The notes below the pieces were generated by a model. The model did not search any database and was not told the DNA's origin. It saw only the letters and a program-made list of their open reading frames with translations. Shown piece by piece: positions 1 through 64,000 of a stretch of DNA of 64,000 bases (position 1 is its first letter; each line of letters starts with the position of its first letter). The position numbers were made by a program, and so were the translations under genes. This stretch comes from Paramecium tetraurelia (taxonomy: Eukaryota; Ciliophora; Oligohymenophorea; Peniculida; Parameciidae). The stretch covers positions 357,210-421,209 of the forward strand of contig NW_001799544.1 in assembly GCF_000165425.1 (NCBI RefSeq), read 5' to 3'.

Positions 1-2944
1 TCTTGTGATCAGAATTTACAACGGAAAATCCTCCTTTGGATCAAAGTTTGCTATATGACATTCTCTAAACAGGTCTCTCCAAAAGGACGGCTTTTTCTGA
101 AATGCTTCAATAACTAGAGCTTCAATAATCCAAATGAATTCTTTTGATCTCTCCATGGCTGCTCTGAGTCCTCTAAGAAATTATTGAGCATATTCATTAT
201 TGACATCTTTGAAATATTGAGTCATCTTAATGGTTTAGTTCACATAATCATTTATTTTTATTTGAATGTCTTATGAATTCAACTTCTTAAATGATCCATA
301 TAACCATTGATCTTTTTACTACTCAAAATTACTAGCCAATTCCCATAACTTCTGATATGGTTAAAACTCACTAATTAATAAATCTAATTGAGGGTAGGTG
401 GAATTAGGTAAACCGAACAATCCTTCTCTCTAATGAAATGAATGTGTCATCTCCTTTGCATCATCAAAATATAAATTAAGCTACCTAACAGCAGGTAATT
501 TATGCTTAACCTCCTCATAAGAATGAAACGTTTTAATCTCAGTGAATAATTCTGAAATCTTGTAGATATGTTCTTCAAACTCATACTTCTCAGCTTAAAG
601 TTTCTGCAAGAATTGTTTCTCTTGTTTTTCAATCATATTTTTATTCATTTGCACCAATTCAGTGATATCTTATGGCCAATATTTCAAATAAAAGAAGTCC
701 ACCATTAAATTGAAATCAAAAGGAACATAAAACATGTTTAATACTTCTAACATTTATCCTCTAAACTATAAATGAAATTATATACATCTACAATATCTCT
801 ACTTTCTTTCTTGAAAACTCCATTTTCAACTCTCCTAACAGCAATTTCAATTCCACCAACTTCTCCTCAGTGTTGGGTAATGTTGAGCTCTTTGATTGTA
901 TCTCATCAAACTAAGACTTTATATTTGCTGTATTATGTTTGATCAAATCAATTATTTTCTATTAAAGATATGAATTCATACATTTGTTATTTGGTTGGCT
1001 TGATCTTAAACTTTCTCCTTCAATACAAATTTTAAATCATTTAAATTAACTGAAAATAACCCCAATCTACTTCTAGTATTACACAAATGATCAATTTCCA
1101 AAAGTGCACTTTTAGATTATTGCAATCTTGTCACAATCTATTGCTTATTAATTGATGTTATTGATTTTTCTTTGGGTTCAATTCCTAAAATTTCAGCAAT
1201 TTCCTTTGATTTTAAAGGAATCAAGAATTTCTTAAATTTTTAGAATCTTTCAACTAAATTGTAACATTTTTAATATTCCATTGTTATTATCTGTATAATT
1301 TCTTCTTCTAAATCATGAATTTATTTTTGATCAAATATATCTTTAAGTGTTTCCTTTAATAATAACAAAGTCATCAATTCGCTTCTAATAGTTTAGAATT
1401 TTTGTACAAATATCAACAATGACCTACAAGGTTTTAATAATTATTCTATAATATCGTTTAAAGAGTATTAGATATAAATAATTGGATCATTCTATTTAAT
1501 CATCTGAACATTCGAAAGACGAATGTCCTTCCTTGACATTTTACCACCCTTAGGTATAATAATTTTGACACTCAGTTCAAGAAGGGTGCTTAATTCAATT
1601 TTGATTTCATTCTTATCATCATAAGTATATTGTTTTAAGAATAACTTCAAAATATAGTATTCCTTCTCGATCTACTTCTTTAGAAAGGTTAGATAGATAT
1701 AATTAATTTTTGTGAGTAACTTATCAAGTTGTCCACCTTTGAACTGATCTAACTGTGTGGTTACAAAGCTATGTTCTTTCGACAAACAATCTTATATATT
1801 GGATAGCATAAATAATCTTTAATTTTTGAATTCGTTAAGTTAGAGTGCAATTTGCTAATCAATATGATGATTAAATTCCTCTAATTTTAATGGTAAATGA
1901 ATCAATCTAAAATCATAGGTGTATACTGTATAATCCTCAATTCTTTAAATCATATTTTACACAGCACATATTGCTGACTTTTTGTAGAAGTGTACCAATT
2001 TTTTCAGTTGTTTTCGATTAGAAGTATAAAATTGATACCTGTCTTATGGTATAAATTTATATTTGTTATCAAAATTGCCTACTGCGCATTTCTTCATAGC
2101 TACAATATATTCACTCGAAATTTCATCTAGCAGAGACGTAGTCATAGAAGCGTTAATATATTTCTTGAATAATTTTTATCTCAGGGTTTTAGGGAATTAT
2201 GAAACTTCAGTACTATGCACAGACATAATTTATTATAATTTCTTGTGTTCTATCTTCTTTAGTAATTACCTCTATTAACTTTTATATATTCATTTTGTTA
2301 CTTGGATTGTTAAACTTTCTAATATATTTCTTAGTTTTAATTTACAAATTGCAGAGAGAGTCTATCCACTTTCTTAATTTGACCACCAGGATACTTTTAA
2401 ACTATAAACTTATTTTATTGAATGTCAAGATCCAATATTGCAACATCCTCCCAAAAATATTGACTATCTACTTATAAATCTAAATACTTTGATTTTTAAT
2501 GGAAAAACTGGCATTTCGCCTATGGAGGTTCAATTTCTTTGCAATGCTCTAACCATTCCAAATTACTCTTTTCTTATTGTTGTTCCAAATAAATTATATC
2601 CGTACTCGACCTTCTACTATCAAATTGCTTTTAAGAAGAACGCTAATTTGTCAATATTTTTAATCCATATATATTTTACTCTTCCTTGGAATTTACATAT
2701 TTCTTTTTAGACAATGAACGTTATGATTTCAAAACAAATGATCCATTTATCGGAGAATTAATGCTACATTACTTTAAATCTAGTACCTCTGATCAGATTC
2801 AAATGAGTCAACCAAACTTTTAAACTCCAATTCCTATTCTCTAATTCTCGACAAATCAAATTTCCGAATCTGAACAGGAGCCTTAATAGATAGCCTTTAT
2901 TTTGCCACATTTTTGAGATCAAGTACTCTAATATTTCTACTCAT
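1..2944 (-). CDS. Dynein heavy chain, N-terminal part (3' end off the left edge)
   Basis: About 967 codons of tail and linker are present; the motor lies beyond position 1. The frame opens at ATG 2944 (MSRNIRVLDLKN) and needs two introns, 2764-2786 (23 nt) and 2250-2269 (20 nt), each removing an in-frame TGA or frame change. Readable blocks include WEDVAILDLD and YPGGQIKKVDRLS early on, and LFGLPNSTYPQLDLLISE with KLWELASNF close to the edge. These match the start of the dynein linker (DHC_N2 family). The tail before that block is about 840 residues, short compared with outer-arm or cytoplasmic chains, which suggests a single-headed axonemal inner-arm dynein (inference). The role would be ciliary bending. 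More introns toward the 3' end are possible. The plus strand of 2440-2910 is also open, but only as an antisense shadow. Confidence 0.82.
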
Positions 2945-3298
2945 TTTATAATTAAAATTAATCAATTGCTAAATGATAAAATGTTTAATCAAAATTTTCA
3001 TAAACTCTTTCATAACTTTAACTTAACTACTACTATGAGTCACATAATAGTAACTATGATTATGATTGCTATAACTTTAAGAATATAATATTCAACACAT
3101 TTATTATCCTCTTAATGACTAATTGTTCTCAAAAACAATGAAGTATGGGTTATATTCGAATTTCATTTGAATCAAAACCTTATTGTTAATGCATAATATA
3201 AAATTTATATAAATTTAATAGTAATTAAAAAATGATGTATTATGGTTTGAGAATGTTTAATATAAGATGTTTTGAATTACACAATAATTAATTATTTC
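2945..3298. promoter_or_regulatory. Divergent intergenic region, dynein / M1 aminopeptidase
   Basis: 354 bp of AT-rich DNA separates the two start codons, which point away from each other, so both promoters must lie here. I see no recognisable motif. Confidence 0.35.
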
Positions 3299-5281
3299 AT
3301 GATTTATATACTCCTTTGTGTAGCCTTAGCTATTGGAGCAGAAATAGATGTTAATACATTTAGCAATTACATAGAAGTGAGTCAAGAGCATGTCCATATT
3401 GAATGGCTTCTTGATTTAGATGAGCAATATATAAATGCTACGAGTTAATCAATTTTCAGGGTTAATACTAATAAATTAAAGAAAGTAATGAATTCTCATT
3501 ATGATTAAGATTGACTTGGATATATATCAATTAAGTATAATAGCAGTTTATTTGTCATCTTCAGGAAATGTTTTATAACATGAAATAATAAACAAAGGAG
3601 ATCAATCGCTTTTGTAAGGAGATGTTCTCTCGATTCAATTAGATAGAGTTTATACTAGAGGAGAATACATTAAGTTAAACATAAAATATAATTTGGATTC
3701 AAAAGGAGCAAGAGCATTAGGATTTTTAACTAAAGAATAAACCTATAGTAAAGCAGTTCCATATCTATTTTCGCAATGTGAAGATAATAATTGCAGATCT
3801 ATAATTCCCTTATAAGATACACCAAGCATCAAAGTGTTCTTTACAGCAACTGTTTTGGTGAAAGATCCTCGTATCAATGTATTTATGACAGGGAATAAAT
3901 TGTATAATACGAAATTCAAATTACTCAATAATTATGAAAATTTGTAAGCACTAACACTCTATCAGTTTGAATTGGATATCAAGATTCCAGCATACTTGAT
4001 TGGAATTATAGCAGGTGAAGTGGTTGAAAAATCTACAGGAAATGGCACATATGTGATAGCAGAGCCTCATTTCATTGATGAATATGCTTAAGAGTTGTCT
4101 GATTTGCCAGTATACATGAAGAAAATGTAAGATTACATTGGACCATACATTTGGGGAGATTATAAAATTGTCATTTTGCCAGCCTCATTCCCATTTGGAG
4201 GTATGGAACATCCTTTATTAACCTTCGCAAGTCCAACTATTATAGTAGGTGATAAGAGTGGAGTTGGTACTGCCATTCATGAAATTGCTCATTCTTGGGT
4301 TGGAAATACAGTTACAGGAAGAAATTGGGCAAACTTTTGGATTAATGAAGGATTTTGTGTATTTTTAGAAAGAAAGATCTTATCTAGATTAAATGGATTG
4401 GATTCTGTTAAATTAGATGCAATTAATGGTAATTCTAGTGCATTTACGTCAATGCAAACTTTTGGTTTAGATAACTCATTCTCTAGTATGCATCCAAATA
4501 CTACAAACAGAAATCCTGATGAATCAACTAGTCGTGTTCCATATGAGAAAGGATATTAATTATTAACATATTTGGAAAGTTTAATTAAAGAAGATCCATT
4601 TTAATAATTCTTAAGAGATTACATAGAGAATTTCAAATTTTAGAGTATAGATGAAGATTAACTTTATTAATTTTTATTAAGTTGGGTTAGGAAAAACAAA
4701 TAAGAAGAAGCCTAAAGGATCATTGAAGAAATTTAAAAAATATGGAAAAAGTGGGTTTATACACCAGGTCTAGCACCAATCACAATTGATTTATCAACTC
4801 CATTGTTCACTGATGCAAATAACTTAGCTAAAGCATGGATTGATGGAAAAGGATAGGCTCCAGAAAAGGCAAATGATTTTCAATAATACAAACCAAATCA
4901 AAAGAGTGTGTTCTTCTAATATTTAATTGATAACTATAAAGATGTTGAAACTGCAGTAATGACAAAAATGGATGAAAAATATAAACTCACATTTTATAAG
5001 GATTAGAAGACTGTATATAAATGGTATAGGCTTGTTTTATTAGTGAAATACGATCAGGCGCTTGAAGGAGTTCATGATTTTGTATCTAAAGTAGGAGTAT
5101 CAAGTTACTTAAAAGTATTATATGATTTGTTGGGTTAGAATTATAAGTATATATAATTTTATATAAAAGTAAACAAGCATATGATTGGTTTGATGAGAAT
5201 AAGACCTTTTATCATCCAGTTGTAGTCTAAGCCATTGAAAAAATATTATAAAAATACCCTAAGAAACTTATTGTTGAATGA
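3299..5281 (+). CDS. Secreted M1-family zinc aminopeptidase (leukotriene A4 hydrolase-like)
   Basis: 644 residues after removing introns 3485-3509 (25 nt) and 5147-5169 (23 nt). It starts MIYILLCVALAIGA, a clear signal peptide, so the enzyme probably acts in the secretory pathway, food vacuole or outside. The zinc site HEIAH with the distal Glu in FWINEGF has the HExxH-x18-E spacing of gluzincins, at about positions 4278-4350. The substrate-binding motif reads FGGMEHP, where the usual form is GGMEN, so His replaces Asn. The C-terminal helical domain (LLSWVRKN, WIDGKGQAP, HPVVVQAIEKIL) follows the leukotriene A4 hydrolase plan, and length fits the family (about 610 plus the signal peptide). 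The reaction expected is removal of N-terminal residues from peptides; epoxide hydrolase activity cannot be inferred. Confidence 0.9.
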
Positions 5282-5517
5282 ATAAATTACAAAAGTATTT
5301 AAGATATAATTATTGTTTTCTTAAAAATTATAAATCGTTTTATTTAGATATATCATCATATCATTTTATATTATTTATCTTTCTTTTCTTATAAAGGGAG
5401 AAATAGTAAAACCAGATAATGATGTGGTTCAAATTAACTCATTAAAAAAGTCATAATTTTGATTTATTAATTTTCAAGTTTGATACCAATAATTTGTTAT
5501 TTAAATTTAAATAACAT

Positions 5518-5787
5518 ATGGGTTGTACCATTTAAAAGAAAGTAAGAGAAAAACATGTCAATTCATAATAACAATTAAGTATAGCTACTTAGGAAGTCTA
5601 AAAAAAATAATCTTCGCCTAAAATAGAAAATATGACAATTGAAACTCCCTCTCAGCTTAATCTAAGAGCCCAGAGACTTAAAGATGTGAGACACATTTTA
5701 CTGAATGGATATCCAAATTCTCCCAAAAGTAAAATTAGTAGAAAGGAATCTGGACAAATTTCATAGATTGAATAAAGAAGGATTTGA
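5518..5787 (+). CDS. Small basic protein with N-terminal MGC acylation signal
   Basis: 89 residues in a single exon, from ATG 5518 to TGA 5785-5787. The protein begins MGCTIQKKVREK, the form expected for N-myristoylation at Gly2 and palmitoylation at Cys3, so membrane association is likely (inference). The middle is rich in Gln, Ser and Lys. The C-terminal half, with LRAQRLKDVRHILLNGYPN, could form one amphipathic helix. I recognise no family. Because only TGA is a stop, chance frames of this size are not rare; the acylation signal and the compositional bias support a real gene. Confidence 0.5.
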
Positions 5788-6214
5788 TCGCTTAAATCTT
5801 CATCTTTATTTTTCTATATTTAAAATAAATCATATATTCAGGTCGTTTTTTTTGATTCAGTTCTTTCTTTATTAATTATCCCACGTCTTTTATTTGTGTA
5901 ATAAATAACACAAATATAACATCATTTGAGAATAATAATCAAAATTGATGTCAGTGAGTGTGACTAATAATTAATAAGAACTTTATATTAGAATTAGAAG
6001 ATTAAAAGTATCGATTTACCACAATAAAGTAAAATTTAATTTAATTAATTAGTATAAGTGAATTTTATCCTTTCAATCATAAAAAAAATCTATCCTAAGT
6101 GATATTACGCTTTATATTAATAAATTTGAATAGGCTTTATTTTTGTTCTTATGAATTTTATAAAATTTAAGAAAATACCCTCTTTTTTTTAAATATAAAT
6201 TCATATATTAAATT
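5788..6214. other. Intergenic, no gene seen
   Basis: About 430 bp of A/T runs between two plus-strand genes. I see no frame with protein-like composition and no repeat. It presumably holds the 3' end of the upstream gene and the promoter of the RPA-like gene. Confidence 0.4.
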
Positions 6215-8780
6215 ATGTATAAAGGATATATTGAAAAGAAATTCAAAGAATTTTAGGTTCAACCAATTTATTTGCCTTAAGAATTTCAGAAGAATGGAGG
6301 TGAAGGCAATATTCTAATGGATGTTGATATAGTCAAATAGGTATGTATAATGTTTTTGAATAAAGTTAGAATAATTCATTAAAAAGAATATGAATTAAGG
6401 TAATGAACACAAAATCCAATAATTTATAAGGATGTTTTCAGTTTAATTGCTTTTACCTTTGCATATAGTTGATGAATTATTAAGCAATACAATAGAGGCT
6501 AGCGAATAGTAATTTGAAGAAGAGGCGATTGATTTAATTCAAAGACAATCAATTAATAGAGTTAGAGAATAGACTTAAGTAGAAGAGGTGAGATTTATAA
6601 CTTAACTCTAATTATTGAGTGAATAAAAACCTGAATAAGAATTATTTGTGGAGGAAATTTAAGAAGCTCAATTGATTGTACCTTTAGCAAATTTAAAATA
6701 ATACCCACTAGGCAGAACTTAATTCACCATAAGAGCAAAGCTATTTAATAAACCAATAATAGAAAAAGAATAGTTATAAGTAATTGGAGATTATAGTCTC
6801 TAATTTAGGGATGACAGTGGAATGTGCTCAGTATTCTTTACTAAGAATAGAATAAAGGAGAAATTTTAGTTGTATTATGAGAACCTTTAAGTTTAAACTA
6901 TTTACGATATAAGTGAGATGGAGATACATCAATATAAGTAGACATATGAGATAAAAGTGACATCAACTACATAGTTTAAATAATATGCTAAAGTACCTGT
7001 CTTAGAACAATTATAAAGTGCATTGAGTTATAATTTAAAGAATGGTGAAGAAATTATTGTTGCAGGTATGGTAGCAGAAATAGGTGAATTAAGATAATAG
7101 AATAAAAAAATAATCATATACACTCTGCCAATTGACAGTAACACAGATTACTATAAGATACCATTAATCTTATGGGATCATCATAAATTATTGAGTTTTA
7201 AGGTTGGTGATGTGTATGTTTTCGAAGGTGTTTTATTAAAAGTATACACTGATGTGATTGAGTTAAAATCTTTGAGAACTAGATTTAAGGTTTATACTGA
7301 GGAAGACGAGAAATATCAGGATATTATAAAATTGATAATGGATAAAAAACACAATTGGCTATAACCCAACAATCAAGAAATTCAAATTGAATAGGTAATT
7401 CAATAACCTCTTTTTTTGAGTGATATTCATTCACCTATCAATTATCCTTATTTCAACACAGTAGTAAAAATATTGAAAGATAAACCAGCAATATTTTAGA
7501 TGAAAACTCAAAAATGCATAAAGCAGATAATTGTTACTAGTGATAATAATAATAGTTAAACAATAGAACTAATAGGTGATCGATTATGTCAAAAGATTTA
7601 TATATCTGAATAGGCTCTAATATTTATTAGCAATTTACAATTCATAAATGATAAAATTGTTGCCAGTGAACATAATACTCAGATTAGAGTTTTGCCCGAT
7701 GATGATATTGATTTTGCTGAATAAATTGCATTATTAAAATAACCCTTCTCTAAGCCCTTATCATTATCCTTAAATGAATTAGAATAGGATGTTTAAATTA
7801 ATGTCTAGAAAAAAAACCCCATAAAGATTAAAATTAACCAGAAACTCTCATATTTTGATAATTAAAAATGTGTACTATCTGAAAGTCTTAAGAAAGGAAT
7901 TGATAGAGATGAATTGATGGATGACATTATTCCCTTGTTGGAAGGCAAAATGCATAAAAGTAGATTTAATGTATTAGTGTAGATTGATGAATTGTTTGAA
8001 GTCAGATATTAAAAGGGCAATGTGAAACTCTAAGACCTTAGGATATCAGACGAATCAAATTCAGGAAAAATAACATTATGGAATAATCAAATCAGTGATT
8101 ATAAAATTGGTCAAACAATAAGGATAGACAATATCTTCTATGACCAAAGTAAACAAGAATTTAAAACTTCATTTCACACCAAAGTGTTTACTAATGTTCC
8201 TAATAAAAATCTCCCAAATAAACAAAGGAGACAAATCTAAAAATAATTAGTTATCGAGGGTATTGAATATTAGAATTTTACTTACAATTAAGAAGTTAAA
8301 TTGATTACAGACATTATAAAATTGCAATGCAGTCTATCAGAAGAATTGCCCTATTAATATTGCAGAGCAATGATATCAGAAATATTGATAGCCAGACTAT
8401 CGTAGTAGTGTCCTTAATGCAATTTTACTAAATTAGTACAAAATAACGATGTTTATGAATGTTCTGGATAGAATGGAATTAAACATATTGTTACACTCCC
8501 AAAGATATTTTGTTATCTAAAATGTAAATTAACAGACTTCACTGCGTCTATAGAGGTTGTATTTGGAGATGAGATCTGTTAATAGTATATCCCTTAAAAT
8601 AGCATTAATGAATTATATAAAAATCAAATGACAGTAGTACCATATTTTGATTGTTTGATGTACAAGGAATTTACATTCAAATTGTGGTTATAAAAATAGA
8701 AAGATCAAGATATGAAGAAGATTAAAATAATGAAACTATTTTAAACAAATTACTTAAAAATTATAGATTCATATTTATGA
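6215..8780 (+). CDS. Multi-OB-fold, RPA70-like single-strand DNA-binding protein
   Basis: 846 residues; the only intron is 6341-6365 (25 nt), after which the frame is open to TGA 8778-8780. The sequence reads as successive OB-folds. One contains YSLQFRDDSGMCSVFF. A second contains VAGMVAEIGEL and later LILWDHH and GVLLKVY. A third contains VLVQIDELFEV and KITLWNNQISDYKIGQ. A C-terminal fold carries a Cys-rich loop, CPQC then YECSG then KHI, where RPA70 has its zinc ribbon; only three Cys and a His are left. Order and length fit replication protein A large subunit or a paralogue such as a meiotic or telomeric OB protein. The expected role is ssDNA binding in the nucleus. Assignment rests on OB-fold sequence patterns only. 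Confidence 0.55.
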
Positions 8781-8804
8781 AATCTATAAAATTGTATCAG
8801 ATTA

Positions 8805-9220
8805 TCAATCATCATCATCATTTCTTTTTTTTTTCAGATTTAATTTAACCATAGCTTTACCAACTGCTCCAATCCAAGCTTCCTTCTCTTAATTATTACT
8901 TGCTTGCAGGTAAAAGGTTTAATCAGGAGTATCAATTTTCTTGATGTATAGCGTAATCAATATTTACAAATGTATTCTCCTTATTAGTTTCTTCCTAACA
9001 GCTTTTAATGGTGCTAACAGTTGCCAATTAAATAATTTCTGTAGGATTTGAATATTATTTCTCTGCCTTAAATGAATATAGGGTAGTAGTAGTTAATACA
9101 AACCATCGTCTAGAATAAATAGGGATCATACTTCCTCCATGATTTAAACACTCTTGATTCTTTCTCCAGCCAACCTTCTTTCATTATATTTTTTAGATCT
9201 TCCAACATGGAATTCTACAT
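8805..9220 (-). CDS. Small PH-domain protein
   Basis: 121 residues after two introns, 9110-9131 (22 nt) and 8940-8967 (28 nt). Nearly the whole protein is one pleckstrin-homology domain. It starts with KEGWLEKESRVFKSWRKRWF, followed by VLTTTTLYSFKAEK, and ends with the C-terminal helix EKEAWIGAVGKAM with its invariant Trp. The C-terminus is a basic stretch then NDDDD. Basic residues in the first loop are consistent with phosphoinositide binding at a membrane (family knowledge). It converges on the RPA-like gene with only 24 bp between stop codons and diverges from the p23 gene 175 bp away. Confidence 0.85.
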
Positions 9221-9395
9221 GTTTGATATTATTTTTTATTTTAAATTATCATTTAGAAATTTACAAATAGCATAAAAATGATCACATCTCTGATGAGAGA
9301 TTACCAATACTCATAGTCATAGCAATAAATCTTTGTGAATAGAGTGAAAATAGAGAAATTAATGCAAAAATGTAAAATAAAATAATTAATTTGTG

Positions 9396-10002
9396 ATGTA
9401 AAAGACAATGTATATATATACAAACTAATAAAAGCAATCCAATTGTGAAGTGGGCTTAAAGAAAAGACAACATTTTCTTGACTGTTGAAGTAAGAGACTT
9501 AAAAGATGAGAAAGTTGAATTGACATCAACATCCTTGAAATTTAGTGCAAATGCTGAAGGTGTAAATTATGCATTTGAAATCAATTTCTATGCTGAAGTT
9601 ATTGTTGAAGTATTAAATTACATAGAAGTAAGGAAAGCAAATGGACCAATTATGGTGTTAATGTGAGATTCATTTTAAGTAAAAAAGATTAAGCCGCCTC
9701 ATATTGGACTAGATTGATCAAAGAAGCTCATAAATTATAATATTTATAAGTAGAAGCATCCTTTGAATTATTTATAGGTTGACTGGACCAAATACATTGA
9801 TGAAGATGATGAAGCTGAAGAAGGAGGCAAAGGATTAGAGGATTGGAATGCCAACAACTTCTAAGGATTTGATGGATAGGGTTAACCAGATGAAGATGAT
9901 GAAGAAGAATAAGAATAAGAGGAATAAGAATAAACATAAGAAGAATAATAATAAGAATAAGCAGAACCATAAAAGGGATAAGAGGAAGTATAAAACTAAT
10001 GA
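9396..10002 (+). CDS. p23/Sba1-type HSP90 co-chaperone
   Basis: 176 residues after three introns, 9410-9434 (25 nt), 9610-9632 (23 nt) and 9750-9777 (28 nt). The very short first exon encodes MQKT and joins INPIVKWAQRKDNIFLTVEV, the start of a CS (p23-like) beta-sandwich. The fold continues through LKFSANAEGVNYAFEINFYA and VRFILSKKD to YWTRLIKE and VDWTKYIDEDDE, which is where p23 proteins bind HSP90. The tail is long and made of Glu, Gln and Asp, as in other p23 proteins. The expected role is stabilising the closed ATP state of HSP90 in the cytosol. The start is chosen because it is the only ATG whose splice joins the conserved frame. Confidence 0.88.
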
Positions 10003-10056
10003 GTTTATAATAAAGTAAATATTAATAGTCTTAATTAATTTGATGAATTAACTTAT

Positions 10057-11560
10057 TTGATAAGGGTATTAGCAATACCTTTGGTATTAGCAGATCTTCC
10101 TGTTCATTGCTTAAGACATTAGATTGTGGGCAAATGGAAAATGGAGGTTTCTTATGTTTAATTGAGAGGCATGGGTTCAGTGCCCTGTGGCTATCATGGT
10201 CCTGACACATAGAATTCTTGATATAAAGCTGGTTGGGAGGATTTCCAAGCTTTAAATTCATTTGAATTAACATTGGGAAATGATTATACAGTCACAGACA
10301 AAGACAGAAAATAAATTGGATCATGGACTATGGTATATGATGAAGGATTTGAGGTTGAACATTTTGGTGTTAAATATTTCGCATTTTCTAAATATGAACC
10401 AAAATAGCGTTGATTATAAATCATTATGTTGGAGAAGCTTTGATTGGTTGGTATAATAATTTAAAGACTGGTGAGAAAGGATGTTATAGAGCCTAGAAGG
10501 CTGATGGAAATGTTGATGCAACAGATACTTATAAACTTATTAGTGTTGTTCAACCAGAATTCATTTAAAAAAGTACAATACACGGGGAGATAGAGTTAAA
10601 TTAAAAAAAGACTTTACTAACATAAAGAAGCAGTAGATAAATTGAATAGTATTCCAAAATTATGGAAGGCTAAAGCATATACGATCACTTTTGAAGGTAA
10701 GAGTTTGTTTGTTGGAATTGATAAAATGGCTGGTAGTAGAAGACATTATCAAGGCAAATCTGAAAAGAGAGCTTCGTTTTTTAAATTAAAATCTAGTGAT
10801 GTGTCAGATCTACCAAAAACATATACTTTAGAAAGATGTCTAGATGCTCTCAGATAATATAAGCAATGTGGATCATGTTATGCCATTTCAACTATGGAAA
10901 TGTTATCAGCTAGATTGAAAATGAAAGTAGAGAAAGTCATACTATCACCTCAATATTCAGTGGATTGCAATTACCATAATTAAGGATGCGATGGTGGATA
11001 TCCATTCTTGGTTGAAAAACTCGCATTTGAATAATATTTAGTTACAGAAGAACAATATCCATACAAGGGTGATGCGGGAATTTGGAAAAAGATTGATTTC
11101 TCTTAATCCTCTAAAGTGTATGGAGCTAAGAATTATAAGTATATAGGAGGTGGATATTGGTTGAGTAATGAAAGAGATATCATGTTGGAATTGTTTAAGG
11201 ATGGTTCTGTTATTAAGAATTTGAACCAGGATAAGACTTTATGAATTATTAAAGTGGTATCTATCATTCAGTTTCTTAGCATGAATGATCTGGTTGTGTA
11301 TAATATAGGAGAAAGTCGATCATTCTGTTTTGTGTTATGGTTGGGGAGAAGAGAATGGAGTGAAGTTTTGTTTACTTTAGAATAGTTGGGGAGAATAAGG
11401 CAATTTTAGTTAATTAATAAATTGAGTAATAAATAGAATGAAGAGAGGTGCTTAAGAATCTGCCATTGAGAGAATGGCTTAAGCTGCAGATCCAGTGATT
11501 TATTCTAAATCTTCAGGAGAGTTTATCGAAATAAGCTAGTCTAATTTAAGAAAGTAATGA
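10057..11560 (+). pseudogene. Decayed cathepsin C (dipeptidyl-peptidase I) gene
   Basis: The residues of cathepsin C are all here in order, but scattered over frames. The signal peptide survives as IRVLAIPLVLA, with TTG at 10057 where ATG is expected. Next is the exclusion domain (LADLPVHC, MVYDEGFEVEHFGVKYFAF), the propeptide, then the papain domain with the catalytic Cys in QCGSCYA near 10866, GCDGGYPF, HSVLCYGWGEENG and QNSWG. An in-frame TGA lies at 10219-10221. The frame changes near 10405, 10575, 11220, 11300 and 11410, and none of these has GT...AG ends of plausible intron size around it. One indel could be an assembly error; this many plus a lost start codon means decay. The original product would have been a lysosomal exopeptidase. 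Confidence 0.8.
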
Positions 11561-11583
11561 CCAAATATATTTAATAAATCAAA

Positions 11584-11976
11584 TCATTTGTTTTTTTATT
11601 TTTTAAGGATTGAAAAGAGAATGATTTCATCTCCTTCGTTTTCAGCTTTATATTTTATATCCAATCTTGGATTAATTTTTGATTGATCAATCCCATTGGT
11701 GCAATTCGATAACGTGTCTTTTATTTACACTACTTCTTCGCTTGGATCAAAAACGCACACTGTTATGAAATTATCAAACTATATTCCATATCCAGTTCCT
11801 TATTTAATTTGGCGTCCCTTTGCATCAAATCGATCTTCCCTTATTGCTTTGTATTTGATTTTCTTTTTTTCAATTATTATTGTATCAAAATCCTCGGGTT
11901 CCTCAGGTATGTCTTCTGTGTCATCCACCTGGGCTCTACTTAGTATTAATTTTGGTCCCAAAGCAGAATTTCGCAT
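11584..11976 (-). CDS. Conserved-looking hypothetical protein, 130 aa
   Basis: Single exon from ATG 11976 (MRNSALGPKLILSRAQVDD) to TGA at 11584-11586, with many Gln codons read from TAA/TAG. An acidic stretch, DDTEDIPEEPEDFD, is followed by a basic one, KKKIKYKAIREDRFDAKGRQ. The C-terminal half is mixed and ends in lysines. No signal peptide, membrane segment or known motif is visible. Its stop lies 23 bp from the end of the convergent cathepsin C pseudogene. The balanced charged composition, unlike the surrounding A/T noise, supports a real gene. I recognise no family. Confidence 0.55.
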
Positions 11977-13157
11977 ATTTCTCACTGAAAAATTAATAGT
12001 TTATAATATTCATTTATCTTATAATCCTCTTTTGTAAGAGAAACTTGAAAAAAATTATAAAAACAGAATTCATTCCCAAAATACAATACCTTTTATAATC
12101 AAATTTACCCATTCCTCTATGCTGATATATTTAATTTCTAATTTAATTTAGATCTAAAAAAATTGAAAAGTCTTGTTACATTTAGCTTCATTTTTGTGCA
12201 TTTTTTTCTCAAAAGTTCTGATTTATAAGTTCATTATATGAATTTTCTGTTGAATAAAATTAATACTTTTATTTTTCACATAATATTTTCAATAAGCAAT
12301 ATAATAAACAGGTTAGAGAGATCTTTTGAATTTACTTTCTTAAATTATCATTTACTTCATTCTCATTTTTGTTATTATGATAACATTAAATCTCTCCATT
12401 ATTATTGCGATTTAATGAGATTTTGATATAATTTTTGATTGTAATCATCTAATATATTGATTTATTAATTTCAGATATTTTGTCATGAATAATTTCTTTC
12501 TAACTCTTATAACAAAATTTTAAAAATTTCTCTAATCACTTACTAAATAAATGCATCTTAGATCTAGATGTTCTAAAGTGCAAAAAAATATTAAGTACAA
12601 ACTAAGCTTTATGATAATCTAATAAGTATTCTCAGATATTCTTCTATAGTGCTTTATTATACAAATAATATTTAAACCAAAAAAAATAAATTCAAAGTCA
12701 TTCTCTTTGAATTCTTTAAACTATTTAAATTTAGGTGATAAAATATTGAAATTCAGATACATCGTAATTTTTTAGTGTTTGAGAAGTTGATTACAAGATG
12801 CCAATCAGAAATTTCTACTATTTTTCCAAAATTTTGATGTATGTTTAGGCAAAGATTTTAGCTTTTTTGTGGTTTCACTAGTGCTCTGCCATTCATTTGG
12901 CCATTCTACTTGAGTTCGTATCATTTTCAAAACCGAATAATATTATAATATATATTCTTTTGTCTCTAATATCTTATAAATCTTCACTAATACTCACTAC
13001 GTTGAGCCTTCATTCTAAATCAATTTTCTCTAATTTAAATCTACTTTTGAGAATGTTTAAAATGAATCCATTGATTCTGCATAATTTTTTCAATATTCCT
13101 AATAAGCAACAGATCCATTTATTATTAAATAAATACATAATATAGTGATTCACTTAT
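11977..13157. other. AT-rich stretch without a confident gene
   Basis: No frame on either strand stays both open and protein-like. The minus strand has several 40-90-codon open segments in different frames rich in Ile, Leu and Lys. They lie directly downstream of the sensor-kinase-like gene and could be its decayed 3' part, but I could not connect them with plausible introns. Confidence 0.35.
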
Positions 13158-14687
13158 TCAAATATAACACTGCGGAATTATAGTAGAATTAAAGGATAAC
13201 ATTGGAGATTCATTAAATATCAATATAGTACCTAGATAAAGAAATATTATTACAAGGTTGAATTAATATTTTTTTTTTAATTAAGATTTTTTCTACCTCT
13301 TCATAAAATGAATCCATCTCCTTCTATATCTATCCCAATATTTGAAGCTGTATTTGACCATTTATTCTAGTTAAATCTACCATAATATGGTTTAATTGCC
13401 TCATGTTCTAAAATAAATAGAGTAAATATGAAATCAATAAAGGTTAGATTGTTAACAATAAGATATTTTAATTGCACTAGAAATCGTATTCAGATCTCTA
13501 AGTTTACTAAAATTATTTTATTATATGATCGAGCAAATTTGTTAAATTCACTAATTTCAAGCAGGTCTTATTCAATTAGCATCTTTAAATTATTTATACC
13601 ATTGCAATGTTTAAGTCAAAAAATAAATCAAAACTCTTCTCTTTCAACCCTTTCCTAAGAATATTTTATTGACTCTTAAAGACCTTCAGTATTTGATTTG
13701 TATGTTGTTCCTAAATGCTTTACTGCTTCTTTCGTAATTCAATGAATCCTTTATCTTCTGAGTCTATCACAAGTATAAATGTGACTGTGTCTAAAAGGCA
13801 CTCAGAGAATGTAATTTGTTATTATTTCTTGTTATAATGAACACTGAGTTTTTCGATCGTATACCTGATTGAAGTATTTTACCTTTATTTAGCCTTGTCC
13901 CATATATATTATTCTAATGTCTTATTGCCTAATCTAGTGTTTCTTAAGAAGTGCAATAAGGGATTCTCTATATTCATCAGAAAGTGCATCTGAATCATTC
14001 TTGAAATCTAAAATTGCTATTTCTCTTCATTGCATGTGAATATGAATGTTGGCTTGGATATAAGTTATGGTAACAAAACCTCTTTAAGTTAGGTTATTAT
14101 AAATTAATACCCCATGAACTGTCTCTAATTGAGAACATATATGCCTTTCTTAAATGCACATTTTTGATGTATATACAAAGACAAAGACAAAAGAATACTG
14201 CAATTGAGTATATTTGATCTTGATAGTCCAGATTTGTATCTAATGTATTCGCGATTGTCATTCTAATAACCGTCCAAGTGAAGTTTGTAAGTATTCCATC
14301 AGGAAAATCACTCACTAACATTACTACTGAATGTACAAACATTTAGTTTTAACCAAAAAGATACGTATGTTACACAACATTCTCTCTTTAGTTAATTTAG
14401 TATAACATTAAGAAATGGTTGATAACATAAAAACCAATTCTAGTAAATTTTTTATAGCAAAAGCTAATGATGCTGACTACAAGAAATACGCAAAATCCGA
14501 CTATTTTAAGTGTAAATTGGCTCTGATTATTATTTATCAAGCCATCAATATTCTTGATTCCTAGTATAACTATAGAAAAAATTCCTAAAACCATAAATAC
14601 TGGGTACTATATTTTCTCTAACAAGAATGATTGATATAGTGATTCTAAATCCTTATCTTTAAATTTTAATGAGAATTTATTCATCAT
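13158..14687 (-). CDS. Multi-pass membrane protein resembling ciliate sensor histidine kinases (3' end uncertain)
   Basis: 492 residues to the first unavoidable TGA, with introns 14082-14110 (29 nt) and 13232-13253 (22 nt). The N-terminal 200 residues contain about five hydrophobic helices, for example FMVLGIFSIVILGI, IVGFCVFLVVSIISFCY and IAVFFCLCLCIYI. A soluble part follows with ISKPTFIFTCNEEKQQF, GNKTLEQYIWDKA and QLNHIMVDLTRINGQIQL. This arrangement resembles membrane-bound hybrid histidine kinases as I remember them from Paramecium, but I cannot point to a canonical phospho-accepting His box or ATP-binding G-boxes. The gene may be truncated, or further introns may extend it into 12000-13157. 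Treat the function as tentative. Confidence 0.45.
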
Positions 14688-14939
14688 GATATAAAATTTT
14701 AAATAATGAAATTTTCTTCATATTAGAGGCAATATTTTAGCAGAATCAGAAAATTATAATGAACAGTTTTAATCATTTGGAAGTTTGAGGAATAAAATTT
14801 GAAAAAGTAGACTAGAAAATTTGAGTACTTCAAAAAAACAAAAGAAATTAAAAATGTAAGACTTTATTATTATAAAAATAAATATTTAATTTCAACATAA
14901 ACCCAAAACCCAATAATCAATTGGTATATGAAAATACAC

Positions 14940-15453
14940 TCATAATTCTATAGCATTATTTTAATTATAAATAACATCGACTGGAGCACCTTCTCGAAGA
15001 TTCGATTTTCTGTATAATTCATCTAGATTTAGTGGCCCTGATTAAGCTCTTATTCTGCTATGGGAGTTTCTTCAATTTACCTTATGATGGAATATTCTTT
15101 AGTGAGGGATTGTCGTTTCCCCTTTTCTCATAAACATTCCTGAGATTTTTAATTCGAATAGCAATTTCTAAACCCCCATTCCAAGACTTCATTCCAGTAA
15201 CTACCCCAGATTTAAGTATGCTAGCCAATATATTTATCCTCCTCATATTTCGATTGAGGATTTAATTTAAAACTTTTGTGATAATTTCATCCTCTTTTTT
15301 TTACAATTTCTCTGCTTTCTTTTCCTTAGTATTCGATTTCTTGACTTAAGTAGATAATTTAACAGTAGCAGGAACTTTCTTATTTCTTCGATAACAAAAT
15401 TTGGCAATATGATCCTTAACTCCTCAATTGCAACACTTTTATTGATTAGACAT
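14940..15453 (-). pseudogene. Zinc-knuckle (CCHC) protein gene with in-frame TGA at a Cys position
   Basis: From ATG 15453 the protein reads MSNQQKCCN, then TGA (15424-15426), then GVKDHIAKFCYRRNKK. If the TGA stood for Cys this would be a perfect C-x2-C-x4-H-x4-C knuckle followed by Gly, as in nucleic-acid-binding zinc knuckles. The frame then stays open through a Lys-rich region and SGVVTGMKSWNGGLEIAIR. With a 34-nt intron (15047-15080) it ends LDELYRKSNLREGAPVDV to TGA at 14940, 160 codons in all. The alternatives are a nonsense mutation in a young pseudogene, recoding of UGA, or a sequencing error. The gene starts 30 bp downstream of the globin stop on the same strand. Confidence 0.5.
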
Positions 15454-15483
15454 ATTTCAATAATTTATTTATAAAATATTATT

Positions 15484-16040
15484 TCACTCTTTTCCAAGTA
15501 CATCATCCCTTAGAGCTTCGCATACCTCAACTACTTCAGCTACAATTTCTTATGGAAGTGCCAAGTTTACAAGAGTGTCACTTAAATGTTTGACTACAAG
15601 ATTAAAATGAGTATCATCGATTCCTAATCCTCTATGAGCTTCTAGCATATCTCTTCCCATATAATTAGAAGGTCTAAATCATAATTAATTTATACCCCCC
15701 AAAAAGCATAGTGAGAAAGGCTTACATCTAAGAATTCAGCTTTTTCATGTCTGCTTTTACAAAGAAATTCTTTAGTTTTGGGTCATTCGATAATTTTTGT
15801 AGTAGCTTATCAACAGTAAAATCAATAGCCATGCTTTATCCTAATCTTTCATAAATAGTTTTTTTCTAGATAATTTTTGATATTAAATACTTAAATAATG
15901 ACTCTTGGATTGAAAACTGTTTCAATTGGTGCCTAATTCTATTAATTAGTATTATTAGGGATTGATAATTTAATTTCACTATCACCCATAAGATTCTTTT
16001 TAATTTATTCCTATTATTTATTAAATTATTCATTTCCCAT
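15484..16040 (-). CDS. Truncated (2-on-2) globin, possibly the C-terminal domain of the preceding kinase
   Basis: Introns at 15866-15890 (25 nt) and 15674-15695 (22 nt) give 169 residues from ATG 16040 (MGNEQFNK) or 152 from ATG 15989 (MGDSEIKL). The globin fold begins TIYERLGQSMAIDF. It has the Phe pair of the CD region (LKNFFVKADM), then FGGPSNYMGRDMLEAHRGLG, the proximal His in VVKHLSDTL, and ends AEVVEVCEALRDDV. This is the group I truncated haemoglobin pattern known from Paramecium and Tetrahymena. Where family members carry a distal Tyr in helix B this one seems to have Leu, so ligand chemistry may differ. The frame is open upstream without a stop into the CK1 tail, so the start is uncertain; see the kinase entry. 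Confidence 0.75.
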
Positions 16041-16303
16041 TAGATTTCTTGCAATTTATTCAGTTTAATCAATGTCATTATCTGGGTTCTAAACCCTTTA
16101 AAATTTATTGTCTGTTATTTTAGATTCAACAGCCTATTTATCTTAAACTTTCTCATCTATGTTATTAATAAGTTGATTTACTAATTTAAATCGTAATTGG
16201 GGGTTGATTTTCATCAGCATCATATTGATTAGCATTAACTTGAATAGTTATCTTACCATTATTATATGTATTAGTCTTTTATCCATTTATAGCCAAACAC
16301 CAA

Positions 16304-17287
16304 TCATATTTAATAATCCCAATCATATCCATGTTTCTAGAAGAGTTCTTTAAACATTTTTCTGAGAAAACTATAATCAGGTTTATCTTCAAATCTTAAT
16401 GATCTACAATAATTTAAGTAGGTTGAGAATTCAACTAAAAACATGATATTTTATTTTACTAGGCAAAGTCTTACATAAGACTTCAACTGGAGTGGTCATT
16501 TTCTTTTCCATAATTTTATGATATTTTTCTTATTTGTTATTTGCTTTGATTCCTTACCAAGGTAAATAACTTCTTAATAAATACACCATAACATATCCGA
16601 TAGCCTCTAAATCATCTCTCCTGGATTGTTCTATACCAAGATGTGCATTAATGCTGGCATATCTAGCTGTTCCTGTAAGATTTTTATTTTCTCTATATGG
16701 GATATGTTAATGAGTCTTAGCATCTCTATATTTCTTACTCAAACCAAAATCTAGAATGTACTTATTTTATTAATTTGATTATGTACCACTGTATTGGATT
16801 TCCTTCCTAACCCTATAAGAAAGTTATCTGGTTTGATATCTCGATGTATGAAGCTTTTAGAATGCATATATTCAACCCTTTGGATCATTTGATCTGCCAA
16901 CATGATGACAGTTTTTAATGAAAACTTTCTTTGACACAAACTGAATAAGTCTTCCAAATTTGGACCCAGTAAATCAATTACCATTACATTCAATCCTGCC
17001 TCTTATCCAAAATAATGCAATGCTGGAATACCAACTATTTTGCTTATTACAAAAACTACTTCCTCCTGCTAATGCTTTTGTAACTTTAGCTTCAAAAACT
17101 AACTGAGGATGTTTGGACTTAGCTTCTTCCTAAACAAATTCAAAATCATTATTACAAATTTGGCTGCCAATATGTCATTCTACTAAGTGGTCACCAAATA
17201 GATCTCTCCAAAAGAACCACTACCTAGTTTCTATTGGGTGATATATCTTCCATTATTTAATGGTATATTTTTTATCTCTGATTGCAT
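16304..17287 (-). CDS. Casein kinase 1-family Ser/Thr protein kinase
   Basis: 293 residues after four introns, 17130-17155, 17035-17059, 16761-16786 and 16435-16459. Kinase landmarks appear in order: [70 protein letters not shown] and [15 protein letters not shown]. The last carries the SIN motif that CK1 has in place of APE. The frame stops at TGA 16304-16306, right after GYDWDY. One base downstream in frame the sequence resumes as [10 protein letters not shown], the usual next block of CK1, and stays open through a Gln/Asn-rich tail (with a possible intron at 16157-16181) into the truncated globin. Either the kinase ends here, or a single extra T near 16309-16313 hides a CK1-tail-globin fusion. 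Confidence 0.88.
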
Positions 17288-17628
17288 TCAATTTTATTTA
17301 AATATATATTAGAATATTACAAATTTCATTTTACTTTTCATTAGATTATGATTAATATAAAGCAATCTAATGAGAAATCCACAACACTCTTAACTTCCAT
17401 AAACTTCAACAAACTACTCTACAACCATCAATAAAAAAGAAGAAATAAAAATATAATCAATTTTTTACAGAATTGTTGTAAAAAACTAACTAAAGCTTAG
17501 TTTAAATAACAAAGCAATAAAGTCAAAGAACTCATGAGTATTCATAACTTAATATTGGTATCATTAAGAATATCATCTAAATATAGTAATAATCATTTGA
17601 CTGACTTACTTTTTGTTAATAACTAATA
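17288..17628. promoter_or_regulatory. Intergenic upstream of the CK1 gene
   Basis: About 340 bp of AT-rich sequence without a protein-like frame. It must hold the CK1 promoter. Nothing more specific is visible. Confidence 0.3.
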
Positions 17629-17928
17629 ATGGTCACAAAGGAAGGCAAAAAGCCATTCATTATGACTGAATTCATCAATTAATATCAAGTATTATAATCA
17701 CAATTATTTGATATCAATACATACTCTAAATCTATTATTTATTATGAATTGTTAAAACTATCAGCAATAACATTTGAATTGTACTTATTAATATGTATTC
17801 TAATGTTCTTCTTAAATGATCAATATCATCCTCTTACTTATTTAAATGATTTAATCAATACTTATTTTAAAGTATAGAATGAATATGTTGAGATATAGAA
17901 ATTGAAAATAATTAATTTATAAGATTGA
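17629..17928 (+). CDS. Weakly supported 99-aa hypothetical protein
   Basis: Open from ATG 17629 (MVTKEGKKPFIMTEFINQYQ) to TGA 17926-17928. The middle is hydrophobic (LYLLICILMFFL) and could be one membrane helix. Composition is skewed to Ile, Leu, Asn and Tyr, as in translated A/T-rich noise, and I recognise no family. It may be a chance frame or a remnant; DNA just downstream has no clear continuation. Confidence 0.2.
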
Positions 17929-18646
17929 CACTTTCTAAATTTTAGATTAGATAAATTTGCCATTAAAGAATCAAATTTCTTATAATTAATATCTTTACTT
18001 ATTGTAATAAAATAATAACGACATTACCAGTCTATGATAATTATATTAATGATAAAATTAATTCTAGTAATCTTCTTAATTAAAAAGAAAATCATGAATA
18101 ATGAAAATTTGAACAAAATCTATCTGCTTGTGCTAAACAGGTTGGAGTAAAAATGATTGATTTAGATGACAAAGAAACAGAAAATTTTATGATATCATCA
18201 TGATGTTCCTAATCATTAGGAAAATAATATTATGAAAGTCTTCAAAATGTTTGAAAATTTTGAAGAGATTTAGCATAAAATTGGTTAAAATCAAATGAAT
18301 TGAGACTATCAAAGAGAATAAATGATATCATTCAACGATTAAAAAGGTAAGTAAGAGTTTATGAAATGATGGTTAATAAGTTAACTTAACTGTTCAATTG
18401 AAAATTAAAGTGTTTGAAACTAGAAGATTCTTATACAAAATTATAATAATGATTACTAATAATTTAATTATTAACTCTAATAATGAATTTAATCAAAATT
18501 ACTCATACTTTGCTTAAAAATTGTAACATAATAATAATAAACCTGGAAAAATATTTAGCAAATTATTTATCTAAGAGAATGAATAAATATAAATTTGTTT
18601 TACTCCTTTATCAAACATATTAATATCATTAAATTCTGTTGCAAAT
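17929..18646. other. AT-rich, no gene seen
   Basis: Short frames in all registers, interrupted by TGA, with A/T-noise composition. No repeat or motif stands out. It lies downstream of the WD40 gene's stop codon. Confidence 0.35.
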
Positions 18647-20188
18647 TCAATATTAAACTTAGTTTGTTCTTTTATAAATATAGGCTCTACTTTCAGTCAT
18701 AGAAAACAAAATTATATAGGAATACTTCTAATTATTATGAATGACACTCAATTCAAATTTCCCATTCATTTATTATAAACTGTCTAACTTGCCACTAGGA
18801 TTATTCTAATAAAGAATAACTTCACCTTCAAATAAGGTAAGAAATATTTTGGTTTCTTCACAATATTTGATTGAAATTAGAGATTTCTAGTTTAATATTG
18901 AAAATGTAACAAATTTAAATTCACTTTCAATTTTTTATTATTAATATAAATAGATATTTCCTAAATCAGACCCAACATAAATTTATCTGTTTCCTTGACT
19001 TAAACAAGTTATTTTCTCTTCATTCTCCAAAATAATCTATTAAAATTCAGAAAGTTCTTTATTATTATTGAAAATTTATAATTTATTTTCTATTATAACA
19101 AGCAAATATTTAGAATCTTTATTTAATTAGATCTCTTGTAGCTCTTGCCTAAAAGATTTCATTCTATTACATATTTTTAAACCCTGTTAAAAAGAATAAC
19201 TTTTAATAATATTATCCTTTCCTCCAGAAAATAATTCAGTATTTGAAAAGTCTACAATCAAAGTTATAACCTAATCTCTGTGCTACTATTATTGATCTTT
19301 TTAAATCCAACCCTTTCCTAAATTTTCATAAAGTGAGATAAAACCATTCTCATATCCAACAAATAATTAATTACATTTATTATTTAAAGCTAAAGCAGTA
19401 ACTTGTACATTAAAGTTATCGTTATTAAAATCAATAATAGATTAATTCTTAAATTCTAAATTTTCATCAATCTAAAGAATTTCTAAGTTCTTATAATTGT
19501 TGATAGGATATTATCCTTAGATGAGCAGATTTCCAGTTTAATTTAAAATAGCTGCTTATACCATGCTGGTTTAATAATCTTTTGTTATTTCAAATTTTTT
19601 TTTTGTTAAAGGAATTTATGATCTTATGGGTACAGGTATATTTGGTCTTTATTATTTAATTGATTTATCCTCTTTATCCCCTTTTACCAACTTTATTAAC
19701 TATTCAAAAAGTGTTATAAACTATTTTCGATAATTGGATTAGATTTCTTTTAATTATTCAGTAGTTTAATACATTGCACTTTTTTTTATATCACTATTGT
19801 AAACAAATTCTACTATCGCCCTTAAATCTTCTAGCACAAATTCTTTACCAAATTCTTGATATTTAATGTATCTCATTAATTTAGTAATCTCAAATTCGCT
19901 TTGTTGAATTACCTTCTCAATGTACAAAAACACCTAATTTATCATATTTTCTATCTCTTTCTTTAAATTCTATAATGTTGATTGAATATTCTTATAATTG
20001 AGATGAATAAGTTCAAACACTGGTAGTAGCTAATTTAAAGTAAATTGAAGCCATTCAATAGATTCTCCTCGACCCTTGCATAAAGAACACAAAAGCCTTT
20101 CTGATGAATTTACTTCTTATTCTGTTTTAATCCTCGTAATTGGTTAATTATGGCGAATGCATAATATTTTACTAAAAGGGCCATTCAT
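18647..20188 (-). CDS. WD40-repeat protein with N-terminal Cys motif and coiled coil
   Basis: 513 residues in one exon, from ATG 20188 to TGA 18647-18649. Near the N-terminus is LLCSLCKGRGESIEWL, a paired-Cys motif. About 150 residues of Lys/Glu/Gln-rich helix follow, likely a coiled coil (LKKEIENMINQVFLYIEKVI). From about residue 200 the sequence shows degenerate WD-type blades, for example LFVGYENGFISLYENLGKGW, LFSGGKDNIIKSYSF and IYVGSDLGNIYLY, with LLVIIENKLQIFN between them. Such proteins are usually scaffolds (family knowledge); partner and location are unknown. The protein at 59255-60676 shares the coiled coil plus beta-propeller plan and may be a distant paralogue. Confidence 0.7.
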
Positions 20189-21689
20189 CTCTGGTATAAA
20201 TTAATAAATTTATTATGAATTCATTATGAATTATCATAGATTTAATTTCTAAAATAACTTATAATGAATACTCTTTAATTACTTGTTAAATATATAGACT
20301 AATAAAGAAACCTCTTAAATGTTAATTTAAAAATTTGACAACAATTTATGACTCACAATTTTAAACCGTTCTGTTAGAGTTTGTTATTATTATTTATTAT
20401 GATTTAAATTTACTATTTAAATTTTAGCCAAAGCCAATTAAAATTAACTTATAAATTGTAGTTAGTAAAGAAAGAAGAGAAAGTAACAAATTGAATTTTA
20501 GTATTTATATACTTCAAAAAACATGTATAATCATTCTTAAATAAATTGCTAATCAATTATAAATTTACCAACCAAATCTATCATAATCTGAGGGTTTTAT
20601 TTTACTATCACATAATCATTTATACATAAATTTTTATAATATTATTACCATATTCCTATCATTCTTTAATAAATTTAATTTCTAAAGTAATAGATCATTA
20701 TACACTTAATAAATCCGATTTTCTAAAATAGTTTTTTCTATCTACATCTAGATGGTTGAAGTTAGTTTTCAAACCTGCTATTTCATTTGAACGACAATGA
20801 AACCTAGCCAAGATTAAAATTTAATTGCTAATATTCGTTCTAATTTTTGACAGTCATTATTTTACAATTAGATATATTTATGATTTCTATACTAAAATCT
20901 ATTATGCTTATAATATCATCTGGAGTAAATACAAAATGTCCTAATTCAAATAATTATAATAAATTCAAATATAAAGATGCTTAGAAGATTAATTAATTGA
21001 ATTTATTTAAATATTCCTAAAAATTTATCAAAATTATAAACAAATTATATTTTTTATTTGTAAAGTATAGACATTCAACAATAGTTAATTTTAAAAAATG
21101 GAAATATCTTTCCATGAAAGGCCTAACATAACTCTAAAAACAAATTAGAATAAAAATTTGATACGTTTTTAGCCAAAAAATCTAATTTAGGTTAGCATAT
21201 GTTTTTTACAATTTAGTTTTCTTAAAAAATTCAATTGAAAAATGATTTGCAACGTCTTTAAAATTTTGTAATCAATTTGAAAATGAATTTTTTAATAAAA
21301 ATATTTTTGATTTATTATTTCTTAAACTTTTTAATTCATTTATTTAATTATTAATTTAATTTCTGTTTCTTAAATAATTTAATTAAAATCTAATGATTAT
21401 TCAAGTTTTTTCTCAAACTTATTAAACTAGAATTGAGTAGAGCATTTAAATAAAACCATTTATTGAAATAAAATATATTTATGTTCAAGAGTGAAATATA
21501 TAAATAATTGACTTCCTATCAAATTTCGAACTTTATAAACTAGTTACATTTTTCTATTCATTCGCATCAATGTAATATAATGAACTAAAAAGAAAATTTT
21601 AGTGCCTAAATCAAATGCTCATTTATAATAAATATTGTTATGAGATATTTATAAATTCTGAATTATAAACTAAATAATAAATATTTCTA
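20189..21689. other. 1.5 kb without a recognisable gene
   Basis: A long stretch of A/T runs with no frame of protein-like composition on either strand. This is large for a Paramecium macronuclear genome, where intergenic distances are typically small. It presumably includes the promoters of the divergent WD40 and RING genes. The rest may be decayed sequence. Confidence 0.4.
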
Positions 21690-23063
21690 ATGAGATTATT
21701 GTTATCCTTAGTATTAATGTAAGAAGTGATAATAATTTAGAGAATTATTTTGTGGAAATATCGTCAACACAACTGAGAATTTAAGTGAAGATAATGAGGA
21801 AATTGATATCGGCTTATAAACATATTGCAAGAAAATTCATTGTAATTCTTATACAACTGTATGAATGTTGTTTCAAATTTTAGTGTCATTCTTGTGAGTT
21901 TAAGAACTGTTGTTAATTTAATTTAGAAAAAAATCAGTGTTTCAGACTGTTAAAAGCACCATTTAATTACTCCGAACTATTTGATAGAAGCAAAGTAGAA
22001 GTAAAGAATTTATCCGAATATCCGGATCCACAAATGAATGTTACTTTTCCAAAATGTAATATTGTTAAGGAAGTTCCTCTATATAATGCTACAAATTATT
22101 TATATAAGAATCACGATATTTGTGGAATACCAAAATATTGTCCAAATTAATCATACTATGTTTCTGCTGAATCTAGAATCATCTTCTAAAATGTCAAATC
22201 ATAGGTTGGTTAAGGAGAACTTTGTACAATATATTTTTAAGGAAGAATGGGTCCAGAATTCTTGATATAAATAGGAATAGGAAATTTATCATAAACTGAG
22301 GTTAAAGCAGACCTAAGTATTTGCTTATCCGTTGGTCTGTTTGATGACTTTCCTTGTATTGATTCTCTTTAATAAATGTAAAATTATGTTACAATTTGAG
22401 CAAATTAACCAAGAGTCTTTATTATAGGATAAGAGCAAATTAATTTAGAATTACTTTGTAATTCACAGAGGATGCAGAAATAGATTTCTCTTAGATATTC
22501 TATTAGATTATCAGCATACAAAAATTGTATTAATTTTCATTATAGGATTTAGAAGTTAATAAAATTAGCAATAACTATTTTAGTTTATTATCATACTTCT
22601 GCTAACAATACTTGGAAGCATAGTGATAATGGCGTTGATTAGGACTATTTTAATACGGATATTTGGCAGAAGGTTTGTTGAATGGTTGGATCCAGAACCT
22701 ATTTTCCCTCATAGAAGAAGGCATTTCAATGTCTTATCAGAATTTGAAAGATTAAAATCTTAGAAGCTCATCCATCAGATCAAGTAAAATGAAATGAAAT
22801 TTGAATAAGACAGATGCGCTTATTGCTTAGAATCATTTTAGACTGGAATAATTATTGAAATCTTTTGTGGGCATTGTTTCCACGAACATTGTATATAGAA
22901 TCATATGCAAATACAAAAAAATGTGGGAAGGTGTTCTATTTGTTTAGTTGATATTAACAAAATGAATTAAACTCTGCAGTAATAATAATTGCCATAAGAA
23001 TCCTTGGAAAATCAAAGTCAGATATAAGAAAATTAAGGCATGATTAATGATAATTTATAATGA
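21690..23063 (+). CDS. Single-pass membrane RING-H2 E3 ubiquitin ligase
   Basis: 432 residues after introns 21719-21740, 21859-21883 and 22388-22415. It starts with the signal peptide MRLLLSLVLIELFCG. A Cys-rich luminal or extracellular region follows (CHSCEFKNCCQFN, HDICGIPKYCPNQ). One membrane helix is clear, FIIILLLTILGSIVIMALI. The cytosolic tail then carries a RING-H2: CAYCLESF, CGHCFHEHC and CSICLVDINK, which gives the Cys3-His2-Cys3 ligand set. The tail ends in a Gln-rich stretch. This layout is like the PA-TM-RING or RNF13 type E3s, which ubiquitinate targets at endosomes and lysosomes; the luminal part is not recognisably a PA domain. Its stop lies 36 bp from the convergent syndetin-like gene. 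Confidence 0.85.
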
Positions 23064-23099
23064 TTTAATTGTTCAGTTGCTGCTGGTTTATAAATATTT

Positions 23100-26000
23100 T
23101 CAAAATAATTTAAATGTATCATAATAATCTTTAAAGAATTTGACTTATATGTCCTTCTTCTATTATTTTGATAATTTGTTATAACTTGAACTTGAACTCA
23201 TCAAATTATATAGCAGTCTTAAAGGGATCAAAGTCTAGTCATAATATTTAATCATATTTACTTTTGATTTTTGAATGTACTGATCAATTTCCTCATATTA
23301 TTAGGAATTGAAAACCTTCAAATATTCTAATTGCATTAAAGTAATCTTCGGATTAAGCACAACCTCTTTACTATTCTTTTAACTTGATTCTATAGATTAA
23401 CAGCAAGTCGTATATTCAAACACCATTTAATCTCTTCCAATTGAATTTAACTTTATTATTCATAAAATGTTACCTTCTTAATCTTCCCATACGTCTCCAA
23501 AAGTACATTTAAGCAATGCTCTGCCAAGAATGAAAAAATATCTTTTTGAGCATTTGGTGGTATAACACCGCCTCCTATACTTTTTAGTCTATCTCGTTAA
23601 TCAAGAATAAATTGTATCAACCTGTCCAAATAAATATTATTATTTTCATTGTGTAGATCCTTAAGATCCCACCTTTATTATGGTACATACTGTACTATTC
23701 CATCAATCTTTATATAGGTTTGCACAAAATTTCTATAAATGAACTCCTTATACTAATTATAGACTTCTTTAAAAATATCAAAATTTTATGATGTTATTCC
23801 AATTAGAGAAAATACAGATTTAGTTTAAGAAAGTAAATACGCTAAGGATTCTGATGCTATAGCTCTTTCCGCAATGTCAACAAATTGTCTCTTTTCTTTG
23901 GATGCAAATATATCAATTTCTTTGAAGTCTATTCCTTCCTTACAAAACTTTTAGACAAATCTTTTGAAATAGCAAAATCGTTCTTAAAGAACTAAACAGT
24001 CACTAAATGAATCATAAGTTTGTACAAAGAATTCAATTTCCTTACTTTCATCAAACTTCATTATTTATGAAAAATTCTCTAGTATTTATTTCTATTATGT
24101 TATCCCTACCAATTGATTATATGAAACAAACATATAGAGTTCTAGCAGTTAAAGAAAATTGGCAATTATTTGTTGTTGACATGATGGATGATAAAAGGAA
24201 AGCAGAGCATATTATGGTAGCAATTCCAAGATTCTAATACTCGATGATGATAAAACTGATTCGATTTAATTCAAAACCCCTGTGGATTAAGTAGCATACT
24301 TTTTTATCCAAATTGCCTTAATAATGAGATCAAATTCCTCCTATTAAAGAACAAAAGGATTTTGGTATTCAAATAAATAAAATAACTACATCTCTTTATC
24401 ATTGTTAATCAAATCTTAGAAGTCAACTGTTTTCTTTGTTTCTTAATGATAATTCTCCTCCCTTTTTTCAATTAAGTATTCAAAAAGCTTAGTATTGACT
24501 TGATTTAAATTTGTGAGTTATTCTAATTATTGAATTAATTTAGAATCCTTTGTTAAGGGCAATCTCTAGTACAATTCATTTTGTAAATATGTACTTATAG
24601 ATTTAAGATTTGTTTTATGGAACTACTAAACAAAACTCATATAGACATCAATGATGCATTTAGTTAATCTAATTAATAATAATATTCATACTATTGTGAA
24701 TCAGAATGACTAAAATCTTCAGCCCTTTTTATCAATAAGCAATTATAACCTAAGAAGTAGATTAACTGTTCAAGAACCAATGATTTTATATTGATTAAAT
24801 GGGCATTTATGATTTTAACAATTTTCTTTTGAATTTATGACCATATTAACTATCTCATTTCTAAGTATGATTGTCTAATTTATTCTGTATACTCTTCGAA
24901 TTAGGAGTTGCCATCCTCTTCCTCAATTTTAAAATCATTCTCTTGATGGAACCTATTGCAATAATGGAAATTAAGCATTTGTTCTACCAATTCACTATAC
25001 AGTAATTTATAGAATTATAATAAGTCTTCATCTTAGCAATTTTGATAGATTTTATGTGGAATATAAGATTATTCAAACAATTTTATAGCATTTTTAAAGG
25101 TTACACTGATACTTTTCTTAGCCAAACCCCAAATTTGAGTTACATAAGATTACATTTAATAATGTTTTTCAATAAAATAATAGCTTTTCAAAAGGGAATA
25201 GTATTTTTTTTCATCAAACTTCATAAAATTTGCTAAGATGCCTGATTTTATTCTTTCTTTTAAGGATTCTATTTTATTTTCAAAAAAGTTATCACTAATG
25301 CATGCTAATTTTAATTCATTCAATTTATATTTATTAATATTATTTTGAGTTTCCTTCATTATTGGTATGATTTCATAAGCATTATCATCATATTTGTTCA
25401 TTGCCTAAGCTAATTAGCCAAAAGTCTATTTTAGGATCATTAACTTTTCCAAAGTATATTTTATCCTTTGAATGGATTTGTACTTTTCAACAATTTACAA
25501 TTATTTTTTTAAAGATGTGCGCTTACTTTCTTGCAATAACTATCTAGTTGAGATTACAGTCTAATACAAGGTACTGCTTTTTTCACACCATAAATTAATT
25601 TAATCTATTCCTTAAATGTATTGGGGCGCTTTCATAATACATTATTATGCATATTAAGATTCAATAATTTACTCTGCTTAATTTAAATTGGCAAGGTAAT
25701 TTTATGTTTCTTTTAAACCATCACCATTTTACCGAATAGTAGCTTTAAATAATCGATAAATGTATTAAAGTTATTATTTCATTAGATCAGTTTGTGAAAT
25801 GTCAATGTTGAATTAATTGATGTCTATAGGAAACTAGTCGAAGGATAAAAGTTAATTCTTTGATTTTATGGATTACTAAAATGATGATATGGATTAGTAT
25901 ATTTACTAAACTGGATTGTAATTAGTTCAACAATAGATGACCAAAATCTGTTGAAGTATTAATATGGAATTCTGAATTGCCTGCCTGTAGTTTTTAATTG

Positions 26001-26163
26001 GACAATGATGAATTAATAATTGCTCTATTTCGCATATGTCATTTTACCTAAATATCCTATCATCATCCTTTTGTGATTCTAGAATTCTCTAAACCTATTC
26101 AACTGTCAATGTATTCGAAGAGTCACCAACCAGTTTACGTAATATATAATTTTTTACATTCAT
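23100..26163 (-). CDS. Syndetin (VPS50/CCDC132)-like subunit of an endosomal tethering complex
   Basis: 989 residues from ATG 26163 using introns 25911-25931 (21 nt), 24626-24646 (21), 24566-24594 (29) and 23451-23473 (23); each removes an in-frame TGA or restores frame. A further 27-nt intron near the 3' end is possible and would not change frame. The protein is almost entirely helical. The N-terminal half resembles the VPS54/syndetin family start (YRLFKATIRQNGDGLKETQ, LNELKLACISDNFFENKIES). The C-terminal block, RWDLKDLHNENNNIYLD then IPPNAQKDIFSFLAEHC and YGKIKKLNSIGRDQMVFEY, follows the syndetin C-terminal domain. In animals syndetin replaces VPS54 in the EARP complex for endosome recycling. 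Similarity is by pattern, so another GARP or exocyst-like subunit remains possible. Confidence 0.6.
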
Positions 26164-26338
26164 TATTATTAATTATTTATTAATAACAAGAGTGTTGAAA
26201 ATAAAATATATTTCAAAATTTAATTCAAAATGTCCGAAAAACAGTGCATCACCTGTATATATACATTTATAAGAGAAGAATACTTAAACAATTAAGAAAT
26301 ATATTTGATTGCATTTATGAGTATTATTGAAAAATTAG

Positions 26339-26915
26339 TCATATATTTATTGGTTTTAATGAATAATAATCTGTATTTCTTCTTTTGAAATCTATTCTTC
26401 TAGTTGTGGATGTAGTTCTTTAGTTACCGATTTCTAATTTTACTTTTGCATCTTAAGTTGTATCATCCATCTTCAACAGTATTTCAAGATGAGTATTATT
26501 TTAATGAAATGTTTTATTAATTTTTTCTGAGATTTCTTTCAATTTCATTTCAAATTCACAAGGTTTAATTTAATTATCATTAATACAACATATTCTATCT
26601 TATGCACTTAGATTGTTTTTTAATTGTAACTTTTAAATGGTAGTAGATGTTTAATTTTCTTAGTTACTTTTTGGATTTTGAATGGATTGGAAAAATATAG
26701 GAATTTTAGAGACTTCAATGGTTTAATTGATTGGATCAATAATTTCCTTAAACTTGGTCCAATATTGAAATTGCTTGGTATCTTACTTGGAAATAGGTAA
26801 AAAAATCTAAGAATGCATTTATTTTACTTACTTCTTCTATAAACCTAATAAATCCTGTACATAATTAGAAAAGTTGATCGGAACCAACTAATTTGGTCTA
26901 TGCTTGTAAAGACAT
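26339..26915 (-). CDS. Hypothetical protein, 183 aa
   Basis: Starts at ATG 26915 (MSLQAQTKLVGSDQLFQLC). One intron, 26807-26831 (25 nt), brings FIRFIEEIFLPISK into frame with FQYWTKFKEIIDPINQTIEV. The last third is polar and basic with a helix of charged residues (FEMKLKEISEKINKTF) and a C-terminal RRIDFKRRNTDYYS. No signal, membrane segment or known domain is visible. The gene lies 175 bp upstream of the syndetin-like start on the same strand. I do not recognise a family. Confidence 0.55.
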
Positions 26916-27616
26916 TGCTATGCAATTTTGCTGTTAAATTAAATAATTATTTGAAGTTTATATAAATATAAATGTTTTATTTCCTCAATTATACCCATAA
27001 GGAACTTGCCTATTTTATGAATAATCATTTACACCACTTTATTGTGGGTTTTATATTGAACCAGCTACAATTGAAACTATATAGATTACCTGCTTGAGTC
27101 TGATTTCTTCTATAGGAATTAATAGCTGCAATAGCATCAACCTATTAATAGAATTGATTAAAATACTTTCAATATGACTTTTATAACGTTGATAAATATC
27201 ACAAAAATACATGAAGACCATTTCCCCATATAGGATTATTTTACTCAGTTGCTGTCCAAATGGATCCGATAGATAATAGCCAAATTAGATCTACCAAGAT
27301 TAGGATTCCATTCAAAACCATTAACAACATTAGATAGACTGTGATTGAATACCATTAGGGTGTTAGCCTTGTCATTTCTTGATATCCAAAGATAATAGCA
27401 GAAAAAAACGCAAAGGGAAATTAAAGTCATTCCTTATTAAGCTGGACATTACAGATCTTACCTCTTTGATATATTATATTTTTATTCTTACTGTAATAGA
27501 CAGAAAAATGAATTCAATAATTTTACTTAATTTTTTTGATTCCATCCAATTTATTTTAGTAATGTTAATTATTATTATAGAGGTATATAGATTTTTATCA
27601 ATAATTATTTAAATTA
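26916..27616 (-). pseudogene. Possible remnant of an unidentified gene
   Basis: On the minus strand, scattered protein-like pieces occur in different frames: SLSNVVNGFEWNPNLG near 27310-27360, GSIWTATEQNNPIWGNGLHVF near 27230-27280, then FMYFCDIYQRYKSHIES and LLQLLIPIEEIRLKQV near 27100-27220. They do not join through plausible introns, so a decayed gene is the simplest reading. I could not name the family. The start codon of the TBC gene follows at 27617 on the other strand. Confidence 0.3.
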
Positions 27617-28860
27617 ATGGGATAATTGTCATGTGCTTAAATAGAGAAGCCAGATACCAATTTGTATAGGTTGACATTGGATTTCAATAAACAAGAAAAT
27701 AAGAATTCATTTGATAGATCCAATTCCTTTTCTTAAAAATATGAAATTGGTAAATACTTAAAAGTAGGAAAGAATCCTAAATTGGATGAAATGTGGGCAG
27801 AAAAACTGAATTCATTTAAAGTTTATGATGAACCCACTAGAACCTCTTCAAATTATAGAAATTCGCTTTCAAAACCAGATAATATAAAATAGTTTTTCTA
27901 GGATTGTCCTTTAATAACATAGGATTATGAATATTATATGTTTAGATTTTTCATTCAAGAGAAATAGGGGTTTAAATACTATGGATTGATAGGTCTTCCA
28001 TAAAAGTATAGATGGGGATATTGGAAAGTTATCACCTTACAAAAGGGTATAATGCATAAAAAGATGGATAAGCAAATAAGTGAAGCAACTTATTGTATTA
28101 AGAAAGACATAAACAGAACTTTGATTAATGATGTATTCAAAGAGGAGGCTGTTATAGACAAATTAGATTATGTCCTTAACAATTTAGCTAATTTATATCC
28201 TAAAGTAGGCTATTGCCAAGGTATGAATTACATAGCAGGTATCACATTAGGTACTATTTATTAGCATTATTTTTGATGGTTTCAGGAGTTTAAGAAAAAG
28301 AAACCGTGTGTGTGTTTGCTGAACTACTTGATTCCTCCTTTTACATGTTTAATCTGTTGTTTTAAGATGATTTACCTTTGCTTTTTATTATGGAGGAAAT
28401 CATTATGAAATTGATATAAGTGAGATTACCAAAAGTATATGATCATTTTATCCAATGCAATATCTCCCCTTCAATTTGGATAAGTAAGATTTTACTAAGT
28501 GGATTTGTATACTTGTTTGATCTATTGGATTGCGTATTATTTTGGGATTACATTTTTATTAAGGGATCTGTGTTAGGATACACAGACCTAATAATTTCAA
28601 TGGTGACTATCCATCAAGATGCCTTGCTGACTAAAGATGAAGCTGATCTTTCTTCATTTTTTAATTTTCAAGAGTAAAAAGTTAGATGTGCAGAGGACAT
28701 CATTAAATAAGCCTTGCTTAAACCAATAGAAGAAAAAGAGATTAGAAAAATAATGAGAAAAACAGATAAAAAATTAGATTTGGTGGAGCTATTTAAATTC
28801 TTTGGAAAAGAAGGATTTGAGAAACTGTATTAGAAATTCTCGAATGGGATTACGAAATGA
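27617..28860 (+). CDS. TBC-domain Rab GTPase-activating protein
   Basis: Starts MGQLSCAQ (Gly2 possibly myristoylated). About 100 polar residues precede the TBC domain, which opens GLIGLPQKYRWGYWKVI. The arginine finger lies in CIKKDINRT, matching IxxDxxR, and the glutamine finger in YCQGMNYIAG, matching YxQG, so the GAP should be catalytically competent. Later blocks are VCVFAELLDSSFYMFN, RLPKVYDHF and FWDYIFIKGS. Between 28254 and 28288 the frame changes. Removing GT...AG segments of 35 nt (28254-28288) or 14 nt (28254-28267) both restore it, giving 402 or 409 residues; the 14-nt option gives the smoother protein but would be unusually short. The role is switching off Rab GTPases in membrane traffic. 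Confidence 0.82.
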
Positions 28861-28925
28861 TCTGTGTTTTATATAGAAAAATTTTGATAATTGACTTAAA
28901 TTAGAATATAATAATAATTAAATTT

Positions 28926-30135
28926 ATGTATTATAAATAAAATAAAGAATGTAGATTATGTTAAGGTTCTTTATCATAAATCTAAATTGATAATTTAAAG
29001 AAGAAGTATGCAATTCACAAATACAATAGGTATTATAATGCCTTTCATTTTTATTTTGCCAAACCAATATCGGAAATATTAGGCAATTTGCAAATTGATC
29101 ATGTTATCCTATTTAAGGATTTGTTATATTTCAATGATGATAACGAATATTTAACAAAGTGTTACGATTAATTGGAGTAGAAATAAATAATGCGCAAACT
29201 TTAATTCAAGGTACTATAGCGTATAATCAATCAATTGTGTCTCAGATTCCAATACCCAATTTGTTAATCGTGACAGCTCATCAAATTCTTTAGAAGCGAA
29301 ACAATAAACTGCAAAAATTACAAAAATAACCTGTAAACATCGTGGCAGCCACCAATAAATATCGAATATTATTCAATACTACATAAAATATTGAGTATTT
29401 CTGTTATTTTTAATAGATTATCATCTGAAATAGAAGAATATGAAAACAAAATAATAAGCTGGGAAACTTCAGAACATAATATTTATTCTAATTTTAATGT
29501 ATCTTCTCAAAAAATGAAGCCAGTTACAACTTAATAAATGAACCATCTTAATACATCCAATTCTATCCATTAGCTATATTATTAATAAAACGATAAGGAT
29601 ATTGTAATGGTAATAAGAGATATAAATAAATTCACAAATCAATAATTGATGAAATTATCACCAAAGAAAACTGTAATTAATAATAAAATTAATGGGAATC
29701 AATCCAAAAATAAAAATGTCATCATACCAAAATTAGTCATTCCCTAAATTCCTGAGAATAAAATGAATTTTCAACAACTACTAAATTAGTATGACTAAAT
29801 AATGTCATAGAGGAATTGCTAAACCGAAAGATAATCGAAGGGAAAGACAAAAGAAAAAAGTAAAGGGCAATTAGAGATTTATTAAGTATAGTATTTGAAT
29901 TACCTTCGATTAGAGCAAGAATAAGTATTAATAATCTATTTATTCTGTACCGAGTTCTTCTAATTTTCAAGGCAAGGGAATCAGCACTTGTTCTGCTTCA
30001 ATTTTATTGAAATCATTGTCAAAAAAATCAATGGACAAGTCTCCAATCGCATCAAGAAGATTAGAAATAAAGTAGAACCTTACTAAATTGATAAAATAAC
30101 AGGAAAGAGATTTGGGGTTTTACACTTAAAGATGA
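28926..30135 (+). CDS. Hypothetical protein with N-terminal CxxC, 374 aa
   Basis: Begins MYYKQNKECRLCQGSL 65 bp after the TBC gene. Three introns are needed: 29211-29245 (35 nt, at the upper size limit), 29395-29416 (22) and 29886-29913 (28). The first 100 residues are structured-looking (FHFYFAKPISEILGNLQIDH). The rest is low complexity, rich in Asn, Gln, Lys and Ser, with KPVTTQQMNHLNTSN and a basic tail (LKSLSKKSMDKSPIASRR). The paired Cys could bind zinc. No known family is recognised. The 35-nt intron is the weakest part of the model; alternative splicing around 29211-29310 cannot be excluded. Confidence 0.5.
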
Positions 30136-30192
30136 CATTAATTTAATTTATCTTAGTTTCTTTATTTAAATTGTTGTGATGATATTATAATA

Positions 30193-31178
30193 TCATTTAA
30201 CTGGTAAAAACCATAATAGGATGTTTGAACCCATTATGGACTTGAAATTTTACCATACTCCTTCGTTATATTTTAATCTCTACAATAATAAATATGTAGT
30301 ACGTCTGGTTTATCCTCCAACTATTCCAAAGTAGTCTTGTTTTGGGATATCAAATACAAGTGGAATATGAAAAAGCCTGTAATAAGGACTGCAATCAAAA
30401 GTATGAAATAATAGTGGAGCACAATTAGGAACAGTATAAGATCTGGCATATCAGTTTCAATCACATTAAGGAACACCCTGTATTAAGAAATTGACACCCA
30501 AACCAATAGACAGCCTCTACTGTTAAAATGATGGAAAATTACTAGCATAAAAGATCATGCAAATGAATATCTTATAATTGTCTTTGGCTACACAATTATT
30601 GATCCATTGGCAATGATGGTCCATTCTTTACCAACAACATCTGCATTAAGAACAATGATGAGTTCTAAGAGGTTTTGGAATGCAACATTTTTTACAGAAT
30701 CTCTTTTCTTATCCCTTTTGAGTAATATCCTTTTTGATGTTATAATCATCATCTAAATTTTCATCTGCATCCATATTTACAACACTTCTATCTTCATCAT
30801 TTTCTGTTTTAAAAGTCTTGACTGATCTTTGACTTCTCCTTTGTCTTTATTCAGTCATCCTCTCTTTCTCCTATTATTAGTATTCATCCCATTATCTCCA
30901 AGTTTCTTCAATAAGATCCTCAATATTTAGACATAAAATTACTTAGCATATTGCCCCAGGTTCTAAAAGCATAGCACGAAGCATTGATATAAGGAACATA
31001 AATATCATCAAGTGTTATATTACTATTCCAAAAGTGAATCCTTCAAAATTTGGCTGAATGTTGTACTAGTATAATTCAAGATAGCAATTACCACAAAGTA
31101 TATACTATATATGAATATTAAGATCCCTAGTAGAATTATGACAGGTATCCATGACATTAATCTATTCCAAAATATCAT
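30193..31178 (-). CDS. DHHC-type protein S-palmitoyltransferase
   Basis: 289 residues after five introns: 31041-31066, 30919-30942, 30520-30542, 30478-30497 and 30280-30302. Two N-terminal membrane helices (IPVIILLGILIFIYSIYFVV, LMIFMFLISMLRAML) end in the DPG-like LEPGA. The Cys-rich domain reads FCKKCCIPKPLRTHHCSQC, and the catalytic block is MDHHCQWINNCVAKDN. The usual Pro after DHHC is Gln here. Two more helices follow, then the TTxE motif (KTTLEQLED) and a C-terminal FGSN-like GSNILLWFLPV, all family hallmarks. The enzyme transfers palmitate from CoA to Cys of membrane proteins via the DHHC cysteine. The 24-nt intron 30919-30942 is a multiple of three without a stop, so retaining it would also give a full protein. 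Confidence 0.9.
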
Positions 31179-31589
31179 CAATATTCGTTTTTCAAAATAA
31201 TATATAAAAATATATCAATCATCAATTAATAAAATGCTACTGTGATTAATTTTAAATAATCCCCCTCATATTGTATTGATTCTCAATAAAACTTAGAATT
31301 CTCGATAATATAAGATTCTAGTTTCTTTACTATGCAAATTTTGATATGATTTCAATAATAACTTCAATATCTTATGAATGAGCAAACAGGACATAACTTC
31401 TACGAATAAAATTTAACTCCTTATTGTTGTTAATTTTGAATTTAAAATAGTAAGGTTACATGTGAGTATTATATACTAAGAGTTAACGCAATTCGAGAAT
31501 GAATTTGAGATAGTGAATTAATTTGTAATGTATATTTATAGGAATACATAAAATTCAAATACATTAAATAATTATTTATGTATTATAAA
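31179..31589. other. Intergenic, no gene seen
   Basis: About 410 bp of AT-rich DNA between the DHHC start codon and the ATP synthase-like stop, both on the minus strand. No repeat or protein-like frame is visible. Confidence 0.35.
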
Positions 31590-32108
31590 TCATGCTGTTG
31601 CTTTTTTAATGAAGGTACGTTATGCAGCTCTCCTTATTTTTCCTGCGTATCTTCCAGCAACAGTATCTGCATCTTTTACATCAGCTTTATCAAATTGATC
31701 GACTTTTGCTTCTTTTCTATCAACAACATCTAACAAATTGATTTCGCAGGTGTTATCTCTATAATTAATGAATAATTATCTTACGGGTTGACAAATACAT
31801 ACCCTCCCAAATGCAAGAAATCTCCAGTTACTCCTTTGACATCTTAAGTGAATTTAATTTTCAATGGTCCAGGTGGTAAAATATATACTGCAGCTGGAGT
31901 ACGATTTTATATGATAAGAGCAGCCTAAATTTGATAGAGAGAGTACTTCATTGGTCTTAGCTACAATTCTAGAGAAGCCGTCAAACTTGTCGATGATAGT
32001 TTTGTATGGAGTTCTGACTGTCAATTCCATTTTAGCCTTTTTGGCTGTACTAAAGAAGAAGGAGTTTTTTATTGCCAATCCGATCACGCCATTGGTAAGA
32101 CGATTCAT
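31590..32108 (-). CDS. Mitochondrial ATP synthase F1 delta-like subunit
   Basis: 156 residues after introns 31925-31946 (22 nt) and 31759-31784 (26 nt). The N-terminus, MNRLTNGVIGLAIKNSFFFS, is basic and hydroxylated like a mitochondrial presequence. The body, MELTVRTPYKTIIDKFDGF, resembles the N-terminal beta-sandwich of bacterial epsilon / mitochondrial delta, and continues AAVYILPPGPLKIKF and VTGDFLHLGGYVFVNP. The C-terminal part is a charged helix (RKEAKVDQFDKADVKD). In F1Fo ATP synthase this subunit sits on the central stalk with gamma. Ciliate ATP synthase subunits are divergent, so naming relies on length, targeting signal and the epsilon-like strand pattern. Confidence 0.6.
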
Positions 32109-32151
32109 AATTAATTTAATTGGATTTATATATATATTAGGTAATATTAAA
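32109..32151. promoter_or_regulatory. 43-bp bidirectional intergenic region
   Basis: Only 43 bp lie between the start codons of the ATP synthase-like gene (minus) and the protein kinase gene (plus). It is all A/T-rich. Any promoter elements for both genes must be here or inside the flanking 5' coding sequence. Confidence 0.4.
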
Positions 32152-33342
32152 ATGCATTAGGAAAATATAAGGAATGAATTAAGGGCTCTTTTGTTTGGCA
32201 AATAGGGATTGAGAATAAGAAGATCAGTGGATATCGAAAATGTAATTGTCCAATAGGAAGAGGTACAATCAGCTGTAAGATTTAAAGATGCATATGTGTT
32301 ATAGGAAAAGATAGGTAGTACTTTTAAAATTTAGGATAGGTGAAGGGGCACATTCGGTTGTTAGAAAATGTTACAAAATTCCTAAATAGAAGAGTAAAAA
32401 GTCATTAATGTCTAAATCCATTTAAGTTTATGCTGTGAAATGCTTCAGAACTGATGATCCAGAGATTGTCAACACAATCATACAGACATTCAATTTGTAG
32501 AGACAATTATTAGACATCCCTTAAGTGTGCAGGACTTACGATTTATTCATCGACCAATAAACAAAGCATCATTATCAAGTGATAGAATATTGTGATAGCC
32601 CTAATTTGGAATAAGTGTATCGCAACCTCACTCTCAGATAGAAACAAGACACAATTAAACAGTTAGTTTAGGTTATTGCCTAAATTCATGCCAGAGGAAT
32701 CTCACACAGAGATTTAAAACCTGAAAACATTCTGATTTAAACTGAACCAAACATTTAAATAAAATTAATTGATTTTGGAGTCTCCAAACGATTCAAATAA
32801 AGAGACAACTTTACTGAAATGTGGACTGCAACTGGAACTATCTTATATTAGGCTCCAGAAGTCTTTCTAGGAGGAGGCTATGATGAAAAAGGTATCCTTA
32901 CATTTGTATCTGCAGTCGACATTTGGTCCATAGGAATCATACTCTATCAATTGTTATGTTCAACTCTCCCCTTTTATGCTGAGACCATCAGTGAAACTAT
33001 AGAATAGATTACTTCGCTGGACCCTTAATTTCAATATTCCCAAGAATTTTTGAACTTGAATCCAATTCAAAGAGACCTTATTAAGAGACTGCTCAAACTT
33101 CATCCTCATTAGAGATTATCTGCCCATGGTATTAATTCTATTTATTAGAAATACCCTTACATCCATGGTTTGATTAAGAAAATCATGTAGATGCAAGTTC
33201 TGATGACATGATTCTAACATAAGATACTATTTTAGAAGAGAGAACAATGTCTAATTAAATCGGTACAGAAATCACAGAATAATAATTCTAAAATTTAATG
33301 GACAGTCTTGAGTGGGGTAGAAGAATTCATTTTAACTAATGA
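32152..33342 (+). CDS. CAMK-like Ser/Thr protein kinase
   Basis: 373 residues after introns 32315-32339 (25 nt), 32892-32915 (24) and 33129-33148 (20). After a 60-residue N-terminal region (RALLFGKQGLRIRRSVDIEN) the kinase domain has the glycine loop KIGEGAHSVVRKCY, the ATP-binding Lys in VYAVKCF, the catalytic loop HRDLKPENILI, DFGVSKRFK, the APE motif in YQAPEVFLGGGYD, VDIWSIGIILYQLL and HPWFD. All catalytic residues are present, so the kinase should be active. The arrangement fits the CAMK or CHK2-like group; no calmodulin or EF-hand region follows, only about 50 polar residues. The second intron is a stop-free multiple of three, but its removal yields the canonical YDEKVDIW. Confidence 0.88.
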
Positions 33343-33392
33343 ATTTTGTTTATAATGTGTTTTTATTATTTATTATTTATAAATAAAACCAT

Positions 33393-34285
33393 ATGGGTAA
33401 TTAAGAAGGAATTTGTTGTCTATAAAGAGATAAAGAATATCAAGTACTAAACAATGAATTAGTTATATTTCGAGAATATTAGAATATCAAAATAACTGTA
33501 AAATTAGGAGATATATAAAATGAATCTGCAGAGAGCGTAAGTAATTAAATTATCTTATTTGAGTCTGTTTATATACCAATCCTGAGAAAATACCTTTGCA
33601 ACCCTCCTATACACAATAAGTTTATGACAATTTATGTAAAAGTACTATACTTACAGTACCTTAATAGTTGGTTACGAAAATGTGTACTCTTAGAATCTAG
33701 ATATGAGCAACTACAAATGCATTACTTATTATCGAGTGCGAGCATTTGAGGTATCAAATATTGGTATTTGATTAGTCAGAAAAAGATTTGTTTTAATATT
33801 ATAATGGATTTAAAGAGTGGTATTATAAAATTAGTATTAATAGTTTGACATAATTAAATGATGATCAGTACAAAGAAATCTTAATTTGTGATTGCCCTAT
33901 TAAGCAAAGCAGATCAATCAGTTCTGAAATACTGGTCAGATCAGTTATTGAGTAAGATATTATGAGATGATGATAGTTTCATTGAGGAATCCAATAATCG
34001 ACTACACATCAAGAGCATAACCCTTATGAATTGTGACAAAAAGTGTGTAATATGCCTTAAATTAATAAAGAGTCTCGTTTCCTCAAATATGAACTAATCA
34101 AACAAATTGAAGAGTCGAAGTAGCCAGCCCTGAGGAAAGACAGACAAAATAAATTTATGAAGTTCATAACATCAACTAAGAGTGAAATTTCAGAAATGGG
34201 AAGATAAAACAAATGCGATTTTAGTTTGAAAGATTTTGATTTAGGAGATGAATCTAAATTAATGAATATGAAGGAGGAAGAATGA
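33393..34285 (+). CDS. Hypothetical protein with MGN...CC dual-acylation signal
   Basis: Starts MGNQEGICCLQRDKEY, with Gly2 for myristoylation and a Cys pair at 8-9 for palmitoylation, so it is probably membrane-bound. Three introns are required: 33682-33707 (26 nt), 33952-33976 (25) and 34045-34070 (26). Two more possible introns (33537-33563 and 33636-33656) are stop-free multiples of three and leave the frame open either way, giving 255-271 residues. The middle (LLIIECEHLRYQILVFDQSE, FKEWYYKISINSLTQLND) looks like a folded beta-rich domain, perhaps C2- or PH-like, but I cannot assign it. The C-terminus is basic then acidic. Confidence 0.6.
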
Positions 34286-34890
34286 AAGATGAATAATTTA
34301 ATAAATAATATCATAATTGTAATTACAATAAAAGAAAATTCAATTCAATAAATAGATATATTATTTACATACTAATCATTTCCACTCTCCCTAAAAATTA
34401 AATCTAATCATTCAAATTTCATATATTTTAGATATTATCGTAATTACCAATATAAAATTGAAATCAATCCAAATGAATATATCATTATAAAGATATATTA
34501 TTTTATATAAAGAAATCTTTGATTCTCTGAATTCAAATAGTAATGATGTAATATAAATTTGAAAATATCAACAAATAATACAAATGATCACAGATTTTAA
34601 TCTCATCAAAATTATATAGGAGAATCTGAAGAAAAGGATACAGATGAAGATTTTGTAAATGTTTACTATTAAATTGATCAGGATTATAAAGGTAATTCCT
34701 TTTAGCCTATTTCACTATTCATGATTTAAGAGAATAATCTTCAGAATGCAATGAAATTTGAATTATGAACCATTTAGAGTATTCTATCAGTTGTAATCCT
34801 TAGGAAAAGGGAACCATTCAAGATAAGCAATCAATGAGATATATGAAATCATTAGAAATGAGAAGATGATTATTTACATTATATATTAAA
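34286..34890. other. Intergenic with a few protein-like scraps
   Basis: About 600 bp upstream of the SF-assemblin-like start. Pieces such as YIGESEEKDTDEDFVNVYY (near 34610-34670) and QAINEIYEIIRNEK (near 34830-34870) look coding but sit in different frames without usable splice sites. They could be remnants or an upstream exon I could not connect. Confidence 0.3.
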
Positions 34891-35330
34891 ATGTAAAAAA
34901 CTCATTATAGTTCATTTAGCATTACTTCTAATTCAATTGATAATTCATAAAACAATGCTTCCTTAAAAGGTAAGATCTCAGCGTTAGAATCCCTGATGTA
35001 TGAAGTAGCTGACTCTGTGGAAATTCATAGAAAGGAATATCAATCCTTAAAATAACTTAAAGATGAATTTGAAGCCATTCTTTCCAACAAAACTGAAGAT
35101 ATGCTCAAAACACTTTAGAATGAATTAATGTAATATCATTTATATCTATAAGTCATTTAGATGATGAAATGAAAAGGGAAGTTGGATATCAATTGGCAGA
35201 AAATTCAAGAATTCAAACTTAGCTAACACATTTAAAAGGTGAAAAAACTGCTCTGGCCATTAAATTAAATGAGCTTCATCTGAGAATCGGCAATCTAGAA
35301 GTACAAGTAGGAAATCATGAATAAAATTGA
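34891..35330 (+). CDS. Coiled-coil protein of the SF-assemblin type
   Basis: 138 residues from ATG 34891 (MQKTHYSSFSITSNSIDN) with one intron, 35130-35152 (23 nt). After a short Ser/Asn-rich head the whole protein is a coiled coil with regular charged heptads: LESLMYEVADSVEIHRKEYQ, LKDEFEAILSNKTEDMLKTL, LDDEMKREVGYQLAENSRIQ, ending LHLRIGNLEVQVG. Head-plus-rod layout and the final LxxRIxxLExxVG block match SF-assemblin, which forms striated fibres at basal bodies in algae and ciliates. It is about half the usual length, so it is either a short family member or lacks upstream exons; see the scraps before it. Confidence 0.5.
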
Positions 35331-35352
35331 TTATTATTATTAATTTTAAATT

Positions 35353-35680
35353 ATGGGATGTCTTATTCAACCCGAACCTAAGGATCCTACCGATTATGAG
35401 TAATTCAATCGCTAAAATAGTAATCATTCTTTGATATTAATAGAATAATAAAAAAGAGTTATTGGAGGTGAATAAAATCGTGAACTCAGTCAAAATGTTT
35501 ATCAATTCTTTCTTAAATTAGGATTTAATTGCATAGGCAGCAGAACGTAGATTATAAAACTACGAAAAAAGAGGTTTGACACCATAATCATAAGTTGAAT
35601 TCGAATAAAAAAGGTAAAAGTAGGAAGAAGCTGAATAATACAAGAAAGAAGGTAGATCATAAAACTGTAAATGGGATTGA
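35353..35680 (+). CDS. SVIP-like small VCP/p97-interacting protein
   Basis: 100 residues with one intron, 35497-35521 (25 nt). It begins MGCLIQPEPKDP, a myristoylation/palmitoylation start as in animal SVIP. After a variable stretch comes DLIAQAAERRLQNYEKRG, which aligns by eye with the VCP-interacting motif of SVIP (AAxxR core); the Arg usually six residues before the AA pair is Asn here. The remainder is a charged helix (QKRQKQEEAEQYKKEGR) ending CKWD, where SVIP also ends in a short Trp-containing tail. Animal SVIP sits on ER membranes, binds p97 and restrains ER-associated degradation. The match is short, so the function is tentative. Confidence 0.5.
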
Positions 35681-36047
35681 TTTATTGCAATTATTCTTTA
35701 GAATTTGTTTTTAACTGATTTAAATTTACTAATAAATAAAGTGAACTCCCATTCTCATATTATATTATAGTTGATCAAATAGATGATTATTTGAGTAATA
35801 ATAATTTAAATTTATTAGATATTGATATAAATATAATAAATTAGTATGATGTTTATTTCTATCATAATGATATGCAATAAATTTTTTACTTTGAACTTAT
35901 AATAAAAATTAAATATTGCTAGATCAGATTACATTGATATTTTCTAAAATTTTATAATGTATTTAATAGTTTTTTTCATTATTTATATATTAAGAATTTT
36001 ATAGCTTTAAATATTAATTAAATTTAATTATTATAGAATTTTGGTCG
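35681..36047. promoter_or_regulatory. Intergenic upstream of the SecA-like gene
   Basis: About 370 bp of A/T-rich DNA between two plus-strand genes with no protein-like frame. It must contain the promoter of the 10.9 kb gene. Confidence 0.35.
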
Positions 36048-39000
36048 ATGATTTAAGAAGAAAATATGAATATAGGCAAAACAAACTCTAAAAATCAATT
36101 TTTTAGTTAAGACGATGATTAGAGGTCTTTGTTACATTACAAAAGTTTTGATTAGAAGAAGGTATTAAGTGAAATCAAAGAATATTATTAAATTAATCAA
36201 TCACTGAAGGGTATTCTTAAAGAATTATTGCATGTATCACATAAAATGCCACTTCCAGATGAATGTTTAGATCATATTCTTGAATTACTGCAGTCTGAAA
36301 TGAATAATTAATTTGAATAACTGACATATTGTCAAATCTTAAGACTATCAATCAAGAAGGGAGCAAAAATTAACATCCAGAAGTTCGTTACAATTTTCAA
36401 AGTGATAATAGACAATGATTCATTATTTGAGCTTGTTAGTATATTTTCCATAATGCTAGACCAAAAATAGTAAAAGGAGGAAGATTTAAATTAGATATTT
36501 AATTAGATTTTAAATTTTAATAATCTTAATGTAGAAATAAAAAAATCACTAAACCATCTGAAATATACTCTTAATCCTAAATACAATTCATCAAATTAAT
36601 AATAGCACCTGTTTAAAAAGAGTGGCATCAATCAAGTAATCGCAACCGTTGAAAGTCATGTTGATCATGAAAGAGTGTAGGATTCCGAATATGTCTAAGA
36701 GAACTTTCAAAGCATCATTCATGATCAACTTACAGAATCAGAGTTTTAGTATTAAGTTGCCGTTGAGAATATTGAAATAAAAGATGATATCAAATAACCT
36801 ACTCTCTTTAAAAGTACTTATGAGACTGTAAAATAAATATATGAATATGCATGCAAACATAAATAGATTCAAAAATAAGATAAAGATGAATATTTACCTA
36901 ACAAATTATTGGATCAAAAGTATTTTTCAAACGGGATTCTTGGGGAATTTATATGTGATCGAATGATAATCGAAACATTTCTAATTATATCTCAAAAGTA
37001 AGAATTAAATGAAAAAACTATTTAGAAGGTTTTTTAATTATGTAAAGGGATCGATGAGGTCAAAGGCTTGTTCTTAAAAAATTAATCTGAAAGTGTTTAT
37101 GTTAATTCTCTCCACAGAAGTGAGATCTAAATTGGTAATCTGAATTAAATTGAGGAAGTGGCTAAAAATATTTTAAAACAGTTTTTTAATCAGAATGAAT
37201 CTCATTCTAAACTTTCTACTAATCACAGTAGTATTTTTGGTGATAGTGAATTAACTTGCTTTGGCTAGAAAAGTTAATTAGTGATTGATGAAGTTATGAA
37301 AATTATGTATAAGTAATTCTAGAAAATCAGAGTATGTGCTCTCTAAATTATTTAAAATCTTATTAATTACTAAAAACTTCAATTGAGCCATGAATAAATG
37401 TAGTTCATTGAAGGACTGTAAGAAAATGATGAGGATAATGATTGTTTTCGTGAAGAAGCATTAAAGATTTACATCCTAACTTTTGATTAAAATAATTCTA
37501 AAAATGCGTTGAAGGTTTGCATTAATAAATTAGAAAGGAATCATTTTGAAGGAATTCAATATATACTAAATTAAAGTAAGAACGAAGAAAGAGCAAACTT
37601 CTTGTCAGGAGATAAAATTAAAATGATAATTAACAAGATTACAACGGATCAGTAATCAATATCAATTGATATTCGAAAAAAATTGACCTAAATTGTCCAA
37701 AATTTCTTAAGTCATTTACAATTAAATATTGAAGAAGAAGATTTTGAAAAATTATTCAAACTGTTCTAAAATTCAACTAAAATAGAATTAGAAAAATAAT
37801 TGCAATTTAATTTGCTTTAATCGATAATTTATTTTCTCAAAAAAAACCCTACTCATTAAGAAGTTAAATACAATGAGCTTATGACGGACTTAGAAAAGTT
37901 TGATGAGTAATTGCAAAACTTAATTATCTTAAGTCTAGGAACCATATTAAAAAGATGCTTGGAATAAAATCGAAATACTATTAAAATAAAGATCTCCGAT
38001 TTTCTTTCAAAAAAATTGTCACTTTCTTTTAAGATAAATCCTTAAGGAATCAAAGATGAGAGTGATTCAAATTATCCAAGGATATCTTTTATTGTAGCTG
38101 AAATCATTTATTATTAAGTATCGTAATCAAAAATTTAGCTGTCAGAAAATACTATTAGTGATCTGATTAAAATAATAAATAATCAAGATAAAGATTTACA
38201 ATTCTTATCAGTCAAGATTTTAGATGAACTTGAACAGGATATTTCAAAAGAGAATTGTGATAATCTAGTCCCTTAGTTATTTAAAATCCTTAAGGATGAT
38301 TATTAGAGATAATAATAGTTGATTTATTCATCTCTGTATACAAAGGTCATTTTAACTATCCAAACTGAAACTAAAGAATCAATTGATTTATAATATATTG
38401 AGCTTTTAGCATAAATTTGCAATTTGGATTAATTTGTTGAAAATACAGTATATTAAAAAATTTAAAGTAATATATTTGAAATTTTAAAAAAGCTACTAAA
38501 TGGTAAAAAAAAAATACCTTTAGAATTTATGAAAATGTTTGAAAATATTTTGATTAATGAACTTTAAACCTAACAGGATGTTATTGAAATTCTAAAGGTG
38601 TTTACAGAATATGAAAAAATACCAAATAACCTAGTCGTAGCACTTGAAATTCATCTAAATAAATCAGAAATACCGATGGATTTCTTCTTGATTTTAGAAC
38701 AAGTTATTCGAAATGGACATAGGGTTGCTGATTCTACTTTGCAAAAATATATTGATAAGATATCCAACTCTGAAAAGGATTCTGATAAATGCTTTGATAT
38801 TTTAGAAATAGCAGAAAAAAACCATACTTTATCTGAACATATTTTTACTTCTATTTAATTAGAAAGAGCAGGAAAAGCAATCAAAAAAAAATAGGATGAC
38901 TATCCTGATGCAATTGAATACATATATCAGAAAGTGTAGGAGGGATATAAGATATCAAAAAATATCTTTGAAATTATTGCTACTATTTTGGATGAAGCTA

Positions 39001-42000
39001 ATGATAAATTAATTAAAATTTTAGAATGTGCTTCAAGCAACGAATAAATAATTCCAAATGGTGTTGTCAAGAAACTTTAGGATATCCTGAATAAATAGGA
39101 TATTGATGAAAATGTTATACGAATATTTATGAATATGTTAAAAAATAAATAAGAGTTGTCTGGAGATCTTATACTTAAATTAGAAGAAATGTTAGATTGT
39201 CAAACTATTTCTGAATTGATCATATAATTTTTTGCTATTTCTAGTTAAAATTGTAAATTATTTTCTTTGCAAATAATTGAAAAATTGTGTAAACATATTT
39301 AAAATACAAATGATTTAAACTTAGAACTTAGTCTACTTTTAGCAATCAATACAAAAATTAATGCGAATAATTCATTTCATCAAGATATTACACTTATCAA
39401 TAGAGTTAATGAAGTATTAATATCAAAACTCTAAGTATCAAAATAAACTTTGTTGCCCTTATGTTTACAAATTACTAATTATATTTAATTGCATGCCAAT
39501 ATATTAGACTCAAAAATATAGGAAACATTGACTACGTTATTGTATGAAAAAGAAATCTAGTATGAAATTAAAACCGAAATTAGTAAAATATTAAAATTAT
39601 GTAAACTTGATGCATAAACATCTTAATTTATCAAGTAATTTGATTTTACATAAAATTCTAATAACAATAATTCAAATGATACTAATGAATAGATTGAATT
39701 ATTACCTGAGACCTTGAATTAAATAAACCTAATTTTTTAGGACGATAAAGATCAAGAGCAGCTATAAAAAGCAATTTCTCTGTTAAATCAGTGCAGAAAC
39801 AAAGATTAAATACCGTTTGAATTGACCAAAAGCATTATGATATGTATATCATAAAAAGATTTTAAACCCGATTATTTTAAACTCCTCAATCAAATAGTTG
39901 AATCTAACAAATTAATCCCTAGTGCTATTCTCAAATTTCTGATTGATAATTATGCAGATGATTTAGAACGTGGCTCATTCTAGTCATAAGAAAATGAAGT
40001 TCTTACACGAAACTTGTAGATGATTAAATAGTTAGATGCGCAAAACCAGGCTTGGAATTCAGAGTACTCAATCAATTTACTTAAAAGTATAAATCAGTCT
40101 ATGAAATCAGGGTTATTATTGTCAAAATAAAGAACTTAAATTATTTGTACTATATTCTAATCAACTTATATTAATATAGATTTGGTTTATATTTATTCAA
40201 AGATTTTATCTAAATTGGTGTTGAATTAATTTAACATGAATGAAATAATAGTACTAGAAGTAGTAAAATTAATTAAGCGAAATGATATCAAATTAACAAC
40301 CAAAATGATACAAGCATATACAAAGATTATTGAAGAAAAAAAGTATAAGGAACTACAAAATTGCATAGACAGCCTATTAACGAGAAAACTTGATAATAAA
40401 AAAATGTTAGCCTTACATGAATGTGTTTCATATGCCTGTTAATTTGGAGACGATTTGAAGAAAACCTGGTTGCCCATACTAGAAGATAATCTTGTATAGT
40501 AACCTATAATTAGCAATTTGTCTTTTAAAGGTTTACGGGCTGCAATGGATAAAAATTTAAGTTCAGATTAGTTTAATGGATATTGCAATATAATTTTAAA
40601 AGTATTGAAAAATGTTTAGGATGAAATTAAAGAAAACTATGATTTATTTGAAACTATTAATTACTTATTATAGTATGATTTGGCTAAAGTCTTTCAAAGT
40701 CCTGAGGATAATTGGCATAGAGAGTTACTTGAAGGTGGTTTTGAAATAAAAAATAAAGGGTGTAAAATTGAAAAAATAAAGGAGATTATTCAAGAAAATG
40801 GAATAAATTCAGAACATTATATACCTCTTCTAAAAATTATAACTTAGATTGAAGGATTGTAAGACATGTAATTTAACGATTTGATTATTTTTTTAAAAAC
40901 AATTGGATTGTAAGATACAAATTAATTGTTGAAGCAAAATATTATTTATGATTATGAGAAATGTTAGATAAAACTAATATGGGCCAAAGTAGTTTAAGGA
41001 TGGTTAAGAAAGATGATAGTTAACAAAATCAAAAATAAAATTAAATGTGGTCCATACATTGAAATTGTTTTTTTTTTTTTGATTGGCTTGATATGCAACG
41101 ACGAAAAGTAAGAATTGAATACATAATAATGTAATTTTCTTTTTTCATAAATAAGGGAGATCGATAACCTTAACAAATTTCAAAGTCTCTTAGAATTCAT
41201 TATTCAAAACGGATGTATTATTAAACATTCAGAAAATTAATATACAATAAATGAGTTGCAATAATATTTTGAAATTGAAGTTATAATTCTTAGATTTCCA
41301 GACCATAAAACAGATAAATAGTTAAGAAACATTATTAAATAATTACTTATGAAGGGTTGGACTTTTTAGAAATAGACAAAAATACTTGATAACCCTAAAG
41401 TAGCCAAACTAATTTCTCAGAGTGATAAACCTTTGGTGGAATTGTTCAAGACTCTTTATTATTACTAAGTTTCTCCAAATACAGACTTAAATAATATCTT
41501 CGATTAGCCAGAGCCATATAAGATATGGAGTTAAGTATTGTAAAAGTTATTTTTGGGAAGTTTTGAAGGGAATGCTGGAGAAAAGGACATATAGAAATTA
41601 GTGGATGAATTGGAAGAATTAAAATTCCCTAAGCATTTTTATATTGAAAAGATCAATTAAATTTAGACTTTGAGTGAAGAGAAAAAGAAATATACAGAGT
41701 AAGAAATATATTAATGGGTTGCAATAGTCAAGAATTAAGAGACTGAATAATTCAAAGATATTAATTTCATAGTTGAATTATTAGCTGTGATCAACTATGC
41801 TATTTTCAAAATTAAAGAGGTGAATTTAACTTGTACTTAAATCGTGACTGCATTGATCATTTTATAGTAAGAAAAGGATGAAGGAATATTATGTTAAGTG
41901 AAAACTGGTGATGGCAAATCAATAATAATAGGTATCATTGCCATATATTATGGATTGTAAGGAAAGAAAATAAATATTCACACCAGTTCTCCGATTTTAG

Positions 42001-45000
42001 CAGAGAGAGATTCAAAAAGTATGAAAAATCTATACTAGTTTTTTGGTCTTAGCTGTGCTGAAAATAGTGACAAAACCAAGTACAAGAAAAATGTAAAGAA
42101 ATGTTATGAAAAACAGATTGTATATGGAGATGTATCCTAATTTTAATTTGATTATCTTAGACATCATCACAGTCAATTGAATACAATGGGTGACAGAAAT
42201 TTAGAAATTGCAATTGTTGATGAAGTGGATAGTATGCTTATTGATGAGAGCTCAAAGTTTGCTAGATTATCCAGTACTGTTACTGGTATTGAGCACTTTT
42301 AATCAATTTATATTCTTATTTGGTAAAGAATTAAATAGCTTGAGGAGTAAATATATATCCTACAATCCAACTATTATTCCTAAAATGGAAATATTGTGAA
42401 AAAGAAAGAAGGTGAAAATCTTCATTTTTTGGATTCAGAATCTATTGATAATTTTGAGTAATTAAAGCAGTTGAGAGAAATAGAAACAATAGAGAATTTT
42501 GATGATTTTATGAAAGACCATTTAAAAATTTATATCAATGCAATATTGGAAAAAGAAGACTTTATAATTCTGCCTAAGTATTTTAGATAATATCTTGATC
42601 TTTAATTACCTAATTGGATAGATAGTGCCTTGTAGGCAATTAAATTAGAAGAGAATGTCCATTATGTCATTATCAATGGGAAAATAAAACCTGTTGATTT
42701 TTTAAATACAGGAATAATTTAAAATTCTTCTTTTTGGGGAAATGGATTACATTAGTTCCTGTAAATCAAGCATAATCTGAAAATCACACCTGAATCCTTC
42801 CTAACAAATTTCTTATCTAATGTTGGATATTTTAAAAAATATGAAAAGAGAGTTTTTGGCTTAACTGGCACTTTAGGTTCTCAAAAAACTAAAGAAATGT
42901 TGAAATAAGTTTATGGTCTGACTTCAGTTATTATTCCTTAAAACAAGTATAAGCTATTTAAAGAACTACCTTTAATTGTTGTTGATAATGATGAAAAATG
43001 GCTGAAGAAGATCATTGCATCAGCAAATAAAGAATGCAATAATAAAAGAGGTGTTCTCATTATATGTGAGACAATTTTAGATGCGAGGAAAATTCATGAA
43101 CAGTTATTGTCTTAGAAGTATTCAAGAAATATGATCAAGCTTTATGATATGAATAATAAATGTTTGGAAAATGAAATTGATGTCATTAAATCTGAACAAA
43201 TATTTGTTGCTACCAATCTTGCAGGCAGAGGCACTGATATCAATTCAGAGGATATTGAATAGTATGGAGGATTGCATGTGATATTAACATTCATGCCGGC
43301 TAATCAAAGAGTAGAAGAATAAGCATTTGGAAGAACTGCTAGATTAGGCAATAAAGGAACTGGATAAATGATATTAAATAAATTAAGCCTCAGGCATTTA
43401 ATTTAGAATGTAGAGGATTATTCACAAATGAAAATCAAGAGAGAGGAAGTAGAAGATGAAAGGTTGTAGAAATATGTGGACTAAAATTTGAAGGAAATCG
43501 AGTTAAAAGAGAAGCTGTTTGAAGACTTTTGTAATCTCTTGAGTGATCAAACAAAAAAAATCAATTCTTTACCAAAATTAACTCAGCATTATACAATTTT
43601 AAGTATAGAAGAAAAATGGGCTATTTTTCTACTGCAGAACAAAGATATGAAAGATGATATTGTTGCAAACTTTGAAAAATTTAAAAATGAGGTGGATAAA
43701 TTATGTGAAACGTAGTAAATCATATGCAATCCTTATTATAAAATAGATATTTTATAGAATTAAAAAAAAAAGAAGTTGCAAGATAAATTGGATGCTTTAA
43801 ATGAAATCATTAAAGTTGACGGCAAATCATTTGCTTCTGTGTATTAAGAAATTGGCTTACTCTATCTTTAGTAGGAAAATTAAGATAAAAATAAAGCACT
43901 AAATTATTTGTAAGAGGCAGTTGAGTTATTGAGCAAGGAAGTTGCTTAATGGTAGAGTTTGTATGTAACTTTATCAAAGTATTTGAAGAATTTTTAAGGG
44001 AGCGATTTGTAAAAACAAATTTATCAAAAGCTACAAATAATAGAAATTTGTGCTAATAGTATTGTAGAGAATAAGAAAGTAATATAGAAATCTTAGAGAT
44101 TAATAGATATTGTTTTGTAATAAGATATTAAACAGGAAAACATCTAATCCAAAACAATTAATCTTGGTTTAGAAAAATAGAATGCAATTTAATTGTGCCG
44201 TAATTAAAATGATACCAAGTATAATTTGATATTCAATGATCTCTGTTATTACCAAGACTATATTGATTAAGATTCTGTCATAAAAACTATTGAATAGATT
44301 TATGAGAACAATAAGCCAATTGATAAAGAAATCACGATATAATTAAATGAAATTATGGCATCCAAACTCAATTTATACTTCTATTAGAAAGCTCTCGAAT
44401 AGGGCTGTTTCTTCGATAAATAAACTGCTTTGAAAAAATTAAAAAACAATGAAAGGGATACTGTAACTAATTCTTCAATACTTTTAAAAACCTCTTAAAA
44501 TAAATTTGAATCATTAGCCATCCAAGAAGCTATTGAAAAAGTCAATACGGTTAATGAAACTTATATTGATATGATAATCATAAACAAACAGTCAGCATAA
44601 TGGTAAATTGAATTACTAAAAAATATGTAGATAGACATTGAGTTTATCAATTTGGATAAAAGAAATGTTGAATAAGATTTGTAAATTATTAAATCTGATT
44701 CAATTGATCTTGTAATTACAAGTGACATTGAAGATATTAACAAGTTACTAGATTTAGATTTTGTTTAGAGAATAAAGCATTTGAAGAAATAGCTACACAT
44801 CTCATATACAAAGGAGAAAGCTAAATAATCATTATTTAATATCAGCCAGAATAAATGTACTCAAACTATCTCCATTTCAAAAATCACAGAAGAATAGGTT
44901 AAGGAAGTACTGAATAAATGTAAAGAAAAAGCAAGATTCAATCTATAATTAAATTCGATATAAGGGGTTTGTTGGATAGAAGAGAATCTCTTTATTAATG

Positions 45001-46994
45001 TAAGATTTAGACTTAAAGATCATAAATGGATTAAAGATTTAATAAGGTGGTTAAGGTAAATCTAATTAGAATTTTAATTGATCTTTAATAATCTGGATTA
45101 TAATTAAACAAAAGAATATATTTAAAAGGCAGACATTCAATAATAGGATGTTTAAGTAGTCAATAGGAAAAAATTAAAGGAATTTCTTTAGTCATAAGGA
45201 CAAACTGAGTAACAAGAATATTAGAATTTTAAAGCAAGAGGATTTAAAGAAATCATTACATTGAATGAAATTAAGTTCTTTCCCTTCTATAACATACTAA
45301 TTCTTGGTACATTAGCCTTTTCCTAATTGATAGTTGGAGGTGTCTTAGTTTCCACAGGACTGGGAAGTATTCTTGGCAAGATGATTCTCTAAGAAGGTAT
45401 TTCAGATGTCATAAGCCTTATAACATCTTGCTATAGGAGAGAATTTTCATGGTCCGATTATTGTTATTAAAAGTCTGCCAGTGTATTATGTACTGTCCTC
45501 ACGTTTGGATTGAATGCAATCAAAGATACAAGTAAAACAAGATAGTTCGTTGAAAGTTTTGGAAAATACAGAAGCGTCAAATTAAGTTCTATTGTTCAAC
45601 AAACATGGATATTGTCCTTTTAATCAATTGTCATCAAAGGGAGTAATCTGATCCTCACCAACATTATTTCAAAAGCACTTATAGATTGTAAGCTTAAGCT
45701 ATCGTAATATCTGTAAAAAATTATTTAGGAAAAGTTCTCTGAAAAGGATACAATTAAACTTTTGAGGAAAATTGAAGTATTATATTAAATCAAGAATGAA
45801 AATTTCACTGAGAATATCCTAAAATATGGCATTGAACTAATAACAAAAATTGGATTTATAAATTAGTTCATTATTTTACTCCAAAAACTCATAATCAATT
45901 CTACAATATCTGTAAATTTCGAGTTTGAAAGCTGGATTTTAAATTGTTGTGATAAACTTCTTAAAGTTGCAACCATAGTTTTAACCTAAAATTTATCAAT
46001 TGATTTATTACATTCTTAATTTATAAAGTAGTTGATTAGTTATGCTAATAAAGAATATAATCTCTAAATTGTATATAAATAATGGAGTAGTAACAAAAAT
46101 GTAACTTAAGTTACAGAAATTGAAACTATAACAAAGGTAAATGAATTTTTAGGCACACAGGCTGAAATTTATAATGAAATTGAGTAAAAAACATATTATA
46201 AACTTAATGAATAACTCAGACTTGAATTAATTTAAAATTAAACCTCTTAATAATTATTAGATTTCTTTAGCGATTTAACTGAACGTGAGACAAAACTTGA
46301 AGATGAATCCTATTTAAAAATCATTTCAGAATTAAGCTAATAATTAACTAAAAATGTATCAAGTTTGGTAGAATAATAAATTCTTTTACCTTGGATTAGT
46401 TCTGCCACATATCAATTTTCAGAGAGTTTAATTTCAAATTTTTCTAATCACAATATAAAAGAAGAAAATTATGAAAATATGTAACATAATTAAAGTGACC
46501 ATAAAGAAATTGTAGAAAAAATAGAGAAGCTAATACAAAAAATAGAAAGCGAAGCCATTCCATAATAAACATCAAATCATGAACTTAATCAAAATCCTGA
46601 GATGGGAAATTAATAACACCAAGTCCTTAGGCGTCCTTTTTAAGCTCGAGATTCAGGAAGCCCGTTTATTCCCATTGATAATGAATAGCAAATGTTGATT
46701 GAACAATAAAAGATTTTAGAACAATAAAAGATGTTAGAACAATAAAAGATGTTAGAACATCAAAAGATGTTAGAACAACAAAAGATCATTGAGCAACAAA
46801 AGATGATTGAAATCGGACTTCTCTAATATTTGCAGCATGAAAGGGGAGATGCTGAATAAAAAGAGGATGACGATTCATTTTATAAAAAAACTTGGTTTAT
46901 TTCTATTGCTTTAGCAGCAATCCCATTTACGTTATTACTTTGTATTGCAAAAACTGCTTACAAAAGCAATAACAACCCAGAATTATCTAATTGA
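36048..46994 (+). CDS. Giant protein with SecA-like DEAD motor domain and C-terminal membrane anchor
   Basis: A single uninterrupted frame of 3649 codons from ATG 36048 to TGA 46992-46994, read across its length without an intron. Residues 1-1900 are helical, with LxxL-type repeats and no known domain. The motor follows SecA: Walker A QVKTGDGKS ending at residue 1958, then TSSPILAERDSK, IVYGDVSQFQFDYLR, Walker B AIVDEVDSMLIDESS (DEVD 2058-2061), FGLTGTLGS near 2272, NLAGRGTDI near 2390 and the arginine-finger block FGRTARLGNKGTG near 2429. A TPR-like helical region follows, a hydrophobic stretch near 3080 (ILILGTLAFSQLIVGGVLV), a hexapeptide repeat at 3549-3588, and a C-terminal helix WFISIALAAIPFTLLLCIA. 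Bacterial and plastid SecA are about 900 residues and push proteins through SecYEG; this cannot be a simple orthologue. Function unknown; ATPase motor on a membrane is the inference. Confidence 0.85.
46692..46815 (+). repeat. 18-bp tandem repeat encoding LEQQKM hexapeptides
   Basis: About six and a half copies of an 18-bp unit inside the SecA-like gene, encoding variants of LEQQKM (IEQQKI, LEHQKM, IEQQKM). Glutamine is written as TAA in early copies and CAA in later ones. The unit would extend a coiled coil just before the C-terminal membrane helix. Confidence 0.85.
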
Positions 46995-47287
46995 TTTTTT
47001 ACTTTAGATTAAAATATAAAGTACATTCTTTAATCTTAGTTATTCTATTATTATCATATTATAAATTAATCCGAAATTAAGCATTAAAATGACTACATTC
47101 ATAATTAATAAATGCTTATAAATTGTAATCTACTTTTCAACTATTTTAAAATATAAAAATTAATTAATCACTATAATTACTTATACTTAAACAAATCATA
47201 GGTTTTACACACTATTATAATTGATACTAGTTACTAATCACTTATCATTAATTTAACATAGTTTTAATGCAATTAAAATGATTATAA
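46995..47287. other. Intergenic, no gene seen
   Basis: AT-rich DNA between the SecA-like stop codon and the left arm of the palindrome. No protein-like frame. Confidence 0.35.
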
Positions 47288-47380
47288 CAATATATTATTT
47301 CGTTTGATTAATTAAAAATGGGCTCGAGTTCCGGAATAGGACTCTCCCCCACAACCAATTATATTGGTTTAAACTTGGAT
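47288..47380 (+). repeat. Left arm of a 93-bp inverted repeat
   Basis: This arm and 47589-47681 are reverse complements over 93 bp with three mismatches. The arm starts CAATATATTATTTCG and ends AAACTTGGAT. Its centre contains GGGCTCGAGTTCCGGAATAG and a run of five C, very GC-rich for this window. The arms flank a 208-bp spacer. Candidates are a terminal-inverted-repeat transposable element or MITE, or a hairpin RNA. Confidence 0.9.
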
Positions 47381-47588
47381 TTATACTTAGCCAAAGGGCC
47401 GAGGATTACTTTCGTAATAATTATTTTGTTTTCTTATATTTCTTTATATATTATTATATTCATTTTAGATTTATGGGATTATAATTTTGAAGTTTAAGCA
47501 TAAACCCATAATATCTAAATATCTATTCATATATATATACATTTAATTTAAATTGATTCTCGCACTTAAAAAATTAAGTGCTAACTTT
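47381..47588. other. Spacer between the inverted-repeat arms
   Basis: 208 bp, mostly AT-rich, with a short GC-rich patch (AGCCAAAGGGCCGAGG) beside the left arm. There is no open frame that could be a transposase, so if this is a mobile element it is non-autonomous. Confidence 0.5.
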
Positions 47589-47681
47589 ATCCAAGTTTAA
47601 ACCAATATAATTGGCTGTGGGAGAGAGTCCTATTCCGGAACTCGAACCCATTTTTAATTAATCAAACGAAATAATATATTG
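47589..47681 (-). repeat. Right arm of the 93-bp inverted repeat
   Basis: Reverse complement of 47288-47380. The three differences are transitions. Read on the minus strand the arm contains GGGTTCGAGTTCCGG, close to a tRNA-type B box (GGTTCGANTCC), but no cloverleaf could be drawn around it. In a minus-strand transcript all three mismatches would be G-U pairs. Confidence 0.9.
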
Positions 47682-48211
47682 ATGCTTATTAATTATATTC
47701 TTTGATAATCCTTAAAAGGGTTATTTTAAGACAAGGATCTAAAAGGTAGAGTTATTAATTCTTATTTAATAAACTTTATTATTCATCAAATATAATTCTT
47801 CTTTCGAATTTAGGAACTTATTAATTAATCTATTGAATTTGATTAGATTAAGTTTCATGATTAAATAAATAAATGATTATATTCAAGTTTTAAGGATTAA
47901 AGTTATTCATTAATATAAAATCACGAATTTATTTTTGATATAAAGAACTTACGAAAAATACTTGATACCTTTAATTGTGAATCTATATCAATATAAAGAT
48001 TTTTAGAATAAAAATCATTCGTAATAACTAAATGATATTTCTAAACATAAATATTTTGGTAATGAAAACAAAAATCTATTTAAATTCTAAATCAATTTCA
48101 TCAAAGGGAGAGGCTGTCGAAAATTAAAGGAAATGATTATAATATTCACAATGATAGCACAATAATTTTGTTTTTAATATTAATCAATGTATTTTATAAT
48201 AAAATTAATTT
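47682..48211. other. Intergenic, no gene seen
   Basis: About 530 bp of A/T-rich DNA between the palindrome and the next gene. No protein-like frame or repeat was seen. Confidence 0.35.
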
Positions 48212-49199
48212 ATGGAGTCTTAAGATAAAAAACATCAGAAAAGACATGATTCCAGTGACAAATAAAAGGAGTTAAAGAAAATTTAGAAGCTTCAACAAAA
48301 AGGATAGGCTTTATTAAGAGAAGAAAAGCCACAGAGTAAGAAAGAAAAAAAGAGCAAGAAAGACAAGAGTATAATTAACAGAGAGAAAGTGATAAAAGCA
48401 TTTAAATCATTCATTAAGATCTTCTAAGATGACTTGGAGGAATTCTTTGATCTATTTTCTTAATTGGATGACGGGTGTGTAATTGAAACAGGAGGGATTG
48501 AAAATCAGAGTGTAAAGGAGAAACTTGATAAATTAATGGATAAACTTAAACTAAAAAATCAAGGGGATGACAAAGCCCCTATATTCAAGAAGGTCAATAA
48601 AAACATCAAATTGGAACACTATGTAAGAGGGTTATATGATGAAGTAGTGAAAGGAATAAAGTATTAAGAACCAGAATCAAGCAATTCAAATATTAGCAAA
48701 AGTGAATCACCAGAGAAAGTGAAAGAAGTGACTAAGAATGTTAAAGAGTAGGAGCCTTAAAAGTAATAGCCTTAGAGACTAGAAGAAAATTCAGAGATGG
48801 ACTTATTTTTGGAGGAGAATTTTGCATAGGGTGGCGAGAGAAAGTTAACGAGTTATTTGAATGAAAGAAAGAAAGTTTAAACATAACCCATTTAATAATA
48901 ATAATAGCAATAATAACAAAAGAATGGTAATTCTTATATAATAATAATTAGATAGTATATATTTAGGAGAATTACCATAAAAGCCTAAAAATCCTGAGGA
49001 AATAAAGTAGTTTATGATATGGTATGACTAAGAATTTAGACCAAAGAGTTTAGCAGAGGAACATAGGGAGAAATTGGAGAGGGAACGACTTGAAAAACTA
49101 AAAGCAGGCGGTGTATAACCAAATTAAAGAGGTAGAAGCTTATTAATAGATTAGGAGAGAAAAATTAACGTAAGGAGTTTAATAGAGATACAGACATGA
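48212..49199 (+). CDS. Lysine-rich hypothetical protein, 320 aa
   Basis: From ATG 48212 with one intron, 48927-48951 (25 nt). The N-terminus is strongly basic (KKHQKRHDSSDKQKELKK, SKKEKKSKKDKS), as in nuclear proteins. A compact region follows (KAFKSFIKIFQDDLEEFFDL, DDGCVIETGGIENQSVKEKL, HYVRGLYDEVVKGIKY). After that come a Glu/Pro/Gln tract and a run of ten glutamines written mostly as TAA. The C-terminus is charged and helical (AEEHREKLERERLEKLKAGG). The layout suggests a nuclear or RNA-associated factor, but I recognise no defined domain. Confidence 0.65.
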
Positions 49200-49318
49200 A
49201 TATGAATACATAGACAAGTTCAGAAGTGTTGGCAAGAATTAGATAATCCGGATCGCTAAATTAAAAGTTTTCATCTGGACATTTATAAAATTAATTCATA
49301 TGATTATTATTTAATTAT

Positions 49319-50440
49319 ATGTATTATTTGGCAACTCCTACTACTATTGAGAAATACACATAAAAGAATATCTTCCAAGATCCCATTATCGAAATTATGA
49401 AGAATAAAAGTCCAATGTCTGACAGGGATTTGGTTGGTCCCAAGTTTTCATTAAAGAAACTATCAGAAATGAAGACTTAATCCTGCGAATAGAGTTAGAT
49501 CCAGAATGTTGAACCATCAAGATTTGAGAAGTTCTATCAATCGATAAAACCTTCATTGGGATTAATGAAGTTAGAAAATAAGCTAAAATAATAAAGAGTC
49601 TCAGTTGAACCCAAAAAGAAGAAACCCAATTTGATCTAGCCTGAATTAATTAACAAGTAGGATCTATTATATCAATTGAAGATGATGAAGTTAAAAAACA
49701 GAATTCGTTAAGAATAAAAATCTGATTTAATTGACAATATGAAAAAGGAAGTTAAAATGGTTGTGACTAAAGAAGAAAGAATTCTCAATCAATTTCAATA
49801 GTTATAATAAAATAGGATAGAGACATCTCTAGTATTGGGTAATCGAACAGGCAGAAGTCTAGATAAAACCTTATACTAGAGATCGAATGACTTTCGACAA
49901 AAGTACGAGTTGAACTTGGCTTTGAATGATCATCTAATAGCAGATAAGAGGGTATGGTACCGTTAAATAAGAAAAAAGCATAACAGCTATTATGAGAATA
50001 GAGACCCTTACTCTGTTGATGAAAAACCAAATTATATGGATTCAACCCAAGTAGTTGCAGATATTTATACAAATTACTCTACTCATTATACTCCAAAATA
50101 GCAATTTACTGAAATCATACAAGTCAATCAAAAACTTAACCAACCTTTATACAGCAAGAAGACTTAGGACGATTTAAAAAAGAAGCTGAAGGAAATCAAT
50201 CCAGACTCTCCTTTGCTTTCATTTGATCATAAATTGGATATCTAATTATAAGGAATAAGCAAATTCGACAAAGAATATGAATGTGTGCTCTAGGATGATG
50301 ACAATCAATTGTATTAAATAGCAGAGAATTTAGATCATAAAAAATAATAAAGTGAAAATGAGAATGTCATTATTGCAAATTGGAATCTGAAAAAGAAGGG
50401 ACAGACCTTTTATCCTAAGATAACTAAATACATAATTTGA
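49319..50440 (+). CDS. Charged hypothetical protein, 373 aa
   Basis: One exon from ATG 49319 (MYYLATPTTIEKYTQKNIF) to TGA 50438-50440. It is rich in Lys, Gln, Asn and Tyr with helical charged stretches (QLKMMKLKNRIRQEQKSDLI, KKEVKMVVTKEERILNQFQ) and a Tyr-rich segment (HNSYYENRDPYSVDEKPNY). No membrane segment, signal or catalytic motif is visible. Such proteins are common among ciliate axoneme and cortex components, but that is only an analogy. I do not recognise a family. Confidence 0.6.
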
Positions 50441-51315
50441 ACATTAACTATAAATAAAGATATTGTTTATGATTATTTATAACTATTTCCTCAAATGGTG
50501 TGTACTAATTATTTTCTAATAAAAATCTTCAAAAATTCAACATAAATAAATTCACATATCTATTTAAGTCTTTCTATTTACTATATGTTTATCTTTGATG
50601 AGTATTTCATAATCAAAGAGTTGTATCTAGATTTAAATTTAGACATGTAATTCAAAAAATTATAATTAAAATAATCTTCATCATATTCTTCAGTACTTTA
50701 TTCTAAATATCCTTCCTTTCTTATTTCAAAAATGTAAGTAATTTAATTAATGGTTCTATATATATTATAATTATACTAATAGATTAAAACTTTGAGTGTT
50801 GAAAGTATTTTTGATTAATTATCAATAATTCATCAAAATTCTTAAATATACAAATAAATCGATGGTTATATATTCACTTATGAATTAATACAATGTTTCA
50901 TTTCAGGCTAGTAATAATATCTTCAATTTAATGATTATAAGTAATTATTTAAAGCTTGTTTAGAGTATTTATAGATGAGAAATATTAATTTAGACATATG
51001 TAATTCAATCTCCTAAAATTAATTTAACTTTGAATTAATATATTAATAATCATTATTGATCTTCAATTTATAATACGACCTTTTAGATATTTTTTTCTTA
51101 AATACTCTCTCTTAGAAAATGTATAGAATTAGGGTTATTTAGATTATATACTTCATCGGAATAAATCCATTTGATTTAATAGGGCTCTTTTGTTATGTTT
51201 TACACTATGAATAAATTGAGTAAAGAGTGCTCTAACTTATCTCTATAGATGTATGTGAATCCCAAATATTGTAATTTTATAATTTCCATTCAAACTATTT
51301 AATATAAAATTATAA
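50441..51315. other. AT-rich, no gene seen
   Basis: About 875 bp between the convergent ends of the preceding gene and the phosphatase-like gene. Frames are short and have noise composition. No repeats noted. Confidence 0.4.
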
Positions 51316-52212
51316 TCATTTTTAATTCAAAGCACTTTTTGTTCTATGAGTGATTCTTCTTCTTCTATGTCTAAGAGTTAATTATTCTTCTTCATTTTTG
51401 AATTGAGGAGAACTTTGAACTTGTTGCTCTTTGTTTTAAAGTTACTGTGCAGTAGAATCATCAATTTAGAAAGTGTAGTTCCTGATGTGTCTACTTGTTC
51501 TTTTTTCTGGACTCTTAGGATTGGATGATTACTTTCGTTTTTAGATTTAGCTCTGTTTATTCGGTGAGTAGAATATAGGTGTTTGTCCACCTTAACAAGA
51601 GCCGGTAGATTGTATATCATCCTGGGAATGGATAGAATCTTCCAGATATTATTGCTTCTGAGTCTACTCAATAATTCGCTGTTAGAATTTGGATGGAGTG
51701 ATGAGATTACAATAATTAATATTGTTTTCCTGGTTCTCTTGTTTGTGATTATGGATTTTAGTGTTGAATAATATGAGTTATTTTTTGAGTGGTAAAGAGG
51801 GATTCACTAGAGATTTCATTGATTTAAGATGATAGAAGGCTTTTTCATATTGCCATTATTTAACTTTGATTAAGTAGGCTATTGTTATTGCAGCACTCCA
51901 ATTTAGTCCATTAGAACAACATACCAAAACAGATGAACGCTTGATTTCATTTGAAATGAGCATGGCTATTCTTTCAAATGTTTTAATGATGTCTGTATGA
52001 TTGTCATCAACTTTCTAAATTAGTTACATAGAAAATACATGATAGGTGACAAAGTCTGTGTATTATTTGTAATTATGCTATCCCACTACAATGATAGTTC
52101 TGATGTTTTTTAATTGAAAATATTGAATAGATTCCAGGACGTGAACATTCCCTTGGTACAGCTTATGAAGTTTATCCTCCAAAACACTGAAGAGAAATGC
52201 TGAGTTGTGCAT
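51316..52212 (-). CDS. Dual-specificity phosphatase-like protein, probably inactive
   Basis: 298 residues, single exon, ATG 52212 (MHNSAFLFSVLEDKLHKLYQ) to TGA 51316-51318. Residues 1-150 follow a DSP fold: KLYQGNVHVLESIQYFQ, IRTIIVVG, then FERIAMLISNEIKRSSVLV and the signature region CCSNGLNWSAAITIAYLI, followed by KAFYHLKSMKSLVNPSL. The signature should be HCxxGxxRS; here it is VCCSNGLNWS, with His replaced by Val and the phosphate-binding Arg by Trp. The nucleophile position is still Cys. Loss of the Arg predicts a pseudophosphatase that binds rather than hydrolyses phosphoprotein. The C-terminal half is basic and Gln/Ser-rich. It diverges from the acyl-CoA dehydrogenase gene 64 bp away. 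Confidence 0.72.
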
Positions 52213-52276
52213 TTACTATGGTGTAATTAATTATATTTTTTGGATATTTAAAATGTAAATAATACGTAATAGGTTC

Positions 52277-53549
52277 ATGGTGAATCACATTCCAAGATTC
52301 GGATTTAAATACATGAGTGACAGCACCTTTCTCAATGAAGAGCATCTCTAAATATAGAAGGCAGCATTAGACTTTGCAAAAGAGAAGATGTTGCCATATT
52401 CAGCTGAATGGGATAAGAAACATCATTTTCCTAAGGATGTCTTACGTGAGTTAGCAGCAATGGGATTCTCAACAATATATGTAAAATAGGAATCAGGTAA
52501 AGTGTTAGAAAATGATGATAAGGTGGTGTTGGTTTGGATCGATTAACAGCAAGTGTAATCTTTGAGGCTCTATCATATGGAGATGTAACAACAACAGCAT
52601 ATTTAACAATTCAAAACATGTGTGCATACATGGTGGATTAATTTGGTAATGAAGAATAGAAAAAGACATGGATTCCTCGTTTTGGTACATTTGATGCATT
52701 TGCCTCATACTGTTTAACTGAACCCAATAGTGGCAGTGATAGCAAGAACATGAAGACATTTGCAAAGAAAGTATAATTGATATCGAAATATAGGATGGAA
52801 ATGATTATGTAATTAATGGATCTAAATGTTTTATTTCTGGAGGTTCTGTAAGTGATGTCTATTTGGTAATGTGTAAAACATCAGAGAAAGATGTATCATG
52901 CATCTTGGTTGAAAAAGGAACTCCAGGATTGTCATTTGGTAAACTCGAAGACAAAATGGGATGGAATGCTTCACCTACAGCCATGGTACTTTTTGATAAT
53001 GTACGTGTTCCTCAATCCAATCTTCTTGGAAAAGAAGGTAATGGATTTAAAATGGCAATGAGTGCATTGGATGGAGGCAGAATTAACATAGCATCTTGTT
53101 CTCTTGGAGGTGCATCATTTGCTTTTGATTTAACCAAAGATTATTTGCATGGTATCAAATAATTACTACTAATTGTCAAGATCGTAAATAATTTGGATAA
53201 CCACTCGCTGCATTTTAAGGTTTACAATTTAAATTTGCTGATATGGCCACCAATCTTGTTACTTCTAGATTGATTGTAAGATAGGCTGCTCAAATGATTG
53301 ACAACAGTCATCCTGATAAAACCTTGTATTCTGCTATGGCAAAGAGATATGCTACTGACAGTTGTTTCAATTTGGCCAATGAAGCCTTGCAACTCCATGG
53401 AGGTTACGGATATTTGAGAGAATATCAAGTTGAAAGGTGAGGATTTGTATTATATCAATAGAATTGTTAGAGATCTAAGAGTGCATCAAATACTGGAAGG
53501 TACCAATGAAATAATGAAAGTGATCATTTCTAGGAATCTGTTAAAATGA
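52277..53549 (+). CDS. ACAD8: Isobutyryl-CoA dehydrogenase-like acyl-CoA dehydrogenase
   Basis: 389 residues after introns 52497-52522, 52771-52793, 53152-53180 and 53437-53461. The protein starts [15 protein letters not shown], which could serve as a short mitochondrial signal; a second ATG lies at 52313. Family blocks are complete: [20 protein letters not shown], the flavin motif [71 protein letters not shown] and [12 protein letters not shown]. The last block and the overall wording are closest, by memory, to isobutyryl-CoA dehydrogenase, which oxidises isobutyryl-CoA in valine breakdown using FAD in mitochondria. A related short/branched-chain ACAD cannot be excluded without alignment. 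Confidence 0.85.
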
Positions 53550-53600
53550 TTTAATAATACAAACAATTATTAATTAGTTAATCAAATTAATCAAGTTCAA

Positions 53601-54892
53601 TCATTCTTCCAACCAATTCACTCTCCTTCCTTAATCCCAAATTCCATTTTTCATCTTACCATCAGGTAACACGTACTTTCCTCTGCCATGTTATTTACCA
53701 TCCTACCAATCACCATCATAATATCTCCCATCTGGCCAAGTATATTTGCCTATCCCTTGCTTTTTGTCATCCACATACTAACCTTGATAAGATCTCCCAT
53801 CTGACCATTGATAGTATCCCATCCCATGCATCTTATTGTCCTTCCATTATCCCTTGTAGATTCTTCCATCTGCCCAATAGTACTCTCCCTTAATGGATAT
53901 CATTTAATTTAAATACATAACCATTGATTCTATTGTCAACCCAATCTCCTTCATAATAGCTACCATCTGGCCAAGTGTACTTGCCTTTTCCTTATTTTTT
54001 CCCTTCATAATAATCCCCTTAATAACTGGATTAATCAATCCCTAAATTAAATATTGCTTCAATACATTTCTCCTCGCCTTTCCCATGTTGCAAATCATTC
54101 TTCCAATAGCCTTCATAAATAGCTCCATTATTCTGTTTGTAAATTCCATAACCATTTGCTCTATCATCTGCCCATTCTCCTATATAAGCATCCCCATCCA
54201 CATGATAAAATGATCCTTTCCCACAGGCCTTATTATCGACCCATTCCCCGTCGTATCTAGCACTGTCGGGCCATATTTAGACTCCTCTACCGTCTCTTTT
54301 ATTTCCGATCCATTCACCCTCATATGTAGCTCCACTCTTAAATACAAACAAAGGACGCTTTTCACGTGTTTTTTAATTAGTTGAGTTGCTGACTATATAG
54401 TTAGAGTAACTTGATTACCTCCAAACTCCTGACAATTGAAATATTAAACATTCTTTTTTTTGTCTTTACTTGCTATTGTTACTTAATCGCACTGTTATTC
54501 TTGATTCCTATCCTCCTCTTTTTAATTCTTCTCCGAAAGGGATTTCTTCACTTCTTAGTAATTCTACCTAGCTTTGTGTCCCTTCCAAATTTTTTATATT
54601 ACAACGGCCTTCTGATTCAAATTCTTATCATCCTTTATGTCTTTTTCCTGATCCTCTGCAAACACTGAAAACTTAGTATTCTTCTGTTCGGTTGGTGCAC
54701 ACTTAATCTATTTAAAATCATTCTAAAGTTGATAATATTCAATACCACATCTAATTGACTATTTTATGATTGTTATGAAACCGAAGACAATACTCTTCTT
54801 TAACTATCAGATTTTTTAGTCACTTCGATTTCGTTGATTATCTCCAACCTATCCTTCTAACATTAATTGCAATTCGAACAATTTCCTCCCAT
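53601..54892 (-). CDS. IQ-motif plus MORN-repeat protein with MGG start
   Basis: 403 residues after introns 54723-54748 (26 nt), 54393-54418 (26) and 53889-53916 (28). It begins MGGNCSNCNQCQKDRLE, a likely myristoylation and palmitoylation site. An IQ motif (AVVIQKIWKGHKARQNYQ) near residue 95 should bind calmodulin. From about residue 170 there are roughly nine MORN repeats, for example YEGEWIGNKRDGRGV, YDGEWVDNKACGKGS, YEGDWVDNRINGYGE and YDGDWQDGKQHGRGK. MORN proteins bind membranes and organise cortex or cilia in ciliates and apicomplexans. Together these suggest a calmodulin-regulated membrane-cortex linker (inference). Its stop lies 51 bp from the convergent dehydrogenase gene. Confidence 0.88.
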
Positions 54893-55088
54893 CCTAACTA
54901 ATTATTTATAATTTTTATAATTAGATCTCTTGGATATCTATCTCAATATTGATTAGTTATAAAAATATAGACGATTCATAATAAATTACAATCTTTCAAT
55001 ATATTTCATCAGAATCGCTAACCTTATATCAAACATATAATTAATTGTCATAATATTAAATTTTTGGATTTTGGAATTGCTCAATAAA
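54893..55088 (+). pseudogene. Possible fossil fragment of a protein kinase
   Basis: Just upstream of the CHAP gene one plus-strand frame reads HNIKFLDFGIAQ (about 55047-55085), the metal-binding DFG block of a protein kinase. Before it comes FHQNRQPYIKHIINC, where a catalytic loop is expected but only hints of it remain. No start codon or rest of a kinase domain is present. It may be a decayed remnant or a coincidence. Confidence 0.25.
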
Positions 55089-55676
55089 ATGGGAAATATT
55101 TGTAATAAGGAACCTGCTGTTGCTGGAATTGTTGACAATGTTCCAGCCTATTATAATAGAGGCATTAACTTCAGATCAAATTATGTCACTTTTGATAACA
55201 GATAAGTGTATACTGGAGTGAGGTTTTACACTATCCATTATTACTTTAGATTCCAATGTGTAGAATTTGCAAGACGATACCTTATCTAAACCAAAGGAGT
55301 TGTCTTCGGTGATGTTGGTTGTGCCTATCATATCTTTGATCTCAACACTGTCACAGACCTAGTGACCTAGTAACAGAGACAATTTTAATCAATCCCACAA
55401 GGAAGTTCCATTCCTCCTAAAAAAGGGGATCTCGTCATTTATTAAAAAAGTGGCAAATAATGGTGGGGACACGTTGCTGTTGTTACGAATGTCGATGGAA
55501 ACCTCATTGATTTGGCCGAATAGAACTATGATGAAGATTGGGATTCTCAAAGCTATGCTAGATAAGTCCTCTTAAAAAAAGAAGGCGACAAATATTTCCT
55601 AACAAATATCCGACAATATAAGCCACATGCTTGGGATTTGAATGAAGTTATTATTGGATGGAAGAGAGCTACTTGA
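55089..55676 (+). CDS. CHAP amidase resembling glutathionylspermidine amidase
   Basis: 195 residues in one exon, starting MGNICNKEPAVAG (possible myristoylation). The catalytic Cys lies in FRFQCVEFARRYL, followed by GVVFGDVGCAYHIFDL. The catalytic His is in WWGHVAVVTNVDG and the acidic residue in LIDLAEQNYDED. These three blocks and their spacing match the CHAP domain of glutathionylspermidine synthetase/amidase and trypanothione synthetase, which cleaves the amide between glutathione and spermidine. No synthetase domain is attached. A peptidoglycan-cleaving role against food bacteria is the other possibility for a CHAP enzyme, but there is no signal peptide. Confidence 0.78.
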
Positions 55677-56355
55677 TTGTTAAAATATTATTTAATGTTT
55701 TACAGTTGCATAAATGAGCATTATTAATTCCCAATTCAATTAATAATTATGATCCATCCTACTATCATATAATTAAATTACTTATAGATTAAATTAAAGT
55801 TAATGTTTTCAATTTCAAAATTTAAGCACTTAAGGGAATTGATATCACAATTAGATAACTTGTAATAAGACCCTTATATTGTTTTCAATATTTTAGACAT
55901 AATCAACATTGATATTTAAAAAGAAATTGTATTTGCTAATTGTCTCACTAATTATTATGATAATAATCTTAACAATTTTATCAATATCAATTATTTTTGT
56001 AAAATTATTATTTCCAATTAATTCAAGTTGACTTTTTAAAATTTGAACTATAATTACAATTTATATATTATTTTAACCAAAACTAAAAGGTTCATCTTAT
56101 TCACTTTTTGGAGATATTTTTTATTGAGTATTTTCTTACTAACACTCTCCCATCATAATAAGACAGGTTGTATTAGAATTACGAATAGAACATACTAAAA
56201 AAGCAAATTTTGTTATGTAAAAAATGAGGATTAATTACATGAAAGTAAAATAGGATCAAGAAAGTATTACATAATTTAGATTTTTTTAAAATTCTAAAAT
56301 CAATTAGATATAATTTTGTATTATAAGTTTCCACATATTGTGAAATTAAATATAA
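55677..56355. other. AT-rich, no gene seen
   Basis: About 680 bp between the convergent ends of the CHAP and TPR genes. No frame with protein-like composition and no repeat noticed. Confidence 0.4.
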
Positions 56356-57788
56356 TCATTTATTATTGAAGTTAATACTACTTTTTGGTTAAAACGTAAG
56401 AGGGTTGCCTGTACTTTTTTGGAAAATCCCTATCCCTTCCATCTATTTTGGTGGTTGTTATATATATGGATTATAACACTTTTTTTTTATTTCTAATAAG
56501 AATTTATTTAATGGATATTTTCTCAGTGCTTAATCGACATATGCAAGAGCTTCGTTTTAATTACCATGTAATCGTAAACTGCCAGCTAATATATTAAAAG
56601 AGATTTGTGTACCTTTTACTATTAATGCCTACAAATTCATTGGTTCAACATTTAATACTTATTCAGCACATAAAATAGCATCACCATAGTTTCCAATGTT
56701 GTATAAGCTTTAAACTAATAGGTTTACAGATTTGGCTACATTTTATTATTAAGGAGCAAATATTCATTGATTCTATTTAGAGTGCCCTGTCAGCCCAATT
56801 AATGGCCTCCTCATAATCTTTAAGCGATTTTAAGCATTCAGCTATTAAATTTATAAGGATTGTCTACCTTTAATAATTATGCATTGCAAATTGTTTGAAT
56901 CTATAAAAAGAACCTTATCAGCGAATTGAATCGCTTCTTCGAATTTTCCAAGCCCTTTTAAGATTTCAACTAACATTTTTTAAAATCGCATACCTTTTGT
57001 CTAGAGTAATTAGGGGTTTTTTGGGTCTTATTAGAGTGCTTGATCAGCCTTTATGTTGGCTTCACTAAAATATTTGAGCATTTTTAAGAATTCAGCTAAA
57101 AATATAGATATCATTTTTTTACCTGTTAAGTGCAAACGTTGAACATCGTCATATAAATTGATTGGTATTAATTTTTTCAAATTTTCCATTGCTTCATTAA
57201 ATTTAGGGTTATTATAATATACGATTTATCTGATTTAGTCTAAAATATAAAAATATTTTTAATACTATTTTAATGTGGTTCATCTACTTATTTAATTTGT
57301 TAATAATCTTATTTTTCTATATTTATATTCTCTAAGCCAAATACACTACCGCATTTATTTATTGATTCACATAAAACTATGGATTTATTATTTATGTCTT
57401 GTAGAATGTTCAGAGAAAAATTTTTATATTGGAATATTTAATTAACTGCAGAACTCACTTATTTTGGGTCAATTTTACACAATTCTGAATTTGTTAATAG
57501 AAATTTATTCTTCAAACCTTATTCTAATAAGGAAAATGATTTAGTAATATAAGCAAAGATTTAGTGTAATTGTTATATGATTTCTTCAATTTATAGCCTA
57601 TTATTTTCTATATAATCAAACAAATCAGCAATCCTTTTTTAATCTCCTGAATGAATATTGTGATCGCCATTTCTTACGCATTCAAAACAAAAAATTCTAC
57701 TTTTTTTACAAAATTAATTGAAGCAAGTAAATTCTGCTTAACAATCATGCATTGGACACTTTAATATTATTTCCTATTATTATTTCAT
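56356..57788 (-). CDS. B-box-like zinc finger plus TPR protein with one TPR per exon
   Basis: 426 residues, seven exons; introns at 57265-57287, 57096-57122, 56970-56993, 56842-56867, 56715-56739 and 56586-56612. The N-terminus is a Cys/His zinc module: LKCPMHDCQAEFTCF, FCKKSRIFCFECVRNGDHNIH. A helical region follows. The C-terminal half is tandem TPRs such as KYFSEANIKADQALQQDP, LGKFEEAIQFADKVLFID, LKDYEEAINWADRALQIE and IGNYGDAILCAEQVLNVE. Exons 3 to 6 are each exactly 102 nt, one 34-residue TPR, all with phase-1 junctions. TPRs bind peptide partners, so a scaffold or adaptor role is likely; the partner is unknown. Confidence 0.8.
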
Positions 57789-59254
57789 ATAATTAATATT
57801 ATTATTCTAAATTCTATAATAAATTACATAGTGTTTATCTAAAAATAATTAGATCAATTCCTTGTTTAAGAAATATAAAAAATTCTTTCAAGAACTAAAA
57901 TTGTAAAAGAAACTATTCATTCTCCAATATATTTTATATTTTCAATATTTAACATATTAAAAAGATCATCATAACTACAATAAATAGGTAAATAGAATAA
58001 TAACTCATTTATAAATATAGGTTTATCAAAAATGTCAGAGATTTTAAATTAAATATTCAACAATATTTAGTTTTTTACTACAATGCTTATAACATTATTC
58101 TAGAATTATAATACTAGAAATTAAAGTTAGTGTCTTGATAACTTAATAAGTGTAGATGTTAATTAAAATACTGAAATTATAATAGCATATATATTATTCA
58201 ATTTATTATAACAATTTTTAAATTATCAAATATTCGAATTCCTATATGATAATATATTTAGAATATTCATAACTAAATCTGATTATTACATCATATGATC
58301 AAATAGTTTAAATATGTTTACTAATTATTTCCGAAAATTGCTTTTATCTCCTAGAAATAAAGTGGCCACAGGGACATATATAAATAATTTTATTAGCTGA
58401 ATTACTAAATAATTTAAGATTAGAGTAAGTTGAGTTATTTAGTAAATGAATAAATTGAAACCAAATTATGACATCATCAAAAACTTGTCTAATTGTATAA
58501 TTAATAAGAGTAAAATTTATCAAAGCATTGATATTATATAAGATTTTTTAAGAAAAAATAACTAAAGTATTCAAAAAATTATATTTTAAAAATTTTGAAA
58601 ATAAGAAAGCTAATCTTGATTTATTCCATGGGTAGATCTATTAATATGAATTCAAGATAAGGTCAGATTTTAATAGTTTTCAGTAATTTAACTGTAAAAA
58701 CATTTTTAATATTAGAATACAAACTGATACTAAAAATCTGATAAAATAAAATTAATCAAAAATAAATAATTCTTTTACTTTGAAATACCAGTAAATTCAT
58801 AATAGTTTTATCATTCTTTAATTTCGGTTTAATTATTTATTAATTTACTAAACTATAATTGTGATAGAGAAATTATCCTCATCTTATTTAAATGTGATCA
58901 AGTTTATATCCATATTTATTCACTAGCGAAATAATTAATTTTCAGAATACAAACAATAATCGCCTAGTATTCTGTAGTTTAGTTCAACAATACTAATAAG
59001 AATTATGGCGAATAAATTCTTTTTAGTTATCTTAAATATTTGGAGACTCAAAATTGTAATTTAAATAAATTATTCTAACCAAGTAAGATTAGCAAGGGAA
59101 CTACATTAGTTTTTAATAGAAATCTAGCAACTCGAATAATATTAAATTTATTACTAATTCGATGACATAATCTCTATTAAAATATAGAAATCTCATTTGT
59201 TATAATTTTCTTTATAATACATTTTAAATAAATAAAACTTCATTAGTAATTATT
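57789..59254. other. 1.47 kb without a recognisable gene
   Basis: A/T-rich throughout, with divergent genes on either side, so it contains both promoters. No protein-like frame is visible. Like 20189-21689 it is long for an intergenic region in this kind of genome. Confidence 0.4.
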
Positions 59255-60676
59255 ATGTAATGCATTGAAGATTTACAATCAGATTCTCATAAAACAACTG
59301 AATTCAATAAAGCTATGATCATAGAAGAAGGAAGGTAGAAATTATTAGAATCTTTAGAATATCTAATTAAAATCAACACCTAAAAGGTAGAATCGTTATA
59401 AATTGAAATAATTTCTTTGAAGTCTAGTCTTATATAAAAATTAGATCAAATACTTGATATAACTAAGGATTGGATATCAAATTAATAAAAATAAAACATT
59501 GCATAAAGTTTCTTAAAAGAGATAGATCTAATAATAAAGAATTAATAATTTCAAGATGATCATATTATATTAGGGAATTCCATTATTTTTTTGAATAAAG
59601 GTTGGATACATAAAATTACTAAAAATTTGGAACTATTCAAAACATTTTCAGAATACCAAAATTGTAATCAAATTTTAAGTAATCTGGGTGGATTGCAATC
59701 TTAATAAAGCACATTTTAATTAGAATTTATTGATGATTCTATCTAATAAAAAGAAGCATGCAGAGCAATAGTATTCGATCCAAAAGGAAAGAAAATGGTA
59801 TCAACAAGTGGAAAGGAGATTAAAATCTGGAATTTTGAGAATGGAAAAATCAAATTGGTTCAATCACTTTAAGAACATGAAGAACTTGTTAATTGTTTAG
59901 TTTTTAGCTAAAAACAAGATTATTTTATTTCTGGATCTTCTGATAAATCTATTAGATTGTGGAAATAATCGAATAACAAGTGGTAAAGTTCTAAAAAATA
60001 TAATGATCATAAAGGAATGATTTAATGTTTAATTTTAACATAAAAAGAAGACTAATTAATATCATGTTGTAAAGAAAAATTAATTAAAATTTGGATTGTA
60101 GATTTTAGTAGTGATCAATTGAAACCTCAATATTCTTTAGAGAAACATAATGGTATTGTATATTCTTTAAGTTTAAATGAATCAGAGTCAGTTTTGGTTT
60201 CGTGTGGATCTGATTCAATTATTATGTGGGATAAAGGGAAAAATAATAAATGGAAGTTTTTTCAGGTTTTTAAGCAAACACAATAAGAAATTGGATGTCA
60301 TGTTAAGTTTTTAAAGGAAGATCAATTCATTTGGTTACCAGAGAGAAGTAATCATTTATGTGTATTTGAATAATACAAAGATGGTGAATTTCAAGAGAAT
60401 TAAAAGAAGAGGGTTTGCTTTTCAAAAACTTCAGGTTATTTGAATGAGTTTAACTTCCCAATTATTTATAATAAAGATTAAAATCTTATATTTTTGAGAC
60501 ACAAAATGCATATTTGCATACTAAAAGTGCAGAATGATGGATATTTATCTATAGTTTAAGAATTTGATTGTAAACATTGGTGTATATATGGAACAATAAC
60601 AAACAATGGATAATATTTAACATTTTGGGGAGGAGGAAAAAATAATTATGAAACTTATAAAATATAAAGGTAATGA
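59255..60676 (+). CDS. WD40-repeat protein with N-terminal coiled coil
   Basis: 473 residues, one exon, ATG 59255 (MQCIEDLQSDSHKTTEF) to TGA 60674-60676. The first 150 residues are a charged helix (EEGRQKLLESLEYLIKIN). WD blades begin near residue 165: CRAIVFDPKGKKMVSTSGKE then IKIWNFENGKI, YFISGSSDKSIRLWKQ, LISCCKEKLIKIWIVDF and LVSCGSDSIIMWDKGKN, with weaker blades after. A seven-bladed propeller scaffold is expected. It resembles the protein at 18647-20188 in plan. That one carries a paired-Cys motif before the coiled coil which is missing here, so an upstream exon may be missed. Confidence 0.8.
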
Positions 60677-61166
60677 AATACTTTTATGGTTTTAATTATT
60701 CTTAGAATTTGGAGGATAATCCATAAGCATCCTCTTTTTTTTAATAAAAGTAGTTAACTTCTCTCCAAAATCTAAAGTAATTATCTTCAATTTTATATGA
60801 AGCAACGTTTTATTTAGTAATTATTCACTATCATTTTAAATTATATGCTTTTAATAAATTTTAATCTTGCTCACACTTGTTTTCTAAATGGAATTCCCTT
60901 CATTCTTATTACTTCAACTAGAAGGTTAAAATTAATATTACAGTATTGGCTTACAAATTTTTTATTTTATAATTTCTTTATATAAATATTTCAATATGCC
61001 TCCTCATAAATTTATTACTGATTTAGTTTTTGATATTTGAGCCTTGATGTTCAAATTAATACTTATTTAAAACTTAGATTGTCCACATCCTTAATTAATA
61101 AATATTATCAATTAAATGGATTAAAATAAGCTTGATATATAAAAAGAAGATAAATAATAAAGATTA
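60677..61166. other. Intergenic, no gene seen
   Basis: About 490 bp of AT-rich DNA between two plus-strand genes. No protein-like frame was found. Confidence 0.35.
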
Positions 61167-63451
61167 ATGATGTTGTTAGAAAAGATAGAGTGGCAAATGG
61201 AGGATTTTAAAGGGTAAAATGAAGATAATGTAATTATGTTAATTGGAAAAACACGATGTGGAAAAAGCCCAATTTATAATTCTTATGTGGAGCTCCATTT
61301 TATATCAGTTAAGATGAACAAGGCAGAATAACTCTTGAACTTCTTTCAAAATAAAATATATTCCAAGAAATAAGATAAGGATTAAATTCAAAAACTAATA
61401 ACCCTAAGATATAAAATCGTATGGATTATTGTAAAAACCCTCTCTAAAATGAAAGTATAACTCTGTTTGATGGTTAATTTTGGGAAACTGTATAATTACC
61501 TATTGTCAATAATAACTCAACTACTGATTCTTAAACTCATTAATTGTATATTTATAATGCATCAAAAACAAAAAACTTTGAAAATTAATTATGGGCGTTG
61601 CAATCAACTTAATGTGCTTTCACAAGATAAAATTCTGTTGAATGTTATTATATAAGCCTGAGTTTATTTACCAAATTAGTTAATATTATTTTGAAAAAAA
61701 TACATATGAAGAATTACAGAATCTTGTATAGTCAGCAAGACAAAAGAGGCCAGTTAAGTGTTCTCAAAATTTGATTTAAACAAGCATATTTAAGTGATAT
61801 TAAATTAAAAATCTCATTTTCTAATTAGGTTTTTTTTAATGCTTATTTTAAATTGCTTGAAATATCTACCCGTAATTTAGAATTTGTGGAATCAAACAAA
61901 AAAAGAAAATTCCTAATGAACCCTTTCATTACTAATGTAACTTTAGGTTAACAATACTAAAAATATGGACAAACAATGGCTCTATTCATAAATCAATAAT
62001 AGTATAAATCTTTGATATATTGATTAATAGAATGCAGTTTTTGGTAAGTAGTTCTGATAGAATACTAAAAATGATTAAACAAATGTGTTTTTAATAAATA
62101 AAAATAAATAATATTCTATCGTAATAATTAAATTAATATGTAAAGTCCAAGTTAAATTTTTAAAGAATAAAGTGCTCTCAGGTCCAAAAGTGAGTTAGTT
62201 TAAAGAAAGTAAAGCAATGAAAATAATTTTGCCATCATATAATATAATATCTAAAGCGAAATTAGACTCAAGAATAAACATTCAATAAAAGATCAAATAG
62301 AATTTTTACAATCAGAAATTACAGCTTTAGATTAAATAACAGATTAATTAAGTGAGGAACAGAGAAAATATAGAAAGAGCAGATTGAAATTAAAATTAAT
62401 GTAAGTTTTGAGACAAAGTGAGCATGTTTCAACATTATCAATAAATCATATAGGTTAAAAAATTGAAAAAGAGAATAAAGAACTTATGCTTTATGTGTTA
62501 AAAGAAGCTTTAGCAAGAGATTAAAACAGAGAATTATTTATGACTGATGGGATACACTCTTGCGGATTTGATTCGATAATAGGAGCCTTTGGTTAAGATT
62601 AAGAATGTCTAAGATTCAGAACAACTTAAGTAGAATATGAATAATTAAAATCTGATTGTATGTTAAGGGAAGAATATTTATTAAATTTTCAGGAAAAAGT
62701 TTCAAAAATTTTTAAGGTTAGTCCATCGGATGTTTAAATTTTAGATATAACTGAAGGTAGCAGCATAATTTCATTCAAAATTTAGAGTAAAGCTGACTTA
62801 ATAAATGAACCAGAGTCAATGGAGTTTTTAGAAAAAACATGTAATGGAAAAGTTGATATTTATAATTATTTTTTTGAAAGTAAACATAACAAATCACGCC
62901 AGATAGGATTAAGCAGTAAAGATTTTGATAGTAGGTATAATATGGTTTGGGATGGTCTTCGAGAATGTCAATAGAGAGGACCTCTAAATTAACGTTATGA
63001 TTATTATTTTCCTAAAGGGTGCTATGGTTTTGGTTTAGATATTACCAAATATGGAATTGATTAAAATTGGATTTAAATGGATGGTAACAAAGATGAATGG
63101 AGAATATTGTTCCACGGAACAAAGAATGAGAATGTAAATGATATCATAGTGTCTTCTTTAAAAGAAGGATGGAGGAGTTTATATGAAGACGACCTATGTA
63201 AAGATGAATTTGGAAATAATGTTCCTGTTGGAAAAGGAATATACTTCTCTGATAAGTTCACTGTTTGTGTTGATAAAGGTTATGCTAAACCTATTCAAGT
63301 AAACAATAAGTCTTTCTCTGCCATCTTTATGACAAGAGTTAATCCGAAAAAAATCAGATAATCTGATCGCATGAAATAAGAGCGCTATTTTTTAGTAAAT
63401 AGAAGTGCAGATGTTAGATAATATAGAGTCCTAATATATGAGAATAAGTGA
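61167..63451 (+). CDS. P-loop NTPase fused to an ADP-ribosyltransferase-like domain (one frameshift)
   Basis: Starts MMLLEKIEWQMEDFKGQ. A Walker A motif follows (MLIGKTRCGKSPIYN). The frame then shifts by one base near 61280-61290: LCGAPFYISQDEQGRITLEL continues in the next register, as if one T were missing from TTCTTATG. After that, introns 61758-61784 (27 nt), 62002-62030 (29) and 62145-62172 (28) each remove TGA codons or restore frame. The C-terminal 150 residues, FPKGCYGFGLDITKYGID, WRILFHGTKNENVNDIIV and VPVGKGIYFSDKFT, have the His and Tyr blocks of a PARP-like fold. Total length is about 733 codons if one base is restored. The activity would be GTP/ATP binding coupled to ADP-ribosyl transfer (inference). 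It could also be a recent pseudogene. Confidence 0.6.
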
Positions 63452-64000
63452 TATAATTATCATAAATTATAAATATAATTAGGATACTATTTAATTTAAT
63501 TCTGTATTAATATTAATTACTTCTTTTATCAATTATTAGACGTCTAAAAATACGCTAAGGATTTATATAGAAAACTATGTTATTATATGGCTAATTTTTA
63601 GATATTTTTTTTTTATGGGCATCGTAATGAAGAAATATGAACTATCCAAAATAATTTGTTGGGGGTTACTTATTTAACATTAAGATATTAATTCAAGAAG
63701 TAGGTGTCATTTTAATTTGATGAATTTACAGCAGAATATATTAAAAAAGATGGTTAATTTCCTATTATAAACAGAATTATCCTTTTAATATATCTCTAAA
63801 TGAAACAAAAATCTTAATATGTAACTTTATACTATTTGTTTACGACAATATCAAATAATTGAAATAAAAAACAATGTAATGATTTTAGGATCAAGATTAT
63901 CTTACTTCTTACAAACTCTAATACATCATATGTGGGGAAAGTTTTAGGAAACCTCTTCAACCTCGATATCAGAAACTTTGGTAGGCAATAATTTATAAGG
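63452..64000. other. Right end, no confident gene
   Basis: AT-rich sequence with short frames in several registers, for example VGGYLFNIKILIQEVGVILI near 63660-63720 on the plus strand. No gene model could be supported up to the edge; a gene entering from beyond position 64000 on the minus strand is possible. Confidence 0.3.

Follow-up and report, generated by a model that had tools for sequence, protein, structure and literature searches.

What is a protein of 3648 residues, built around a SecA-like motor, doing in the genome of the ciliate Paramecium tetraurelia? The question is raised by one gene in the window, that is, the whole stretch of 64,000 nucleotides of contig NW_001799544.1 that was analyzed and to which all coordinates refer.

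36048..46994, forward strand: whole gene, a 3648-aa giant SecA-motor protein in one frame, code 6

Translation of this interval with code 6, as had been proposed in the preliminary description of the locus, gave a single open frame of 3648 amino acids running from ATG to TGA. At the base composition of 36048–46994, ln P for a run of 3648 codons free of TGA is about −76, and the other two forward frames contain 83 and 217 TGA codons over the same interval. TAA or TAG encode 250 of the 342 glutamines, and codon usage is like that of the neighbors (r = 0.976 against eight adjacent frames pooled); therefore, the interval reads as a coding ciliate gene. One might suspect a bacterial contaminant or a misassembled ciliate scaffold, as the nearest relative from a plasmid record is a gene of a ciliate symbiont, but the genetic code, with 250 in-frame TAA/TAG codons, and the ciliate codon usage rule this out. 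The gene is also flanked by eukaryotic genes and shares a mere 28% identity with the symbiont gene, and we regard contamination as next to impossible. Eleven 3n intron candidates (GTA–TAG) lie inside the gene, two of them with <20% GC. The objection that the frame might be a split gene is weakened by a bacterial homologue that spans the same region as one gene.

The SecA-type motor spans residues 1867–2434 and comprises the following features:

41646..42884, forward strand: SecA_DEAD motor half, residues 1867–2279, NBD1 plus the C-terminal part of the cross-linking region (Pfam, 8.7e-40)
41901..41921, forward strand: Walker A, KTGDGKS, residues 1952–1958 (motif)
42219..42230, forward strand: Walker B, DEVD, residues 2058–2061 (motif)
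43005..43349, forward strand: second motor half (Helicase_C, NBD2), residues 2320–2434 (Pfam, 2.1e-5; fold search)
43329..43343, forward strand: arginine-finger motif, GRTAR, residues 2428–2432 (motif)

The earlier assignment of this motor to the SecA type agrees with both its sequence and its predicted fold. KTGDGKS, TSSPILAERD, FDYLR, DEVD, LTGTLG, AGRGTDI and GRTAR were all present as described, and in SecA order. Profiles gave the same type: Pfam SecA_DEAD (PF07517) matched at 8.7e-40, and the P-loop_SecA profile at 8.6e-6, slightly under its curated cut-off. All 24 distinct PDB sequences retrieved at E <= 0.1 were SecA or SecA2, and a Foldseek search with the predicted motor returned SecA at every rank from 1 to 36, with a TM of 0.79 to the isolated motor pair. 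The motor residues are intact, with the prevailing residue at 12 key positions or, at the Walker A S/T position, one of the two usual ones. An improbable alternative is a superfamily-2 helicase or remodeller acting on nucleic acids, with no more than a resemblance to SecA. It has GRTAR where the aligned C. difficile SecA2 has GRSGR, it has a Helicase_C match, and helicases are what follow SecA in the fold search. However, the last SecA in that search (3.6e-16) and the first non-SecA (2.7e-7) are roughly nine orders of magnitude apart, and residues 1867–2279, from the cross-linking domain into NBD1, align to SecA2 (model block pLDDT mostly 70–94). Among viral proteins, the fold search found helicase-like and similar matches only, the best at 1.1e-9.

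The motor is nevertheless not that of an ordinary SecA. In Pfam at E <= 1, the ciliate protein had no match to the wing/scaffold (PF07516, SecA_SW), cross-linking or SEC-C domains, whereas a control SecA (L042) matched all three, with PF07516 at 6.2e-56. For the cross-linking domain (PF01043), against which the ciliate protein had no match at that threshold, the symbiont relative introduced below had a partial match at 1e-5, covering positions 52–109 of 110. The NCBIfam SecA models scored 136–189 bits on the ciliate protein versus cut-offs of 725–1493; the two general SecA equivalogs among them, at 165–171 bits versus 800–814, were below threshold. A SecA-type preprotein translocase serving a ciliate organelle, whether the mitochondrion or a cryptic plastid, would account for a SecA motor recognized by profile and fold, but it is very improbable given these undetected domains, the low model scores and the grouping of the ciliate motor with symbiont giants in our tree; the undetected domains and the tree position led us to reject an ordinary SecA or organelle translocase.

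Beyond the motor, nearly the whole protein is common to giant proteins of intracellular bacteria, which the preliminary description had overlooked while identifying the motor type correctly.

36135..46400, forward strand: residues 30–3451, aligned to residues 218–3842 of Megaera P0002 (28% identity, 1043 bits)
36048..41627, forward strand: N-terminal arm, residues 1–1860, helical and perhaps HEAT-like (homology to Megaera P0002)
43650..45230, forward strand: helical linker, residues 2535–3061, also present in Megaera, L157 and L159 (TPR-like only weakly, if at all)

Megaera P0002 is a 5225-aa plasmid protein (WPX99843.1) of Candidatus Megaera polyxenophila, a member of the Rickettsiales and a symbiont of ciliates. 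A second protein from that order, L157, aligned with 1096 bits over ciliate residues 31–3265. Judged by alignment, the ciliate protein is homologous over its full length to three bacterial proteins. The arm (residues 1–1750) scored 321 bits against Megaera P0002, while 50 shuffles reached 35 bits at most. Among the fetched loci, the arm had homologues at 1e-3 in three members only, Megaera, L157 (also fetched as L099) and L159, and it may therefore not be constant across the family. HEAT_2 was found in one of four arm rows, under its cut-off, and HEAT over its cut-off in the L. geestiana member; HEAT was not detected in the ciliate arm itself, and PDB sequences searched with the arm profile gave no match. 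The linker profile had five weak PDB matches, namely two TPR-type designs, one TPR-containing protein and two others.

At family strength (E <= 1e-79, a cut-off chosen after the results), matches were found in 30 of 343 Rickettsiales, 5 of 143 Legionellales and 4 of 232 Chlamydiales genomes, and in none of 299 genomes from across the Pseudomonadota. By sequence comparison, the ciliate protein is a member of a giant SecA-motor family that we otherwise found in bacteria living inside protists and other eukaryotes. Some bacterial giants have a second motor ORF nearby. The Megaera gene clearly does, adjoining a SecA-like gene of 1589 aa; at L017 the second ORF is weak and on the other strand, at L116 and L119 there are neighboring pieces, and in the stretches examined for L157, L158 and L159 there is none. 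A viral origin was also considered and rejected: one scan of viral contigs at the protein level gave no relative, two alignment scans returned the same three contigs each time, and 23 phage records matched, the 20 listed having the 24–31% identity expected of SecA and most being unannotated.

Downstream of the linker, the protein carries four further features:

45228..45539, forward strand: hydrophobic C-module, residues 3061–3164, ending in FSWSDYCYQKSAS (predicted membrane-inserting helices)
46365..46427, forward strand: candidate boundary motif LVEQQILLPWISS.., residues 3440–3460 (pattern search)
46470..46991, forward strand: tail, residues 3475–3648, a glutamine-rich predicted coil, then a C-terminal hydrophobic helix
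46884..46961, forward strand: predicted C-terminal transmembrane anchor, residues 3613–3638 (hydropathy 2.34 over 19 residues)

As originally described, the motor is flanked by a long helical arm on one side and a hydrophobic C-terminal part on the other. That part had been taken as a single tail-anchored C-terminus; an anchor is indeed predicted at 3613–3638, but the hydrophobic stretch at 3077–3114 belongs to a separate, conserved internal module. An HMM of the C-module built from ten bacterial members alone matched the ciliate protein at 5e-28. At 1e-3 it matched 51 of 7821 ORFs of the fetched loci, 50 of which have a motor (score of at least 295) in the same ORF. Of the 28 family ORFs that are complete and non-redundant, 24 have the module (14 of 18 once the ten HMM seeds are dropped), and two of the four lacking it are short or broken frames. 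The distance from Walker A to the module is 713–1276 residues in the 15 of 21 L004–L086 ORFs that have both, and ~1106 in the ciliate protein. Among the Pfam families listed for 14 rows scanned at E <= 1, none corresponded to the C-module; LysM matched two rows, in their tails, and each of the other listed families one row, the best at 0.004. The model of the C-terminal region is poor (mean pLDDT 47.9), with helices 3080–3171 in blocks of 56–78 and the anchor modelled as a helix at block pLDDT 42–58, and the predicted membrane insertion therefore rests on hydropathy.

The boundary motif, whose pattern was written only after examples had been seen, precedes the variable tail in five bacterial ORFs (L. 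geestiana having been fetched twice). That the C-termini of the bacterial giants vary, and that some carry toxin domains, had also escaped the earlier account. Toxin- or effector-type domains exceeded the Pfam cut-off in 5 of 20 scanned tails, three strongly and two barely, and the other 15 had no toxin domain above it. The tails of the three nearest relatives contain no recognized toxin: those of Megaera P0002 and L157 had no match at E 0.05, and that of L159 had a sub-threshold lipase match and nothing else. For the ciliate tail (3475–3648) no homology was detected. A toxin domain is absent from the ciliate C-terminus, the sole Pfam match of residues 2980–3648 being YoeB at 0.1 (13 bits versus a cut-off of 27).

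In the careful motor tree, the ciliate protein grouped with G357, G230 and Megaera at 100/100, inside a 22-row clade (98/96) of the 46-row family (100/99), which was apart from ordinary SecA. It nests among bacteria in this tree, in which it is the only eukaryote; the other 45 family rows include two from contigs filed as viral. An AU test rejected a clade of those 45 rows without the ciliate (p 0.0021, the group having been picked after the tree was seen). The likely direction of transfer is from bacteria to the ciliate.

A family of eukaryotic origin, whose ancestral form without a toxin survives in ciliates while the intracellular bacteria acquired it and equipped it with toxin tails, seems to us rather unlikely, although published observations favor it. 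A 2013 study of Wolbachia wBol1-b reported giant secA genes whose full-length matches were only insect proteins, whereas Tetrahymena, Polysphondylium and Salpingoeca matched in the secA region, and it inferred transfer from eukaryote to bacterium (PMC3639933); phage WO SecA was likewise counted as more homologous to eukaryotes (PMC5062602). The fully ciliate codon usage of the gene, which indicates a long residence, would fit as well. Against this, the 45 bacterial-side rows enclose the ciliate protein and the motor itself is of the bacterial SecA type. Transfer into eukaryotes may have been followed by later transfers back.

Overall, we lean somewhat towards the ciliate protein being a domesticated, disarmed symbiont delivery machine that would now serve as a membrane-tethered, polypeptide-threading ATPase. 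Most of the complete bacterial members begin with a long N-terminal region, followed by a SecA-type ATPase, a hydrophobic module and then a variable C-terminus, in some a toxin domain. Their hydrophobic module would insert into a target membrane, through which the motor would thread a polypeptide, the tail of the same protein being the probable substrate. Such a gene most likely entered the ciliate lineage in the distant past from a Rickettsiales-like symbiont; the variable tail would then have been lost close to the boundary and a membrane anchor added at the C-terminus. SecA_SW holds the substrate-pushing parts of SecA, and because it was not detected, threading by the ciliate motor is proposed by analogy. 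A membrane-tethered remodelling or translocation motor, as first suggested, stays the likeliest activity, and the present role may be to move or extract other proteins; we infer membrane insertion, threading, the direction of transfer and any role in the ciliate alike. One plausible use would be to block related symbiont toxins. More tentatively, protist-dwelling bacteria could possess self-translocating polymorphic toxins (a SecA-type motor plus a membrane module), a disarmed copy of which would have been domesticated and membrane-anchored in the ciliate, where it would move host proteins or intercept symbiont toxins. If true, this would be a host resistance factor built from the enemy's injector.

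Placing the ciliate gene and the bacterial giants in one family offers a testable mechanism, toxins carrying their own translocation motor, and the tail-less ciliate version, being nearest to ciliate-symbiont proteins, is a tractable test of host reuse or resistance. Giant SecA-domain genes common to eukaryotes and Rickettsiales had been published by 2013, with no mechanism given in the accessible portions of that paper (PMC3639933), which do bear out the earlier statement that other eukaryotes have long SecA-like proteins. Among the open-access papers listed, we found none that joins these points.

Compared with SecA and SecA2, the ciliate protein has the same two-lobed DEAD motor, Walker A/B, TGT, GRGTDI, motif VI residues and SecA fold, but it is about four times longer, has no detected SecA_SW, SecA_PP_bind or SEC-C, bears the signatures TSSPxLAxRD, TGTLG and GRTAR, and falls in a separate cluster in the tree. 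With Megaera WPX99843.1 it shares the arm, motor, linker, C-module and boundary motif in one continuous alignment, whereas the Megaera protein has ~1380 more C-terminal residues and uses the bacterial code. The eukaryotic-like secA genes of Wolbachia (wBol1_1091/1092) and their relatives in insects and Daphnia are also giant genes with a SecA domain, occurring in eukaryotes as well as Rickettsiales, with Tetrahymena among the matches; the likeness to the Wolbachia giants is by description, the opposite direction was inferred for them, and the accessible text describes no C-module or toxin tails (PMC3639933). Spider latrotoxin and its relatives in bacterial endosymbionts (PMC3482391) show that a giant toxin of an endosymbiont has passed to a eukaryote before; no relation to the ciliate protein was detected, the latrotoxin C-terminal domain not being among the 25 Pfam families listed, of 29, for the C-terminal region. 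By description, two further systems are similar: Amoebophilus effectors, which have SecA-like domains within the effector polypeptide (PMC3482391), and giant actinobacterial toxins, whose built-in SecA-like ATPase is predicted to help secretion (PMC8195603). In contrast to both, the ciliate member is without a toxin tail and has a predicted membrane anchor instead.

The preliminary description had claimed a single frame of 3648 residues, and this was borne out on translation with the ciliate code; an intron was not required to keep the frame open. The gene and the main regions of its product are as follows.

Window 36048-46994, plus strand: SecA gene, one open frame of 3648 residues
Residues 1867-2279 of the product: SecA_DEAD domain (Pfam, 8.7e-40)
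Up to residue 2434: second half of the motor (Pfam)
Residues 3061-3164: conserved, hydrophobic module (C-module)

The similarity of the motor to SecA was consistent across methods. A PDB sequence search at E <= 0.1 returned 24 distinct sequences, each of them SecA or SecA2. An AlphaFold2 model of residues 1862-2990 (20-row input alignment, mean pLDDT 69.2) was good across ~1862-2681, with block pLDDT mostly 70-94 and a few weak loops, and poor past that point. In a Foldseek search with the motor model, SecA occupied ranks 1-36, with target-normalised TM values of 0.79 to the isolated SecA motor pair and 0.66 to the SecA-SecY complex 5eul. Twelve motor positions were checked (the Q-motif Q, three in Walker A, the Walker B D and E, the motif III T, the R and D of GRGTD, and the Q and two R of motif VI). 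The ciliate motor had the prevailing residue at 11 of these, each kept in 43-45 of the 45 other family rows, and at the Walker A S/T position it had S, one of the two usual residues. Judged from its sequence, however, the ciliate protein is not SecA proper: PF07516, PF01043 and PF02810, all matched by the one control SecA, were unlisted for it at E <= 1 (Pfam), and NCBIfam SecA models gave it 136-189 bits against cut-offs of 725-1493.

Several of the 20 neighbouring frames scanned matched eukaryotic families above the cut-off, namely an M1 aminopeptidase with a leukotriene-A4-hydrolase C-terminus, a papain-type protease, syndetin, a Rab-GAP split over two frames, a kinase, a WD40 protein and a dual-specificity phosphatase. 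A second beta-propeller matched only below the cut-off, and 9 of the 20 frames were without any family match at 0.001. The two Rab-GAP (TBC) frames read as split by an apparent 26-base GTA...TAG intron (window 28239-28264), a Paramecium-like size. Mean GC is ~26%, and intron and composition together would fit Paramecium or a close relative. The frame at 62138-63451 has a weak match to the PARP catalytic domain (3.3e-5, under the cut-off).

The closest relatives found in the collections searched were bacterial. When plasmid records were searched by tblastn with the motor region, the best match lay in Candidatus Megaera polyxenophila, obtained from a culture of Euplotes (44% identity over 92%, E 6e-162); weaker matches followed in Legionella geestiana and Candidatus Bandiella. 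Ciliate residues 30-3451 align as one stretch to the 5225-aa Megaera product (P0002). Among the fetched proteins, the N-terminal arm matched that of the ciliate at 1e-3 only in P0002, L157 (4441 aa) and L159 (4200 aa); lengths in the fetched set go beyond these two values. Two nearly identical giants of 3555 and 3557 aa (L084, L085) lie on IMG/VR contigs filed as viral, and the L085 arm has a RickCE-like protease match under the cut-off (0.0024).

The motor alignment (A1) was also run against the genome-contig collection, where it hit 158 stretches; relatives are encoded in 90, and the 80 retained include many ordinary SecA genes. Whole-genome A1 searches at the tool's own cut-off of 1e-50 matched 33/343 genomes from the order of G001 (Rickettsiales by record title), 21/143 from that of G005 (Legionellales), 14/232 from that of G004 (Chlamydiales) and, in a draw across the phylum of G005, 2/299 genomes (one being G005 itself); these matches include shorter proteins (~900-1400 aa) as well as ordinary SecA, such as L133, which groups with ordinary SecA in the tree. 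At E <= 1e-79, a cut-off set after the tables were seen, the counts were 30/343, 5/143, 4/232 and 0/299, respectively; A1's own seed proteins are probably encoded in some of these genomes. One Rickettsiales-order genome contig (G186:C1) has three equal-score matches in three places, each within a 467-aa open frame, which suggests a repeated family fragment. A second group of SecA-like proteins of ~1000 aa (L031, L026, L030, L023, L024) occurs in Legionella, Coxiella-titled and Parachlamydiaceae genomes; wing/scaffold was not found in the two members scanned, and midpoint rooting of the tree puts the group on the same side as ordinary SecA, yet apart from it.

The C-module, for which Pfam has no covering family and whose structure model was weak, links the ciliate protein to the bacterial giants. 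A profile built from ten bacterial members, with the ciliate left out, matched the ciliate at 5e-28. At 1e-3 it matched 51 of 7821 ORFs across the fetched loci, counting seeds and duplicate fetches; 50 of the 51 also have a motor match (score >= 295), and in the remaining locus, L122, the motor lies in another frame. The module was present in 24 of 28 complete, non-redundant ORFs with a motor score of at least 395 (14/18 minus seeds). The four without it were L017; the short Megaera neighbour; and L105 and L122, which are short or broken frames.

A first quick tree of 83 rows joined the ciliate and Megaera (SH-aLRT 98). A careful tree of 67 rows followed, made up of rows with a motor score >= 395 and a selection of shorter and ordinary SecA sequences; five hits in which Walker A could not be read, a single short hit and copies with an identical 200-residue core were dropped. 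In this tree the ciliate grouped with (G357 + (Megaera + G230)) at 100/100, the three bacteria jointly at 100/99, a 22-row clade around this group at 98/96 and the whole family at 100/99, in a data set where several rows have long branches, the ciliate row deviates in letter make-up and the ciliate is the sole eukaryote. Forcing together the 45 other family rows, two of them from contigs filed as viral, without the ciliate cost 52.85 log units (p-AU 0.0021), for a group named after the tree was seen.

The tails were scanned with Pfam in 20 bacterial members; the scan began 330 residues past the module in 19 of them and close to that point in L016.

Pfam matches in bacterial tails
L010: Colicin_D, 2.3e-18, above cut-off
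L012: WHH (2e-13) and Colicin-DNase, above cut-off
L161: AHH, 1.3e-14, above cut-off
L160: Peptidase_C48, 1.8e-4, barely above cut-off
L008: Pertussis_S1-type, 1.7e-4, barely above cut-off
L016: LysM alone
Below cut-off: L159, lipase; L165, pentapeptides; L018, L170 and L158, unconvincing

Toxin- or effector-type domains were above the cut-off in 5 of the 20 tails, and nine, including Megaera and L157, were without a match at 0.05; a toxin role is therefore supported in some members and extended to the others by inference. A GQLIxP-like motif precedes the tail in Megaera, L157, L. geestiana, L011 and L172, with EQQILLPW at 3440 as its ciliate counterpart; the pattern was written post hoc, also picks up LysM or unrelated sequence in L003, L016, L012 and L008, and was absent from the other members by pattern search. 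Past ~3475, no homology was found for the ciliate protein.

Our preferred reading of the ciliate protein is that of a symbiont delivery machine's chassis, retained minus its payload. Its acquisition would lie far back in time, given the ciliate codon usage and 28% identity to P0002. For a motor that kept its key residues over such divergence and has a predicted C-terminal tether, we infer that the simplest present role would be to thread or extract polypeptides at a membrane.

Related proteins appear in the available text of several papers. SecA is among the listed members of the phage WO eukaryotic association module (PMC5062602, PMC9203015), SecA-like domains are noted in Amoebophilus effectors in a paper that deems endosymbiont-to-spider toxin transfer likely (PMC3482391), SecA-like ATPases of giant actinobacterial toxins are predicted to serve secretion (PMC8195603), and secondary SecA_DEAD proteins of other phyla are the subject of PMC4452313. 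In the portions available, a word search did not find SecA in PMC13134042, on Megaera in Paramecium, nor was it found in PMC10132079, and no description of the giant SecA-motor family was found in PMC11077975, PMC9111745 or PMC8163844. Wolbachia wBol1-b has two giant secA genes, adjacent by locus number, with full-length matches to insect proteins only and secA-region matches that include Tetrahymena; transfer was concluded to run from eukaryote to bacterium (available text of PMC3639933). On the Megaera plasmid, the giant gene (L001:347-16024) adjoins a 1589-aa SecA-like gene (16046-20815), and this long-plus-short layout is similar to that of the wBol1_1092/1091 pair, given there as 11829 and 4488 nt (PMC3639933).
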